This document shows positions 1 to 64,000 of a stretch of 64,000 bases of DNA, one piece after another; position 1 is the stretch's first letter, and every line of letters starts with the position of its first letter. The DNA is taken from NCBI GenBank assembly GCA_016793465.1, contig JAEUJW010000039.1, positions 372,001 through 436,000 on the forward strand, read 5' to 3'. The notes beneath the pieces were generated by a model. The model was not told where the DNA came from. It ran no database searches and saw nothing but the letters and a program-made list of their open reading frames with translations. This DNA comes from Myxococcales bacterium (GTDB lineage: Bacteria; Myxococcota; Polyangia; Nannocystales; Nannocystaceae). Both the position numbers and the translations under genes were made by a program.

Positions 1-345
1 GGTGAACGACTTGGCGATCAGCGCGCGCAGCCGGGTGTGCTCCGGGGGGTCCATGAAGGAGATCCAGCGCCCGATGAACTCGTTGCAGACCTTCAGCTTG
101 TCGCGCACGTGCTCGGGGGCGCCGGCGCCGTACTGCTCGACGCGGGCCGCCGTGAACTTGCCCCCGGTGTCGCGCACCACCTTCGTGACGTCGGCGTAAC
201 GCGTGAGCACCCAGGAGCGCAGGAGCGGGTGCCAGTACACGGGGTCCTCGGCCCGCATCCGATCGAGCGTGGGGTACGGATCGGCGAAGAACGCCGGGCT
301 GAGGATGTCGTACTTGATTTCAGGCAGTGAACCCTGGTCGTGCAT
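1..345 (-). CDS. Cytochrome P450, N-terminal part (runs off left edge)
   Basis: The minus strand reads an open frame of 115 codons from ATG at 345 to the window edge, without a stop. It begins MHDQGSLPEIKYDIL and contains PAFFADPYPTLDRMRAEDPVYWH and, near its end, the stretch MDPPEHTRLRALIAKSFT. The DPPEHTRLR motif belongs to the N-terminal half of bacterial class I P450s, just before the I-helix region. The oxygen-binding I-helix and the haem Cys loop lie outside the window and cannot be checked. A GGGAG Shine-Dalgarno sits about ten bases before the ATG. The gene is divergent from the multi-kinase at 747. Given the NRPS-PKS 7 kb away, it could tailor that product, but this is inference from proximity only. 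Confidence 0.85.
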   Translation of the reverse strand, partial: MHDQGSLPEIKYDILSPAFFADPYPTLDRMRAEDPVYWHPLLRSWVLTRYADVTKVVRDTGGKFTAARVEQYGAGAPEHVRDKLKVCNEFIGRWISFMDPPEHTRLRALIAKSFT

Positions 346-746
346 CGAACGCTTGCTCCCGTGGTGAACTCGTCGACGCGACGCAGGTGCCACGCCGACG
401 GACCGCTGCACGCTGACTGTACAACGCTTGCCGGCGCAGGGGAAAGCCTGCTCGGAGCGCGGGGGTCGGTCTGCGTCTGACCGTGGCCCTTCGATCGGAA
501 GATCCGTGGTCAGGCTCTGCGAACGTCACCCGAACTCGCGACGCGCGGGCGGTGCGAATCCGCGACGCCGCGTCCGCGGCGGTGGTCGGCCGACACGTCG
601 ATCGTGGGCCCTGTTCGCCGCGGCGACGCGGCGCATGAACGCCCGCGCCGCCGATCGAACTCGCGCGCACGCAGGGCTCTTCCGCGGGCGGGATGCGGCG
701 GTATGATGCGCAAACCTCTCGGGTCGACGCGCCGGGCGCTCAGCAC
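346..746. other. Divergent intergenic region, P450 / multi-kinase
   Basis: No credible gene lies here; the open frames on both strands are arginine-rich products of high GC. The region should hold the promoters of both flanking genes. A TATGAT hexamer at 702-707 faces the kinase. On the minus strand a weaker TACAGT (421 to 416) faces the P450, about 70 nt before its start. Confidence 0.6.
702..707 (+). promoter_or_regulatory. Probable -10 box (TATGAT) of the multi-kinase gene
   Basis: TATGAT is a near-consensus -10 hexamer in otherwise GC-rich DNA. No good -35 is visible. If transcription starts near 714, the upstream in-frame ATG at 693 would not be transcribed. This supports the ATG at 747 as the true start. 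Confidence 0.45.
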
Positions 747-3700
747 ATGGACGGATCGACAACCTACACGCTGAACGTGAAGATCCACGAGGGTCAGAAC
801 TCGCTGATCTTCCGGGCCATCCGTGATCACGATCAGGTCCCGGTCGTCATCAAGTTCCTGAAGGGCGAGTACCCCTCGCCGCGGGCGTTCGCCCAGCTCC
901 GCCGCGAGTACACCACGCTGCACGACCTCAACCTGCCCGGGGTCATCCGCGTCTACTCGCTCGAGAACTACGGCAACGGGCTCGCGCTGGTGATGGAGGA
1001 CGGCGGCGGCGTGCCGCTCAGCGACATCCTGCACGGCCAGCCGCTGCGCCTGCGCCGGGCCCTCGAGATCGCCCTGTCCCTGGCCCGCACGCTGGCGGCG
1101 CTGCACCAGCGAAACATCGTCCACAAGGACATCAAGCCGCACAACATCCTCGTCAACCCGGCCACCGAGGAGACCACGCTCATCGACTTCGGCATCGCCA
1201 TGCGCATCGCCCAGGAGACGGCGCGCGTGGGCAGCCCCGAGGCGCTCGAGGGCACGCTGCTCTACATGTCGCCCGAGCAGAGCGGGCGCATGAACCGCGT
1301 CGTCGATCACCGCACAGACCTCTATTCGCTCGGCGTGACGTTCTACGAGATGCTGACCGGCAGCCTGCCGTTCGCCGGCAGCGACGCGATGGAGGTCGTG
1401 CACAGCCACATCGCCCGCACGCCGGTGGCGCCGCACCAGCGGGCCCCCTCGGTCCCGCCGGTCGTCTCGAACATCGTCATGCGCCTGCTCGCCAAGGGTC
1501 CGGAGGACCGCTACCAGCACGCGCGTGGCCTCGCCGCCGACCTCGTGACGTGCCTGCAGACGCTCGACGCCGAGGGCAACATCCCGACCTTCGAGCTCGG
1601 CAAGCGCGACCTGCCGGACGTGCTGCGCGTCCCGCAGAAGCTCTACGGCCGCGAGGACGACATCCAGGCGCTGATGGACAACTTCTCCCGCGTGCGGGAG
1701 GGGCGACCGGCACTGCTGCTGTTCTCCGGCGGCGCGGGCGTCGGCAAGTCGGTGCTGGTGCACGAGGTCCACAAGGCGATCGCCCGCAGCGGCGGCCGGT
1801 TCGTCGCCGGCAAGTTCGACCTGCTGCAGAGCGGCGCGCCGCTCAGCGCGCTCACGCGGGCGTTCGAGGAGCTGGTGCGCCAGATGCTCACCGAGTCGTC
1901 GGCCACGCTCGGCGAGTGGCGCACGCGCCTGCGGGCCGCGCTCGGGCCCAACGGTCAGCTCGTGGTCGACCTCGTGCCGGAGCTCGAGCGCATCATCGAT
2001 CGCCAGGAGGCGCCGGCCCAGCTCGGGCCCGCGGAGTCGCAGAACCGCTTCGGCCTGGTCTTCCAGAACTTCGTGCGGGCGTTCTGTACCAGCAGCTCGC
2101 CGCTCGTCGTCTTCCTCGATGACCTGCAGTGGGCCGACCCCGGCACGCTGGCCATGCTGCGCCTGCTGCTCACCGACCCCGGCGGTCGCAACCTGCTGCT
2201 CATCGGCGCGTTCCGCGATCAGGAGGTCGACGCCGGCCACCCGCTGCGGGCCACCATCGACTACCTGCGCGGCGAGGGCGTGCCGGTCGACGAGCGCCAG
2301 CTCGGGCCGCTCGACTGGGCGAGCGTGCAGCGGCTGCTGAGCGACACGCTGACGCCGTACGGCGAGCGCTCGCTCGACAACCTGACGGCGCTCGCGCACG
2401 ACAAGACCCACGGCAACCCGTTCTTCCTCACCCAGTTCCTGCTCACGCTGTATCAGCGCGGCCTCATCCGCCTCGATCAGGAGGAGGGCCAGTGGACGTG
2501 GGACGAGCAGGCGATCCGCGTCGAGCCGATCACCGATAACGTGGTCGAGTTCATGTCCGAGAAGCTGCGCCTGCTCGACGAGGGCACGCAGGTGCTGCTC
2601 GCGGTCGCGGCCTGCATCGGCCACGAGTTCGACCTGGTGACCCTGGCGACCATCTCGGACCGCACGCTCGGACAGCTCGCCTTCGATCTGTGGCCGGCGC
2701 TGCAGGCCGGGCTGGTCGTGCCGCTCGACTCGGACTACCGGCTCCTGCCCGGCGGCGACGCCTCGCCCGAGGGCGAGCACGACGAGGTGTCGGACCTCGC
2801 GCCGATGTGCCGGTTCCTCCACGACCGCGTGCAGCAGGCGGCGCTCAGCCTCGGCGGCGATCAGGACCTCGCCGAGGTCCACCTCCGCATCGGCCGCACC
2901 CTGCGCGCCCGCGTCGGCCGCGAGCCCCAGGGCGAGGCGCTGTTCGAGATGGTCCGCCACTTCAACTCCGGCGCCAGCCGCATGGAGGACCCGGTCGAGC
3001 GCATCGAGCTCGCGCGGGCCAACCTCGCCGCCGGTCGCGCGGCCAAGACCGCGTCGGCCCACAGCGCCGCCTCGCAGTACCTCACCGCCGGCATCGCCAT
3101 GCTGCCGGCCTCCTGCTGGGACGACGAGTTCGACCTGACGTTCGTGCTGGAGCGCGAGCTGGCCGAGTGCGAGTTCATGGCCGGTCGCAGCGAGCAGGCC
3201 GACACGGTGTTCGAGCTGCTGTTCACGCGGGCCCGCAACGACCTCACGCGCATCGACCTCTACCGCCTGCGCATGCTGCTCCGCGGCGGCCAGGGCAACT
3301 TCGCCGGGGCGCTGGCCGACGGCCGCCAGGGCCTGGCGCTGTTCGGCATCCACCTGCCCGACTCCCCCGCGGAGCTGATGGCGGCGATCGGCGCGTCGTC
3401 GCAGGCGATCGACGAGCACCTGAAGACCCGCACGATCGAGTCGCTGGTCGACCTCCCGGTCATGACCGACGAGGCGGCGCGCGCCCAGCTGCGCCTGCTC
3501 ACCGACGTGTTCATGCCGGCGTTCGTGGCCAACGCGCTGCTCGGATCGGTCATCATCCTGAAGCAGGTCCTGCTGTCCCTGACCCACGGCAACGCCGAGC
3601 TGTCGGCCTTCGGCTACGCCAGCTACGGCTACGCGCTCGCGGGTCCGCTGCAGCGCCCGGAGGACGCGCGTCGGTTCGGCCAGCTCGCGCTCGGCGTGCT

Positions 3701-5981
3701 CGACCGCTTCCCGCAGTCGGAGGTCGCGTGCCGCGTGCAGTTCGCGGTCGGCTTCTACTTCGGCCAGACCCAGCCGCTGCAGACCACGCTGCACCACTAC
3801 GCCGAGGCCCAGCGGCTCGGCAGCGGCCTCGGCGAGTTCATGTGGGCCTCGCAGGGCGCCGTCTACTACACGCTGACGCAGCTGCGCCTCGGCGAGGACC
3901 TCGGGGCCGTGCGCGAGCGGGCGCTGCAGGCCCTCCCCGATCTGCGGCGCATGCGGGACTTCATGTCGCTGGCCCAGGCGACGCTGTTCGGCCACACGAT
4001 CGAGGCGCTGCTGCACCGCCAGTGGTGGGACGCGCCGCTGGGCGAGGACTCGCCGGAGGAGGCGGCCTGGCTCGCCAACATCGACGCGTTCGGCCTCGTC
4101 GTGGTGCGCTGCCTGCACCACATCGTCAAGCTGATGACGCTGGTGATCTTCGAGGAGTTCGAGCGGGCCCACGCCCTCATCCCGCAGATCGAGGCGGTGC
4201 TCGGCGCGACCGTCGGCGCGCCGTACGTCCACGAGTTCCCGTTCTACGCCGCGCTCACGCTGGCGGCGGTCTACCCGAGCGCGCCGGAGGCCAAGCAGGA
4301 GGCGATGCTCGCCGAGATCGTCCGCCACCGCGACGCGGTCGCCAAGTGGTCGGGTTATTGCCCGAGCAACGAGCTGCACCGCCTGATCCTGCTCGACGCC
4401 GAGATCCACCGCCTCCGCGGCGACGACATGAAGGCGATGGACGAGTTCGATCGGTCGATCGAGTACGCCCGCAAGAACATGTTCTTCCACCACGAGGCGC
4501 TGGCCAACGAGCTGTGCGCCCGCTTCCACCTCGGCCGCGGGCGCGGCCGCATCGCCCGCCTGTACCTCGGCCAGGCCCGCTTCGGCTACGAGCGCTGGGG
4601 CGCGCACGCCAAGGTCCGCGAGCTCGACGCCAAGTACCCGAACCTGATCGGCCGCAGCGAGCCGCTGACCCCGATCGCCGCGCCGACGCGGAGCTTCGCC
4701 ACCAGCTCGCTGTCCACCACCGGCAACCAGGGCATGGACCTGGCGAGCGTCATCAAGGCCTCGCAGGTGCTGACGGTCGAGATCTCGCTGCAGCCGCTGC
4801 TCGAGAAGATCGTGCACATCATGGTCGAGAACGCGGGGGCCCGCCGCGGCGTGCTGCTGCTCGACCAGGACGGCCGGCTGTGCGTGGTCGCCGAGTCGTC
4901 GGCCGACACCGGCCCGTTCACCCTGGCCTCGCCGCTGCCGCTGAAGGAGTCGCAGTCGCTGCCCGCGTCGGTGATCCACTTCGTCGCCCACACCAACGAC
5001 AGCGTGATCCTCGAGGACGCCGTCCACGTCGGGCCGTTCACCACCGACCCGGACATCGTGGCCCGCTCGCTGCGATCGGTGCTGTGCACCCCGCTGGTCC
5101 ACCAGGGCAAGCTGATCGGCGTCCTCTACCTCGAGCACGACCTGACGCCCGGGGTGTTCTCCGAGGGCCGCTTCAACACGCTCAAGCTGATCGCCTCGCA
5201 GGCCGCGATCTCGATCGAGAACGCCAACCTCTACGCCAACATGGAGGGCCTGGTCCGCAAGCGCACCGACGAGCTGAGCCGCGTGAACCAGTCGCTGATC
5301 GCCAGCAACGCCGAGCTCGACGCGTTCGGCCGGACCGTCGCCCACGACCTGAAGAACCCGCTCGGCGCGGTGTCCGGCTACGCGGAGTACCTGCTCGAGA
5401 GCCTCGACAACCTCGACCAGTCGGAGGTCGCCAAGGTCGTCGACAGCATCCGCCGGGCCTCGAACACGGCGGCCAGCATCGTCGACGAGCTGCTGCTGCT
5501 GGCCGGCGTGCGCAAGCAGCAGGTCCAGATCACCCCGCTCGACATGGCCAGCATCGTCGCCCAGGTCCAGCAGCGCATGGCCTACATGCTCGTCGAGTAC
5601 CGCGGCGAGATCACCGTCGCCGACGAGTGGCCGGCCGCGATCGGCTACGCCCCGTGGATCGAGGAGGCGTGGACCAACTACATCAGCAACGGGCTGAAGT
5701 ACGGCGGACGGCCGCCGCGCCTGACGCTCGGCGCCGACGCGCGGGCCGACGGGATGCTGCGCTTCTGGGTGCGTGACAACGGCCCCGGCATCCCGCGCGA
5801 GGCCCAGGACCGCCTGTTCGCCGAGTTCACGCGGCTGGACGAGGTCCGCGCGGAGGGCCACGGCCTCGGCCTGTCGATCGTGCGACGGATCATCGAGCGC
5901 CTCGGCGGACGCGTCGGCGTGGAGAGCGTGCCCGGCGAGGGCAGCCTGTTCTACTTCACGCTGTTGCCGCCGAAGTCCTGA
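747..5981 (+). CDS. Trifunctional Ser/Thr kinase / AAA ATPase / GAF sensor histidine kinase
   Basis: This 1744-residue cytoplasmic protein combines two kinase types. Residues about 1-270 are a Hanks-type kinase with catalytic Lys36, catalytic loop HKDIKPHN (H126, D128) and D147 of DFG. HKD in place of HRD is common in this fused family. Residues about 295-620 are a STAND/AAA_16-like ATPase with Walker A (K334) and Walker B VVFLDD (454-459). A long helical, TPR-like region of roughly 700 residues follows. A GAF domain lies near residues 1340-1490, then a HisKA helix with H1533 in AHDLKNPL, then a HATPase_c domain with N-box NYISNGLKYGG, DNGPGI and GHGLGLS (G1704). No receiver domain follows, so an external response regulator is likely. 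Start 747 is preferred over 693 because of the -10 box at 702. The input signal is unknown. Confidence 0.93.
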   Translation: MDGSTTYTLNVKIHEGQNSLIFRAIRDHDQVPVVIKFLKGEYPSPRAFAQLRREYTTLHDLNLPGVIRVYSLENYGNGLALVMEDGGGVPLSDILHGQPLRLRRALEIALSLARTLAALHQRNIVHKDIKPHNILVNPATEETTLIDFGIAMRIAQETARVGSPEALEGTLLYMSPEQSGRMNRVVDHRTDLYSLGVTFYEMLTGSLPFAGSDAMEVVHSHIARTPVAPHQRAPSVPPVVSNIVMRLLAKGPEDRYQHARGLAADLVTCLQTLDAEGNIPTFELGKRDLPDVLRVPQKLYGREDDIQALMDNFSRVREGRPALLLFSGGAGVGKSVLVHEVHKAIARSGGRFVAGKFDLLQSGAPLSALTRAFEELVRQMLTESSATLGEWRTRLRAALGPNGQLVVDLVPELERIIDRQEAPAQLGPAESQNRFGLVFQNFVRAFCTSSSPLVVFLDDLQWADPGTLAMLRLLLTDPGGRNLLLIGAFRDQEVDAGHPLRATIDYLRGEGVPVDERQLGPLDWASVQRLLSDTLTPYGERSLDNLTALAHDKTHGNPFFLTQFLLTLYQRGLIRLDQEEGQWTWDEQAIRVEPITDNVVEFMSEKLRLLDEGTQVLLAVAACIGHEFDLVTLATISDRTLGQLAFDLWPALQAGLVVPLDSDYRLLPGGDASPEGEHDEVSDLAPMCRFLHDRVQQAALSLGGDQDLAEVHLRIGRTLRARVGREPQGEALFEMVRHFNSGASRMEDPVERIELARANLAAGRAAKTASAHSAASQYLTAGIAMLPASCWDDEFDLTFVLERELAECEFMAGRSEQADTVFELLFTRARNDLTRIDLYRLRMLLRGGQGNFAGALADGRQGLALFGIHLPDSPAELMAAIGASSQAIDEHLKTRTIESLVDLPVMTDEAARAQLRLLTDVFMPAFVANALLGSVIILKQVLLSLTHGNAELSAFGYASYGYALAGPLQRPEDARRFGQLALGVLDRFPQSEVACRVQFAVGFYFGQTQPLQTTLHHYAEAQRLGSGLGEFMWASQGAVYYTLTQLRLGEDLGAVRERALQALPDLRRMRDFMSLAQATLFGHTIEALLHRQWWDAPLGEDSPEEAAWLANIDAFGLVVVRCLHHIVKLMTLVIFEEFERAHALIPQIEAVLGATVGAPYVHEFPFYAALTLAAVYPSAPEAKQEAMLAEIVRHRDAVAKWSGYCPSNELHRLILLDAEIHRLRGDDMKAMDEFDRSIEYARKNMFFHHEALANELCARFHLGRGRGRIARLYLGQARFGYERWGAHAKVRELDAKYPNLIGRSEPLTPIAAPTRSFATSSLSTTGNQGMDLASVIKASQVLTVEISLQPLLEKIVHIMVENAGARRGVLLLDQDGRLCVVAESSADTGPFTLASPLPLKESQSLPASVIHFVAHTNDSVILEDAVHVGPFTTDPDIVARSLRSVLCTPLVHQGKLIGVLYLEHDLTPGVFSEGRFNTLKLIASQAAISIENANLYANMEGLVRKRTDELSRVNQSLIASNAELDAFGRTVAHDLKNPLGAVSGYAEYLLESLDNLDQSEVAKVVDSIRRASNTAASIVDELLLLAGVRKQQVQITPLDMASIVAQVQQRMAYMLVEYRGEITVADEWPAAIGYAPWIEEAWTNYISNGLKYGGRPPRLTLGADARADGMLRFWVRDNGPGIPREAQDRLFAEFTRLDEVRAEGHGLGLSIVRRIIERLGGRVGVESVPGEGSLFYFTLLPPKS

Positions 5982-6043
5982 CGCGAAAAACTCGTGGAAA
6001 CGATCGCGGCCGCGAACTACTGTAGTGCTCTCTGGAGGTGCGG

Positions 6044-7285
6044 ATGAATCCCGAGATCTATGCGATCGGCGAACTCCCCCCGCTGGGGGTCGTCCCGCGG
6101 AGAATGCACGCACAGGTGATCCGCGAGGAGCGCTTCGGACCGCCCGCGAGCGCCTTCATGGTCGAGGAGGTCGACGTCCCGGAGATCGGGGACGACGAGT
6201 GTCTGGTCGCGGTGATGGCCGCGGGCATCAACTACAACGGGATCTGGGCGTCCGCGGGCGCGCCGGTCAACGTGATTCGCCTGCACCGCAAGCTCGGTGA
6301 GGGGGACTTTCACATCGGCGGCTCGGACGGCTCCGGCATCGTCTACAAGGTCGGCCGCGACGTGCACGACGTCGCCGTCGGCGACGCGGTGATCATGCAC
6401 GGCGGCTGGTGGGATCGAAGCTGTCCGCACATCCGCGCCGGCGGCGACCCGATGCTCTCGCCGACGTGCAAGATGTGGGGGTACGAGACCAGCTACGGGT
6501 CGTTCGCGCAGTTCACCCGGGTCAAGCGCGATCAGGTGATCGCCAAGCCGCCGGCGCTGACGTGGGAGGAGGGCGCGGCGTTCCTCGGCAACGGCGCGGC
6601 GGCCTATCGCGGGATGCACGGCTTCGCCGAGCACACCGTGCGCGCCGGCGACGTCGTGCTGGTGTGGGGCGGCGCGGGCGGCCTCGGCTCGCTGGCCATC
6701 CAGGTCGCCAGGGCGGCGGGCGCCATCCCCATCGGCGTGGTGTCCGACGCGCAGAAGGCCGAGTACTGCCTGGCGCACGGGGCCAAGGGGGTCATCGATC
6801 GCACGCGCTTCGATCACTGGGGGACGATGCCTCGCTGGGACGACACGGCCGCGTATGCGCGCTGGAACGCGGGCGCCCGCGCGTTCGGCGAGGCGATCTG
6901 GGAGGCCGTCGGGGCCCGGCGCAATCCTCGTATCGTATTCGAACACCCGGGCGAGGCGACCCTGCCGACGTCGCTGTATGTGTGTGACACCGGCGGCATG
7001 GTGGTGATCTGCGCCGGCACCACCGGCTATCAGGTCACCTTCGACCTGCGCTACCACTGGATGCGGCAGAAGCGGTTTCAGGGCACCCACTACGCCAACC
7101 GCGAGCAGGCCGTCGCCATGACCGAGCTCGTCGGCAGCGGGCGCGTCGACCCGTGCCTCGGCAGGACGTTCGAATTCACGGCCATCGGGGCCGCGCACCA
7201 GCTCATGGCCGATCGCAAGGCGCCGCACGGCAATATGGTGGCACTCGTCGGCGCGCGCGAGCCGGGCGGCGGACGCCGCGCCTGA
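6044..7285 (+). CDS. ccr: Crotonyl-CoA carboxylase/reductase
   Basis: The protein has 413 residues and belongs to the MDR superfamily branch that reductively carboxylates enoyl-CoA with NADPH and CO2. Crotonyl-CoA gives ethylmalonyl-CoA; relatives take longer enoyl-CoAs. Family-specific stretches are AAGINYNGIW (59-68), WGYETSYGSFAQF (145-157), the NADPH loop WGGAGGLGSLA (208-218), FEHPGEATLPTSLYVC (299-314) and RYHWMRQKRFQGTHYAN, with H349 at the CO2-binding His position. The Tyr147-Glu148 pair matches the second CO2-pocket site, where the characterised enzyme has Phe-Glu. GGAGG at 6034-6038 lies five bases before ATG 6044 and decides the start over the GTG at 6038. The gene lies 62 nt after the multi-kinase and converges on the NRPS-PKS with a 72-nt gap. 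This suggests it supplies the PKS extender, though a role in primary ethylmalonyl-CoA metabolism is not excluded. Confidence 0.92.
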   Translation: MNPEIYAIGELPPLGVVPRRMHAQVIREERFGPPASAFMVEEVDVPEIGDDECLVAVMAAGINYNGIWASAGAPVNVIRLHRKLGEGDFHIGGSDGSGIVYKVGRDVHDVAVGDAVIMHGGWWDRSCPHIRAGGDPMLSPTCKMWGYETSYGSFAQFTRVKRDQVIAKPPALTWEEGAAFLGNGAAAYRGMHGFAEHTVRAGDVVLVWGGAGGLGSLAIQVARAAGAIPIGVVSDAQKAEYCLAHGAKGVIDRTRFDHWGTMPRWDDTAAYARWNAGARAFGEAIWEAVGARRNPRIVFEHPGEATLPTSLYVCDTGGMVVICAGTTGYQVTFDLRYHWMRQKRFQGTHYANREQAVAMTELVGSGRVDPCLGRTFEFTAIGAAHQLMADRKAPHGNMVALVGAREPGGGRRA

Positions 7286-7357
7286 GCGACAGGTGTCGAC
7301 ATTCGCCGCCGACGCCGAGGGGCGACGACGGCGAGTGCGGGCGGCGGACGGCGGCGA

Positions 7358-17311
<9,954 letters not shown>

Positions 17312-17669
17312 GTGTTTTTGTCCGACATTGGTTCCGTGGGAGGGGCGAGTGCAAGCGAGGGCATATGTGTGCAATCGTCAGCGCTGCCCCGCGCGGAAAC
17401 GCAGGGAACGTCGTACGCCTGGCTTGGCGTGAATCATGAGTGTTGAGTGATGAGGAGTAGATCACACGATTCAGAAATTCGTAACAGCTGTCATGCTGGG
17501 GGCTGCGAGCGTCAGGTCGCACGGGGCACGAATCTTCTTGGAGACGCGGCGGCCCTTCGTGTACCCTCGCCGGTTCGATGCAGTCTACAGTATCGTTTGC
17601 AGAGCACGTGGTCGGTTCCGACGATCCGACGAAACCGTCGCGGTCTGACAGCCAGGATCGAACGGATAT
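17312..17669. other. Divergent regulatory region, NRPS-PKS / acyltransferase
   Basis: About 360 bp without a credible gene and clearly richer in A and T than its surroundings, for example around 17450-17510. It should carry both divergent promoters, but I cannot point to a convincing -35/-10 pair for either gene. No transcription-factor gene lies beside it. Confidence 0.5.
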
Positions 17670-18965
17670 ATGAAGACTGCGGTGACGCAACGAGAGCTCG
17701 GCTATACCGAGGCCGCGTGCGCCCTCGCCCATGAACGCTTCGCGGGGTGGGGCCAGCCGGTCCGGGCCGCCGAATTCATGGGCCCGCTGTCCGCCGAGAT
17801 CGTACGGCGCGTGCTCGGCGAAATGCAGGTTCGCCACCCGCTGCTGCGGGCGAGGCTGGTCGGGCACGACGCGGGCTATCGCTTCGTCATCGACTCGCCG
17901 CCGCTCGCCGTCCGCGTCCTCGCGCGCCCGGACTCGCCCTCGTATCACGCGCTCGAGGAGGCGGAGCACGCCGCGCCGATCGACCCGGCAGGTCCGCTAT
18001 GGCGGGCGACGGTGCTGCTGGACGGTGTTCCCGAACGTGGACGTCATGTCCTGATTTACAGCTCGCACCACGCGATCTCCGACGGGCTGTCCGCGTGCCG
18101 GTTCGTCGAAGAATTCCTGCGGGGCTGCGCCGCGGCCGCCGACGGCGTAGCGATCGAAGATTCGCCGCGTCCGCTGCCGCCGGCGATCGAGGAGCAGCTC
18201 CCGCGGTCACCGACGTGGGCGGAGTACGCGGCGACGCTGCAGCAGGCGGCCGCGGGACGTCCCGCGATGGACCCGTGGCCGTACGCGGAGGTTTCGCCGG
18301 TCGACGCGAGGATCCCCCGGGTCGTTCCATTCGCCGCGATCGCCGTCGGTCCGCTGCGGACGCGGGCGGCGCAGGCGGGCGTGTCGGTCAATGCGGCGCT
18401 CGCCGCGGCGATGTTGCAGACCGCCGCGGTCCTGGCCGGAGGTCGGCTGGCGACCACGTTCACCACGTCCGTGAATCTGCGCAGTCGGGTCGTACCGCCG
18501 CGCGCGCTGGCAGACGTGGATTGCTGTATGATCAACGTTCACACCGGGCACACGGTGGATCCGGACGTGCGGTTTTGGGCGCTGGCTCGGGCCTACGCCG
18601 ACGAATTGTCCGTTCAATTGCCCGGGCAATCGGCGACGCCCGCGGCGTTCGATTTCAATGCATTGAGCCAGCGAATCGACGCCGGAATGATGGCGCGAAT
18701 GACGGGGTTCCCACTGCGCCTCGGGCTCAGCAATTGTGGTTTGTACCCATTCCCGACGCGGCACGGGGCGTTCACGCTCGAGCGTTTGCACTTCCATACG
18801 TCGCGTCGTGCAGGCGCCTATGTCGGTTTTCTGCACGCGGTGACTGTGGGTGAGTCGCTCAACCTGTGCTTCAGCTACGCCGAGCCGCTGGTCGCGGGTG
18901 CGTGGGTGCAGGCGTTCGTCGCGGGTGTAGTGCAGGCCCTGGCGGGCGCGTCCGCGGGCGAGTGA
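17670..18965 (+). CDS. Stand-alone condensation-like acyltransferase (HHxxxDG)
   Basis: A 431-residue protein of the chloramphenicol-acetyltransferase/condensation fold, close in type to PapA-like and alcohol O-acetyltransferase enzymes. The catalytic motif is HHAISDG with H133, H134 and D138. The N-terminal half has QVRHPLLRARLV and the C-terminal half SVNAALAAAMLQTA and LSNCGLYP, all usual for this fold. It lacks a carrier domain. The ATG at 17670 has an AGGA 12 bases upstream. It is divergent from the NRPS-PKS and probably acylates its product on nitrogen or oxygen, or transfers the finished chain; this is inference from position. The second half of the gene uses many A/T-ending codons (around 18530-18780), unlike its neighbours, which suggests recent acquisition. 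Confidence 0.85.
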   Translation: MKTAVTQRELGYTEAACALAHERFAGWGQPVRAAEFMGPLSAEIVRRVLGEMQVRHPLLRARLVGHDAGYRFVIDSPPLAVRVLARPDSPSYHALEEAEHAAPIDPAGPLWRATVLLDGVPERGRHVLIYSSHHAISDGLSACRFVEEFLRGCAAAADGVAIEDSPRPLPPAIEEQLPRSPTWAEYAATLQQAAAGRPAMDPWPYAEVSPVDARIPRVVPFAAIAVGPLRTRAAQAGVSVNAALAAAMLQTAAVLAGGRLATTFTTSVNLRSRVVPPRALADVDCCMINVHTGHTVDPDVRFWALARAYADELSVQLPGQSATPAAFDFNALSQRIDAGMMARMTGFPLRLGLSNCGLYPFPTRHGAFTLERLHFHTSRRAGAYVGFLHAVTVGESLNLCFSYAEPLVAGAWVQAFVAGVVQALAGASAGE

Positions 18966-19237
18966 GGCGAAATCGGGCCGACGTTGCTCGCACAACAATT
19001 TGTGCGTCGGGCGACAGAACGATGTATGAGCCGCGTCAGTCGGGGTAGGACAGGTGGGTTCGGTGGAAACTGCAAATAAATTGTGTCGCTCCAGGATCCG
19101 TTCCTGATCTTCCGGACACTACAGAAACACCTCGTGCGGCGTTGTTGGGAATAGTGGCTCGGCGATTTGCCCGAGGTGCGAGGGACGAAACATCAGGCGT
19201 ATCGGCGGTGTCGCGCGGCCGATGGCGACGGGGGATT

Positions 19238-21970
19238 ATGCAAGCTCGTATCGCACAGGTGTTGCTGTCTACGGTGATCGGCTGGGCGGGGTTGGGGTGG
19301 AGCGAGGCTCAGGCGGCGCCGCCGGCCTACACCCTCTTCGAGAGCGGTCAGGTCCGTCCGCTGGCCATGTCCCCCGACAAGAAGCAGGTGTTCGCGGTCA
19401 ACACCCCGGACAATCGCCTCGAGGTCTACAACGTGACGTGGTCGGGCGGCCTGTCGCACAAGGCGTCGATCCCGGTGGGCGTCGAGCCGGTGTCGGTGGC
19501 GGTGCGCAGCGCGACCGAGGTGTGGGTCGTCAATCACCTGTCCGACAGCGTCAGCGTGGTCTACGTCGGCCCCGACGGCCCGGCCCGGGTCACGCGCACG
19601 CTGCTGGTCGGCGACGAGCCGCGGGACATCGTGTTCGCCGGCCCGCAGAAGCGCCGGGCGTTCATCACGACCGCGCACCGCGGGCAGAACAACGCCATCG
19701 ACCCGCAGCTCACGACCCCGGGCGTCGGTCGCTCGGACGTGTGGGTGTTCGACTCGCAGAACCTGGGCGCGACGCTCGGCGGCACGCCGCTGAAGATCGT
19801 GACCCTGTTCTCCGACACCCCGCGGGCGCTGGCCGCCAGCCCCGACGGCTCGAAGGTGTACGTCGCGGCCCACTTCTCGGGCAACAAGACCACCACGGTG
19901 CACCGCGTGTTCGTGTACGACGGCAGCGAGGACGAGATCGGGTCGCCGCCGCCGAACGTCGACCACGCCGGCCGCGCGCAGCCCGACGTCGGCATCATCG
20001 TGCGCCACGACGGCCAGCACTGGGTCGACGAGCTCGGCCGCGAGTGGGACGACAAGGTGCGCTTCAACCTGCCCGACAAGGACGTGTTCGTGATCGACGC
20101 CAACGCCAGCGTGCCGAAGCAGATCGCCGGCAGCGCGGGCTTCTACAGCGGCGTCGGCACCGTCCTCTACAACATGATCGTCAACCCGGTGAACCACAAG
20201 GTCTACGTGTCCAACACCGAGGCGCGCAACGAGGTCCGCTTCGAGGGCCCGGGCATCTTCGCCGACACCACCGTGCAGGGGCACTTCGTCGAGAACAAGA
20301 TCACCGTCATCAACCCGGCCAACGGCACCGTCGCGCCGCGCCACCTCAACCCGCACATCGACTTCGAGGACTGCTGCGCCGAGCTGCCGAACGAGGAGAA
20401 CGAGCTGAGCCTCGCGCTCCCGCAGGGCATGGAGATCACCAGCAACGGCGCGACGCTGTACGTGGCGGCGCTCGGCTCGGACAAGGTCGGCGTGTACTCG
20501 ACCGCCGAGCTCGAGAACGACATGTTCTGGCCCGACCCGTGCGATCACATCGAGCTCAGCGGCGGCGGTCCGACCGGCCTGCTGCTCAACGAGACCAAGA
20601 AGCGGCTGTACGTGATGACCCGCTTCGACAACGGCATCTCGGTGATCAACACCCAGACCCAGGACGAGGTCCAGCACGTCGAGATGTTCAACCCCGAGCC
20701 GGCGAGCGTGACCGAGGGCCGCCGCTTCCTCTACGACGCGCGCCTGACCTCGAGCCACGGCGACTCGGCCTGCGCGAGCTGCCACGTGTTCGGCGACATG
20801 GACCAACTCGCGTGGGACCTCGGCAACCCCGACGGCGACCAGCTCGCCGCGCCCGGCCCGTTCCTGACGTTCTTCGGCGCGGACATCGACTTTCACCCGA
20901 TGAAGGGCCCGATGACGACCCAGAGCCTGCGCGGCATGGCCAACCACGGGCCGATGCACTGGCGCGGCGACCGCAACGGCGGGCTCGACGAGCCGACGGC
21001 CCAGCCGGACAGCGGCACATACAACGAGAACGCGGCGTTCCTGAAGTTCAACGGGGCGTTCGTCGAGCTGCTCGGGCGCGACGAGGAGCTGCCGGCCGCC
21101 GACATGCAGGCGTTCGCCGACTTCGCGCTGCAGCTGACCTACCCGCCGAACCCGATCCGCGCCCTCGACAACTCGCTGACCCCGGACGAGGCGGCGGGCC
21201 GCGACCTGTTCCTCAACAAGCCGACCACGCTCGACTTCCCGGGCTGCGACACCTGTCACACGCTCGACCCCCAGGGCAACGCGCAGTACGGCGTGGTCCG
21301 GCCGGGGTTCTTCGGGACGAGCGGCGAGTACGTGGGCGCCGAGCTCGTGCAGACCCTGAAGGTCCCGCACCTTCGCAACATCTACCAGAAGGTCGGCAAG
21401 TTCGGCCTCCCGAGCGATCCGCTGATCAACCCCGAGCTGAGCGACGCGCACATGGGCGACCAGATCCGCGGGTTCGGCATGATCCACGACGGCGGCATCG
21501 ACACCGTGTTCCGCTTCATCAGCGCGATGGGCTTCACCCAGGGCCCGTTCGCCCCCAACGGGTTTAGCCACGACGAGGCGGGCCTCAACGAGCGGCGCCA
21601 GGTCGAGGCCTACGTGCTCGCGTTCGACACCAACATGGCCCCGATCGTCGGCCAGCAGATCACCGTCTCGACGGCCAACAAGAGCGTGACCACGCCGCGG
21701 GTCGAGCTGCTGAAGGCCCGCGCGGCCCTCGGCGAGTGCGACCTGGTGGTCCACGGCAACGTGGAGGGGGTCGACCGCGGGTACCTCTACATCAACGGCA
21801 AGTTCAAGGCCGACAAGGCCAACGAGGCCCCGAAGACGACGATCCCGCTGTCCCTGAACCGCGAGCTGACGTACACCTGCATGCCGCCCGGCTCGGGGGT
21901 CCGCGCCGGCCTCGACCGCGACCTCGACGGGGTCTACAACCGCGACGAGGACGACGGTCCCTGCAACTGA
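19238..21970 (+). CDS. Secreted di-haem cytochrome c with YVTN-type beta-propeller
   Basis: The 910-residue protein begins with a signal peptide (MQARIAQVLLSTVIGWAG, cleavage likely after EAQA). Residues about 30-500 show repeated strands such as VRPLAMSPDKKQVFAVN and RALAASPDGSKVYVAA, typical of seven-bladed YVTN propellers. Two c-type haem sites follow, CASCH (512-516) and CDTCH (670-674), with SLRGMANHGPMHWRGDRNG between them as in MauG/peroxidase-like di-haem proteins. The tail DRDLDGVYNRDEDD resembles a calcium-binding loop. Possible roles are periplasmic or outer-surface electron transfer or oxidation; the substrate is unknown. ATG 19238 was chosen because it starts the signal peptide and follows GGGGGA; an in-frame start at 19142 would bury it. 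Confidence 0.88.
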   Translation: MQARIAQVLLSTVIGWAGLGWSEAQAAPPAYTLFESGQVRPLAMSPDKKQVFAVNTPDNRLEVYNVTWSGGLSHKASIPVGVEPVSVAVRSATEVWVVNHLSDSVSVVYVGPDGPARVTRTLLVGDEPRDIVFAGPQKRRAFITTAHRGQNNAIDPQLTTPGVGRSDVWVFDSQNLGATLGGTPLKIVTLFSDTPRALAASPDGSKVYVAAHFSGNKTTTVHRVFVYDGSEDEIGSPPPNVDHAGRAQPDVGIIVRHDGQHWVDELGREWDDKVRFNLPDKDVFVIDANASVPKQIAGSAGFYSGVGTVLYNMIVNPVNHKVYVSNTEARNEVRFEGPGIFADTTVQGHFVENKITVINPANGTVAPRHLNPHIDFEDCCAELPNEENELSLALPQGMEITSNGATLYVAALGSDKVGVYSTAELENDMFWPDPCDHIELSGGGPTGLLLNETKKRLYVMTRFDNGISVINTQTQDEVQHVEMFNPEPASVTEGRRFLYDARLTSSHGDSACASCHVFGDMDQLAWDLGNPDGDQLAAPGPFLTFFGADIDFHPMKGPMTTQSLRGMANHGPMHWRGDRNGGLDEPTAQPDSGTYNENAAFLKFNGAFVELLGRDEELPAADMQAFADFALQLTYPPNPIRALDNSLTPDEAAGRDLFLNKPTTLDFPGCDTCHTLDPQGNAQYGVVRPGFFGTSGEYVGAELVQTLKVPHLRNIYQKVGKFGLPSDPLINPELSDAHMGDQIRGFGMIHDGGIDTVFRFISAMGFTQGPFAPNGFSHDEAGLNERRQVEAYVLAFDTNMAPIVGQQITVSTANKSVTTPRVELLKARAALGECDLVVHGNVEGVDRGYLYINGKFKADKANEAPKTTIPLSLNRELTYTCMPPGSGVRAGLDRDLDGVYNRDEDDGPCN

Positions 21971-21972
21971 CG

Positions 21973-21990
21973 CCCCGGTGAAATCCGGGG
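21973..21990. terminator. Short hairpin after the cytochrome gene
   Basis: Arms CCCCGG and CCGGGG enclose a six-base loop three bases after the stop codon. No T-run follows directly, though TTTT occurs 17 bases on. It is a possible terminator; the short stem makes this uncertain. Confidence 0.35.
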
Positions 21991-22062
21991 TTCCGAGGCC
22001 GGGAACTTTTCGCGCCCGCCGCGGGGGCCTTGAAACGGCGTCCCGCGGCGTCGGCGTCGCGG

Positions 22063-22092
22063 TCGACAGGCGGACCGCGGCTCCGCTATCCT
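22063..22092 (+). promoter_or_regulatory. Candidate promoter of the PAS-PAS-STAS gene
   Basis: TCGACA (22063-22068), an 18-bp spacer and TATCCT (22087-22092) resemble a sigma-70 promoter. The ATG follows at 22100, only seven bases after the hexamer, with no Shine-Dalgarno. This fits a leaderless transcript. Confidence 0.4.
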
Positions 22093-22099
22093 CCCGAAG

Positions 22100-23233
22100 A
22101 TGGCGGCGGCAGATTCGCTGACGATCGACGAGCTCATGCGGGACACCCCGTATGCGGCGATCCATGTCGACGCGGCGCTGCGCATCGTCGCCTGGAACCC
22201 CGACGCCGAGGCGGTGCTGCGCTTGCGCCCGGACGCGGTCGGCAGGCCGATCGCCGAGGTCGCGCCGGCGTTCGGCGGCGAGGCGACGTGGCGGCGGTTC
22301 TTCGCCTCCGAGCGGCGCGCGCGGAGCGTGTGGAGCACCGTCTTCAACGAGGACGAGAGCGTCGACGTCGAGTGGTGGCGGCTGGTGCTCTCCGACGGCG
22401 GGCAGCTGCTGTTCCTCACCGACATCACCGAGCGGCTGAAGGCGGAGCGGCAGACCAAGAGCGAGGCGACCGCGCTGCGCGGGATCCTCGACAACGTCGA
22501 CCTCGCGGTGTGGATCCTCGACCCGCAGGGCACGTACCTCTACCAGGACGGCAAGGCGCTGAAGACGCTGGGGCTGGTGCCGGGGCAGATGGTCGGCACC
22601 AGCGTGTTCGACCTGTTCCGCGGGCTGCCGGAGCTGACGGTGATCCGCAGCGGGCTGACCGGGGCGGCCGCGACGTTCAAGACGACCGGCGCCGACACCG
22701 AGTGGAATAACTGGCAGGTGCCGGTGTTCGCCGACGACGGCGCGGTCGAGGCGCTGGTCGGGATCTCGCTCGACGTCACCGATCACATGCGGACGACCCG
22801 CGAGCTGCAGACCAAGCTCGACGTCATCGAGCGCCAGCGGCGGGCCATCCGCGAGCTCTCGACGCCGATCATCGAGGTCTGGGACCGGGTGTTGACCCTG
22901 CCGATCGTCGGCCTGGTCGACAGCACGCGCACGGCGGAGATCATGGAGAACCTGCTGCAGGCGGTGGTTCGTCACCGCGCCCGCTACGCGATCCTCGATC
23001 TGACCGGGGTCGAGGTCGTCGACACCAGCACGGCGAGCCACATCCTCGGGCTCATCCGCACGATCCGTCTGCTCGGTGCGGAGGGCATCCTCACCGGCAT
23101 CCATCCCAGCATCGCGCAGACGATCGTGACCCTCGGGGTCGACCTCGCGGGGCTGATCGTCCGCTCGAACCTGCGGGAGGCGCTGCAGCACTGCATCGTG
23201 CAGATGGCGAAGAAGCCGGGCGCGCAGCAGTGA
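22100..23233 (+). CDS. PAS-PAS-STAS stressosome-type (RsbR-like) protein
   Basis: A soluble 377-residue protein with two sensory PAS domains (about 10-110 and 120-240; ITERLKAERQ and SLDVTDHMRTTREL end each) and a C-terminal STAS domain (about 260-370). The coil ERQRRAIRELSTPIIEVWDRVLTLPIVG is the usual entry to RsbR-type STAS domains. EVVDTSTASHIL keeps Thr/Ser at the position phosphorylated by RsbT-like kinases. No RsbS, RsbT or other switch kinase is adjacent. A second STAS protein at 54757 lacks these hydroxyl residues. It probably senses a small ligand or redox state and passes it on through STAS-partner binding. Confidence 0.88.
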   Translation: MAAADSLTIDELMRDTPYAAIHVDAALRIVAWNPDAEAVLRLRPDAVGRPIAEVAPAFGGEATWRRFFASERRARSVWSTVFNEDESVDVEWWRLVLSDGGQLLFLTDITERLKAERQTKSEATALRGILDNVDLAVWILDPQGTYLYQDGKALKTLGLVPGQMVGTSVFDLFRGLPELTVIRSGLTGAAATFKTTGADTEWNNWQVPVFADDGAVEALVGISLDVTDHMRTTRELQTKLDVIERQRRAIRELSTPIIEVWDRVLTLPIVGLVDSTRTAEIMENLLQAVVRHRARYAILDLTGVEVVDTSTASHILGLIRTIRLLGAEGILTGIHPSIAQTIVTLGVDLAGLIVRSNLREALQHCIVQMAKKPGAQQ

Positions 23234-23327
23234 CTGGGGTGCGCGGCCCCTGCCGCCTCTCGACCTCGGGTCGGCTCGCGGGGCGCGGGGGTTGTGCGCG
23301 TCGCGGGTGTGCGGCGATCCTGCGGGC

Positions 23328-24704
23328 ATGACACGTTGGCATATCGCAGTGGGGATGGCGGCCGCGCTGGCGGCCTGCAAGGGCGGCGACGAGGCGACGG
23401 CGAGCGAGACGACGCAGCAGACGAGCACGAACCCGACGCAGGAGACCGGGGCCACCGGCGACGCGCCGACGGGGGCCGACACCAGCTCGCCGGACACGAG
23501 CGACGGCACGTCGGCGGGGCCGGCGAGCGAGCCGACCACGAACGGACCGACTTCGGATCCGTCGAGCGACCCGTCGGGCGACCCGTCGACCGACCCCTCG
23601 ACCGGGTCGTCGGGCGACCCGTCGGGCGACCCGTCGACGGACCCCTCGAGCGACCCGTCGACCACCAACGCGACCGACCCCACGGGCGACACGGACACCG
23701 GCGGCGACGACTCGACGCTGTGCGCGTCGCAGGCCGAGGGCCGCTACTTCCCGGACGACGCGTGGTTCTACCAGGACGCCACGCAGATGCCGGTGGCGGC
23801 CGACTCGGACGCGATCACGCAGTGGATGGTGATGCACAACGGGCCCGGCGGGTGGGGCACCGGCGAGATGCGCATCGACTTCAGCATCGTCGCCGTCGAC
23901 GCGCCGGCGGGCACGGCGAAGCGATCGTTCGAGCTCGACAACGACTACTACTACGTGCCCGACTGCGACACCGCGCCGGTGCCGCTGCCGCCGGGCGGGT
24001 ACGTCGAGGACTACCCGCAGCCGGACCCCGACCCGAACGACCAGTGGGCGGGCTACGACTGCAGCGGCTACGGCGACGGAGCCGACTGTCACATGATCGT
24101 GGTGTCGCGCTCGGAGCAGCGACTCTACGAGATCTACCACGCGACGCTCGACGCCCAGGATCAGTTCACCGGCGGCTGCGAGGCGGTGTGGAGCACGGCC
24201 GCCGCGCCGACCGCCGACGGCCGCGGGCAGCAGTGCACCAGCGCCGACGCGGCCGGCTTCCCGATCGCGCCGCTGCTGTTTAGCGCCGAGGAGGTGATGG
24301 CCGGGGAGATCAACCACGCCATCCGCTTCATCCTGCCCAACGACATGATCCGCACCAAGCAGTACGTGTACCCCGCGACCCACGGGACCAACACGACCGG
24401 GCCGATGACGTCGATCCCGTACGGCGGGCACATGCGCCTGCGCGCCGACTTCCCGCTCGAGACCCTGAAGCCGGCGGCCCAGGTCGTCGCCAAGGCCATG
24501 CAGAAGTACGGCATCTACATGTCGGACGGCGGGAACATCGCCCTGACGGCGCAGGCCGACGTCGTCAGCTGCGCCAAGTGGGCCGACGTCGACCTCGAGC
24601 CCTACGACCTGAGCTCGCTGCTGGCGACCGACTTCGAGGTCATCGACCACGGGCCGACCATCCCGGTGACCTACGACTGCCAGCGCACGCAGATCACCGA
24701 CTAG
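23328..24704 (+). CDS. Lipoprotein with Ser/Asp/Pro repeat linker, unknown function
   Basis: A 458-residue lipoprotein whose signal peptide ends in LAAC (lipid-bearing Cys17). Residues about 20-125 are low-complexity Thr/Ser/Asp/Pro/Gly, including repeated DPSG/DPST/DPSS tetrapeptides. The C-terminal domain of about 330 residues starts at ASQAEGRYFPDDAWFY and contains several Cys residues, so it is likely disulfide-bonded outside the cytoplasm. Its stretch INHAIRFILPND, followed by KPAAQVVAKAMQKYGIYMSDGGNIALT, resembles a domain seen in other secreted bacterial proteins of unknown role. It probably decorates the outer membrane surface. I assign no enzyme activity. Confidence 0.8.
   Translation: MTRWHIAVGMAAALAACKGGDEATASETTQQTSTNPTQETGATGDAPTGADTSSPDTSDGTSAGPASEPTTNGPTSDPSSDPSGDPSTDPSTGSSGDPSGDPSTDPSSDPSTTNATDPTGDTDTGGDDSTLCASQAEGRYFPDDAWFYQDATQMPVAADSDAITQWMVMHNGPGGWGTGEMRIDFSIVAVDAPAGTAKRSFELDNDYYYVPDCDTAPVPLPPGGYVEDYPQPDPDPNDQWAGYDCSGYGDGADCHMIVVSRSEQRLYEIYHATLDAQDQFTGGCEAVWSTAAAPTADGRGQQCTSADAAGFPIAPLLFSAEEVMAGEINHAIRFILPNDMIRTKQYVYPATHGTNTTGPMTSIPYGGHMRLRADFPLETLKPAAQVVAKAMQKYGIYMSDGGNIALTAQADVVSCAKWADVDLEPYDLSSLLATDFEVIDHGPTIPVTYDCQRTQITD
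23550..23664 (+). repeat. 12-bp tandem repeat coding DPS-type tetrapeptides
   Basis: Variants of the 12-mer GACCCGTCGAGC recur in frame about nine times inside the lipoprotein linker. The period of four codons keeps the frame whatever the copy number, so length variation between strains is likely. Confidence 0.75.
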
Positions 24705-24751
24705 GCGGGCTCGTGTCGCCCGGGCGGGCGTGCTAAGACGCGCGGGAGCCG

Positions 24752-25939
24752 ATGCCCCGCGCGCCCGCCAAACGTCCCCAGCCCGATGTCAGCACCGACG
24801 AGCGCCGGCGGGTGCTGCACAACCTCGACCGCATCGAGGACCGCCTGCGCGACGCGCCCGAGGGGCTGCACGACGCCGGCGATCCGGCCGATCCGGCGGC
24901 CCTGGCGGCCAGCCCGCTGCCGGCGGCGGCGCGGCTGCTGTGGGCCCGCTTCGACGGCCTCGAGCTCGCGCACGGCGAGCTGCGCCTGTACTCGCTGGCG
25001 GCCCTGGCCGACGCCCAGGCCGAGGCGGAGGAGCGGCTGGCGCCGGGCGACGTGGTGATCGGCGAGCGCGGCGGCGACGTGCTGGTGCTCGCCGGCGATC
25101 CCCACGCCGAGGGCGCCGACGTGGTCCTGGTCGAGGAGGACGGCGAGCGCCTGCCGCACAGCTCGTGCATCGACCTGCTGGTGCTGGCGGCGCTCGGCGA
25201 GGCGGCGGTGCTGTTCGACGAGGAGGGCGAGTTCCAGGCCGACCTGTTCGGCGACGACGGCGAGCTGTCGCACGCGGCCGAGCGGCGCATGCTGCGGCGT
25301 CACCTCGACCTCGACCCCGACGCGCCGCTGGCCCGCTTCCGCCTGGCCCAGTCGCTGCGCCGCGGCGGTGAGTTCCGCGCGGCGGCGGGCGAGCTCGGGC
25401 AGCTGCTGCGGCGCGCGCCGGAGTTCGCGTGGGCCCACCACGAGCTCGGGCGGGCCCGCCTCGGGCTCGGCGACGCGGTCGCGGCGGCCCGGGCGTTCGT
25501 CGACGCGGCCGAGCACGCGCGCGAGCAGGGGCTGGCCGCCTACTTCTACGCGTGGGCGTGCCTGGCCCGGGGGACAGGTCCCGAGGGCCAGGAAGATCGC
25601 CGCGCCGCTCGCGTGCCCGAGCGCGCGGCCCTGGCGTCGGCGGTGCTGACCCGCAGCCCGAACTTCGCCGCCGCCCAGGAGGCCGGGGTGCGCGAGGCGC
25701 TCGAGGCCGACGAGGGCGGCCGGGCCCGCGAGATGCTGGCGCTCGGGCTGGCGGTGGTGCCGGGCCACCTCGGGCTGCTGTCGCTGCGCGAGGCGGCCGC
25801 GGCGGCGCCGGAGCACGCGGTCCGGCCGGAGCACGCGGTCGAGGAGGTCGAGGAGGCGATCGACGAGCACACGGACGACGAGCTCGCGGACGACGACGAC
25901 GACGAGCTCGCGGACGACGAGCTCGACGACGACGAGTGA
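24752..25939 (+). CDS. SUKH-like N-terminal domain plus TPR protein with acidic tail
   Basis: A soluble 395-residue protein. Residues about 50-175 (LLWARFDGLELAHGELRLYSL and GDVVIGERGGDVLVLAGD) look like the SMI1/KNR4 (SUKH) fold, which in bacteria is often an immunity or scaffold domain. Residues about 190-350 form TPR-like helices (PLARFRLAQSLRRGGEFRAAAGELGQLL). The last 40 residues are almost only Asp, Glu, Ala and Leu. A GGGACAGGTCCC-like stretch at 25571-25582 lies inside the gene and codes a short GTGPEGQ insertion. A possible -10 (TAAGAC, 24734) lies close to the ATG, with GGAG four bases ahead. No toxin gene is adjacent, so an immunity role is only a possibility. Confidence 0.75.
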   Translation: MPRAPAKRPQPDVSTDERRRVLHNLDRIEDRLRDAPEGLHDAGDPADPAALAASPLPAAARLLWARFDGLELAHGELRLYSLAALADAQAEAEERLAPGDVVIGERGGDVLVLAGDPHAEGADVVLVEEDGERLPHSSCIDLLVLAALGEAAVLFDEEGEFQADLFGDDGELSHAAERRMLRRHLDLDPDAPLARFRLAQSLRRGGEFRAAAGELGQLLRRAPEFAWAHHELGRARLGLGDAVAAARAFVDAAEHAREQGLAAYFYAWACLARGTGPEGQEDRRAARVPERAALASAVLTRSPNFAAAQEAGVREALEADEGGRAREMLALGLAVVPGHLGLLSLREAAAAAPEHAVRPEHAVEEVEEAIDEHTDDELADDDDDELADDELDDDE

Positions 25940-26044
25940 GCGGACGGGCCCAAAGACGACCTCGACGGCGAGCGGGCAGGCTCGACGACGAGCTTGAGCT
26001 CGACGACGAGTGAGTGCGACGCGCTCGGCGACGACGAGTGAGCG
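25928..26044 (+). repeat. Three degenerate copies of the 3' end (GACGACGAGTGAG)
   Basis: GACGACGAGTGAG with its stop codon occurs at about 25928-25942, 26002-26016 and 26030-26043. The first copy ends the SUKH/TPR gene; the other two lie in the 105-bp gap before the convergent DUF423 gene. They look like decayed duplications of the acidic tail. Confidence 0.6.
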
Positions 26045-26437
26045 TTACGGGGCGCTGCGCAGGCCGATCAGGGCGATCGTCGCCCAGCCGCCGAGCAGGC
26101 ACAGCCCGCCGAGCGGGGTGATGGCGCCGAGGATGCGCGGACCGCCGAGCGTGAGGCCGTAGAGCGTGCCGGAGAACACGAGCATGCCGGCGACGAGCAG
26201 GGTCATGGCCACGCCGTGGAGCGCGGTCGGTCCGCCGCGCTGGCCGACGTGCAGGGCCCAGACGGCGACGACGAGCAGCAGCACCGAGTGGACCTGCTGG
26301 TAGTGCGCGCCGGTCTGCCAGATCTCGAGCGAGCGGGCGTCGACGCGTTCACGCAGGCCGTGGGCCCCGAAGGCGCCGGCGGCGACGCCGAGCAGGCCGA
26401 GCAGGCCGGCGAGGAAGATGCCTGTCTTTGCGGTCAT
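26045..26437 (-). CDS. DUF423 family small membrane protein
   Basis: A 130-residue integral membrane protein with four hydrophobic helices. GLLGVAAGAFGAHGLRERVD near the N-terminus, followed by WQTGAHYQQVHSVLLL, is the signature of the DUF423 (YgdD-type) family, and GAITPLGGLCLLGGWATIAL closes it. The biochemical role of the family is not established. Its ATG overlaps the stop of the upstream lipoprotein gene by ATGA (26434-26437), so the two are translationally coupled. Confidence 0.9.
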   Translation of the reverse strand: MTAKTGIFLAGLLGLLGVAAGAFGAHGLRERVDARSLEIWQTGAHYQQVHSVLLLVVAVWALHVGQRGGPTALHGVAMTLLVAGMLVFSGTLYGLTLGGPRILGAITPLGGLCLLGGWATIALIGLRSAP

Positions 26438-26991
26438 GGCGGTGGGGCTCCGATCGGGCGCGCGGGCTGTCCAGGCTCCGGCGCGGGCAGCGGCACGGGT
26501 GTGCCCGACGAGTCCTGCGGGAGGGCGGCGAGCTCCGCCTCGAGCCAGGTGCGGAAGCTCATCTCTCGCCCGTCGGGCAGGCGGACCAGGTACGACTGGT
26601 TGCTGAAGTAGGAGCTCGACCCGATCTCCTTCAGCCAGAGTTCCTTGTCGGACACGCCGCGGGCCAGCCAGCGCGACTTGCTCTCGAGCATGCCGGCGAA
26701 GTCGACGCCGCTGTAGCGGGTCTCGTCCTTGCCGACGCGCTTGCCGCTGCGGACGATGAAGTCGTAGTCGCTGATCTTCACCACCTGGATCAGCGCGGCG
26801 ATCGCCGGGTCGATCGCCGGGGCGGGGCCGAGGCCGCGGGCCCGCAGGTCGTCCTCCTCGGCCTTGGCCTTGTCGCGGTTGGCCTGGCGTTCGGCGGCGT
26901 TCTTCAGGAAGCTCTGCAGCTTCTCGTCGCACGCGGACAGGCCGATCACGGCGGTGACGACGAGCACGCGGACAGGCGGGAGGCGACGCAC
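26434..26991 (-). CDS. DUF5329-like lipoprotein
   Basis: A 185-residue lipoprotein with lipobox GLSAC (Cys21). The core (about 60-155) has IAALIQVVKISDYDFIVRSG, FAGMLESKSRW and SYLVRLPDGREMSFRTWLEAEL. This matches the general pattern of DUF5329 periplasmic proteins (hydrophobic helix, Phe-Ile/Val-x-x-Gly, later Lys-Ser), but the match is from memory. The C-terminus is Pro-rich. It is the first gene of a two-gene unit with the DUF423 gene. Its start lies only 20 bp from that of rarA on the other strand, so the two promoters must overlap the genes. Confidence 0.7.
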   Translation of the reverse strand: MRRLPPVRVLVVTAVIGLSACDEKLQSFLKNAAERQANRDKAKAEEDDLRARGLGPAPAIDPAIAALIQVVKISDYDFIVRSGKRVGKDETRYSGVDFAGMLESKSRWLARGVSDKELWLKEIGSSSYFSNQSYLVRLPDGREMSFRTWLEAELAALPQDSSGTPVPLPAPEPGQPARPIGAPPP

Positions 26992-27011
26992 CCTGCTAAG
27001 GTAACACGCCC

Positions 27012-28409
27012 GTGAACGCCCCGTCCGAACCGCTGAGCCCGCAGCCCGGGTCGCAGGACCTGTTCGAGCGCACGTGGCAGCGCGACCCCACGGCGGTCCC
27101 CCTGGCGGAGCGCATGCGGCCGCGCAGCTTCGCCGAATTTTGCGGGCAGGCCCACCTGGTCGGCCCGGGCCGGATCCTGGCCCGGATCGCCGAGACCGGG
27201 CGGGTGCCGAGCCTGGTATTCTGGGGCCCGCCGGGGGTCGGCAAGACCACGCTGGCGCGGCTGCTGGCCGAGCACACGCGCAGCCACTTCGAGGTGCTGT
27301 CGGCGACCGCGGCCGGGGTCAAGGACCTGCGCGAGGTGATCGAGGCGGCGCGCCGCCGGCGCAACTACGAGGGCCGCGGCACCCTGGTGTTCGTCGACGA
27401 GATCCACCGCTTCAACAAGGGGCAGCAGGACGTGCTCTTGCCGCACCTCGAGTCGGGGGTGTGCGCGCTGGTCGGGGCGACCACCGAGAACCCCAGCTTC
27501 GAGGTCAACGCGGCGCTGCTCAGCCGGGTGCGCGTGCTGCAGCTGCGGCCGCTCGAGATCGCCGACATCGTCGGCCTGATGCGCCGGGCGCTGACCGACG
27601 AGCCCCGCGGCCTCGGGGCGCGCAAGATCGAGGCCGAGGACGGGCTGCTGGCGGCGATGGCCCACGCGGCCCAGGGCGACGCCAGGCGGGCGCTCGGCAG
27701 CCTCGAGCTGGCGGTCGACCTGATCCCCGACGGCGAGCACGTGTTGACCCGCGAGACCGCGGCGCAGGCGGTCGGCACCCGCAGCCTGCGCTACGACAAG
27801 GCCGGCGAGGAGCACTACAACGTGGTCTCGGCCTTTATTAAAAGCATGCGGGCGAGCGACGCCGACGCGGCGGTGTACTGGCTGGCACGCATGCTCGAGG
27901 CCGGCGAGGACGTCGACTTCGTGGCCCGGCGCATGCTGATCTTCGCGGCCGAGGACGTCGGCAACGCGGACCCGCAGGCGCTGGTGATCGCCACCGCGGC
28001 GGCCCAGGCGGCCCACCAGGTCGGCATGCCGGAGGCGGCGCTGCCGCTGACGCAGGGGGTGCTGTACCTCGCGCTCGCGGCCAAGAGCAACTCGGCGCTG
28101 ACGACCTACGCCAACGCGCGCAAGGACGTGCAGGCGCGCGGCAGCCTCGAGGTGCCGAACGTGGTGCGCAACGCGGTCACCCAGCTCATGAAGGCCGCGC
28201 AGTACGGCGTCGGCTACAAGTACCCGCACGACTTCGCCGGCGGGGTGGTGCCGGGCGGCGAGTCGTACCTGCCGGCGGCGCTGGCCGGCAGGCGCTACGC
28301 GCAGTTCGCCGAGCACGGCTGGGAGGCGGCCGCGTGGGCCCGCCTGCAGGCGCTGCGCGCGGGCCAGGCCGCGTCCGACCCGCCCGCGACGAGCGACGAA
28401 CCGAGCTGA
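27012..28409 (+). CDS. rarA: Replication-associated recombination protein A
   Basis: A 465-residue AAA+ ATPase of the RarA/MgsA/WRNIP1 family, which acts at stalled replication forks with SSB. It has Walker A GPPGVGKTT (72-80), Walker B LVFVDEIHRFN, sensor 1 GATTENPSFEVN and the C-terminal tetramerisation region ending QYGVGYKYPHDFAGG. All key residues are present and the length is usual. GTG 27012 is used because the conserved LAERMRP segment begins at residue 31. TAAGGT at 26997-27002 lies nine bases before the start and could act as a -10 box for a near-leaderless message. Confidence 0.95.
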   Translation: MNAPSEPLSPQPGSQDLFERTWQRDPTAVPLAERMRPRSFAEFCGQAHLVGPGRILARIAETGRVPSLVFWGPPGVGKTTLARLLAEHTRSHFEVLSATAAGVKDLREVIEAARRRRNYEGRGTLVFVDEIHRFNKGQQDVLLPHLESGVCALVGATTENPSFEVNAALLSRVRVLQLRPLEIADIVGLMRRALTDEPRGLGARKIEAEDGLLAAMAHAAQGDARRALGSLELAVDLIPDGEHVLTRETAAQAVGTRSLRYDKAGEEHYNVVSAFIKSMRASDADAAVYWLARMLEAGEDVDFVARRMLIFAAEDVGNADPQALVIATAAAQAAHQVGMPEAALPLTQGVLYLALAAKSNSALTTYANARKDVQARGSLEVPNVVRNAVTQLMKAAQYGVGYKYPHDFAGGVVPGGESYLPAALAGRRYAQFAEHGWEAAAWARLQALRAGQAASDPPATSDEPS

Positions 28410-28428
28410 CGGCGCCGAAGCGCCTCGC

Positions 28429-28526
28429 TCGTACCTGCCCGAACGGACAGGCGACGGCCGGCGCACACCGAATCGTTCAGACATGTGTCCGCCCGCGTTC
28501 GTACCTGTCCGTGAGGACAGGTACGA
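28429..28526. terminator. Pair of CCTGTCC/GGACAGG palindromes between convergent genes
   Basis: The right copy (28499-28526) has perfect 12-bp arms, TCGTACCTGTCC and GGACAGGTACGA, around the loop GTGA. The left copy (28429-28454) is a degenerate version with loop GAAC and a mismatch in the core. They lie between the ends of rarA and the ATP-grasp gene at 28549. The strong hairpin could end transcription from both sides, although no T-run follows. Confidence 0.6.
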
Positions 28527-28548
28527 GCCCGGGCCAGCGACGGCGGGC

Positions 28549-29619
28549 CTACGCGGTCGAGCGCAGCGGCTCGGGCCTGGCGTGGGGGCGGCGCATGGCG
28601 ATCATGTCGGCGAGGAACTGCTCGAAGCGCACGCCGGCGGCGGCGAGGGCCTTGCGAAACCCGCTGCCCTCTGCGAGGTCCGGGTTGGCGTTGAGGTCGA
28701 GCACGTGGACGCGGCCGTCGGGGCCGACTCGCAGGTCGAAGCGGAAGTAGCCGGTGAGTCCGAGCGCGGTGGCGATGCGCCGGCAGATCGCGGTGATCTC
28801 GGCGCGCAGGCCGGGCGGGAGGTCGCGGACGATGCAGCTCGGCGTGGTGCGGTGCTCGGGCGAGGCCGCGTCCCACTTGGCGCGCCAGCCGACCACGCGC
28901 TGGCCGGGCGCGAGGTCGTGGGCGTAGACGATCTGGCCGGGCGGCAGCAGCACCGGCCCGTCGGGGCCGACGTAGATGCCGAGGTTGTACTCCGAGCCGT
29001 CGAGGAACGCCTCGACGAGCGCGGCCTGGCGGTGGGTGGTCCACACGCGGCGGCACACCGCCAGCGCGGCCTCGACGTCGCCGACCACCGACTCGCCGTC
29101 GATGCCGACGCCGGCGTCCTCGCGGCTCGGCTTGATGATGATCCGCCCGGCGCTGGCGAGCAGGCCGGCGAGGTCGCGGCGCAGCGGGTCCTCGGGGCGG
29201 CCGATGGCGGCGACGAACCCGTCGGGCGTGCGCACGCCGATGCGGCGCAGCAGGTTGCGCATCAGCGCCTTGTCCTGGGCCAGGGCGATCGTCACCGCGT
29301 CGGCGCCGCAGCAGGGGATGCCGAGCAGCTCGAGCGCGAGCACGAGGTGGGTGTCCCAGGCGGAGCGTCCGAGCATGCCCTCGCACAGGTTGAACACCAC
29401 GTCGGGGGCGAACGCGCGGACGGCCTGGAGCGCGGCGACCTGGTCGGCGCCGACGGGGATCGTCGCGCAGGTGTGGCCGCCGGCGAGGGCCGCGTGCACG
29501 TCGGACGCGGCGCTCGCGAGCGCAGGTTCGGGGTCGGGGTCGCCCGCCCCGTCGAGCTCGGCGAGCGGGATGTGCGGCTTGGCGGCGGCGTCGGCGTTGT
29601 AGGTGATGGCGATGCGCAT
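28549..29619 (-). CDS. ATP-grasp ligase, D-Ala-D-Ala ligase superfamily (second of a pair)
   Basis: A soluble 356-residue enzyme. DVVFNLCEGMLGRSAWDTH, LGIPCCGADAVTIALAQDK and IIIKPSREDAGVGI give the ATP-binding part, and VEAFLDGSEYNLGIY with LDLNANPDLAEGSGF the metal-binding part. These are hallmarks of the D-alanine-D-alanine ligase group, which couples ATP hydrolysis to amide bond formation through an acyl phosphate. It differs clearly from housekeeping Ddl and lies outside any cell-wall cluster, so the substrate is probably not D-Ala. It follows the related ligase at 29638 by 18 bp on the same strand. Confidence 0.85.
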   Translation of the reverse strand: MRIAITYNADAAAKPHIPLAELDGAGDPDPEPALASAASDVHAALAGGHTCATIPVGADQVAALQAVRAFAPDVVFNLCEGMLGRSAWDTHLVLALELLGIPCCGADAVTIALAQDKALMRNLLRRIGVRTPDGFVAAIGRPEDPLRRDLAGLLASAGRIIIKPSREDAGVGIDGESVVGDVEAALAVCRRVWTTHRQAALVEAFLDGSEYNLGIYVGPDGPVLLPPGQIVYAHDLAPGQRVVGWRAKWDAASPEHRTTPSCIVRDLPPGLRAEITAICRRIATALGLTGYFRFDLRVGPDGRVHVLDLNANPDLAEGSGFRKALAAAGVRFEQFLADMIAMRRPHARPEPLRSTA

Positions 29620-29637
29620 GGCGGGGTCTCGGTGCGG

Positions 29638-30690
29638 TCAGGCGACGGCGGCGGCGAGCGGCCGGTGGAGGGTGGAGGGGGCGTGGGACCAGCGCTCGGC
29701 GGCCGCGGCGAGGATGCGGCCGATGAGCTGCTCGTAGGTCCATCCGTGACCGCGAGACAGGATGACGAGGTCGCTCGACTGCGGGTTGAGGCCCGGCAGC
29801 GGGTTGACCTCGAGGAAGTTGGGGGCGCCGTCGCGGTCGCAGCGGATGTCGACGCGCGAGAGGTCGCGGCAGCCGAACGCGCGGTGGGTCGCGAGGGCGA
29901 GCGCGCGGACGGTGGCGAGCTCCGCCGGGGCGACGCCGAGGCGCAGCAGGTCGTCGGTCATGCGGTAGACCACGCGGTTGCGATAGTCGCGCTTGACCTC
30001 GAGCGAGTAGACGAAGTCGCCGCTGTCGTCGCGCGGCACGACCTGCATGACGCCGACGACCTCGGCGTCGGCGCCGTTGCCGATCACGCCGACGGTGTAC
30101 TCGGAGCCGGGCAGGTACTCCTCGATCAGCACCGACTGGCCGTAGTCGGCCTGCAGGCGGGCGATCAGGGCGCGCAGCTCGGCGAGGCCGCGGCACACCG
30201 AGGTGTCGCGGATGCCCATCGACGAGCCCTCGGCGACCGGCTTGGCGAACAGCGGGAAGCGCAGGCCGGCGACGAGGTCGTCGGTGAGCTCGTCGGCGGG
30301 GCCGACCAGCACGAACGGGGCGGTGGCGATGCCGTGGGCGGTGGCCACCAGCTTGGCCACGCCCTTGTCGAGCGCGAGCGCGAGCGTGACCGGATCGGAG
30401 CCGGTGTTGGGGATGCCCAGCATCTCGAGCATGGCCGGGACCTGCGACTCGCGGCCGCGGCCGCCGAGGCCCTCGGCGACGTTGAACACGCCGTCGAGGC
30501 GGCGCGGGCCGTCGAGCGCGTCGAGCAGGTTGGGGCCCCAGCCGAGGCGCTCGACCTGGTGGCCGTCGCGGTGCAGGGCGTCGGCGATGGCGTCGACGGT
30601 CTCGACCGAGTCGAACTCCTCGTAGCGGTCGATGGGGTCGTCGGGGGCGAGATCCGCGGGGCGGAGGTTGTAGGTCAGTCCGAGGCGCAT
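29638..30690 (-). CDS. ATP-grasp ligase, D-Ala-D-Ala ligase superfamily (first of a pair)
   Basis: A 350-residue paralogue of its neighbour. It has GVFNVAEGLGGRGRESQVP (67-85), LGIPNTGSDPVTLALALDK (91-109), FAKPVAEGSSMGI with K150, LIEEYLPGSEYTVGVIG and FLEVNPLPGLNPQSSDL. All ATP- and Mg-binding residues expected of the family are present. The ATG at 30690 opens MRLGLTYN, parallel to MRIAITYN in the next gene. Together they may make two successive peptide or amide bonds, or a heterodimer. No amino-acid racemase, peptide precursor or transporter gene is adjacent, so the substrate cannot be guessed. Confidence 0.85.
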   Translation of the reverse strand: MRLGLTYNLRPADLAPDDPIDRYEEFDSVETVDAIADALHRDGHQVERLGWGPNLLDALDGPRRLDGVFNVAEGLGGRGRESQVPAMLEMLGIPNTGSDPVTLALALDKGVAKLVATAHGIATAPFVLVGPADELTDDLVAGLRFPLFAKPVAEGSSMGIRDTSVCRGLAELRALIARLQADYGQSVLIEEYLPGSEYTVGVIGNGADAEVVGVMQVVPRDDSGDFVYSLEVKRDYRNRVVYRMTDDLLRLGVAPAELATVRALALATHRAFGCRDLSRVDIRCDRDGAPNFLEVNPLPGLNPQSSDLVILSRGHGWTYEQLIGRILAAAAERWSHAPSTLHRPLAAAVA

Positions 30691-31385
30691 GGGTGGGGCG
30701 GCAGTTCGTACGGCGGTGTCACGAGGACGCGATCGGGCCGATCGCGGCGAGGCCTGAGGCAGGCCGAGCACGTGCGCAGGGCCCGACCGGCGAGGGTCGG
30801 GTCCCGGCGAACCGGAGCGCGGGGCAGGCGACCAGGCCGGAGCCGTGGCGCCTGCACGCGGTTACGAAGCTGTCACGCCTGGCGGCGCGGGACGGGTCGC
30901 CGCGTCGGCGGGACCTGCGGGTTCGGACGCGCTGGAGACGACGCTCTGCGGATGGGGCGAGGTCAGCACGCCCGGCGCGGCAGAGTAGGGCAGGTGGGTT
31001 GAACTGGGAGGTTCCAACGCGAAGGGTCCGACGGTTCGCAACCATAGCGAGATCGGAGAAAAGGAAAAGAAAAATTAATGTGGCAGCCGACGCGCAAGTT
31101 GCCGGGGCCGCGACGCCCGCCGAGGTCGCGACGACCGGCGGTGACGTCGTGGCGGGGCCCGGCGCGTGCACGAGCGAACGACCGCGGTCGCCGCGGCCGA
31201 CGTCGGCGGTCGTCGCTAGCACGTGCGCCGCTCGGGAGACGTGTGGGGTGTGGCGGCCGCGTTCGCAGGCCGCACGCGCGGGCGAGCGGGGTTGCGCAGG
31301 AGGGCACGAGAGCCGCGAATTCTCGGCCAGGCCGGGCGGTGTCGCGGGCGCGGGGCATCGGTTAGACTGCGAGGCTGTGCTCGCG
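30691..31385. other. Long gene-free region with an A-rich patch
   Basis: About 700 bp between the divergent ATP-grasp gene and a lipoprotein gene. An AT-rich patch at 31056-31079 (GGAGAAAAGGAAAAG, then AAAAATTA) stands out sharply. It would give a fine Shine-Dalgarno for the ATG at 31078, but the 95-codon frame after it is so Arg-rich (GC artefact) that I do not call it. TAGACT at 31363-31368 may be the -10 box of the lipoprotein gene. Confidence 0.5.
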
Positions 31386-32396
31386 GTGAATCCACCCGCG
31401 CGACGCGAGCGGCGTCGCCACGAGGCGCCCGCGGGCTGGCGGCGGGCGGCGCTGCTGCTCGGCGTCGTGATCGCAGGCGGGTGCTTCAAGGATCTCGGGC
31501 CGGACCTGCAGACGACCAGCGGGCTGACCTCGACGGTGATCCCGGACACGTCGACCGGCGGCGAGACGCTGCCGACCGGCGAGACCTCGGCGGCCTCGAC
31601 CTCGTCGTCGACGACGGCGGCCAGCGAGACGACCGGGGCGACGCTGGCGCCGGGCATCGCGTTCCGCCTGTCGTCGCTCGACTTCGTCGACCCGCACGTG
31701 TTCCTCACCGAGGGCGGGGGCGACACGGGCACCACCGGGGACCCGCTGACCTGTACGGACGCGACGATGTTCCTCAATTCGGCGCTCAACGCGGACATCG
31801 CCGACGGCGGCTTCAGCCTGATGATGTACTTCGAGGAGCTCGAGGCCGGGGCGGAGCTGCGCCTGTTCGAGGGCGAGTGCTCGCGGCCCGACGAAGCGTC
31901 GATGTGGACGTGCACCAGGAAGGACGGCTCGTTGCAGACGATCTTCGACACCGAGCAGGTGCTGGCGCCGCCGTGCCGCGACTTCGACGTGTCGCGGTTC
32001 CAGATGGTCAACGTGCCGCTGCTCAGCGACCCGACCACGCCGTGCGTGCGCACCGAGCAGCTCGACTTCTCGATCCCGGTGAGCAACAGCGCCGGCTCGC
32101 TCAACCTGCGCGAGGCGCAGATGGTGGCCGCGCCGGACGACCTGATGAACCCGACGGGGGTGCCGTCGGGGGTCATCTACGGGTTCTTGCCCATGCAGTC
32201 GGCGTCGGGCATCGAGATCATGGTGCCGCTGTTCGGCGTCATCAACCTGTGGGAGGCGATCGACGTGCCGGGCTGCGCCGTGCAGTACCCGGACCAGCTG
32301 CCGAGCGTCGAGGAGCTGGACCTCGGGGACGGGCCGATCCTCGGCGTGTGGCTCGGCATCAACTTCACGGCCGAGCGCGTGCTGTACGCGCTGTAG
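31386..32396 (+). CDS. Lipoprotein with Thr/Ser-rich linker, unknown function
   Basis: A 336-residue protein with a signal peptide ending VIAGGC. About 70 Thr/Ser/Gly-rich residues follow, then a globular domain from IAFRLSSLDFVDPHVFLTEGG. That domain contains FLNSALNADIADGGFSLMMYFEEL and four or more Cys residues and ends GVWLGINFTAERVLYAL. I do not recognise the domain. The start is uncertain: GTG 31386 has GAGG 11 bases ahead and gives a normal signal peptide; GTG 31377 is the alternative. Architecture matches the lipoproteins at 23328, 42113 and 53902. Confidence 0.75.
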   Translation: MNPPARRERRRHEAPAGWRRAALLLGVVIAGGCFKDLGPDLQTTSGLTSTVIPDTSTGGETLPTGETSAASTSSSTTAASETTGATLAPGIAFRLSSLDFVDPHVFLTEGGGDTGTTGDPLTCTDATMFLNSALNADIADGGFSLMMYFEELEAGAELRLFEGECSRPDEASMWTCTRKDGSLQTIFDTEQVLAPPCRDFDVSRFQMVNVPLLSDPTTPCVRTEQLDFSIPVSNSAGSLNLREAQMVAAPDDLMNPTGVPSGVIYGFLPMQSASGIEIMVPLFGVINLWEAIDVPGCAVQYPDQLPSVEELDLGDGPILGVWLGINFTAERVLYAL

Positions 32397-32443
32397 GGCC
32401 CGGCCGAGACCGGGGCGGGAACTTTTCCGTTGGGGTGGACTCC

Positions 32444-33886
32444 ATGCCTCCCGTGACCGCCGCACCCGCCGTTTCCGCGCTGGCCGAGGTCGTCGTGACC
32501 CTCGGCGGGACCGTCCTCGACGTCCGCCACGTGGGGCCCGGCGCGGGCAGCGGCGGCGGCGCGTGGTCGCCGTGGCTGCCGGCCTTCGTGGTCGGCGAGG
32601 GGCCCGCGGCGCACCTGCCGGCGGCGATCCCCGGGCACGACGGCGCGGGCGTGCCGCTGGTCGCGTCGGTCGGCGGCGGGATCCGCGTGCGCCTGGTGCC
32701 GGGCATGACCGGGACGATCGAGCGCGCGGGCGCGGAGCAGACGGTGGCAGCGCTGGTGGCGGGCGGCGCGACCACGCTGACGCTGGCGGTCGGGGAGCGG
32801 GCGAGCGTGCTCGTCGGGCCGACGCTGGTGACGATCCGCGTCGAGGCGTGCACGCCGGTGCCGAGGTACCGCGCGCAGATCGACCGCCCGCTGTGGCTGA
32901 GCCACGGCGGCGCGCTGGCGCTGCTGGCGGTGCTGATGATCGTCGTCCAGCGGACGCCGCCGGCCGGCGCGCCGCGGTTCGACGATCCGGACGTGCAGGC
33001 GCGGGTCATCCAGTATCTGCGGCCGGCGGCCGAGGCGGCCCGGGCGGAGCCCGAGCCGGCGCGGCCGCGGCCGTCGGCGCAGGCGAAGCGGCCCGAGCGG
33101 GCCCGTGAGGTGAGCGAGCCGGTCGACGTCGGCGGGCCCGAGGACACGACGGCGCCGGAGGTGCCGCGGGTCGGGGCCATCGCCTCGATCGCCGCCGGTC
33201 TCCGGGGACAGGACCCTTCGGACATGGCCAAACGGTCAGGTATCTTCGGGCTGGCCGGGTTCATGCGGGCGCTCGAGGAGGCCGCGGCCGACGCCGACGC
33301 CTCGCGCGCGCGCTACGCGGCGTTCGCGGGCGACAGCTCGGCGTTCGCGGCGGCCGCGGCCGCGGCGGCGCCGACGGTGCTGACCGGGCTCGGGCTGGCG
33401 GGGACCGGGCGCCAGGGCGGCGGCCTGGGCGAGCGCGTGGTCGACTTCGACTTCGCGTGGCTGCTCCCGAAGGGCGGCCTGCGCAGCATGAGCCCCGAGC
33501 GCATGCGGGCGCGGGCCGGCAAGGAGAGGTTCGTGGCGCGCGAGGTCAGCGCGGCGGTGCCGGAGCGGCGCCAGAGCGTGGCCTGGACGGCCAGCGTCGG
33601 CCGCGACCTGATCCGCGGGGTGGTCAACCGCAACAAGCCGGCGGTGCGCCGCTGCTTCGCCGACGGTCTGGTCAAGAACCCGGGGCTCGCGGGCGAGGTC
33701 GAGGTCGCGTTCACCATCCAGAGCGACGGCGCGGTGGCCTACGCCGACGTGGCCCGCAGCACCGTGGCCGACGCCGAGGTCGAGGCCTGCGTGACGGCGA
33801 CGGTCAAGCGCTGGCGGTTCCCGGTGTTCGTGGCGAGCGGCGGCGACGTCGACGTGCGCTTCCCGTTCACGGTCGGTCGGGCGTGA
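32444..33886 (+). CDS. AgmX/PglI C-terminal domain envelope protein
   Basis: A 480-residue inner-membrane protein. Residues about 1-140 form a cytoplasmic beta-rich domain, then one membrane helix (GALALLAVLMIVVQ, about 150-163), a Pro/Ala/Arg-rich periplasmic linker and a C-terminal TonB-like domain. The last 100 residues read VNRNKPAVRRCFADGLVKNPGLAGEVEVAFTIQSDG, split by a usual VEACV, then KRWRFPV. This is the AgmX/PglI signature known from gliding-motility proteins of myxobacteria. Related proteins also occur in other envelope complexes, so motility is not certain. ATG 32444 has GGGGTGG seven bases ahead. No other motility gene is nearby. Confidence 0.85.
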   Translation: MPPVTAAPAVSALAEVVVTLGGTVLDVRHVGPGAGSGGGAWSPWLPAFVVGEGPAAHLPAAIPGHDGAGVPLVASVGGGIRVRLVPGMTGTIERAGAEQTVAALVAGGATTLTLAVGERASVLVGPTLVTIRVEACTPVPRYRAQIDRPLWLSHGGALALLAVLMIVVQRTPPAGAPRFDDPDVQARVIQYLRPAAEAARAEPEPARPRPSAQAKRPERAREVSEPVDVGGPEDTTAPEVPRVGAIASIAAGLRGQDPSDMAKRSGIFGLAGFMRALEEAAADADASRARYAAFAGDSSAFAAAAAAAAPTVLTGLGLAGTGRQGGGLGERVVDFDFAWLLPKGGLRSMSPERMRARAGKERFVAREVSAAVPERRQSVAWTASVGRDLIRGVVNRNKPAVRRCFADGLVKNPGLAGEVEVAFTIQSDGAVAYADVARSTVADAEVEACVTATVKRWRFPVFVASGGDVDVRFPFTVGRA

Positions 33887-33891
33887 GCGGC

Positions 33892-33911
33892 GCCTGTCCT
33901 TCGGGACAGGC
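33892..33911. terminator. CTGTCC/GGACAG hairpin with TTCG loop between convergent genes
   Basis: Arms GCCTGTCC and GGACAGGC close on TTCG, an especially stable tetraloop. It lies five bases after the stop of the AgmX/PglI gene and four before the end of the convergent phosphoesterase gene. It is a likely bidirectional terminator, though without a T-run. Confidence 0.6.
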
Positions 33912-33915
33912 CGGC

Positions 33916-35652
33916 TCAGGGGCGGACGACGATCGGCGGCTCGATGAGGCGCGGGGTGCAGCGCGGGTCGGGGTCGTCGGGGACCACGCGGGCCTCGCTG
34001 CGGGCGGCGTCGGACACGTCGCGCCAGCGCCGGGGCGCGCGGTCGAGGCCGACGGGGTGGATGACGAGCCGGCCGGCGCGGTCGATGACGAGGCGGAGGA
34101 ACAGCTTGTAGTCCTGGATGGCCAGCGAGCTGAACGACTCGGTGCTGTGGCGGCCGAACAGGTTGACCGAGGTGAGGAGGTAGAGGCCCATCAGCAGCGA
34201 GCCGATCAGCCAGCCGCCGGCGAACAGGGCGACGAGGGTGAGCAGCAGGTGCGCGAGCGAGTTGAACTGCCAGCCGGCGGCCTGGGCGACTTCTCCCATG
34301 AGCCAGCCGAGGGTGATCGCGGCGACGAGGTGCAGCAGGCCGTGGCTGACCCCGCCGAACACGCGGTACCAGGTCTTGTGGGTGTCGGTGAACAGCACGA
34401 AGCCGCCGAGCATCATCAGGATGGTGGAGACCGAGGCGGGCGAGCGGAGGATGACGACGAGGGTCTCCTCGACGGTGGTGAACATGTCGCCCTGCTGGTA
34501 GGCCGTGAGGCCGCCGACGATGTTCCAGCCGACCAGGAGGTAGACCACGCCGGTGAGCGAGCCGAAGGTGCGGTTCTTGTAGATGAAGAGGAAGTTCTTC
34601 CAGGCCAGGCGGGCCGAGGTGGCGTGGTCGGGGTAGGCGCAGCGCAGGGCGAGGTCGCCGGCGAGGGCGGTGCGGCTGAAGGTGTGGGTCGGGTGGCTGA
34701 AGGCGCCGCCGGTGCCGGCGGTGATCTTCTGGCGGCGGCCGTCGTCGCTGGCGTGGCGGCGGTAGTGGTGGTAGTCGCCCGAGAGGTTGACGCGCACGCG
34801 TGAGCTTTTAAAGACCTGCTCCTCGAGGAAGCCGAGGTTGCTCTCGCGGCGTCGGCGCTCGCGCTGCATGGGGTCGTCGGCCTCGTGCTCGCGCACCCAG
34901 TGGGGCTCGGCGGTGCACAGGATGATCTTCGAGTCGTCGGACATCTCGGCGGCGATGCCGGCGAAGAACGCGACCTGGGTGGCGTCGATGTCCTCGCCGA
35001 GCTGGGTGTCGACGCCGATCAGCCACCAGTCGTGCGGGAGCTTGATGGCGAAGTAGCTGCGGCGCTGGGCCAGGCGCCAGCCGCAGAACCACTCCTTCTC
35101 CATGAACAGGCGGGTGAAGGCGGTGAGGTTGTCGTACCAGTCGTGGTTGCCGGGGATGGCGAACAGGTAGGGGTGGTCGGTCTCGGTCCAGCCCATCGCG
35201 GTGTGGAAGGGCATGACGAGGCGCTGCTCGTAGAGGGCGCGGCTCGGGGTCGGGTAGACCTCGTCGCCGCCGAACATCAGCAGCTCGCCGCGGGGCAGCG
35301 TGTGCCGGCCGCCCTGCGGGTCCGTCAGCTCGAGCGACGGGCGGGTGGCGGTGAAGGCGACGGCGTAGGTCGAGTTCCAGCCGTCGCCGGTGTCGGCGAT
35401 GTAGTCGAAGACGATCTCGTCGCGGGCGACCGGGGTCCCGTCGGGGCCGGGGCGGGTCGTGAGGTCGAAGTGGGCGTACGACTCGGCGGCGCGCAGGTCG
35501 ATCTGCCGGCGATCGAGATCGCCGCCGAGGAGGGTCGAGAAGGCGACGCGCCCCGCCGTCTGGGCCAGCTGCAGCGGCGCGTACCACTGCACCATCGCGG
35601 CGCGAGGATAGGGGAACCAGGGGGCGCCCGACACCGCGCCAGTGTCGCACAT
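33916..35652 (-). CDS. Membrane-anchored metallophosphoesterase
   Basis: A 578-residue protein. The N-terminal half has calcineurin-type metal motifs: IADTGDGWNS, GGDEVYP, PGNHDWYD and SGDYHHYRRH. The catalytic set is complete except that the first motif reads ADTGD rather than the usual DxH. After residue 320 there are about five hydrophobic helices (TFGSLTGVVYLLVGWNIV, SVSTILMMLGGFVLF, LLHLVAAITLGWLM, HLLLTLVALFAGGWLIGSLLMGLYLL). The substrate is unknown; family members with this layout are usually annotated only as metallophosphoesterases. ATG 35652 is chosen; Met20 (35595) is an alternative start. Confidence 0.87.
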   Translation of the reverse strand: MCDTGAVSGAPWFPYPRAAMVQWYAPLQLAQTAGRVAFSTLLGGDLDRRQIDLRAAESYAHFDLTTRPGPDGTPVARDEIVFDYIADTGDGWNSTYAVAFTATRPSLELTDPQGGRHTLPRGELLMFGGDEVYPTPSRALYEQRLVMPFHTAMGWTETDHPYLFAIPGNHDWYDNLTAFTRLFMEKEWFCGWRLAQRRSYFAIKLPHDWWLIGVDTQLGEDIDATQVAFFAGIAAEMSDDSKIILCTAEPHWVREHEADDPMQRERRRRESNLGFLEEQVFKSSRVRVNLSGDYHHYRRHASDDGRRQKITAGTGGAFSHPTHTFSRTALAGDLALRCAYPDHATSARLAWKNFLFIYKNRTFGSLTGVVYLLVGWNIVGGLTAYQQGDMFTTVEETLVVILRSPASVSTILMMLGGFVLFTDTHKTWYRVFGGVSHGLLHLVAAITLGWLMGEVAQAAGWQFNSLAHLLLTLVALFAGGWLIGSLLMGLYLLTSVNLFGRHSTESFSSLAIQDYKLFLRLVIDRAGRLVIHPVGLDRAPRRWRDVSDAARSEARVVPDDPDPRCTPRLIEPPIVVRP

Positions 35653-35696
35653 GCGCGGGCGTTGCGGTGGCCGGCGGTTTGCGCGAGCCTAGCGCC

Positions 35697-36104
35697 ATGC
35701 AGTCCGAGTCAGTCCAGCGCGAGGTCATCCGCACCGCCGATGCTCCGGCGGCGATCGGTCCGTACAGCCAGGCGATCGCGATCCGCGGCGGGCGTACGGT
35801 CTACACGTCGGGCCAGATCCCGCTCGACCCGCAGACGATGCAGATCGTCGGCGAGGGCGACATCGCGGCCCAGACCGAGCGCGTGCTCGACAACCTGCAG
35901 GGGCTGCTGGCCGCGGCCGGGGTCGGCTTCGACGACGTGGTGAAGACGACGATCTTCCTGCAGGACATGGGGCACTTCGCGCAGGTCAACGAGCTCTACG
36001 GGCGCCGGTTCAAGGGGGCGCCGCCGGCCCGCTCGACCGTCCAGGTGGCGTATCTGCCGCGCGGCGTGCTGGTCGAGATCGACATGATCGCGGTCGGGCC
36101 GTGA
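35697..36104 (+). CDS. ridA: RidA family enamine/imine deaminase
   Basis: A 135-residue protein of the YjgF/YER057c/UK114 family. AIGPYSQAI, TSGQIPLDP, TERVLDNLQGLLAAAG, KTTIFLQDM and PPARSTVQVAYLPRGVLVEIDMIA are all standard, including the active-site Arg in the PPARSTV segment. RidA hydrolyses reactive 2-aminoacrylate made by PLP enzymes. Length is normal. The next gene begins one base after its stop, so the two are probably co-transcribed. Confidence 0.93.
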   Translation: MQSESVQREVIRTADAPAAIGPYSQAIAIRGGRTVYTSGQIPLDPQTMQIVGEGDIAAQTERVLDNLQGLLAAAGVGFDDVVKTTIFLQDMGHFAQVNELYGRRFKGAPPARSTVQVAYLPRGVLVEIDMIAVGP

Positions 36105-36105
36105 C

Positions 36106-38889
36106 GTGAGCTCGCGGGGGCGCCTTGTCGTCGCGGCGCTGGTGCTGCTGCTCGCCGGCCTCGGCGTCGCCGCGGCCGTGTGGTGGCCGCGCGGCCCGGT
36201 CGCGGGCGGCGGCGTCGCGGGCGTCGGCGCGGGCGAGGGCGGGGCCGGCGGCGCGGAGGCGACCGCGCCGGCCGCGGCGCTGACGCGCATCCGCGGCAAG
36301 GTGCTGCTCGAAGAGCCAGGTCCGAAGGGACAGGGCCCGGGGGACAGGAGATCCGGGACAGGCGCGCGCGCCGAGGGCGGGGACGAGCAGGACGAGGACG
36401 GCTCCGAGGGGCCGGGCGGCGCGGAGGCCGAGGGCGAGGACGAGGGCGGCGAGGCGGCGCGGCCGGGGGAGGAGGTAGTGCTGGTGCCGCCGCCGATCGG
36501 GACCTGCGTGGCGCGGGTGTGGCGGGCGGCGCAGCTGCTGGCGGAGGACGGGTGCGGGGTCGACGGGGGGTTCTTGATCGCGCTGCCGCCGATCGCGGTG
36601 GCGACGCCGGGGACCCAGGCCGAGGTGGTGGTCGAGATGCTGGTGCCCGGGCGCCTGCGCGGGGTGCTGGTGGCGCCGGTGATCGAGGGGGTCGACGTCG
36701 AGCTGCCGACGGTCGCGCTAGGGCCGGCGTCGCAGCTGCACGGGCAGGTGCTGAATCGCAAGGGCGAGCCGATCGCGGGCGTGGAGGTGGCGGCGCTGCC
36801 GGTGCCGCACCTCGGCGAGCCCGAGCCGTGGCGGGTGACGAGCGGGGCGGACGGCGGGTTCGTGCTCGACACGATCCCCGAGGGGCCGATGCGCCTGCGG
36901 GCCACGCACCCGGGGCACGCGCTGACGATCCGCGACGCGTACGCGCCGGAGGCCGGGGTGGTGATCGTGCTCGACGAGCTGCTGGCGCTCGGCGGGGCGG
37001 TGATCGGCGAGCCGGGGCTGGTCGGGCGCGCGCGGGTGCGGCTCGAGGGCTCGTCGCTGTGGCCGCCGCTGGTCGAGCCCGCGGGGGCGGACGGGAGCTT
37101 CGTGTTCCCCGAGCTGATCGACGGGGTCTACGGGCTGGTGGCGACGGTCGAGGCCGAGACGCCGGGACAGCAGGAGTACGCGTCGATCCCGCTCGAGAAC
37201 CTCGGCCCGGGCACGGAGGTCGGGCTGGCGCTGGCGCTGGCGTACCGCATCCCCGTGAAGGTGGTGAGCCCGGACGGCGAGGCGGTGCCGGGGGCGCGGG
37301 TGACGGTCGGGTACGCGAGCGTGGGGCTGTTGCAGCAGGTCGGAGAGACAGGTCCCGACGGACAGGTGGCGATCGGGCCGACGGTGCCGGGGCCGTACGT
37401 GGTGCGCGCGGACGCCGACGGGTACCTGCCGAGCGAGACGCTGACGGTCGACTTGGGCGCGACGCCGCTGTCGGTGCAGACGCTGACGCTGGTGCGGCCG
37501 GGGCGGATCTCCGGCACGGTGGTCGACGAAGAGGGGCACGTGGTGGCCGAGGCGAACATCACCGTCGACGGCGAGGGCGCGGTCTACAGCCCGGGCGAGG
37601 GGGTCAGTCGGGCGGGCACGTTCACGGCGCTGGTGCGCGGCGGGAGCCTCGGGGTGACGCGCGGGGCGGTGCCGCCGATCCCATTGTTTGCGGCCATGGA
37701 GGGCGAGGAGGCGCTCGGGCTCGCGGCCCAGAGCGACGACGGCGGGCACTTCACGCTCGACCTGCTGATGCCGGGCACGTACCGCCTGCGGGCGATGCAC
37801 GGGCTGCACGCGGCGTCGGCGGTGGCGACCGTGCGGCTGGCGCCGGGCGAGGCGGCCGACGGGGTGGTGCTGGTGCTCGGGCGCGGGGTCCACCTGACGG
37901 GCCGGGTCTACGACGGCAACCGCCGGCCGCTGGCGGGCGTGCGGGTCGAGCTCGAGGACGGGTCGGAGGTGCTGACCGACGCGTTCGGGGTGTTCGACGC
38001 GGGCTATCGCCGCGGGCGCGAGCGCCTGGTGCTGCGCGGGGCGGGGCTGGTGCCGGAGGTGGTCGAGGTCGATCTGGGGCGCCAGGACCTGGAGATCGAG
38101 CGGCTGATGCAGCCGGCCGAGGGCGAGGTCCACGGGCGCGTGCGCGACGGCAACGACCGGCCGATCGAGGGCGTGCGCGTGACGCTGACGCCGAACGACG
38201 GGCTGACGCCGACCACGGCGGTGTGGTCCGACGCGCGCGGGCTGTTCGCGCTGACCGACCTGGCCCCGGGCGGGGCCGTGCTCGAGGTGGAGCACCCGGA
38301 CTACGCGCCGGCGTCGCGGCCGCTGCGGGTGGCCCGCCGCGGGGCGGGGGCGGCGGTCGAGCTGCGCATGCTCGAGGGCTGGGATCTGTCGCTGAGCGTG
38401 GTCGCGCGGGGGTCGGGCGAGCCGATCGCGGGGGCGCGGGTCGAGGTCGAGGAGCAGTTGTGGGCGACCGACGCGGAGGGCGACGCGACGGTCCGGCGGC
38501 TGGCCGGGGAGCGGGTCCGGGTGGTGGTGCGCGCGGGCGGCTGGGTCGGGCAGAGCCAGACCGTCGAGCGGCCCGACGGCGGGCAGGCGGCGCTGGTGTT
38601 CGAGCTCGACGAGGCGGCGGGCATGGAGGGAGAGGTCACGGACGAGCGCGGGGAGCCGGTCGGCGGGGCCCGTGTGGTCGTGCGCAGCCGCGACGGACAG
38701 GTGCTCGCGGACACCAGGACCGCGGCCGACGGGCGCTGGTCGGCGCCGGATCTGCCGGAGGGGGACGTGGTGGTCGAGGCGGTGCCGCCGGCGGCGCTGG
38801 CGGCGATCCTCGCGCCTGTGACCGTTGAATCCGATGTGCGGCGCGGGCACGTGACGCGGGAAGTGGATCTGCGGTTCGATCGGTTATGA
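36106..38889 (+). CDS. Membrane-anchored protein with about seven carboxypeptidase-regulatory-like repeats
   Basis: A 927-residue protein with one N-terminal helix (LVVAALVLLLAGLGVAAAVWW, 8-28), an acidic low-complexity segment (about 65-125) and about seven beta-sandwich domains. Each starts with a strand such as LHGQVLNRKGEPIAGVEV, ISGTVVDEEGHVVAEANI, LTGRVYDGNRRPLAGVRV or VHGRVRDGNDRPIEGVRV. These are CarboxypepD_reg-like, typical of cell-surface and export-linked proteins. No enzymatic domain is seen. It starts with GTG one base after ridA. Three GGGACAG motifs exactly 14 bp apart lie in the acidic segment. Confidence 0.85.
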   Translation: MSSRGRLVVAALVLLLAGLGVAAAVWWPRGPVAGGGVAGVGAGEGGAGGAEATAPAAALTRIRGKVLLEEPGPKGQGPGDRRSGTGARAEGGDEQDEDGSEGPGGAEAEGEDEGGEAARPGEEVVLVPPPIGTCVARVWRAAQLLAEDGCGVDGGFLIALPPIAVATPGTQAEVVVEMLVPGRLRGVLVAPVIEGVDVELPTVALGPASQLHGQVLNRKGEPIAGVEVAALPVPHLGEPEPWRVTSGADGGFVLDTIPEGPMRLRATHPGHALTIRDAYAPEAGVVIVLDELLALGGAVIGEPGLVGRARVRLEGSSLWPPLVEPAGADGSFVFPELIDGVYGLVATVEAETPGQQEYASIPLENLGPGTEVGLALALAYRIPVKVVSPDGEAVPGARVTVGYASVGLLQQVGETGPDGQVAIGPTVPGPYVVRADADGYLPSETLTVDLGATPLSVQTLTLVRPGRISGTVVDEEGHVVAEANITVDGEGAVYSPGEGVSRAGTFTALVRGGSLGVTRGAVPPIPLFAAMEGEEALGLAAQSDDGGHFTLDLLMPGTYRLRAMHGLHAASAVATVRLAPGEAADGVVLVLGRGVHLTGRVYDGNRRPLAGVRVELEDGSEVLTDAFGVFDAGYRRGRERLVLRGAGLVPEVVEVDLGRQDLEIERLMQPAEGEVHGRVRDGNDRPIEGVRVTLTPNDGLTPTTAVWSDARGLFALTDLAPGGAVLEVEHPDYAPASRPLRVARRGAGAAVELRMLEGWDLSLSVVARGSGEPIAGARVEVEEQLWATDAEGDATVRRLAGERVRVVVRAGGWVGQSQTVERPDGGQAALVFELDEAAGMEGEVTDERGEPVGGARVVVRSRDGQVLADTRTAADGRWSAPDLPEGDVVVEAVPPAALAAILAPVTVESDVRRGHVTREVDLRFDRL
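36327..36368 (+). repeat. Three GGGACAG motifs at 14-bp spacing, in frame
   Basis: GGGACAG occurs at 36327, 36341 and 36355. Fourteen is not a multiple of three, so the motif is read in three different frames; selection on the protein cannot explain the regular spacing. Confidence 0.7.
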
Positions 38890-38895
38890 TCGCCG

Positions 38896-38916
38896 CGCCC
38901 GGCCGGCGGCCGGGCG
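38896..38916. terminator. GC-rich palindrome after the repeat-protein gene
   Basis: Perfect 10-bp arms CGCCCGGCCG and CGGCCGGGCG flank a single G, seven bases after the stop at 38889. No T-run follows. It may end transcription or cap the 3' end; it also lies 17 bases before the next gene. Confidence 0.45.
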
Positions 38917-38932
38917 GGAAAGACTGTTCGTC

Positions 38933-39466
38933 ATGCAATCGTTCATCCATCGTCTCCCGACTTTCGCGGGTCTCTCCCTCGTGCTCGTGCTGGCCGCCTG
39001 CGGCGGCGAGCAGAAGCCCTCCGCCGCCGACGCGAAGGTGCCGGAGAAGACGGCGACGCCGCCGGTCGCGAAGTCCGACGCGCCCGACAACAAGGTGAAG
39101 GTGGTCGAGGGCCAGAACCCGAGCGAGGACCGCTACGCGCTCGAGGTGGTCCCGCCCGAGGGCAAGGTCGGCCAGGAGGGCACGGTCATGGTCAAGGTGG
39201 TGCCGAAGGCGCCGTGGCACATGAACCTCGACTTCCCGACCACGCTGGCGGTCAAGGCCCCCGACGGGGTGCGCGTGGCCAAGGAGGAGCAGAACAAGGC
39301 CGACGCGCTGAAGCTCGACGACAAGTCGGCGGAGTTCGCGGTGAAGTTCACGCCGTCGGCGGCCGGCGAGCAGTCGTTCACCGGCAAGTTCAAGTTCGCG
39401 GTCTGCCAGGACGAGGCCTGCTCCCCGGTCACCGAGGAGCTGGCGTTCCGCGTGGCCGTGAAGTAA
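38933..39466 (+). CDS. Lipoprotein with DsbD-alpha-like domain
   Basis: A 177-residue lipoprotein, lipobox VLAAC (Cys23). After a Lys/Ala-rich linker, residues about 65-177 form an immunoglobulin-like domain with ALEVVPPEGKVGQEGTVMVKVVPKAPWHMN and FKFAVCQDEACSPVTEELAFRV. Two Cys residues four apart (CQDEAC) near the C-terminus recall the thiol pair of the DsbD N-terminal domain, but the match is partial. It may take part in periplasmic thiol exchange; no DsbD membrane domain is adjacent. prkA begins 33 bases downstream. Confidence 0.75.
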   Translation: MQSFIHRLPTFAGLSLVLVLAACGGEQKPSAADAKVPEKTATPPVAKSDAPDNKVKVVEGQNPSEDRYALEVVPPEGKVGQEGTVMVKVVPKAPWHMNLDFPTTLAVKAPDGVRVAKEEQNKADALKLDDKSAEFAVKFTPSAAGEQSFTGKFKFAVCQDEACSPVTEELAFRVAVK

Positions 39467-39491
39467 CCGCCCGATCACGGGCAACGGGCGG
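39467..39491 (+). promoter_or_regulatory. Hairpin reaching into the prkA ribosome binding site
   Basis: Arms CCGCCCG (39467-39473) and CGGGCGG (39485-39491) form a stem with an 11-base loop. The right arm covers the first two bases of GGGAGG (39490-39495), the Shine-Dalgarno of prkA. It could limit prkA translation; this is inference only. Confidence 0.3.
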
Positions 39492-39499
39492 GAGGGGCG

Positions 39500-41905
39500 A
39501 TGCAGGACGAGCGGAGCGCCAGGGCGCGTATCGAACAGCTGGCGACGGCGGTGGCGGACGACTTCGAGTCGACCCGCCGCGTGCTGTCGTTCGACGAGTG
39601 GTTCGAGCTGCTGTGCCAGGCGCCGCACGTGCACGCGCGCAACGCGGCGCAGTACGTCCGCGACTGCTTCGACTTCTACGAGCGCCGCGACGTGCGCATC
39701 CCGAGCGGCAAGGTCTCGCGCTTCAAGCTGTTCGACTGCGCGTTCTCCCCCGACGATCCGACCGGCACCGGCGCGGCGCGGCGCTCGGTCGGGCCGGAGT
39801 TCGGCAGCGACACGGCGGCGCGGCTGGTCGGCCAGGAGCTGGCGCAGAACGCCTTCTACGAGGCGCTCGACGGGTTCGTGCGCATCGGCCGGGTCAACAA
39901 GCTGCTCTTGCTGCACGGGCCCAACGGGTCGGCCAAGACGACCTTCCTCGACGCGATCATGCGCGCGCTCGAGGCCTACTCGCAGACCGACGGCGGGGCG
40001 CTGTACCGCTTCTCGTGGGTGTTCCCCAGCAAGACGGCGCGCTCCGGCGGCATCGGCTTCGGGGCGTCGGCGTGGGCGGGCGACGAGGTGCAGGAGGCGA
40101 CCTACGCCCGCCTCAGCGCCGAGGCCGTCGACGCCAAGCTGAGCGACGAGAACAAGGACCCGCCGCTGTACCTGCTGCCGCTGGCGATGCGCGAGCGGCT
40201 GCTGGCCGACATCCTGAGCACGGCCCGCGGACGCGGCGAAGAGCGGGCGCTGAAGGAGTTCGTGCTCAGCGAGGCGATGCTGCGCGGCGACCTGACCCAG
40301 CGCAACCGGCGGATCTTCGACGCGCTGCTCGGCAGCTACCAGGGCGACCTGCGCAAGGTGTACCAGCACGTGCAGGTCGAGCGGCTGTTCCTCAGCCGGC
40401 ACTACCGCGCCGGGCTGGTGACGGTCGAGCCCAAGCAGACGGTCGACGCGCGCAGCTTCCCGGTCACCGGCGAGCGGGCGTACTCGTCGCTGCCGCCGGG
40501 CGTCGGCGGGCAGGTGCTGTACGCCTGCCAGGGCGACCTCGTCGACGCGAACCGCGGCATGATCCACTTCAGCGACCTGCTGAAGCGGCCCTACGAGCAC
40601 TACAAGTACCTGCTGACGGCCACCGAGTCCGGGGCGGTGGCCCTCGACCACGTGGTGCTGGGGCTCGACATGGTGTTCGCCGGCTCGGCGAACGATTTAA
40701 ACCTGCTCGAGTTCAGGGCGCTGCGCTCGGGCGAGTACCAGAGCCTGCGCGGGCGGCTCGAGCTGATCCCGGTGCCGTACCTGCTCGACTACAGGGTCGA
40801 GCGCAAGGTCTATCAGGAGCAGGTCGGCGACGTGCTGCGGGGCATCCACATCGCGCCGCACGTGCCGCGGATCCTGGCGCTGTGGGGGGTGATGACGCGG
40901 CTGCGGCCGCCGAACGTCGGCGACTACGCGGCCAAGCTGCAGCCGGTGCTGACGCGCCTGACGCCGCTCGAGAAGGCGGACCTGTACGCGTACGGGCGCG
41001 TGCCGGCGGGGCTCACGTCGGACGAGGCGCGCGAGCTGCTGGCGGCCGTGCCGGCCATGCATCAGGAGCGCTACCAGCAGGCGATGGTCAAGGCCGAGAG
41101 CGGCGACTCGATCCTGCTCGGCGACTACGAGGGCAGCTTCGGGGCGAGCGTGCGCGACCTGAAGCGGGTGCTGCTGGCGGCGGCGTCCGAGCCCGGGACG
41201 CGCTGCGTGACGGTGCCGCGGATCTTCAAGGAGCTGCGCAAGTTCATGGCCGACAGCGTGAACCACCGCTGGATGCTGCTGCCGAGGGCGGGCGCGGGCT
41301 TCCACGCGCTTGACGGCGAGGCCAGCATCTCGCAGGCGGTGTGGAGCCGCTGGCTCGACCTGTCCGACTGGGAGGTCCGCGAGGCGATGGGCCTGGTCGA
41401 CGAGTCGCGCTACCTCGAGCTGTTCAAAAAATACGTCAAGCACGTGTCGCACCACCTGAAGCGCGAGCGGATGTTCGACCCGGTGACCGGCGACCTGCGC
41501 GACCCCGACGAGAAGTTCATGCAGGGGCTCGAGAAGACGATGGACCCCAAGGCGGGGCCGCAGTTCCGGGCCGACGTGCTGTCGCGGGTCGGGGCGTGGG
41601 CGCTGAGCCACCCCGACGAGGAGCCGGCGTACGCCGAGATCTTCGCCGACTACTTCGGGCGGCTGCGCGAGGACTACTACCGCCAGCAGAAGGCGGTGGT
41701 CGGGCGGGGGATCCAGCGCATGCTCGAGCTGCTGGCCGACGATCCGCGCTCGAAGAACCCGCTGGCCCCGCAGGAGGAGCAGGCGGCCCGGCACGCGCTC
41801 GATGTGCTGCTCGGGCACTGCGACGAGCCGACGGCCCGCAAGGAGCGGCACACCCGCGAGACGCTGCGCGACACGCTGGTGCAGCTGTCGAAGCAGCGCT
41901 ACTAG
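39500..41905 (+). CDS. prkA: PrkA-family AAA+ protein
   Basis: An 801-residue protein, longer than the usual PrkA of about 640. VGQELAQNAFYEAL leads into Walker A HGPNGSAKTTFL (K146). The central region has LPPGVGGQVLYACQGDL, DANRGMIHFSDLLKRPYEHYKYLL and VFAGSANDLNLLEFRA; the C-terminal helical domain has VTVPRIFKELRKFMADSVNHRWM and FDPVTGDLRDPDEKFM. PrkA was described as a serine kinase and later as an ATP-dependent protease; both assignments come from other bacteria. GGGAGG five bases before the ATG fixes the start. The usual partners YeaH and SpoVR are not in the window. Confidence 0.9.
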   Translation: MQDERSARARIEQLATAVADDFESTRRVLSFDEWFELLCQAPHVHARNAAQYVRDCFDFYERRDVRIPSGKVSRFKLFDCAFSPDDPTGTGAARRSVGPEFGSDTAARLVGQELAQNAFYEALDGFVRIGRVNKLLLLHGPNGSAKTTFLDAIMRALEAYSQTDGGALYRFSWVFPSKTARSGGIGFGASAWAGDEVQEATYARLSAEAVDAKLSDENKDPPLYLLPLAMRERLLADILSTARGRGEERALKEFVLSEAMLRGDLTQRNRRIFDALLGSYQGDLRKVYQHVQVERLFLSRHYRAGLVTVEPKQTVDARSFPVTGERAYSSLPPGVGGQVLYACQGDLVDANRGMIHFSDLLKRPYEHYKYLLTATESGAVALDHVVLGLDMVFAGSANDLNLLEFRALRSGEYQSLRGRLELIPVPYLLDYRVERKVYQEQVGDVLRGIHIAPHVPRILALWGVMTRLRPPNVGDYAAKLQPVLTRLTPLEKADLYAYGRVPAGLTSDEARELLAAVPAMHQERYQQAMVKAESGDSILLGDYEGSFGASVRDLKRVLLAAASEPGTRCVTVPRIFKELRKFMADSVNHRWMLLPRAGAGFHALDGEASISQAVWSRWLDLSDWEVREAMGLVDESRYLELFKKYVKHVSHHLKRERMFDPVTGDLRDPDEKFMQGLEKTMDPKAGPQFRADVLSRVGAWALSHPDEEPAYAEIFADYFGRLREDYYRQQKAVVGRGIQRMLELLADDPRSKNPLAPQEEQAARHALDVLLGHCDEPTARKERHTRETLRDTLVQLSKQRY

Positions 41906-42112
41906 ACCGGCGGTTCGCGGGCCTGCTCGCCGGGACGCGGGCGGTCGATGCAGGTGCGACGAATGGGCCGGCGGCGCGGTGTGGGCCGCGATGCGACAAG
42001 CGTGGCGGTCGGCGCCGGGCGCGGGCGAGCGCGCGGGGGCCGGGTCTGCGGGGCTTGCAGGCCTCACGACGACGCGGCCGGGCCGGTCTATGCTCGTGCG
42101 GCGGAGGTGGCG

Positions 42113-43174
42113 ATGCGGCGAACGAGCGTGGGGGGCGGCGTTGCGGGGACGATGCTGCTGGGCGGCTGCCTCGGGCTGAACCCCGCGTGGATGTCGTCGG
42201 GCGGGACCACCGAGGCGGAGGCGTCGACGACCGCGGTGGTGCCGACGACGACGGCGGACGCGACGACGACGGCGACTACGAATGATGTGCCGACGACGGG
42301 CGGGTCGCTGTCGGGGTCGGGGACCGGAGACGAGTCGTCGAGCGGGGCGCACACGACGGGTGCGCTGGTCACGTCGACGACCGCGACGACGGGGGACGAG
42401 ACGACGGGCGGGCCGCCGGCGAAGGTGTGCACGGGCAGCGAGACGCTCCCGGTGGAGCTCGCGGCCAACCGGATCGAGGACGCGGGGCTGGCCCCGATGT
42501 CGCTGGTGCCGTGCGCGTGGCCGGGGACGTGCGAGACGCTGAACTTCGGGTCGACCGAGTACTTTCGCATGGTCGCGACGCCGGAGCTCGGCAGGACGGT
42601 GGGGCTGTTCCGCTTCAACGTGGGCGCGCTCGACGAGTGGGTGGCGAACACGGGGCACGAGCCGGAGGACCTGCTCGGGTTCGAGTTCGAGCTGGTGATC
42701 TACGAGCCGCGCGACCTGCCGGCCGCGGACGCGACGTTTCAGATCGACGCGCCGGCGCAGCTCAACGCCGACTTCCCCGAGGGCAAGGGCACGGAGGACG
42801 TGGCGGGCGACGGCGAGTCGAGCGGGGCGTGCAAGACGCGCGAGCAGCAGTCCTGCGTGGCGTGGGCCGAGGGGCTCTACCCCGCCGAGACGAGCGTGAA
42901 GCTCGGGACGATCGAGGTGACGGCCGCGGCGGTGCAGATGCACGACTACGACGGCGCGAACAACGGCGTGTACCACGCGAAGCTGCGCAGCTCGCTGCTG
43001 CCGGCGAAGACGATCCGCGAGGTCACCGGCGACGGGCCGCCGACGTTCCTGGTGACGCTGGCGACGCCGCGCGGGATGGCGCCGGAGGAGGAGATCGGGA
43101 TCAAATTTCAGGAGTCGCCGGAGCCCGACCCGGCGCTGCACGCGGTGCTGTGCACCGAGTACGGCGGCGGATGA
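42113..43174 (+). CDS. Lipoprotein with Thr/Ser-rich linker and DNRLRE-like domain
   Basis: A 353-residue lipoprotein, lipobox LLGGC (Cys20). About 85 residues of Thr/Ser/Gly linker precede a domain from TLPVELAANRIEDAGL that includes FRMVATPELGRTVGLFRFNVGALDEWV and ELVIYEPRDLP. This recalls DNRLRE-type adhesive beta-sandwich domains of surface proteins, with low certainty. GGAGG five bases before ATG 42113 fixes the start, and TATGCT at 42089-42094 is a good -10 candidate. The upstream in-frame extension is Arg-rich and would hide the signal peptide. Confidence 0.78.
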   Translation: MRRTSVGGGVAGTMLLGGCLGLNPAWMSSGGTTEAEASTTAVVPTTTADATTTATTNDVPTTGGSLSGSGTGDESSSGAHTTGALVTSTTATTGDETTGGPPAKVCTGSETLPVELAANRIEDAGLAPMSLVPCAWPGTCETLNFGSTEYFRMVATPELGRTVGLFRFNVGALDEWVANTGHEPEDLLGFEFELVIYEPRDLPAADATFQIDAPAQLNADFPEGKGTEDVAGDGESSGACKTREQQSCVAWAEGLYPAETSVKLGTIEVTAAAVQMHDYDGANNGVYHAKLRSSLLPAKTIREVTGDGPPTFLVTLATPRGMAPEEEIGIKFQESPEPDPALHAVLCTEYGGG

Positions 43175-43318
43175 GCGCGTAGCGGCGAGCGTGGGCGAGC
43201 CGCAGCCTCACGCCGGTGACCGCGGGTTGCGAGCGGCGGGGGGCCATTCGCGGGGCGCTCGCCGGAGCTCGGCCCGCGTGCGGGGGAGTCGCGCGCGGCC
43301 GGAGCGGCGGGCCGGTGC

Positions 43319-45331
43319 TCAGGGGCGGGCGGCGCCTGGCGGCTTCGCGGACTTCGAATCGGTAGGCTTCGTGGCGCCGGGCTTGGCGGGCTCGCTCGGC
43401 TTCGACGAGCTGGTCTTTGGGGCAGGGGCGGCGGGCTTCTCGGCGGGGCCGGTGGGCTTCGACGCGGCGCTTGCGGGCTTGGCGGCGGGCTTCTCGGCGG
43501 GCTTCGACGCAGTGGCGCCGGGCGAGCCGGCCGCGTCGGGGTTGGCCTGCGGGGGGCGGGTCTTGCGGGTCGGTTTGGCCGGGGCGGACGGGCTGGTCTT
43601 CGGGTCAGGTTCGATCGGCGCGGCGGCGTCGGCGGGTTCGGCCGGCGGGGCGTCGGGCGCGGGCTCCGACGGGGGCTCGGCGGCGGGGTCGGTCGGCTCG
43701 GCGGGCGTCAGCGGGAGCTCGGGCGGGGCCGGGGGCGCGGGCGCCGGGACGACGGGGAAGACCTTCGACTCGGCGCCGAGCACGTGCTCGAGCACCAGGG
43801 GCTCGCCGGTCTTGCGGGTGGCGCGGAGCACGACGACGACGCGCAGGTCGGCGCTCGCCTGCGGCAGGCCGGCGACGCGGCCGCGCACGCCGGGGGTGAG
43901 GCGGACCTTCTGACGGATCGTGCGCACGCCCTCGGGGTCCTGGGTGAACACCAGGACCTCGGGGTTCTGCAGGTCGGCGGCGGCCGCGAGGTCGAGGCGA
44001 CCGGCGGCGGCGTCGTAGTGGAGCTCCGGCCAGGCCGGCCACACCCAGTCGATCAGCGAGCGGGTGGCGTCGATGGCCCGCGGGATCAGCTGGGCGAACT
44101 GCTCGCGGTAGACCGCCTCGTCGATGTAGCAGCGGATCCGTCCCTCGGCGTCGGTGTCGAAGGCGGCGAGCGGGCGGCCGGTCGACGTCTTCAGGTAGCC
44201 GCGCACGCCGGGCCAGGGGCTGAGCTGCGCGCCCTCGAGCTCGCCGGGGTCGAGGTCGGCGCCGGCGAGCAGGCGGGCGGCGGCCTCGGCCGGCCCGAGG
44301 CCGTGGTCGAGGTGCTGCGCGGGCGGGACGGTGCGCTCGCTGAGGAAGCGCCGGCCGGTGAACACGGCGAGGCCCTCGTAGCCGGGGTCGTCGCCGGCGG
44401 CGGCGTGGCCGAGGAAGTGCTCGCGCAGGCCGGGGGTCAGCGCCGAGCCGCGGGCGCCGAGGCCGGCGGCCGACGGCAGGTCGTGGCGGCGGAACGACAG
44501 GCGCGCGAGCTCGTTGAACGGCAGGCCGCGATCGCCGGCCGCGTCGGACAGGGCGCTGAAGAACGCGGTGACGTCGCCGCGGGCGTGGGCCGGGACCGAC
44601 ATGTCCTGAAGGACATGCAGCAGGGCGCCGACGCCGACGAGCGCCATCGCGAGGTGGTGGTCGCGGGCCCGCGGATCGGCCAGGGTGGACGCGAGCTCGA
44701 GGTGGCGGAAGGTGGCCGGCGGGGCCAGCGGATCGGCGGCGTCGGCCAGCCAGGCGATCGCCGAGGGGCCGGTGCCGGCGAAGCTGGTGCCGGTGACGTA
44801 GCCGGCCAGCGAGCTGCCGTTGCTGCGGTACTGGCGGGCGCGCAGCAGCAGCGGGCGCTGCTGCGGGTCGTCGAACGCGAGGGCGGCGGGGTCGCGGCGA
44901 TCGACGAAGTGGTGCACGGCGCGCGCGCTCGGCACGAGCTCGGCGACGGCGCCGAGGTGGATCCACTGCACGGCCGGCATCTCCCACACGTCGCCCTGCA
45001 CGCAGTAGAGCTGGGTGGTCGGCGGGGCCTTGGGTCCGGGGCAGGCGCCGGGGCCACCGAGCGGCTGCACGCCGGCGCCGCTGTGGCTGCGCCCCAGGGC
45101 CTCGCTGAGGAAGCGCCGCTCGGACGGTTTGAGGCGGGCAGGGTCGACGCGCAGGGGGGTGAACAGGCCGCGCTGCAGCTCGCTGGCGGCCATCCAGCGC
45201 AGGTGCAGGGCGCTGGCCTGGACGGCGCGGTCGATCATGCCGAGGTGGGTGGTCGACGGGTCCCAGGCGCGGGCGGTCTGCGGGGTCGCGAGGCCGAGCG
45301 CGAGCGCGAGGGCGAGGCGGCGGAGCATCAT
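43319..45331 (-). CDS. Secreted zinc-dependent phospholipase C / P1-nuclease-like protein
   Basis: A 670-residue protein with a signal peptide ending ARAWD; the mature N-terminal Trp is typical of the phospholipase C/P1 nuclease fold, where it binds zinc. The domain (about 22-400) has VHHFVDRRDPA and HVLQDMSVPAHARGDVTAFF near residue 243, giving the His/Asp metal ligands of the family. The last 150 residues are Pro/Ala/Lys/Ser-rich and disordered, perhaps binding the surface. The substrate could be a phospholipid or a nucleic acid. Its ATG overlaps the stop of the lipoprotein gene upstream (ATGA, 45328-45331). Confidence 0.8.
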   Translation of the reverse strand: MMLRRLALALALGLATPQTARAWDPSTTHLGMIDRAVQASALHLRWMAASELQRGLFTPLRVDPARLKPSERRFLSEALGRSHSGAGVQPLGGPGACPGPKAPPTTQLYCVQGDVWEMPAVQWIHLGAVAELVPSARAVHHFVDRRDPAALAFDDPQQRPLLLRARQYRSNGSSLAGYVTGTSFAGTGPSAIAWLADAADPLAPPATFRHLELASTLADPRARDHHLAMALVGVGALLHVLQDMSVPAHARGDVTAFFSALSDAAGDRGLPFNELARLSFRRHDLPSAAGLGARGSALTPGLREHFLGHAAAGDDPGYEGLAVFTGRRFLSERTVPPAQHLDHGLGPAEAAARLLAGADLDPGELEGAQLSPWPGVRGYLKTSTGRPLAAFDTDAEGRIRCYIDEAVYREQFAQLIPRAIDATRSLIDWVWPAWPELHYDAAAGRLDLAAAADLQNPEVLVFTQDPEGVRTIRQKVRLTPGVRGRVAGLPQASADLRVVVVLRATRKTGEPLVLEHVLGAESKVFPVVPAPAPPAPPELPLTPAEPTDPAAEPPSEPAPDAPPAEPADAAAPIEPDPKTSPSAPAKPTRKTRPPQANPDAAGSPGATASKPAEKPAAKPASAASKPTGPAEKPAAPAPKTSSSKPSEPAKPGATKPTDSKSAKPPGAARP

Positions 45332-46638
45332 GGACGACCTCGCTTGCCGGGCGTGGTGCCGCTGGGTGCGGGCGTGGTGGCGGGTGCGGGCGTGGTGGCG
45401 GCGGGGGTGCCTGCGGCTGGCGTGGTGCCGGGGGAGGTGCCTGGCGTGGTGCCGGCGGCTGGCGTGGTCGCGGGCGTGCCTCGCGTGGCGCCGGCGGCCG
45501 GCGGGGTCGCGGGGGTGCCGGTGCGGGGGGCGAGGGGCTCGCTCGGGTTGGCGGCGGCCGCGGCCGGGGCGGGGATCGTGCGCAGCTTGTCGAGGTTGCG
45601 GTGCAGGGTCTTGGCCAGGATGATCGCGGTGTCGATGTCGCCGCACTGCTCGTCGCCGCAGCTGAGCAGCACGCCGACGCTGGCGTCGGTGTCGATGAAG
45701 GCGACGGCCTGCACGCCCTCGGCGGACAGCACGTAGGTCTCGGGCGTGATCTCGCTGGTGACCTTGACCGCGCCCATGGTCTCCTTGATGGTGTCGCGGA
45801 TCGGGTCCATGCCGTTCGGCGGGGCCCGCCACACGCGGAAGGCGATGTCGTAGGCCTCCTCGCGGCCGACCGCCTGGAAGTGCACGCCGTGGTAGAAGCT
45901 CTTGCGCTCGAGGTCGGGGAGGTCGCTGATCTCGAAGTTGTCGGGGTAGCCGGTGCGCAGGCGGACCTCGTCGGGGCTCAGCAGGGCGGTGGCGTCGAGC
46001 CACTCGGCGGCCTTCTGCGCGGGCTTGCCGGCCTCGGGCTCGTCGGCGGCCTTGCCGGCGCCGCCGAGCTTGCGGAAGAGGTCGAGGTTGGCGAGATCCT
46101 GCTCCCACAGGGTGCCGCGCCGTAAGGCCCGCGGCGCGGACAGGAACAGCAGGTGCTCGGCGTGCGAGTCGGTCTCACGCCACTTGCGCAGCTCGACCCT
46201 GTTGTGGCGCACCGTGAAGTCGGAGCGGGCGCCGCCCTCGTACAGCGCGTCCGAGCGGTAGCCGAGGAAGCCGCGCTTGTAGACGACGAGGTGGAAGGCG
46301 ACGAGCCGCACGGTGCCGCCGCGGACGCTGAGCCTGGCCGGCGGGACGCGGTAGCGACCGGCGGGGTCGGTGGTGGTGCTGTACGTTTCCGAGCCGTAGG
46401 GGCCGATGAAGCCGTCCCCGCGGTCGTAGGCCCAGGTGCCGACGACGACGGCGTCGGCGATCGGCTCGCCGGTGGCGAGGTCGACGACCTGGCCGTCGAA
46501 CGGTCCGAGCAGGGTGCTGTCGGTCACCTGGTCGCGCGCGCCGACGAAGGTCGAGGGCCGCACCAGCGGGGCACATCCGGCCATCAGCGCGAGCAGCACA
46601 CACCACCACGCGGGCCCGGCCAACCGGCGGTACGGCAC
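45328..46638 (-). CDS. Lipoprotein with carboxypeptidase-regulatory-like domain and Thr/Pro tail
   Basis: A 436-residue lipoprotein with lipobox ALMAGC. Residues about 40-130 carry FDGQVVDLATGEPIADAVVVGTWAYDRG and TDPAGRYRVPPARLSV, a CarboxypepD_reg-like beta sandwich. A second region (about 210-370) is unrecognised. It includes SFYHGVHFQAVGREEAYDI and two Cys in SCGDEQCGD. The last 70 residues are Thr/Ala/Pro/Gly repeats of the type GTPATTPAAG. GTG 46638 gives a correct signal peptide; a GGAAA lies within the palindrome just ahead. It is translationally coupled to the secreted phospholipase-like gene, so both may act at the cell surface. Confidence 0.75.
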   Translation of the reverse strand: MPYRRLAGPAWWCVLLALMAGCAPLVRPSTFVGARDQVTDSTLLGPFDGQVVDLATGEPIADAVVVGTWAYDRGDGFIGPYGSETYSTTTDPAGRYRVPPARLSVRGGTVRLVAFHLVVYKRGFLGYRSDALYEGGARSDFTVRHNRVELRKWRETDSHAEHLLFLSAPRALRRGTLWEQDLANLDLFRKLGGAGKAADEPEAGKPAQKAAEWLDATALLSPDEVRLRTGYPDNFEISDLPDLERKSFYHGVHFQAVGREEAYDIAFRVWRAPPNGMDPIRDTIKETMGAVKVTSEITPETYVLSAEGVQAVAFIDTDASVGVLLSCGDEQCGDIDTAIILAKTLHRNLDKLRTIPAPAAAAANPSEPLAPRTGTPATPPAAGATRGTPATTPAAGTTPGTSPGTTPAAGTPAATTPAPATTPAPSGTTPGKRGRP

Positions 46639-46650
46639 CGGAAATTTCCG
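46639..46650. promoter_or_regulatory. Palindrome CGGAAATTTCCG directly before a start codon
   Basis: A perfect 12-bp palindrome abuts the GTG at 46638 and contains the only Shine-Dalgarno-like bases. It could be an operator or an mRNA element; its AT core is unusual here. Confidence 0.35.
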
Positions 46651-46692
46651 ACCCGGCGGGGCGTGAGGTGGATTTGCGGGAGCGGCGCTCAA

Positions 46693-46721
46693 TTGACGGC
46701 GTGCAGCGCGGCCGATAGGCT
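46693..46721 (+). promoter_or_regulatory. Sigma-70-like promoter of the double-FHA / PP2C pair
   Basis: TTGACG (46693-46698), a 17-bp spacer and TAGGCT (46716-46721) are the best promoter match in the window. Transcription would start near 46728, about 70 bases before the ATG at 46797. Confidence 0.6.
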
Positions 46722-46796
46722 CAGAAGGCCGGTGCTGGCGCGGGTCTATCCCACGCGGTGGGCCCTGGCAAGCCTTTCCCGGAGGATCGGCCGCGG

Positions 46797-48242
46797 ATGT
46801 CGGAATGGAGCCCCTGCCCCGCGTGTGGTACCGAGAACGGCGCATCGTCGTCGGTCTGTCGGATCTGCGGCTATCGCCTCGACGCTGCCGACGGCAGCGA
46901 CTCGCACAAGTGTGCCCGCTGCGGCGCCGGCCTCGGCGCGGGCTTCGAGTTCTGCCAGACCTGCGGGCTGCGCGTGCACTCGCGGCGGCCGCGGCCGGTG
47001 ACGTCGAGCCTGAAGCTGGTCCAGCGCGGGCCCGGCGGCGAACCGCAGGTCGGTGAGATCGGCGACGTCGGCGCTGCCATGGGGGTCGAAGCATCCGGGG
47101 CCCAGCCCGTACCGTCGCGGACGGCCGAGGCTTCCCATGAGGTGCCGTCGCGGATGCCGGAGGCGCCGAGCTCCCAGACCGCCGCGAGCCCGCCGACGCC
47201 GCGCCCGCAGGGCGCCGCGAGCCCGCCGACGCCGATCTCCCAGAGCGCCGCGAGCCCGCCGACGCCGCAGCAGGCGGCGAGCTTCCAGTCGGCGCCGACG
47301 CCGGGCTCCCAGAGCGCCGCGAGCCCGCCGACGCCGCAGCAGGCGGCGAGCTTCCAGTCGGCGCCGACGCCCGCCCAGCCGGCGGCGTCGGTGCCGATGC
47401 AACCGGCGGGGCAGATCGCGTTCACGCCGGAGCCGCAGGCCCGCGTGGCGGCCGCGGCCCAGGGTCAGGGGCAGCCGCCGGCGCCGCCCGACTGGACGCC
47501 GCCGGAGCAGACGCGGCCGTCGCCCGGGCAGCCGTCGGCGCCGATGTCGAACCCGCGGCGGGCGCCCGGGGCCAACGCGCTGCGCCTGGTGCTGGTCCAG
47601 CGCGACGGCTCGGAGGGCGAGGTGGTGCCGCTGGGCGACGCGCCGCTGACGATCGGCCGCACGCACGCGGACCTGCGCTTCACCGGCGACGAGTTCCTCG
47701 AGGCGACGCACGCCCGCATCGAGCCGATCCCGCCGGCCCGCGGCGAGCTCGGCGGGGTGCGGGTGATCGACCTCGGGACCCACAACGGGGTGTTCCTGCG
47801 GATCTCCCGGCCCGAGGCGGTGTACCCGGGCGACCTGTTCCTGCTCGGGCACCACCTGCTGCGGCTCGAGAACGTGCCGCCGGCCGGGCGCGAGCAGGAC
47901 GCGCCGCACGGGGTCAAGCGCTTCGGCACGCCGCTGCTGCCGGCGTGGGGCCGGCTGGTGCTGATCGGCGCGGGCGGGGCCGAGGCCGAGAGCCACTACC
48001 TGCGCCACCTGCAGGTCGTGTTCGGGCGCGAGCTCGGCGACATCGTGTTCCCCGCCGATCCGTTCGTGTCGTGGCAGCACGCGCAGCTGACGGCCGAGGT
48101 CCGCGCCGACGGCATGGGCGTGACCCTGACCGACCTGCGCTCGGCCAACGGGACCTATCTGCGGACCCGCGGGGATGTCATCCTCCAACCTGGCGACATG
48201 TTCCGCGTCGGCGACCAGATCTTTCGCGTGAGGATGCACTAG
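46797..48242 (+). CDS. Zinc-ribbon protein with two FHA domains
   Basis: A 481-residue cytoplasmic protein. Two zinc ribbons lie at the N-terminus (CPACGTENGASSSVCRICG and CARCGAGLGAGFEFCQTCG, about 6-58). A Pro/Ala/Ser/Gln linker (about 95-265) contains a 23-residue repeat. Two FHA domains follow: the first (about 270-365) has LTIGRTHADLRF and DLGTHNGVFLRI, the second (about 380-481) has FGRELGDIVFPADPFVSWQHAQL and DLRSANGTYLR. FHA domains bind phosphothreonine. The PP2C phosphatase gene starts two bases after the stop, so the pair likely works with Ser/Thr kinases such as those at 747 or 60386. GGAGG 11 bases ahead supports ATG 46797. Confidence 0.9.
   Translation: MSEWSPCPACGTENGASSSVCRICGYRLDAADGSDSHKCARCGAGLGAGFEFCQTCGLRVHSRRPRPVTSSLKLVQRGPGGEPQVGEIGDVGAAMGVEASGAQPVPSRTAEASHEVPSRMPEAPSSQTAASPPTPRPQGAASPPTPISQSAASPPTPQQAASFQSAPTPGSQSAASPPTPQQAASFQSAPTPAQPAASVPMQPAGQIAFTPEPQARVAAAAQGQGQPPAPPDWTPPEQTRPSPGQPSAPMSNPRRAPGANALRLVLVQRDGSEGEVVPLGDAPLTIGRTHADLRFTGDEFLEATHARIEPIPPARGELGGVRVIDLGTHNGVFLRISRPEAVYPGDLFLLGHHLLRLENVPPAGREQDAPHGVKRFGTPLLPAWGRLVLIGAGGAEAESHYLRHLQVVFGRELGDIVFPADPFVSWQHAQLTAEVRADGMGVTLTDLRSANGTYLRTRGDVILQPGDMFRVGDQIFRVRMH
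47237..47372 (+). repeat. 69-bp tandem duplication in the FHA-protein linker
   Basis: Two nearly identical copies (47237-47305, 47306-47372) code a 23-residue unit with SQSAASPPTPQQAASFQSA. A related shorter ASPPTP unit precedes them twice. The near identity points to recent duplication. Confidence 0.85.
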
Positions 48243-48243
48243 G

Positions 48244-49098
48244 GTGGCGCAGGTCGAGGTGTTCGCGAGGACCGAGGTCGGTTGCGTCCGCAAGCGCAAC
48301 GAGGACGCGTTCATGGTCGTGAACCTGGCGACGCGGGAGGTCGGGCTGCACTCCGGCGAGCGCGTGCAGGCGCTGACGACCGCGGGCTCGCTGATCGCGG
48401 TGTGCGACGGCATGGGCGGGGCGGCCGCGGGCGAGGTGGCGTCGGACATCGCGGCCCGCACGGTCGGCGAGACCATGCTCGGGCTCTCGCCGTTCCCGAC
48501 CAGCGAGGCGGCCACGGCGGGGCTGCTGCAGGCGGTCACGGCGGTCAACAACGCGATCCGCGAGGCGGCCGCCGGCGACCCGGCCCACCACGGCATGGGC
48601 ACGACGATGACCGCGGCGCTGGCGTGCGGGCCGGAGCTGGTGATCGCCCACGTCGGCGACTCGCGGGCGTACCTCCGCCGCGGGCGCTCGCTGACCCAGC
48701 TGACCACCGATCACAGCATCGTCGGCCAGCTGGTCGCGGCCGGGCGCCTGCAGCCCGAGCAGGCCCGCCACTACGAGCACCGCAACGTGCTGCTGCAGGC
48801 CCTCGGCGTGCAGGCGCGGGTCGGGCCGGAGGTGATCGTGGCCCAGCTGCGCGCGGGCGACGTGCTGCTGCTGTGCTCCGACGGGCTGACCGGGCCGCTG
48901 CCGGACGACGCGATCCTCGAGCTGATGCTGCGCTACCAGGACCCGGTGCGCTGCTGCCGGGCGCTGACCGAGGCGGCCTGCGCGGCGGGCGGGCCCGACA
49001 ACGTCACGGTGGCGGTGGCCCGCTTCACCGGCGAGGGCCTGGCGCTGCCGCAGGGGCGCGAAGAGGTGGCGATCGTGCGCACGCAGCACACGATCTGA
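48244..49098 (+). CDS. PP2C-type Ser/Thr protein phosphatase
   Basis: A 284-residue PPM-family phosphatase. The metal-binding and catalytic motifs are complete: RKRNEDAF, AVCDGMGGAAAGEVAS, GMGTTMTAAL, AHVGDSRAYLRRG, LLCSDGLTGPL and GGPDNVTVAVARF. It starts with GTG one base after the stop of the double-FHA gene, which implies coupling. It should remove phosphates placed by Hanks-type kinases, and the FHA partner may bring it to substrates. Its stop lies within the first copy of a 34-bp direct repeat. Confidence 0.93.
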   Translation: MAQVEVFARTEVGCVRKRNEDAFMVVNLATREVGLHSGERVQALTTAGSLIAVCDGMGGAAAGEVASDIAARTVGETMLGLSPFPTSEAATAGLLQAVTAVNNAIREAAAGDPAHHGMGTTMTAALACGPELVIAHVGDSRAYLRRGRSLTQLTTDHSIVGQLVAAGRLQPEQARHYEHRNVLLQALGVQARVGPEVIVAQLRAGDVLLLCSDGLTGPLPDDAILELMLRYQDPVRCCRALTEAACAAGGPDNVTVAVARFTGEGLALPQGREEVAIVRTQHTI

Positions 49099-49208
49099 GC
49101 TGTCCCGCGGGACAGGTCGATCAGGGCCGGGGGCTGCGCGGAGAGGCGGCGACGGTGCACGCGGCGCGCGAGCCGAGCTGTCCCGCGGGACAGGTCGATC
49201 ACGGCCGG
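49097..49208. repeat. Two 34-bp direct repeats with CTGTCCCGCGGGACAG palindromes
   Basis: The copies at 49097-49130 and 49175-49208 differ at two or three positions and each contains the perfect 16-bp palindrome CTGTCCCGCGGGACAG (49100-49115, 49178-49193). The first overlaps the stop codon of the PP2C gene; the second overlaps the stop of the convergent thioredoxin-like gene. They probably act as terminators for both, and show that the element can move or be copied. Confidence 0.8.
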
Positions 49209-49717
49209 CGGCGGGCGTCGATCAGCGGCTTCAGGCGGGCGACGATGTTGGCGGCGGCGCCGGGGCCCTTGACGCCGCCCTGCAAGGAGTCGCCGCTGGC
49301 CCGGCCGTCCGCGCCGGGGAACGCGAACAGCGGCACGTACTGCGAGCTGTAGCCGTCGGCGGCCAGGCGCTCGCGGTCGCGGTCGAGGTCGAACTCGAGG
49401 AAGCGGACGCCGGGGAAGTCGGCGTCGAGGGCGCCGGCGTCGAGGGCCGCGTGGAAGGCGACGCACGGCTCGCACCACGCGGCGCCGACGTAGACGACGA
49501 GCAGGTCGTCGGGCGCGCCGGCCTGCTCGGCGACGACGGCCTCGGCGGCGCTGCCGCGGCGCGGGGCCTTGACGATGCGGGGCGGCGCGGCGGGTCCGGC
49601 GGCAGGAGCTGCGGGCGCGGTCGGGGCGTCGGCGGACTCGTGTTCGGGCGGCGGGGCGCCGGGGGCCGGGTTGCCGCAGGCGGCGAGCAGGACGAGGACG
49701 AGGGCGCGGCGAGGCAT
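49199..49717 (-). CDS. Thioredoxin-like lipoprotein
   Basis: A 172-residue lipoprotein, lipobox LLAAC, then a Pro/Ala linker. The thioredoxin fold starts near residue 60 with LLVVYVGAAWCEPCVAFHAAL; WCEPC is the redox CxxC. YVPLFAFPGADG holds the cis-Pro region. It would act in the periplasm as a thiol reductase or oxidase, perhaps related to TlpA-type proteins. ATG 49717 is supported by the immediate signal peptide. The stop lies inside the palindromic repeat. Confidence 0.83.
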   Translation of the reverse strand: MPRRALVLVLLAACGNPAPGAPPPEHESADAPTAPAAPAAGPAAPPRIVKAPRRGSAAEAVVAEQAGAPDDLLVVYVGAAWCEPCVAFHAALDAGALDADFPGVRFLEFDLDRDRERLAADGYSSQYVPLFAFPGADGRASGDSLQGGVKGPGAAANIVARLKPLIDARRRP

Positions 49718-49799
49718 GCCGGCCGCCAGTGTGCCCGCGCTGACGCGGCGGCGACAAGTGGTCGACACGGCCGCGGTGGTTTGGCAAGGTGCGCGGGCC

Positions 49800-50549
49800 T
49801 TGAAGGTCGTCCTTTCGGCATTCTTCTGGCTGTACCTGGCCGTCAGCCTGGCGGTGTTCTGGGTGGTGGTCGCGCCGCTGTGGCTGGTGATCGCGCCGTT
49901 CGACCGGCGGCGCCGCTTCTCGCACTGGTACGCGTGGACGTGGGCCAACCACTACGTGCGCCTGTCGCCGTTCTGGCGGGTGCACGTGCGCGGGCGCGAG
50001 AAGATCGCGGACGACAAGACGTACGTGCTGGTCGCCAACCACCAGTCGCTCGGCGACATCTTCGTGCTGTACGGGCTGCGCAAACACTTTAAATGGGTGG
50101 CCAAGGACTCGCTGTTCTGGGTGCCGCTGCTCGGGTGGATGATGTGGATGGCCGACTACGTGCCGATCCGCCGCGGCGACGCCGACAGCCGCGAGCGCAT
50201 GATGGCGGGCTGCATGGCCCACCTGCGCCGCGGCTCGTCGATCCTGATGTTCCCCGAGGGCACGCGCTCGCGCGACGGGGAGATCCAGCAGTTTCGCCGC
50301 GGGGCGTTCGCGCTGGCGATCGCGGCGGGCGTGCCGGTGGTGCCGATCGTGATCGACGGCTCGCTGCGCGCGCTGCCCAGCGGGACGTGGATCTTCAGGC
50401 AGGACGGCGTGCTCGACGTGCGCCTGCAGGTGCTCGACCCGGTCGACCCGGCCGGGTTCGACGAGGCCGGGCTGCAGGCCGAGGTGCGCCGGCGCATGGT
50501 CGAGGGGCTGGCCGAGCTCCGCGGGCCGCGCGCCGTGCGTCCTGTGTGA
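49800..50549 (+). CDS. 1-acylglycerol-3-phosphate O-acyltransferase family (PlsC-like)
   Basis: A 249-residue inner-membrane enzyme. One or two N-terminal helices (VVLSAFFWLYLAVSLAVFWVVVAPLWLVI) precede the acyltransferase motifs: NHQSLGD (catalytic His-x4-Asp), VPIRRGDADSRERM, MFPEGTRSRDGEIQQFRRGAF and VPIVIDG. The family makes phosphatidic acid from lysophosphatidic acid. The start is uncertain: TTG 49800 has AAGG ten bases ahead and gives a normal length; GTG 49776 and an ATG at 49713 that overlaps the divergent gene are alternatives. Confidence 0.88.
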   Translation: MKVVLSAFFWLYLAVSLAVFWVVVAPLWLVIAPFDRRRRFSHWYAWTWANHYVRLSPFWRVHVRGREKIADDKTYVLVANHQSLGDIFVLYGLRKHFKWVAKDSLFWVPLLGWMMWMADYVPIRRGDADSRERMMAGCMAHLRRGSSILMFPEGTRSRDGEIQQFRRGAFALAIAAGVPVVPIVIDGSLRALPSGTWIFRQDGVLDVRLQVLDPVDPAGFDEAGLQAEVRRRMVEGLAELRGPRAVRPV

Positions 50550-50614
50550 CCGCGGCGCACGCGGACCTGCAGGTTGACGCGCGTCACAGGCGGTCCGCGG
50601 ACGCGAGCCCCGTG

Positions 50615-50643
50615 TTGTCCGGCCGACGCGGGCGCGTTAACCT
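50615..50643 (+). promoter_or_regulatory. Candidate promoter of the single-FHA gene
   Basis: TTGTCC (50615-50620), 17 bp, then TAACCT (50638-50643). The GTG start at 50653 lies nine bases further with no Shine-Dalgarno, so the message may be leaderless. Confidence 0.45.
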
Positions 50644-50652
50644 CGAGGCCGC

Positions 50653-51264
50653 GTGGCGACCCTCGGCTTGCAACTGGCGATGCGACCCGGGCCCAACGCG
50701 ACGACCTACGCGTTGCCGGCCTACTGCGTGGTCGGGCGCGCCCCGGCCAGCGACATGCTGTGCGCCGACCCCAGCGTGTCGGGCCAACACGCGGCGTTCC
50801 AGTGGACGGGCAGCGAGTGGCTGCTGCACGACCTCGGCAGCCGCAACGGGACGATCGTCGACAACCGCCGCGTGTTCTCGGGCGGGCGCGCGACGCTTAC
50901 GGTCGGCTCGCGCCTGCAATTCGGGGCCGACCCGTCCGTGTGGATCGTCCGCGATCTGACGCCGCCGCCGCTGATGGCCCAGCAACTGACGCGACGGGTC
51001 GTCCGCGTGGCGCATGACGGGGTGCTGACGCTGCCCGACGAGCGGACGCACTGGCGGGTCTCGCAGGACGCGAGCGGGGCGTGGGTGGCCTCGCGCGGCG
51101 GGGAGTCGCGGCCGATCGAGGACCGGGCGATCCTCGCGGTCGACGCCGAGCTGTGGCGGGTGTACCTGCCGCAGGCGCGCGGCGACCGGCCGCAGGGGCG
51201 CGCGGTGGATCTGTCGGCGACGTTCACCTCGGGGCTGCCGTCGCTGGCCGCGGGCCGCCGCTGA
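50653..51264 (+). CDS. Single FHA-domain protein
   Basis: A 203-residue cytoplasmic protein. Residues about 20-100 are an FHA domain with VVGRAPASDMLCADPSVSGQHAAFQW and DLGSRNGTIVDNRRV, holding the conserved Gly-Arg, Ser-x-x-His and Asn-Gly residues for phosphothreonine binding. The C-terminal 100 residues (VRVAHDGVLTLPDERTHWRVS) are beta-rich and unassigned. It is a probable reader of Hanks-kinase phosphorylation. The GTG start follows a promoter-like element directly. Confidence 0.88.
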   Translation: MATLGLQLAMRPGPNATTYALPAYCVVGRAPASDMLCADPSVSGQHAAFQWTGSEWLLHDLGSRNGTIVDNRRVFSGGRATLTVGSRLQFGADPSVWIVRDLTPPPLMAQQLTRRVVRVAHDGVLTLPDERTHWRVSQDASGAWVASRGGESRPIEDRAILAVDAELWRVYLPQARGDRPQGRAVDLSATFTSGLPSLAAGRR

Positions 51265-51373
51265 GGCCGTGCGGACGTCGAGGCCGCGTCGAGCGCTCAG
51301 GGCTCGTCGACGGCGGCAGGTCTCGCGGTCGTCGGCGGACGGCGCGACGCGCCTCGGGGTCGCGGCGTCGGGC

Positions 51374-53659
51374 TCAGCCGCCGTCGGCGGCGGGCGCGGG
51401 CGCGGCGGCCTTGGCGGGCTTGGTGTACTTGGTGGCGCGCAGCACGGTGCGGTTGTTCTTGGCCCGGCCGGCGGCGGTCATGTTGACGGCGACGGGGCGG
51501 GAGGCGCCGTAGCCGGTGGCCTTGACGCGCTCGGGGCCGACGCCCTTGCCGAGCAGGTGGTTGCGGACGTTGTCGGCGCGCTCCTGGGTCTTCTGCTTGG
51601 GGTTGCCGCGGTCGTCGCTGTGCACGCCGATCTCGATCTCCTCGTACTCGGGGTGGGCGCGCAGGAACGCGGCGAGCTCGTCGAGCAGCGGGAGGGTCTT
51701 CTCGCTGGGGGCGTTGCCGTCGTACTTGATGCCCTTCTTCAGGCGGATCGACTTGCCCTTGGCGACCACGTTGGGCGTCGCCGGCGGGACGGCGCGGGCG
51801 AGCGTGGTCTTGATCGCGGTCGGCTGATCGCCGGCGGCGACGGTGAAGGTCAGCGACTTGTCCTCGAAGCCCTCGGCCTGGGCCAGCGCGGTGTAGTCGC
51901 CGGCCGGCAGCTCGAGGCGGATCTGGCCCGGCGGGTCGGTGCGGAACGGCTCGTTGACGCCCATGCCGGACACGCTGAGGGTGACGAGGATCGGCGCGCC
52001 GGACTCGTCGGTGAAGGCGCCCTCGAGCAGGCCGACCGGCGGCGTGTTGGCCACGTCCATGGTGATCGTGAGGGTCGTGTCCTCGCCGGGCTTGACGTCG
52101 GCGCTGACGTCCTTGGTGGCCTTGTTCGGCATCTCGACGTTGATGGCGACGCTGCCCTCGGGGAAGCGGTACGAGGTGAAGTTGCCGGCCTCGTCGGTGA
52201 GGATGGTGTTGCCGCCGTTGCCGGGGAAGCGGACCTTGGCGTCGGCGACCGGGGCGCCGGTGCTGTCGACGACCACGCCGACGACGCGGCCGTCGATGAC
52301 GGCGGGCGGCGGGAGCTCGCTCGGGGTCGCGGCCGGGACCTCCTTGACGACGGGGTTGGGGTCGATGGCCCAGCCGAGGCCGAGGATGACCTGCCAGGGG
52401 GCGACGGGCGGGCCGTATTCGAAGTTCGGCGAGACCATGCCGACGTCGGCGGCGAGGTCGAGGTGGAGGCCGGAGATGACGTTGGCGCGCAGGCCGAGGG
52501 TCGCCCACATCGACGAGCGCGGCAGCGGCGAGGGCGTGGCGTTGGCCTGGCGGAAGGCGGTCATCTCCTGGGTGGCGATGTCCCAGCTGAGCTCGGCGAT
52601 GGGGTCGATGCCGAACTGCTTCTCTTTGCCGAGGCGGACCGGGAAGTCGAAGCCGTAGCGCATGCGCACGCGGCTCGGGTTGATGCCGAGGGCGAAGCGC
52701 GAGACCTCGCGGCTGGTCGCGTCGGTGACCTTCTCGAAGTCGTAGAGCTTGCTCGAGTTGTCGAGCATCCAGCCGATGTTGGTGGTGAAGCGGAACGGGA
52801 AGTTCTTCTTCGTCAGGTAGCGGACGTCGAGGGTGAACAGGAGGTCGATGTTGAAGTTGACCTTGTTGGTCAGCAGCTTGCTCGGGCCCGACAGCAGGCC
52901 GAGGCCGACGAGGCCGCCGACGCCGATCGCGCCGCCGCGGACGAACCTGTGGGCGCCCTTGACCCCGAAGTCGAGGTCGCCGAGGGCGAACTGCTGGACC
53001 GGGTCCTGGCGGCCGGGCTGGGTGCGGCTGTTGCGGTTGGCCGAGCTGTGCACGGCGAGGAACAGCTCGAGGAACTTCAGCGGGCTGTAGCCGATGTTGA
53101 CGGTGCCGCGCACGCGGGCGTGCTCGTCGGGGCCGCCGACGTCGGTGTCGCCGGGGTTGTAGATGAAGCCGCCCTTGCGGAAGAAGTCGGTGTGCAGGCG
53201 GAAGCGGACGGTGTTGCGGGCGCCGGCGTCGGCGAGGTTGGTGTTGAACAGGCCGATGCCGGCGCGCAGGCTGTTGATCTGCGGCTCGCGGCGGCCGCGG
53301 ACCATGCCGGGCTCGGTGCCGGCGGTCGTCGGCGCCGGGGCGGCGGCGGCCTCGGCCGTGCCGGCGGCGCCGACGTCGGTGAGGCTGGCCTCGGCCGAGC
53401 CCTCGACGCTGGCGGGGCCCTCGGGCGCGGGCTCGGCGGGGGTCTCGCTCGCGGGCGGGGCCCCGGCGTCGGGCAGCGCGGGCGGACCCTCGGCGCCGGC
53501 GTCGGCGTCGGTGGGCGGGGCGCCGGGGTCTGTCGGCGGCGCCCCCGGATCGGGGACCGGGGCCGCGTCCGCGGGCGGCGGCTCCGCCTGGGCCGCGGTG
53601 GCGATCCACGGCACGCTGAGGCAGATCCCGGAGACCGCGAGGACAGAGGCGCGACGCAT
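51374..53659 (-). CDS. Outer-membrane beta-barrel protein with OmpA C-terminal domain
   Basis: A 761-residue exported protein. A signal peptide (ending ATAAQA) and a Pro/Ala/Asp-rich segment precede a barrel-like region (about 135-430) with alternating strands such as RFALGINPSRVRMRYGFDF. Two carboxypeptidase-regulatory-like domains follow (VVGVVVDSTGAPVADAKVRFPG; LLEGAFTDESGAPILVTLSV). The OmpA domain lies at about 640-745, with ERADNVRNHLLGKGV and KATGYGASRP. OmpA domains bind peptidoglycan, so it links outer membrane and wall. Start 53659 is supported by the signal peptide; Met 53680 is also possible. Confidence 0.88.
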   Translation of the reverse strand: MRRASVLAVSGICLSVPWIATAAQAEPPPADAAPVPDPGAPPTDPGAPPTDADAGAEGPPALPDAGAPPASETPAEPAPEGPASVEGSAEASLTDVGAAGTAEAAAAPAPTTAGTEPGMVRGRREPQINSLRAGIGLFNTNLADAGARNTVRFRLHTDFFRKGGFIYNPGDTDVGGPDEHARVRGTVNIGYSPLKFLELFLAVHSSANRNSRTQPGRQDPVQQFALGDLDFGVKGAHRFVRGGAIGVGGLVGLGLLSGPSKLLTNKVNFNIDLLFTLDVRYLTKKNFPFRFTTNIGWMLDNSSKLYDFEKVTDATSREVSRFALGINPSRVRMRYGFDFPVRLGKEKQFGIDPIAELSWDIATQEMTAFRQANATPSPLPRSSMWATLGLRANVISGLHLDLAADVGMVSPNFEYGPPVAPWQVILGLGWAIDPNPVVKEVPAATPSELPPPAVIDGRVVGVVVDSTGAPVADAKVRFPGNGGNTILTDEAGNFTSYRFPEGSVAINVEMPNKATKDVSADVKPGEDTTLTITMDVANTPPVGLLEGAFTDESGAPILVTLSVSGMGVNEPFRTDPPGQIRLELPAGDYTALAQAEGFEDKSLTFTVAAGDQPTAIKTTLARAVPPATPNVVAKGKSIRLKKGIKYDGNAPSEKTLPLLDELAAFLRAHPEYEEIEIGVHSDDRGNPKQKTQERADNVRNHLLGKGVGPERVKATGYGASRPVAVNMTAAGRAKNNRTVLRATKYTKPAKAAAPAPAADGG

Positions 53660-53901
53660 ATGCACGGGAGCGTCCACCATCGGCCGCACGGCTGTCAAAC
53701 CTTTCAACGGCGCCGGGCGAGGGCGCACAATCTCGGAGAATTGGCGCCGCGGTCGCGGTCCTGCATCGGTGCGATCGTCGGCGCGGCGCCGGCGTGGCCG
53801 ACGGCGGTCCGGAGCGGGGTCCGGCGTCAAATCGCGCGGACGCCGCTGGAGCCCGGAGAATGGGTTTTCGGCGGCCGCGGCGAGTGGGATATGGTGGCGC
53901 C

Positions 53902-54756
53902 ATGACCTTGAACATTAATCGCTGTGGTGTGGTGGGGCTGTGGACCGCGGGCTGGCTCGTCGCGTGCGCGCCGGACAAGGGCGCGACCGACAGCGAGGAT
54001 GGCAGCAGCACCGGCGGCGCGACCGCGACGGGCGACGAACTCTCCGGCAGCGCGACGGGCCAGCCGACGAGCGGCGACTCGCTGTCGGCGGGCACCGTCG
54101 ATGCGACCGATCCGGCGGACACCGGCGCGGTCGAGGAGACCGGGCAGACTAGCGACCCGGGCGGCGGCGGCTGCGTCGACACGCCGACGCCGCTCGCGCT
54201 CGAGGACGACACGCCGCTGGGCTTCACGCCCGCGCAGGCGCTGGCCGGGCAGACCGGGCCGCGCAGCGGCACGGCCATGTGGACGCCCGACGGGTTCGTG
54301 CACGCCGACCTGAAGGGCACGTCGATGCCGATCACGCTGCGCCTCGAGTACACCGGCGGGCCGATCGTGTTCGTCGAGTCGAGCCCGGGGGTCAACGGGG
54401 CGCAGGGGCTGCCCGAGCCGATCTTCTGCGAGTCGCGGCTCGAGATCACGGTGAGCGTCGAGTTGACCAGCGAGGGCGGCGAGCTGGCCGAGCGCCGCGA
54501 GGGCGTGGTGCGCACGGTTGCGGTCGGGTCGCTGCAGCTGACGCGCCTCGACCTGGTGCCGCCGGGGTTCATGGGCTCGTTCACGCCGGCGCAGATCGTC
54601 GACCCGCCGCTGACGCTCGAGTCGTTCGACGTGGGGGCCGACTTCACGCCGAGCGAGGCCGGCGGCTCGCTCAACGGCGGGGTGTCGGACCCGATGCTCG
54701 GCAGCCTCGGCTACGGGGTGCTGGCGACCGTCGTGGTCGGCGCGCCGGCGCCGTGA
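53902..54756 (+). CDS. Lipoprotein with Thr/Ser/Gly-rich linker, unknown function
   Basis: A 284-residue lipoprotein with lipobox LVAC. About 60 residues of Thr/Ser/Gly/Asp linker are followed by a beta-rich domain from LGFTPAQALAGQTGPRSG; the sequence FTPAQ recurs near the end (GSFTPAQIVDPP). I do not recognise it. GGTGG five bases ahead supports ATG 53902. TATGGT (53890) overlaps this region. Its stop and that of the convergent V4R-STAS gene touch, sharing the palindrome TGATCA with no gap. Confidence 0.8.
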   Translation: MTLNINRCGVVGLWTAGWLVACAPDKGATDSEDGSSTGGATATGDELSGSATGQPTSGDSLSAGTVDATDPADTGAVEETGQTSDPGGGGCVDTPTPLALEDDTPLGFTPAQALAGQTGPRSGTAMWTPDGFVHADLKGTSMPITLRLEYTGGPIVFVESSPGVNGAQGLPEPIFCESRLEITVSVELTSEGGELAERREGVVRTVAVGSLQLTRLDLVPPGFMGSFTPAQIVDPPLTLESFDVGADFTPSEAGGSLNGGVSDPMLGSLGYGVLATVVVGAPAP

Positions 54757-55806
54757 TCAGCGGCCGAACAGGCGCAGGCCGTCGGCGAGGGTGCGGGCGA
54801 CCGCGAGGTCGCCGAGGCGCACGTCGCGGGCGACCAGCGCCTCGGCGAGGGTCGGGCTGACGCCGGTGACGACCACGCGGGCGCCGAGCAGGCGCAGCGC
54901 GGCGGCGAGGCCGACGATGTGGGCCGCGCCGTAGTCGGCGAGCTGGGCCCCGGTGACGTCGACGAGCACGCCGCGGGCGCGCCGCTGGCTGACGGCGCGC
55001 AGCAGGTCCGCGGTCATGGCGTGGGCGCGGGCGGGGTCGAGGCCGCCGACGATCGGCAGGACCAGCAGGTCGTCGGCGACCGGGAGGATCGGCGCCGACA
55101 GCTCGTCGATGATGGCGCGCTGGGCCTGGATGGTCGCGAGCTGGTAGTCGCCGGTGTGGACGCGCTCGCGCAGCTCCTCGGCGAGCGAGGGGACCGGCGC
55201 GAGGGCCTCGCGCCAGGTCGCGGCGCGCGCGTCGGCGGCCTCGTCGGCGGGGCGGACCTCGAGCTCGCAGTGGGCGTCGCCGCAGGCCGCGCAGCGGACC
55301 TCGACGGCGAGCATCGGCCGGTCGCACGCGGCCGAGCTCCAGCCGCCGAGGTGACCGGCGAGGTGCCAACACGCGGGCGTGGCGGCGGCGCCGAACAGGC
55401 GCAGGTGGCCGGCGGCCTCGGGCGAGTCGTCGACGCGCACGCGGAGGTCGCCCGGGCCCGGCTGGCCGAGCAGCTCGAGGCGGCCGTAGCCGGCGGCGGA
55501 CAGGTACTCGCAGCCGGCCCGCACGGCGGCGTCGCCGGGCAGGCCGCGGGCTCGCAGCAGGGCGGCCGCGTCGTCGATGCCGGCGTCGCGGGCGGCCTGG
55601 GCGACGACCGAGCGGGCCAGGGCCTCGCCGAGCTGGTGGACCAGCGCCTTGCGCAGGCGGTCGGTCGCGGCGTGGCTGTGCAGCAAGGCGGGCGAGCCGC
55701 CCACGCGCAGGCCGGCGCGGGCGCGCGGAGGATCCGACGGAACAACGTCGCGAGCGCCGCTCACATCGTTCTGACCGGATCCGGCGTCCACGACTTCGCC
55801 TTCCAT
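54757..55806 (-). CDS. V4R-STAS signalling protein
   Basis: A 349-residue soluble protein. Residues about 30-200 form a V4R (4-vinyl-reductase type) ligand-binding domain whose end carries the Cys/His pattern CAACGDAHCELEV. A coil with IQAQRAIIDELSAPILPVADDLLVLPIVGG leads to an RsbR-type STAS domain (about 245-349). At the phosphorylation site it reads QLADYGAAHIV, with no Ser or Thr, unlike the STAS protein at 22100. It may thus bind partners without being switched by phosphorylation. ATG 55806 was chosen because the longer frame upstream is Arg-rich. Confidence 0.85.
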   Translation of the reverse strand: MEGEVVDAGSGQNDVSGARDVVPSDPPRARAGLRVGGSPALLHSHAATDRLRKALVHQLGEALARSVVAQAARDAGIDDAAALLRARGLPGDAAVRAGCEYLSAAGYGRLELLGQPGPGDLRVRVDDSPEAAGHLRLFGAAATPACWHLAGHLGGWSSAACDRPMLAVEVRCAACGDAHCELEVRPADEAADARAATWREALAPVPSLAEELRERVHTGDYQLATIQAQRAIIDELSAPILPVADDLLVLPIVGGLDPARAHAMTADLLRAVSQRRARGVLVDVTGAQLADYGAAHIVGLAAALRLLGARVVVTGVSPTLAEALVARDVRLGDLAVARTLADGLRLFGR

Positions 55807-55991
55807 CGCGGCGCACGTTATCCGATGCGAGGGGCTGATGGGGCCGAAATCAACGTTCGGCGGCGACTTCGCCGGGTTCTGCGTGCTCCGCGCGGCGCCG
55901 ACGGGTCGACCCTGCCGGCGCCGCGCGCGGTTTTTTTCGGCTCGATACGGGGCCGCCCGTCGCGCGCGGGTGGCCGGGGGCGACGCTGTCA

Positions 55992-56021
55992 CGATCGCAC
56001 ATATCGAGATATGTGCGATCG
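55992..56021. terminator. Perfect 30-bp AT-rich palindrome
   Basis: Arms CGATCGCACATATC and GATATGTGCGATCG flank GA. It lies nine bases after the stop of the Roadblock gene and 186 bases before the V4R-STAS start on the same strand. It is a strong hairpin without a T-run: either the terminator of the Roadblock gene or an operator for the V4R-STAS gene. Confidence 0.55.
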
Positions 56022-56029
56022 AACGGCGA

Positions 56030-57400
56030 TCATATCACCAGTTCGCTCTCGATCTTGGTGAGGCGGTGGCGGGCCATGCCGAGGTTGCCCTTGGCCTTGT
56101 CGATCGCGAGGTATATGAACAGGTTGTCGTACTTGCGGAGCGGGCGGATGAGGTGGATCTGGTCGTCGAGCGTGATGAGGATGTCCTGGATCTGGCCGCG
56201 GATGCCGAGCTCCGCCATGGTGTTCATCTTGGCCTTGACCACCTGGCAGTTGCCGGCGGCCGCGACCTCGAGGTTGAGCCGGGCCCCGCCGCCGGCGGTG
56301 CCGAGGCACAGCCCCGACTCATAATCTGCCAGCGCTATGCCGAGCGCGCCGTCGATCTTCATCGCCTCTTCCATCGTCTTGTCGATGTTCGCCATCGTCT
56401 TTTCACCGATCTGTCGCGTATCGATCGTCGACGGCTGGGGGTCGGGCTCCGCGACCGCGTCGGGCGGTATGGTCGGGCTGGCGGCCGGGGGCGCGCGTAC
56501 GGGGGCTGGCTCGGGGGGCGCTGCGGCGGTCTGCGCGGGGGGCGGGCGCTCCGGCGCCGGCGCTGGGGGCGGGAGGTCCGGCGCCGCGGGGGCGGGCGGT
56601 CCGGTCGAGGCCACGGCGCCGGCTCGGCGGGCGTCGGGGGTGTTGGCGGGGGCCTCGAACAGCTCGTCGCTGAAGTCGAGGTCGTTGGCGGCGCCGCGGC
56701 GGGCGAGGTCGCGGAGCTGTTCGTCGCCCAGGCGGGCGGCGTCCAGGAGGAGGTCGGTGAGCCTGCGGCGGACGGTGGTCGCGCTCGCGGACACGTTGCG
56801 GTGAAACGCGAAGATCGCGTGGGGCCAGGCGAAGATCTCGAGGGCCGCGGCGTCGCCCTCCTGCTCGGGGCTGTGGGCGTCGACGAGCTTGCCGTCGACG
56901 AATGCGAGCACCCCGCGGCGCTCGGCCGAGGCCACGAACAGCGTGCACGAGCGCCGCTCCATCTCGACGAGCTGGACGAAGCCCGCCAGCGACACACCCT
57001 CGATGCGGATGAGCTGGGCCCGCGCGGCCAGCAGGGCGCTGACGCGGGCCTGCAGCTCGAGCACCTCGACCGGCGCGAGCATGTGCTCGACGACCTCGCC
57101 GGGCCGCGGACGGCGCGGCTGCTCGCGGTCCCTGGGCTGCGAGACCACGAGGATGGGGATCGGCAGGGGCAGCGAGTTCATGGCCCGCGCGAGGTCCTCG
57201 GTGGCGAGCAGCAGGGGTCCGGAGACCGCGAGGATGAGGTCCACGGGGGTCGTCGAGAGGAGGTGGAGCACCTCGGACTTGAGCACCGTGCGCATCAGCC
57301 GGGCCCGCGGCGCGAGTTCCCTCAGCGCCGCCTCCGAGATACCTGCTTTCCGCGCGAAGTCCCCGACCACGAGCACATTGGTGGTCCGCGCATGTTCCAC
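56030..57400 (-). CDS. DUF4388 (PATAN)-Roadblock/LC7 fusion, MglB-like
   Basis: A 456-residue cytoplasmic protein. Residues 1-120 look like a receiver-type alpha/beta domain (TNVLVVGDFARKAGI). DUF4388 follows (about 130-235: GFVQLVEMERRSCTLFVASAERRGVLAFVDGKLVDAHS). A linker of about 60 Pro/Ala residues leads to a C-terminal Roadblock/LC7 domain of about 120 residues starting MANIDKTMEEAMKIDGALGIALADY. Roadblock proteins such as MglB regulate small GTPases of the MglA type; none is in the window. The Roadblock part could also start alone at ATG 56395, which has GGTGA eight bases ahead. GTG 57400 has GTAGG upstream, and TATGAT lies at 57428-57423. Confidence 0.85.
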   Translation of the reverse strand: MEHARTTNVLVVGDFARKAGISEAALRELAPRARLMRTVLKSEVLHLLSTTPVDLILAVSGPLLLATEDLARAMNSLPLPIPILVVSQPRDREQPRRPRPGEVVEHMLAPVEVLELQARVSALLAARAQLIRIEGVSLAGFVQLVEMERRSCTLFVASAERRGVLAFVDGKLVDAHSPEQEGDAAALEIFAWPHAIFAFHRNVSASATTVRRRLTDLLLDAARLGDEQLRDLARRGAANDLDFSDELFEAPANTPDARRAGAVASTGPPAPAAPDLPPPAPAPERPPPAQTAAAPPEPAPVRAPPAASPTIPPDAVAEPDPQPSTIDTRQIGEKTMANIDKTMEEAMKIDGALGIALADYESGLCLGTAGGGARLNLEVAAAGNCQVVKAKMNTMAELGIRGQIQDILITLDDQIHLIRPLRKYDNLFIYLAIDKAKGNLGMARHRLTKIESELVI

Positions 57401-58161
57401 CGGGCGAACCTACTTGATCCGGATCATACTGTAAAGCGGAAAGAAGATATTTTAAATGATGCTTCGGGTGGGATATGCGCCGCCGGCGTATGCGAGCGGC
57501 CACCATAAGTATCGACGAATCCTATTTTGCATGTGCTAACATTGTGATTCGCGCGCGACCATGGCGTGACGTCAGGCGATATGCGAAGCGGACGTTGCGA
57601 GGAGCGACGCTGCGTCGGGCCCGCACGGGCCCCGGTGAGGGCGCGGCGCCCCGGGCGCCTCGCGTTGCGAGGACGTCGCCCACGCGCCGGGGCCCGTCGA
57701 GGGCGGCGGCGCCGGCAGGAAACATCGGAGGATTCCCCATCAGCGGGGCGTACACGGTGCACATCAGCGGGAGTGTGGCCACCGCTCCCCCACGTCCGCG
57801 GCCCGGCGAGCAGGTCGGTGTTCGACCGCTGCCGGGCGCGTCGCGGTCGCGAGGTCGGCGCGCCCGCGCGGAGACGCGGGCGAATGGCGGCGCGCAGGCG
57901 CGGTCCGGCCGGGCGACGGGGGAATGCTCGAGGTGCCCGCACGCGGCCGCGTGTATGCGCAAATCGCGGGCGTCACGACGATATCGTCGATCGGCGGATC
58001 GATCGTAGATATCCCCGGATAGCGGCCGGCGGGGCCTCACCGATACGATGCCAGCGGCGGGCGCGTGGGTCCGATGAATGTGAGGACGCGGGACGCGACG
58101 AATGTCGGCCGGCGCGAGCGCCGGGCCGCGGCGTCGCTGCGGGCCGGGGCGGCCGGCGGGG
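57401..58161. other. Gene-free region, AT-rich near the Roadblock promoter
   Basis: About 760 bp. The left 150 bp are strikingly AT-rich and hold a minus-strand TATGAT (57428-57423) for the Roadblock gene. The middle is GC-rich with only Arg-rich frames. Near 57980-58015 there is an imperfect inverted pattern of GATATC and GATCGAT units. A 27-codon frame from 57456 is too weak to call. No RNA gene is recognised. Confidence 0.5.
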
Positions 58162-60285
58162 TCACCAGACCTCGCAGGCCGGGGCCGCGTGCATCGGCGT
58201 GCCGGCGGCGCACTGCCAGGCCTCCCAGAAGCCGGGGTAGTGGGCCAGCGGGACGTTGACGCGCTGGCGCGGCGGGCTGTGCGAGTCGGTCATGGCGCGC
58301 AGGCGCTGGCTCTCGGCGGTCTCGTGGGTGCACCAGCCCTGGGCGAAGCCGAGGAAGAACAGCTGGTCGTCGGTGAGGCCCTGCACGACCGGCTTGTCGG
58401 TGTGCTCCTTCTTCCAGGCGCGGTAGCCGGCGTGGGCCTCCTTAATGCCGCCGAAGTCGGCGATGTTCTCGCCGAGCGTGAGCGGGCCGTTGAGCTTGAC
58501 GCCGGGCAGCACCTCGATGCGGCCGTAGAGGTCCTCGACGCACTTGGCGCGCTCGGCGAACTTGGCGGTCGCGCTGGGGTCCCACCACTCGCGCAGCACG
58601 CCGGTGCCGTCGAACTTGCGGCCCTGGTCGTCGAAGCCGTGGGTGAGCTCGTGGCCCATGACCATGCCGATGCCGCCGAAGTTCATGGCCATCGGGAAGT
58701 CGGCGCTGAAGTACGGCGGCTGGAGGATGCCGGCCGGGAACACCATCTGGTTGTGGCTCGGGTGGTAGTAGGCGTTGACGATCGCGGGCGGCATCTCCCA
58801 CTCGTCGCGGTCGACCTTCTGGCCGATGCGGTCGGCCTCGCGTTCGAAGTTGAAGCGGCGGGCGGCGACCCAGTTGCCGAGGTGGTCCTGGCGCGACAGC
58901 CTCAGCTTCGCGTAGTCGCGCCACTTCTCGGGGTAGCCGATCTTGTTGCGCAGGGCCTTCATCTTCTCGACGGCGCGCGCGCGGGTGGCGGGGTCCATCC
59001 ACGTGAGCGCGGGCAGGCCGGCCTCGAAGGCGAGCTCGATGAACTCGATCATCTGCAGGGCGACGGTCTTGCTCTCGCCGGCGAAGCGCTCGCGCACGAA
59101 CGCCTGGCCGACGAGCTCGCCGAGGCCGGCGTTGGCCCAGCCGACGCAGCGCTCCCAGCGCGGCGAGAGCTCGCTGGCGCCGGTGAGCAGGGCGTCGAGC
59201 TTGAAGTCGGCGTTGACGACGTCGCGGCCGAGGTGCGCGGCCGCGGTGTTGAGGATGTGCCAGCGCAGGTAGGCCTGCAGCGCGTCGGGCGGGGCGGCGC
59301 GCACGGTGGCCCCGAGCTGCTTGAAGAACTCGGGGGTCATGAGGTTGAGGTCGGCGCCGATGTTCGGGTAGCCGAGGCCGGTCCAGTAGGCGCTCCACGG
59401 GGTCTTCGGGTCCTGCTGCTGCAGGCCGGCGGTGCCGACGCGGTGGTAGGTGCGGTCGGCGTCGCGCAGCTCGGCGCGCGGGCTCGAGATGGCGGCGAGC
59501 TTGGCCTCGAAGCCGACGATCGCCGCGGCCTGGCGCGCGGCCGCGTCGGGCGTCTCGCCGAGGAAGCCGAGCATGGTCGCGACGTGGCTCTGGTAGGCGG
59601 CGAGGATGCGGCGGCTGTCGGCGTCGGTCTTCAGGTAGAAGTCGCGGTCCGGGAGGCCGGTGCCGCCCTGCACGAGCTGGGCGATGTAGACGTCGGGGCG
59701 CTTGGCGTCGGGCTCGATGAAGAACGCGAACAGCGGGCCGCCGCCGGCGAAGTAGGTGGCGTGCAGCTTGCCGACGACGGCGAAGAAGCTGGCCTCGTCC
59801 TTGACGCTGGTGACCTGCGAGAGGATCGGCGCGAGCGGGGTGAGGCCGAGCTCGTCGATCGAGGTCTCGTCCATGCAGGCGCTGTGGAAGGTGCCGAGCT
59901 TGGCGTCGATCGGCGAGGCCTTCGGCTTGTGGCCGTTGGCGGCGGCGTCGTCGAGGATCTGGCGCAGCACGGCGTTGTTGCGGTCGGCGAGCTCGCCGAA
60001 GCCGCGGCCGTAGCGCGGCTTGTCGGGCGGGAGACGGGTCTTGCGCAGCCAGCCGCCGCAGGCGTACTGGTAGAAGTCGGTGCAGGGGTCGACGGTGGTG
60101 TCGATCGCCGAGACGACCGAGGCGCCGACGGCCTCGCGGGCGACCAGCGAGGGCCGCTGGACCGGCGGGGGAGCGCTGGGGGCCGCCGGGGCCGCGGGGG
60201 GCGCCTGCGGGCGATCGCAGGCGAGGAGCAGGGCGCAGGTCGTCAGGACCGTGGCCGTGGAATACGCGGTGTGGCGGCGGAACAT
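58162..60285 (-). CDS. M13-family (neprilysin/PepO-type) metallopeptidase lipoprotein
   Basis: A 707-residue zinc endopeptidase. The signal peptide ends LLLAC, so it is a lipoprotein. The zinc motif is GHELTHGFDDQG (HExxH near residue 545), with the second-site GENIADFGGI. Substrate-binding NAYYHPSHNQMVFPAGILQPPYF and the N-terminal M13 domain signature DPCTDFYQYACGGW are also present. Length and motifs are complete. It should cleave peptides outside the cytoplasm. The upstream kinase gene on the same strand ends 100 bp before its start. Confidence 0.95.
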   Translation of the reverse strand: MFRRHTAYSTATVLTTCALLLACDRPQAPPAAPAAPSAPPPVQRPSLVAREAVGASVVSAIDTTVDPCTDFYQYACGGWLRKTRLPPDKPRYGRGFGELADRNNAVLRQILDDAAANGHKPKASPIDAKLGTFHSACMDETSIDELGLTPLAPILSQVTSVKDEASFFAVVGKLHATYFAGGGPLFAFFIEPDAKRPDVYIAQLVQGGTGLPDRDFYLKTDADSRRILAAYQSHVATMLGFLGETPDAAARQAAAIVGFEAKLAAISSPRAELRDADRTYHRVGTAGLQQQDPKTPWSAYWTGLGYPNIGADLNLMTPEFFKQLGATVRAAPPDALQAYLRWHILNTAAAHLGRDVVNADFKLDALLTGASELSPRWERCVGWANAGLGELVGQAFVRERFAGESKTVALQMIEFIELAFEAGLPALTWMDPATRARAVEKMKALRNKIGYPEKWRDYAKLRLSRQDHLGNWVAARRFNFEREADRIGQKVDRDEWEMPPAIVNAYYHPSHNQMVFPAGILQPPYFSADFPMAMNFGGIGMVMGHELTHGFDDQGRKFDGTGVLREWWDPSATAKFAERAKCVEDLYGRIEVLPGVKLNGPLTLGENIADFGGIKEAHAGYRAWKKEHTDKPVVQGLTDDQLFFLGFAQGWCTHETAESQRLRAMTDSHSPPRQRVNVPLAHYPGFWEAWQCAAGTPMHAAPACEVW

Positions 60286-60385
60286 CGCGGGGATGCTGCC
60301 ACAAAATGCGCGCGCCGAGGAGGTACGTGCGGATGCACGGGGTGAGCCGCGTCAACCGGCGAGCGGCCGCCGATCGGCCGCCGAG

Positions 60386-62962
60386 TCAGCCGCCGATCTT
60401 CGACTTCACCTTGTCGAGGCGCTCGTTGGCCTCGCCGACGCCGAGATCCTTGGCCTTCTGGTAGGCGCGGCGGGCGTCGACGTAGCGCAGCTGCTTGTAG
60501 TAGGCGTCGCCGAGGCGCAGGTGGTACTTGCCGTTCTTCGGGGCGGCGGCGGTGGCCTTCTCGGCGAAGCCGACGGCCTGCTGGTACTTCTCGCGGTTGA
60601 AGGCGATGTCGCTGAGGCCCATGAGCGCCTCGGCGTTGCGGTTGTCGAACGAGAGGGCCTGGTGATAGAGGGTCTCGGCGTTGCCCTCGCTGCCGCGCGC
60701 GAGCGCGGCGCGGGCGTCCTTGACGAGGGCGTCGGCCTTCTTGGTGTCGCGCTTGCTGACCGGGGCCTGCTTGCCGCCGGGGTCGACGAACGGGTCGATC
60801 ACGGGCGGCAGGTCGTTGGCCGGCGGGATCGCGGACGGGCGCGGCTCGTCGCTCGGCTTCTTGCGCCTGGTGGTCTTGCCGCTGGTCGCCTCGATCAGGC
60901 GGTCGAGGCTGGCCTGCGAGCTCGCGGGGCTCGACTCGTCGTCGGCGATGGCCTGCAGCTTCTCGGCGCGCTTGGTCTCGTCCTGCTCGGCCAGGGCGAT
61001 CAGCGGGGCCGCGGCGCGCAGGTCGGCCTCGCTGAAGCTGCCCTCGGCGGCGTGCTCGCGGAAGTCGGCGAGGGTGCCGGGGGTGGCCCCGGCGCGCTCG
61101 CGGGCGGTGGCGTTGCGCTCGTCGAAGGTGAGGGCCTGCAGGTAGTAGTCGCGGGCGAACGGCTTGCCGCCGTCCTTCTCCCAGTAGGTGTCGCCGAGGC
61201 CGACGAGGGCGGTCGCGAACTCCTGGCGCAGCTCGAGCGCGCGCTGCTGGCCGAGCGCCTGGACCGGGCCGGCGAGCGCCTCGAGGTCGGTGACCTTGCG
61301 GTAGGCGGTGGCGGCCGGGTCGTCCTTCGGCGGGTAGACCCAGTTGGCGCGGGCACCGGCGGCGCGGGCGGCGTTGGTGAGGGCGTCGACCTCGGCGTCG
61401 GCGGCGGGGGCCGGGTCGCCGCGCAGCAGCAGCAGGGCGGTGACGCCGGCGGCGACGAGCGTGCTGGCCCCGGCGATCGCCGGCCACAGCCACCGCCGGC
61501 GCGGCCGGCCCTGGCCGTCGAGCTGCGGCATGTCGCGCAGCAGGCGCTCGCGGCGCTCGGGGTCGATCGGCGGCAGCGGCAGGTCGTCCCACGGGGTGTG
61601 CAGGCCGGCGGCGATCTGGGCCTCGCACAGCGCCGCCTCGAGCTCGTGCATGTTGGCGTAGCGCTTCTCGGGGACCTTCTCGAGGCAGCGCAGGATCACC
61701 GCCTCGAGCGCGGGGTGCACGGCCCCGGCGGCGCACAGCGTCGACGGCGCGACCGGCGTGCGCTCGAGCTGGGCCTGCAGGATCTCGTCGACGGTCTGGG
61801 CGACGAACGGGGGCTTGCCGACCAGCAGCTCGTAGGCGGTGCAGCCGAGCGAGTACATGTCGAGGCGGCCGTCGAACGGCTGGCCGAGGACCTGCTCGGG
61901 CGCCATGTAGTGCGGGGTGCCGGCGGCCCCGGTGTCGCCGGCGGCGTTCATGGTGGCGATGCCGAAGTCGACGACCTTGACGCGGTCGGGGCGACCGGCC
62001 TGCAGCGCGACGTTGGGGCCGGCGGCCACGGCGTTGAGCACGATGATGTTGTCGGGCTTGACGTCGCGGTGGATGATGCCGACGTCGTGGGCGGCGGCCA
62101 GGCCCTTGCAGACCTGGCGGAGGATCGCGATCATGCGGCCCTGCTCCATCGGGCACTTGTCGAGCTCGGTGTCGAGTCCGTGGCCGTTGAGCAGCTCCAT
62201 CGCGAACATCAGGCGGCCGTCCGGGAGCTCGCCGAAGTCGAAGATCTCGACGATGTTCGGCGAGCCGATGCGGCTGGCGGCGCGGGCCTCCTCGCGGAAC
62301 TGGGCGGCCTGGTGCGGGTCCTCGCTGGCCTCGATGCGCAGGATCTTGAGGGCGACGCGGCGCTCGATGTCCTCGTGCTCGGCCTCGTAGACCACGCCCA
62401 TGCCGCCCTCGCCGAGCCAGCGCACCAGGCGGTAGCGGGTCCCGGGCACCCGGCGACCGGGGAGCAGGCGGACCTGCGTGCCGTCGTTGGCCATGGCGCC
62501 CGCGGGCCCGCGGGTGCGCTCGCGGCCGCGGGTCGGCGAGGTGCCGCGCGCGTTCGCCAGGGGGCGCGAGCCGTCGCTCTGCGGGCGCTCGGGCGAGTCG
62601 CTGCGCGGGCGCTGGGTGTTGACGGACTCGCTGCGCGGGCGCCCGGCGAGCGGCCGACGTCCGACCTTGGAGTCCTCCTGGGCGGAACCGGCGAGCGGAC
62701 GTCGCGTGACCTTGGAGTCCTCGAGCCCGGCCGGGGCGAGCGGACGTCGCGACACCCGCGAGTCCTCGACGGGCTCGGGGCGGGTGGGGGCGAGGCGCCG
62801 GGAGCCGGTGATCGGCGGCGCCGGGGCGGCGCCGGGGTCGTCGGCTCCCGCGTCGCCGGCGTCGTCCTCGACCTCGAAGGAGACTGTCCAGCTCCGCTCG
62901 GGTGCGGAGCCCGGCGGGAGGGCGTCGACGGGTATGAGATCAGGCTTACGAGACGCGGCCAT
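60386..62962 (-). CDS. Ser/Thr protein kinase with C-terminal TPR domain
   Basis: An 858-residue membrane kinase. The N-terminal 155 residues are disordered and contain three 15-residue repeats with EDSKVxRRPLA. The Hanks kinase domain (about 170-450) has LGEGGMGVVYEA, catalytic Lys in VALKIL, HRDVKPDN near 295, DFGIAT and GTPHYMAPEQ. One membrane helix (WPAIAGASTLVAAGVTALLLL, about 490-510) anchors it, and the periplasmic part has TPR units (NAETLYHQALSFDNRNAEALMGLSDIAFNREKYQQAVGFAEKA). Substrates could include the FHA proteins at 46797 and 50653. ATG 62962 is the natural start. Confidence 0.93.
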   Translation of the reverse strand: MAASRKPDLIPVDALPPGSAPERSWTVSFEVEDDAGDAGADDPGAAPAPPITGSRRLAPTRPEPVEDSRVSRRPLAPAGLEDSKVTRRPLAGSAQEDSKVGRRPLAGRPRSESVNTQRPRSDSPERPQSDGSRPLANARGTSPTRGRERTRGPAGAMANDGTQVRLLPGRRVPGTRYRLVRWLGEGGMGVVYEAEHEDIERRVALKILRIEASEDPHQAAQFREEARAASRIGSPNIVEIFDFGELPDGRLMFAMELLNGHGLDTELDKCPMEQGRMIAILRQVCKGLAAAHDVGIIHRDVKPDNIIVLNAVAAGPNVALQAGRPDRVKVVDFGIATMNAAGDTGAAGTPHYMAPEQVLGQPFDGRLDMYSLGCTAYELLVGKPPFVAQTVDEILQAQLERTPVAPSTLCAAGAVHPALEAVILRCLEKVPEKRYANMHELEAALCEAQIAAGLHTPWDDLPLPPIDPERRERLLRDMPQLDGQGRPRRRWLWPAIAGASTLVAAGVTALLLLRGDPAPAADAEVDALTNAARAAGARANWVYPPKDDPAATAYRKVTDLEALAGPVQALGQQRALELRQEFATALVGLGDTYWEKDGGKPFARDYYLQALTFDERNATARERAGATPGTLADFREHAAEGSFSEADLRAAAPLIALAEQDETKRAEKLQAIADDESSPASSQASLDRLIEATSGKTTRRKKPSDEPRPSAIPPANDLPPVIDPFVDPGGKQAPVSKRDTKKADALVKDARAALARGSEGNAETLYHQALSFDNRNAEALMGLSDIAFNREKYQQAVGFAEKATAAAPKNGKYHLRLGDAYYKQLRYVDARRAYQKAKDLGVGEANERLDKVKSKIGG
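62633..62767 (-). repeat. Three 45-bp tandem repeats in the kinase N-terminus
   Basis: Exact 45-bp periodicity (GAGTCCTC recurs at 62670, 62715 and 62760). Each unit codes EDS(K/R)V-x-RRPLA plus four or five variable residues. Ser and Arg-Arg-Pro spacing suggests repeated phosphorylation or docking sites. Confidence 0.85.
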
Positions 62963-63119
62963 TAATGGGGGGTGCCGACGCCAGTGTCCGCCGCATGGCG
63001 CGCGCCGACAAGGGCCTTTTCGCGGCCCGCCGGGGCCGTATGCGCCCGCCGCGGCGCGCGCGGCCGAACCGCCGCCGGGCTTATGTCCATGGCGCCCGAG
63101 GCGGTGTAGCCTCCGGGGG

Positions 63120-64000
63120 GTGAGGCCCCCCGTCGTCCCCGCCGTCGTGCTGTCGCTGTGTCTGACCGTCGGGGGCGCGCCCGTGGTCCGCGCGGCCGAG
63201 TCGGCGATCCCGACGTCCGACGCGTCGCGCCTCGCGGTCCTGCCGCTGAAGGTCGACGGTCAGGTCGACGAGGTCACCCGCAAGCGCTGGTCGGCGGCCC
63301 TGCGCGAGGGCCTGTCCCGCGGGACATCCGAGGTGGTGGACGACGGGCAGGTCACGCCCTACATCGACGGGTCCTGCAGCTCGCAGGCCTGCTACGACAA
63401 GATCCGCGCCAACTCGTCGGCGACCCACATCGTCCGCGCGACGGTGGTGCAGAAGAATCGCGACTACCTCCTCAAGATCGACCTCATCGACGCCCGCTCC
63501 GGCGTGGTGGCGACGTCGTCCGAGGAGACCTGCGAGATCTGCGGCAACGAGGAGGTCGGCAAGCTGCTCGACTCGCAGGGCGCGCTGCTGCAGACCCGCC
63601 TGGCGGCCCAGGGCAAGGGCCCGGCGGTGCTGTTCCTCGACACCAACCCGAGCGGCGCCATCGTCTACATCGACGGCGAGGCGGTCGGCACCACGCCGCT
63701 CGAGCGCCCGGTGCTCGAGGGGGCCCACAAGGTCCGCGTGAGCCTCAACGGCTACGTCGCCGAGGAGCGCGAGCTCAGCTTCGTCAACGGCGTGCGCGAG
63801 GAGCTGACGCTGCCGCTGCAGCGCGCGCCCGGCAACCCCAAGACGCTGGCCCTCGGCGCGGCCGGGCTGGCCGGCGGCATCCTGTTGATCGGCTCGGGCG
63901 TCGCCATGGTGGCCCTCGACGACGTGCCGTACCGCAAGGGCGACAAGTGCTCGGGCGTCAACGTCGACGCCGACGGCGACTGCAAGTTCGTCTACAACAC
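63120..64000 (+). CDS. PEGA-domain exported protein, N-terminal part (runs off right edge)
   Basis: A frame of 293 codons without a stop starts at GTG 63120 with a signal peptide (VVLSLCLTVGGAPVVRAAES). Residues about 30-165 resemble a periplasmic beta/alpha domain (RLAVLPLKVDGQVDEVTRKRW; ATHIVRATVVQKNRDYLLKIDLIDARSG) with Cys pairs SCSSQAC and CEIC. A PEGA domain follows (PSGAIVYIDGEAVGTTPLE, about 188-206), then a membrane helix (LALGAAGLAGGILLIGSGVAMVAL) and an Asp-rich loop at the edge. Such proteins are common in myxobacterial envelopes. TAGCCT at 63107-63112 lies seven bases before the start. Confidence 0.8.
   Translation, partial: MRPPVVPAVVLSLCLTVGGAPVVRAAESAIPTSDASRLAVLPLKVDGQVDEVTRKRWSAALREGLSRGTSEVVDDGQVTPYIDGSCSSQACYDKIRANSSATHIVRATVVQKNRDYLLKIDLIDARSGVVATSSEETCEICGNEEVGKLLDSQGALLQTRLAAQGKGPAVLFLDTNPSGAIVYIDGEAVGTTPLERPVLEGAHKVRVSLNGYVAEERELSFVNGVREELTLPLQRAPGNPKTLALGAAGLAGGILLIGSGVAMVALDDVPYRKGDKCSGVNVDADGDCKFVYN

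What the first reader, a model, noticed from the sequence alone, without database searches (positions are those of the whole stretch)
1..18965. Compact NRPS-PKS locus with ccr, acyltransferase and P450
A P450, ccr, a three-module megasynthase and an HHxxxDG acyltransferase lie within 19 kb. The combination A-PCP / C-A(MT)-PCP / KS-AT-ACP / TE with a dedicated carboxylase/reductase and a free-standing acyltransferase matches no named pathway I can recall. The expected product is an N-acyl or free methylated dipeptide extended by an alkylated beta-keto unit.
Basis: partly seen in the sequence, partly recalled or inferred. Interest (0 to 1): 0.75.

Follow-up and report, generated by a model that had tools for sequence, protein, structure and literature searches.

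The report
Pyrazinone gene cluster with own carboxylase
This stretch of bacterial DNA, related to that of the myxobacterium Nannocystis, most likely makes a small ring-shaped molecule of a kind described in 2024 (a pyrazinone), in a variant with its own enzyme for building a longer side chain and, as in the relatives examined, with one particular sensor protein beside it.

Summary
The genes are there as described, but "no named pathway" is not right. The 10-kb synthase is one protein, A-PCP-C-A(nMT)-PCP-KS-AT-ACP-TE. This is the coralinone CorA architecture (Corallococcus), shown experimentally to make 5-alkylated pyrazinones; variants with nMT are already catalogued. The likely product is a cyclised N-methyl-5-alkylpyrazinone, not an N-acyl or linear dipeptide.

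Comparison with relatives separates core from accessory genes. The kinase orthologue was found in 7 of 7 family genomes with a cor-like TE and 0 of 22 without. No Ccr was found in the six Nannocystis genomes. In G017 it sits in the same place as here, and both Ccrs belong to one well-supported clade, so it is probably a pathway gene supplying alkylmalonyl-CoA. The PapA5-like acyltransferase has no orthologue in 29 family genomes, and its role is the weakest point.

The result is a new variant of a known kind. Most interesting is that the kinase is a concrete candidate for the sensor of pyrazinone signals, whose receptor is reported as unknown. Chain length, amino acids and product are predictions.

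The parts
7358..17311 (-). Single-protein NRPS-PKS synthase A-PCP-C-A(nMT)-PCP-KS-AT-ACP-TE (3317 aa from ATG 17311; open frame to 17374)
   Evidence: 57.8-59% to P0006/P0008, 56-60% to Nannocystis synthases, 41-45% to Corallococcus CorA-type proteins over both halves
6044..7285 (+). Crotonyl-CoA carboxylase/reductase-type enzyme, probable alkylmalonyl-CoA supplier
   Evidence: TIGR01751 511 bits; 65% to the G017 Ccr in the same position; both in one clade, 100/100
693..5981 (+). Hybrid Ser/Thr kinase - AAA - GAF - histidine kinase, candidate sensor/regulator, co-directional with ccr (62 bp apart)
   Evidence: orthologue beside the synthase in 6 of 6 Nannocystis loci and in G017; 7/7 versus 0/22 co-occurrence
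1..345 (-). Cytochrome P450, N-terminal ~115 aa only, cut by window start
   Evidence: 65-70% to P450 genes at the same place in 6 of 6 Nannocystis loci and G017
17670..18965 (+). PapA5-like acyltransferase (HHAISDG), divergent from the synthase; probable recent addition
   Evidence: PF16911, PDB PapA5-type 8s6l E=2.4e-19; four relatives, all unnamed proteins; 0/29 family genomes; third-position G+C 0.82 against 0.90-0.97 in the other four genes
17312..17669 (.). Divergent intergenic region between synthase and acyltransferase, probable promoter region; no sigma-70 match

Best explanation
A cor-like (coralinone-type) pyrazinone cluster of a Nannocystaceae-type myxobacterium with its own extender-unit supply. 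Inferred steps: A1 loads a free amino acid on PCP1. C joins it to the second amino acid, N-methylated by the in-line nMT. KS-AT-ACP adds one alkylmalonyl unit made by the neighbouring Ccr. TE hydrolyses the dipeptidyl beta-keto acid, which decarboxylates. The free N-terminal amine closes onto the ketone, and oxidation gives an N1-methyl pyrazin-2-one whose C-5 alkyl is one carbon longer than the branch of the extender: methyl from malonyl- and ethyl from methylmalonyl-CoA were shown for CorA; propyl would follow from ethylmalonyl-CoA. The P450 then oxidises the product; the acyltransferase may esterify the new hydroxyl. The adjacent hybrid kinase probably regulates the cluster or senses its product.
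For: Domain order and intact catalytic motifs. CorA chemistry was shown by expression and in vitro reconstitution in PMC10979478 (first part of the text and sections 7, 11, 12, 13, 34 read). Similarity over nearly the whole protein to Nannocystis and Corallococcus synthases of that design; 9-row clade with Nannocystis and G017 synthases, support 100/100. Ccr sits at the same place in G017 and falls in one 100/100 clade with the window's. A further clade member, P0138, is listed with a longest contig of 108,317 bases in the same source as the cor-like synthase P0017, so they are probably on one contig (inference). The AT motif lacks the Phe of malonyl-type motifs: window GAGH and G017 GAAH, against GFH in 10 of 10 Corallococcus rows; H278/F280 versus Y278/S280 as specificity residues is from PMC6164871 (passages). 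N-methylation of residue 2 removes the amide proton needed for tetramate closure (chemical inference).
Against: No product is known. AT motifs without Phe also occur in relatives with no Ccr (Nannocystis TASH), so the motif alone does not prove alkylmalonyl use. Ccr accompanies only 1 of the 7 family genomes with a cor-like TE. In the midpoint-rooted KS-AT tree the Corallococcus group shares a half with eight rows taken as outsiders, so KS-AT alone does not unite window and CorA. No corB-like protease motif was found in the window, but the scan also found none in the Corallococcus flanks, so it is uninformative.
Confidence: 0.7

Rival explanations
1. The free-standing acyltransferase caps the N-terminal amine, so that the product is an N-acyl methylated dipeptidyl ketone or keto acid and no pyrazinone forms.
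For: Acyltransferase divergently next to the synthase with intact HHAISDG; the synthase has no starter C domain of its own.
Against: Nearest solved relative is PapA5-type, whose acceptors are alcohols (recalled). No orthologue in 29 family genomes, including all seven with a cor-like TE. Relatives that carry an N-terminal C domain have no HHxxxDG in it: 5 of 5 Nannocystis synthases examined, the broken sixth left out, as if N-acylation is not part of this family's chemistry.
Confidence: 0.12
2. The synthase makes a tetramic acid or another lactam by attack of an amide nitrogen on the beta-keto thioester.
For: A gamma-amino-beta-keto thioester is a known tetramate precursor (recalled).
Against: Residue 2 nitrogen is predicted N-methylated (nMT motif EIGCGSG), so it has no proton for that closure; CorA with a TE of the same type gives pyrazinones (PMC10979478).
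Confidence: 0.07
3. Ccr is a passenger of primary metabolism (ethylmalonyl-CoA pathway) and the synthase uses malonyl- or methylmalonyl-CoA.
For: No Ccr in the six Nannocystis genomes that carry the related synthase; position 350 (AntE numbering) is a bulky Tyr in the window enzyme, resembling the Phe of common types.
Against: Same gene order synthase-ccr-kinase-P450 in G017. Window and G017 enzymes form one clade with others, apart from the commoner types. In a 377-genome phylum sample 22 have a match at E<=1e-150, but only G017's is at 65% (others 54-60%), and of the other 21 genomes none has a cor-like TE at E<=1e-30 (one weak match at 2.5e-22 on another contig).
Confidence: 0.13

Closest known systems
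Coralinone cluster, corA of Corallococcus exiguus SDU70 (PMC10979478)
   Same: One NRPS/PKS protein, two amino acids then one PKS round then TE, same domain order; CorA's PKS part accepts malonyl- and, in vitro, methylmalonyl-CoA.
   Different: Window adds an nMT, a Ccr, a P450, a PapA5-like acyltransferase and a hybrid kinase; no corB found (scan uninformative). AT motif GAGH instead of the GFH of Corallococcus CorA-type rows. A-domain anchors differ. CorA's own sequence was not identified here.
Cor-like synthases of Nannocystis (loci L001-L006) and G017
   Same: Same clade (100/100; five Nannocystis rows and G017), kinase and P450 at the same relative positions; G017 also has ccr.
   Different: Nannocystis has an extra N-terminal C domain without HHxxxDG, no nMT found and no ccr; G017 has no nMT found and carries a PhyH/EctD-like dioxygenase upstream of the synthase, the side on which the window has the acyltransferase.
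Nannozinones (Nannocystis pusilla MNa10913)
   Same: Pyrazinones from Nannocystis; nannozinone B has a C-5 acetyl (PMC10979478), which an alkyl extender plus oxidation could give.
   Different: No gene cluster assigned in what I read; structures not compared here; link is inference.
Antimycin AntE/AntD pair (PMC6117356, passages)
   Same: Ccr supplies varied alkylmalonyl-CoA to one PKS extension of an NRPS-PKS line.
   Different: Different assembly line and product; Ccr 52% identical; position 350 is Val in AntE, Tyr here and Gly in G017.
Phenylnannolone cluster of Nannocystis
   Same: Ethylmalonyl unit in a Nannocystis polyketide.
   Different: Proposed to use a butyryl-CoA carboxylase (Phn1) and not Ccr (PMC6163206, PMC5577590; passages).

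Membership tests
cor-like 5-alkylpyrazinone NRPS/PKS | two A, at most one C, one KS, one AT, one TE on at most three adjacent genes (criteria of PMC10979478); order A-T-C-A-T-KS-AT-ACP-TE | tested here: met
   one protein; nMT allowed as a variable domain
cor-like 5-alkylpyrazinone NRPS/PKS | homology over nearly the whole protein with myxobacterial cor-like synthases | tested here: met
   56-60% to Nannocystis, P0006 and P0008, 41-45% to Corallococcus rows over both halves; TE pattern scan of the genome collection: 24 of 28 confirmed loci are myxobacterial
cor-like 5-alkylpyrazinone NRPS/PKS | KS-AT domains of window and Corallococcus form one clade to the exclusion of other PKS modules | tested here: inconclusive
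   midpoint-rooted tree puts the 8 outsider rows in the same half as the Corallococcus rows
cor-like 5-alkylpyrazinone NRPS/PKS | neighbouring corB DegP-type protease (seen especially in Corallococcus clusters) | tested here: inconclusive
   motif scan found none in the window, but also none in the Corallococcus loci scanned
cor-like 5-alkylpyrazinone NRPS/PKS | makes a pyrazinone | not testable with these tools
   no metabolite data
crotonyl-CoA carboxylase/reductase | TIGR01751 above cut-off | tested here: met
   511 bits against 378.55
crotonyl-CoA carboxylase/reductase | CO2-pocket Asn, Glu and His (roles recalled) conserved | tested here: met
   Asn and His (NYN, GTH) align with the five PDB sequences shown and Glu (TWEE) with 9kva, 4gi2 and 3hzz; AntE reads SWAAAS there
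PapA acyltransferases | PF16911 PapA_C above cut-off and HHxxxDG | tested here: met
   36.6 bits against 30; HHxxxDG invariant in the 5 aligned sequences, window included
PapA5 proper (NCBIfam NF006787) | score above curated cut-off | tested here: not met
   54.2 bits against 396; so PapA5-like only

The most novel reading that the evidence does not exclude
Synthase and hybrid kinase are a maker-sensor pair: in Nannocystaceae the kinase next to the synthase is the receptor, or the regulator reading the product, of a pyrazinone signalling circuit. Swapping of accessory genes (ccr, acyltransferase, dioxygenase) changes the signal's side chains between lineages, giving private dialects.
Probability: 0.2. 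Interest if true: 0.75.

Novelty: new variant of a known kind. Interest (0 to 1): 0.52.

Why it matters
It puts an unassigned cluster into a recently proven family with a testable product. It shows which neighbours are core (kinase, P450), which accompanies the synthase in part of the clade (ccr) and which is so far lineage-specific (acyltransferase). A Ccr coupled to a pyrazinone synthase would widen the C-5 side chain beyond the methyl and ethyl shown for CorA. The coralinone authors call its receptor hard to identify (PMC10979478, Discussion); a kinase orthologue that was found in 7 of 7 family genomes with a cor-like TE and in none of the 22 others searched is a specific gene to delete and assay. 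The words kinase, P450 and carboxylase do not occur in that paper's main text (supplements not read).

Tried and rejected
Rejected: 'no named pathway' (CorA matches). Rejected: a chain-length prediction for the window's Ccr from one residue. Position 350 is Tyr here, Gly in G017, Val in AntE and Phe in the rows outside the window's clade, except Gly in PDB entry 9kva; within that clade Tyr, Phe and Gly all occur, and the opposite pocket wall is changed too. The chain length is left open, with ethylmalonyl only as first guess. Rejected: naming amino acids from A codes. The anchor method (positions recalled from GrsA) gives DAHI--HVV for A1 (identical columns in window, P0006 and G017) and DIWV--GVF for A2, but the register at two positions depends on the alignment and no curated code table was used; His-Val-Val recalls proline codes (recalled only). 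Led nowhere: acyltransferase structure model, mean pLDDT 59.5 with five sequences, too weak for a fold search. corB motif scan was uninformative. A P450 co-occurrence profile was not obtained. Context of P0006, P0008, P0017, P0138 and the acyltransferase relatives could not be read (metagenome scans capped at 0).

Results against the reading, told above: ccr in 1 of 7 genomes with a cor-like TE; Phe-less AT motifs also without Ccr; KS-AT tree does not unite window with Corallococcus; L017, sister of L019, has no hybrid kinase match.
Full report
What is there. The left 19 kb of the window holds five genes: a P450 cut by the window edge (- strand, to 345), a 1762-aa Ser/Thr kinase-AAA-GAF-histidine kinase (693-5981, +), a Ccr (6044-7285, +), a 3317-aa NRPS-PKS synthase (17311-7358, -) and a PapA5-like acyltransferase (17670-18965, +). 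G+C at codon position 3 marks these frames as coding. The synthase reads A-PCP-C-A(nMT)-PCP-KS-AT-ACP-TE. Motif search finds both A-domain cores, three carrier serines, the KS Cys and His motifs, the AT and TE GHSxG serines and the SAM motif EIGCGSG; the C-domain motif is HHIAIDA.

What it works like. Two aminoacyl modules, one PKS extension and a TE on one protein is the design of CorA from Corallococcus exiguus. CorA alone, in E. coli BAP1 and in vitro, makes 5-methylpyrazinones. The proposed course is that the dipeptidyl beta-keto acid decarboxylates, the free amine closes on the ketone and oxidation follows; methylmalonyl-CoA gave the 5-ethyl compound (PMC10979478; first part of the text and sections 7, 11, 12, 13 and 34 read). 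The same paper lists 110 cor-like clusters, Nannocystis among the source genera, and a clade with embedded nMT, cMT and KR. The window's synthase meets its mining criteria. In a protein search with the AT-ACP-TE part (120 of 892 hits listed), closest rows by comparison of the whole proteins are P0006 (59%) and P0008 (57.8%), both from a metagenome source, and Nannocystis synthases (56-60% in two long pieces); Corallococcus proteins of CorA's size align at 41-45%. I did not confirm that any of the latter is CorA itself.

Family position. A pattern scan of the genome collection (84,980 species) with the ACP-TE alignment gave 28 confirmed loci, 24 of them myxobacterial. On KS-AT, the window, P0006, P0008, G017 and five Nannocystis rows form one clade (9 of 49 rows, support 100/100); G017 and the window are flagged as long branches. 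The same midpoint-rooted tree places eight rows taken as outsiders in the half that holds Corallococcus, so KS-AT does not by itself unite window and CorA. Domain order and TE similarity do.

Core and accessory genes. In L001-L006 (six Nannocystis genomes) the kinase orthologue lies downstream of the synthase on the opposite strand, followed by the P450: kinase 61-66% (6 of 6; split into two frames in L006), P450 65-70% (6 of 6; L003's P450 came from a further fetch). I compared the 33 other window ORFs chosen by the gene-finder script with the 55 loci held then. Besides kinase, P450 and ccr, only the gene at 19142-21970 had a close match at one of these loci (68%, L001). Three more gave 33-43% partial matches in upstream flanks, and the gene at 60386 matched the kinases. 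The block is therefore not part of widely conserved gene order. Seven have a cor-like TE at E<=1e-30: the six Nannocystis and G017. In each of these seven the best genome-wide match to the window's kinase is the copy beside the synthase (63-64% in five, 61% and 66% in two frames in G006, 53% in G017). In the 22 others no listed match exceeds 43%, and 9 have none at E<=1e-60 (only the best 16 or so candidates per genome were scored and the listing is cut). The kinase family is large: 7 to 17 such matches in 15 of the 29 genomes. Orthologue and paralogues had to be told apart by identity. As a control, the middle part (AAA and beyond), which marks the full hybrid architecture, matched 1 of 40 evenly spaced 20-kb regions of two Nannocystis genomes and 7 of 23 cor-like loci (the myxobacterial loci without the short L007), but six of those seven are one inherited event. 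The GAF-histidine kinase part matched 5 of 40 and 13 of 23, the Ser/Thr kinase part 10 of 40 and 8 of 23. Catalytic and GAF domains are more conserved than the middle part: 66-84% against 55-56% to five Nannocystis copies.

Ccr. The six Nannocystis genomes have no recognisable Ccr; their best match is a 31-32% dehydrogenase. Among 29 family genomes only G017 has one at E<=1e-35 (65%), and there the order is synthase, ccr (convergent), kinase, P450, as in the window. In a phylum sample of 377 genomes 22 have a match at E<=1e-150, G017's alone at 65%, the others at 54-60%; of those other 21 genomes none has a cor-like TE at E<=1e-30 (one match at 2.5e-22 on another contig). Window and G017 enzymes fall in a 29-row clade (100/100) made otherwise of unnamed proteins, mostly from metagenome sources. 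One of these, P0138, is listed with a longest contig of 108,317 bases from the same source as cor-like synthase P0017; I infer one contig, but could not read it. Ccr is thus most likely a pathway gene. Its product is less certain. The residue next to the conserved His that widens AntE when made small (V350; 4y1b carries Ala there; V350G in PMC6117356, passages) is Tyr in the window and Gly in G017, but the window clade also differs on the other pocket wall from the commoner enzymes. Ethylmalonyl-CoA, giving a 5-propyl group, is the first guess.

AT and A domains. The AT motif is GAGH in the window, GAAH in G017, TASH in five Nannocystis rows and GFH in the 10 Corallococcus rows. Loss of the Phe fits larger extenders (specificity residues from PMC6164871, passages), but it also occurs where no Ccr exists. 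A1 anchor residues are the same in window, P0006 and G017; substrates are not named.

Acyltransferase. It is a PapA5-like HHxxxDG enzyme. The protein search listed four relatives at E<=1e-10: P0122 (97%, presumably the same species) and three more distant unnamed proteins. Family genomes hold only condensation-domain-like partial matches (6 of 29 genomes, at most about half the length). With its lower third-position G+C it looks like a recent addition; O-acylation of a P450-made hydroxyl is a guess. G017 has a PhyH/EctD-like dioxygenase on the corresponding side (PF05721 above cut-off; the ectoine hydroxylase model below its cut-off).

Chemistry. N-acylation is unlikely as a family trait: N-terminal C domains of 5 of 5 Nannocystis synthases examined lack HHxxxDG, and the window has none. 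N-methylation of residue 2 argues against tetramate closure (inference).

Known or new. Searches for pyrazinone with myxobacteria and crotonyl-CoA carboxylase and with ethylmalonyl-CoA found 0 papers in the held library; crotonyl-CoA carboxylase with Nannocystis found 2. Those two state that phenylnannolone, an ethylmalonyl polyketide of Nannocystis, is proposed to use a butyryl-CoA carboxylase (passages), in line with the missing Ccr. Also seen: the commentary PMC10979472 (whole text) and passages of PMC6950740, PMC12144821, PMC12283262 and PMC4902002. I file the locus as a new variant of cor-like pyrazinone clusters. The kinase link is the part most worth following: the coralinone receptor is stated to be unidentified.

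Noticed in passing
window 19142-21970 and L001:20093-20836: Gene next to the acyltransferase (by eye a beta-propeller / di-haem cytochrome-like protein) has a 68% relative beside the P450 in N. exedens, i.e. on the other side of the block.
   Followed up: partly
L019:11691-17180: A second, distant cor-like synthase of Nannocystis sp. RBIL2 is followed in the same direction by its own 1829-aa hybrid kinase (35% to the window's); its sister locus L017 lacks it.
   Followed up: partly
L008:11013-13292 and L009:11014-13292: Cor-like synthases of a Myxococcaceae MAG and Hyalangium are followed by an apparent histidine kinase and a small receiver-like protein (receiver by eye).
   Followed up: no
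L010, L012, L014, L020 (Nannocystis): Another cor-like group whose second A domain anchors read DVQF--HVV, proline-like by recall; a possible source of nannozinones (link is a guess).
   Followed up: no
L054:8883-9866 (G017): PhyH/EctD-like dioxygenase directly upstream of the G017 synthase, suggesting exchange of tailoring enzymes around a fixed core.
   Followed up: partly
L006 (N. pusilla Na p29): Synthase and kinase are split over several frames, unlike in five other Nannocystis loci; sequencing error or decay not distinguished.
   Followed up: no
window 28549-30771: Two tandem ATP-grasp (D-Ala-D-Ala ligase-like, by eye) genes outside the finding.
   Followed up: no
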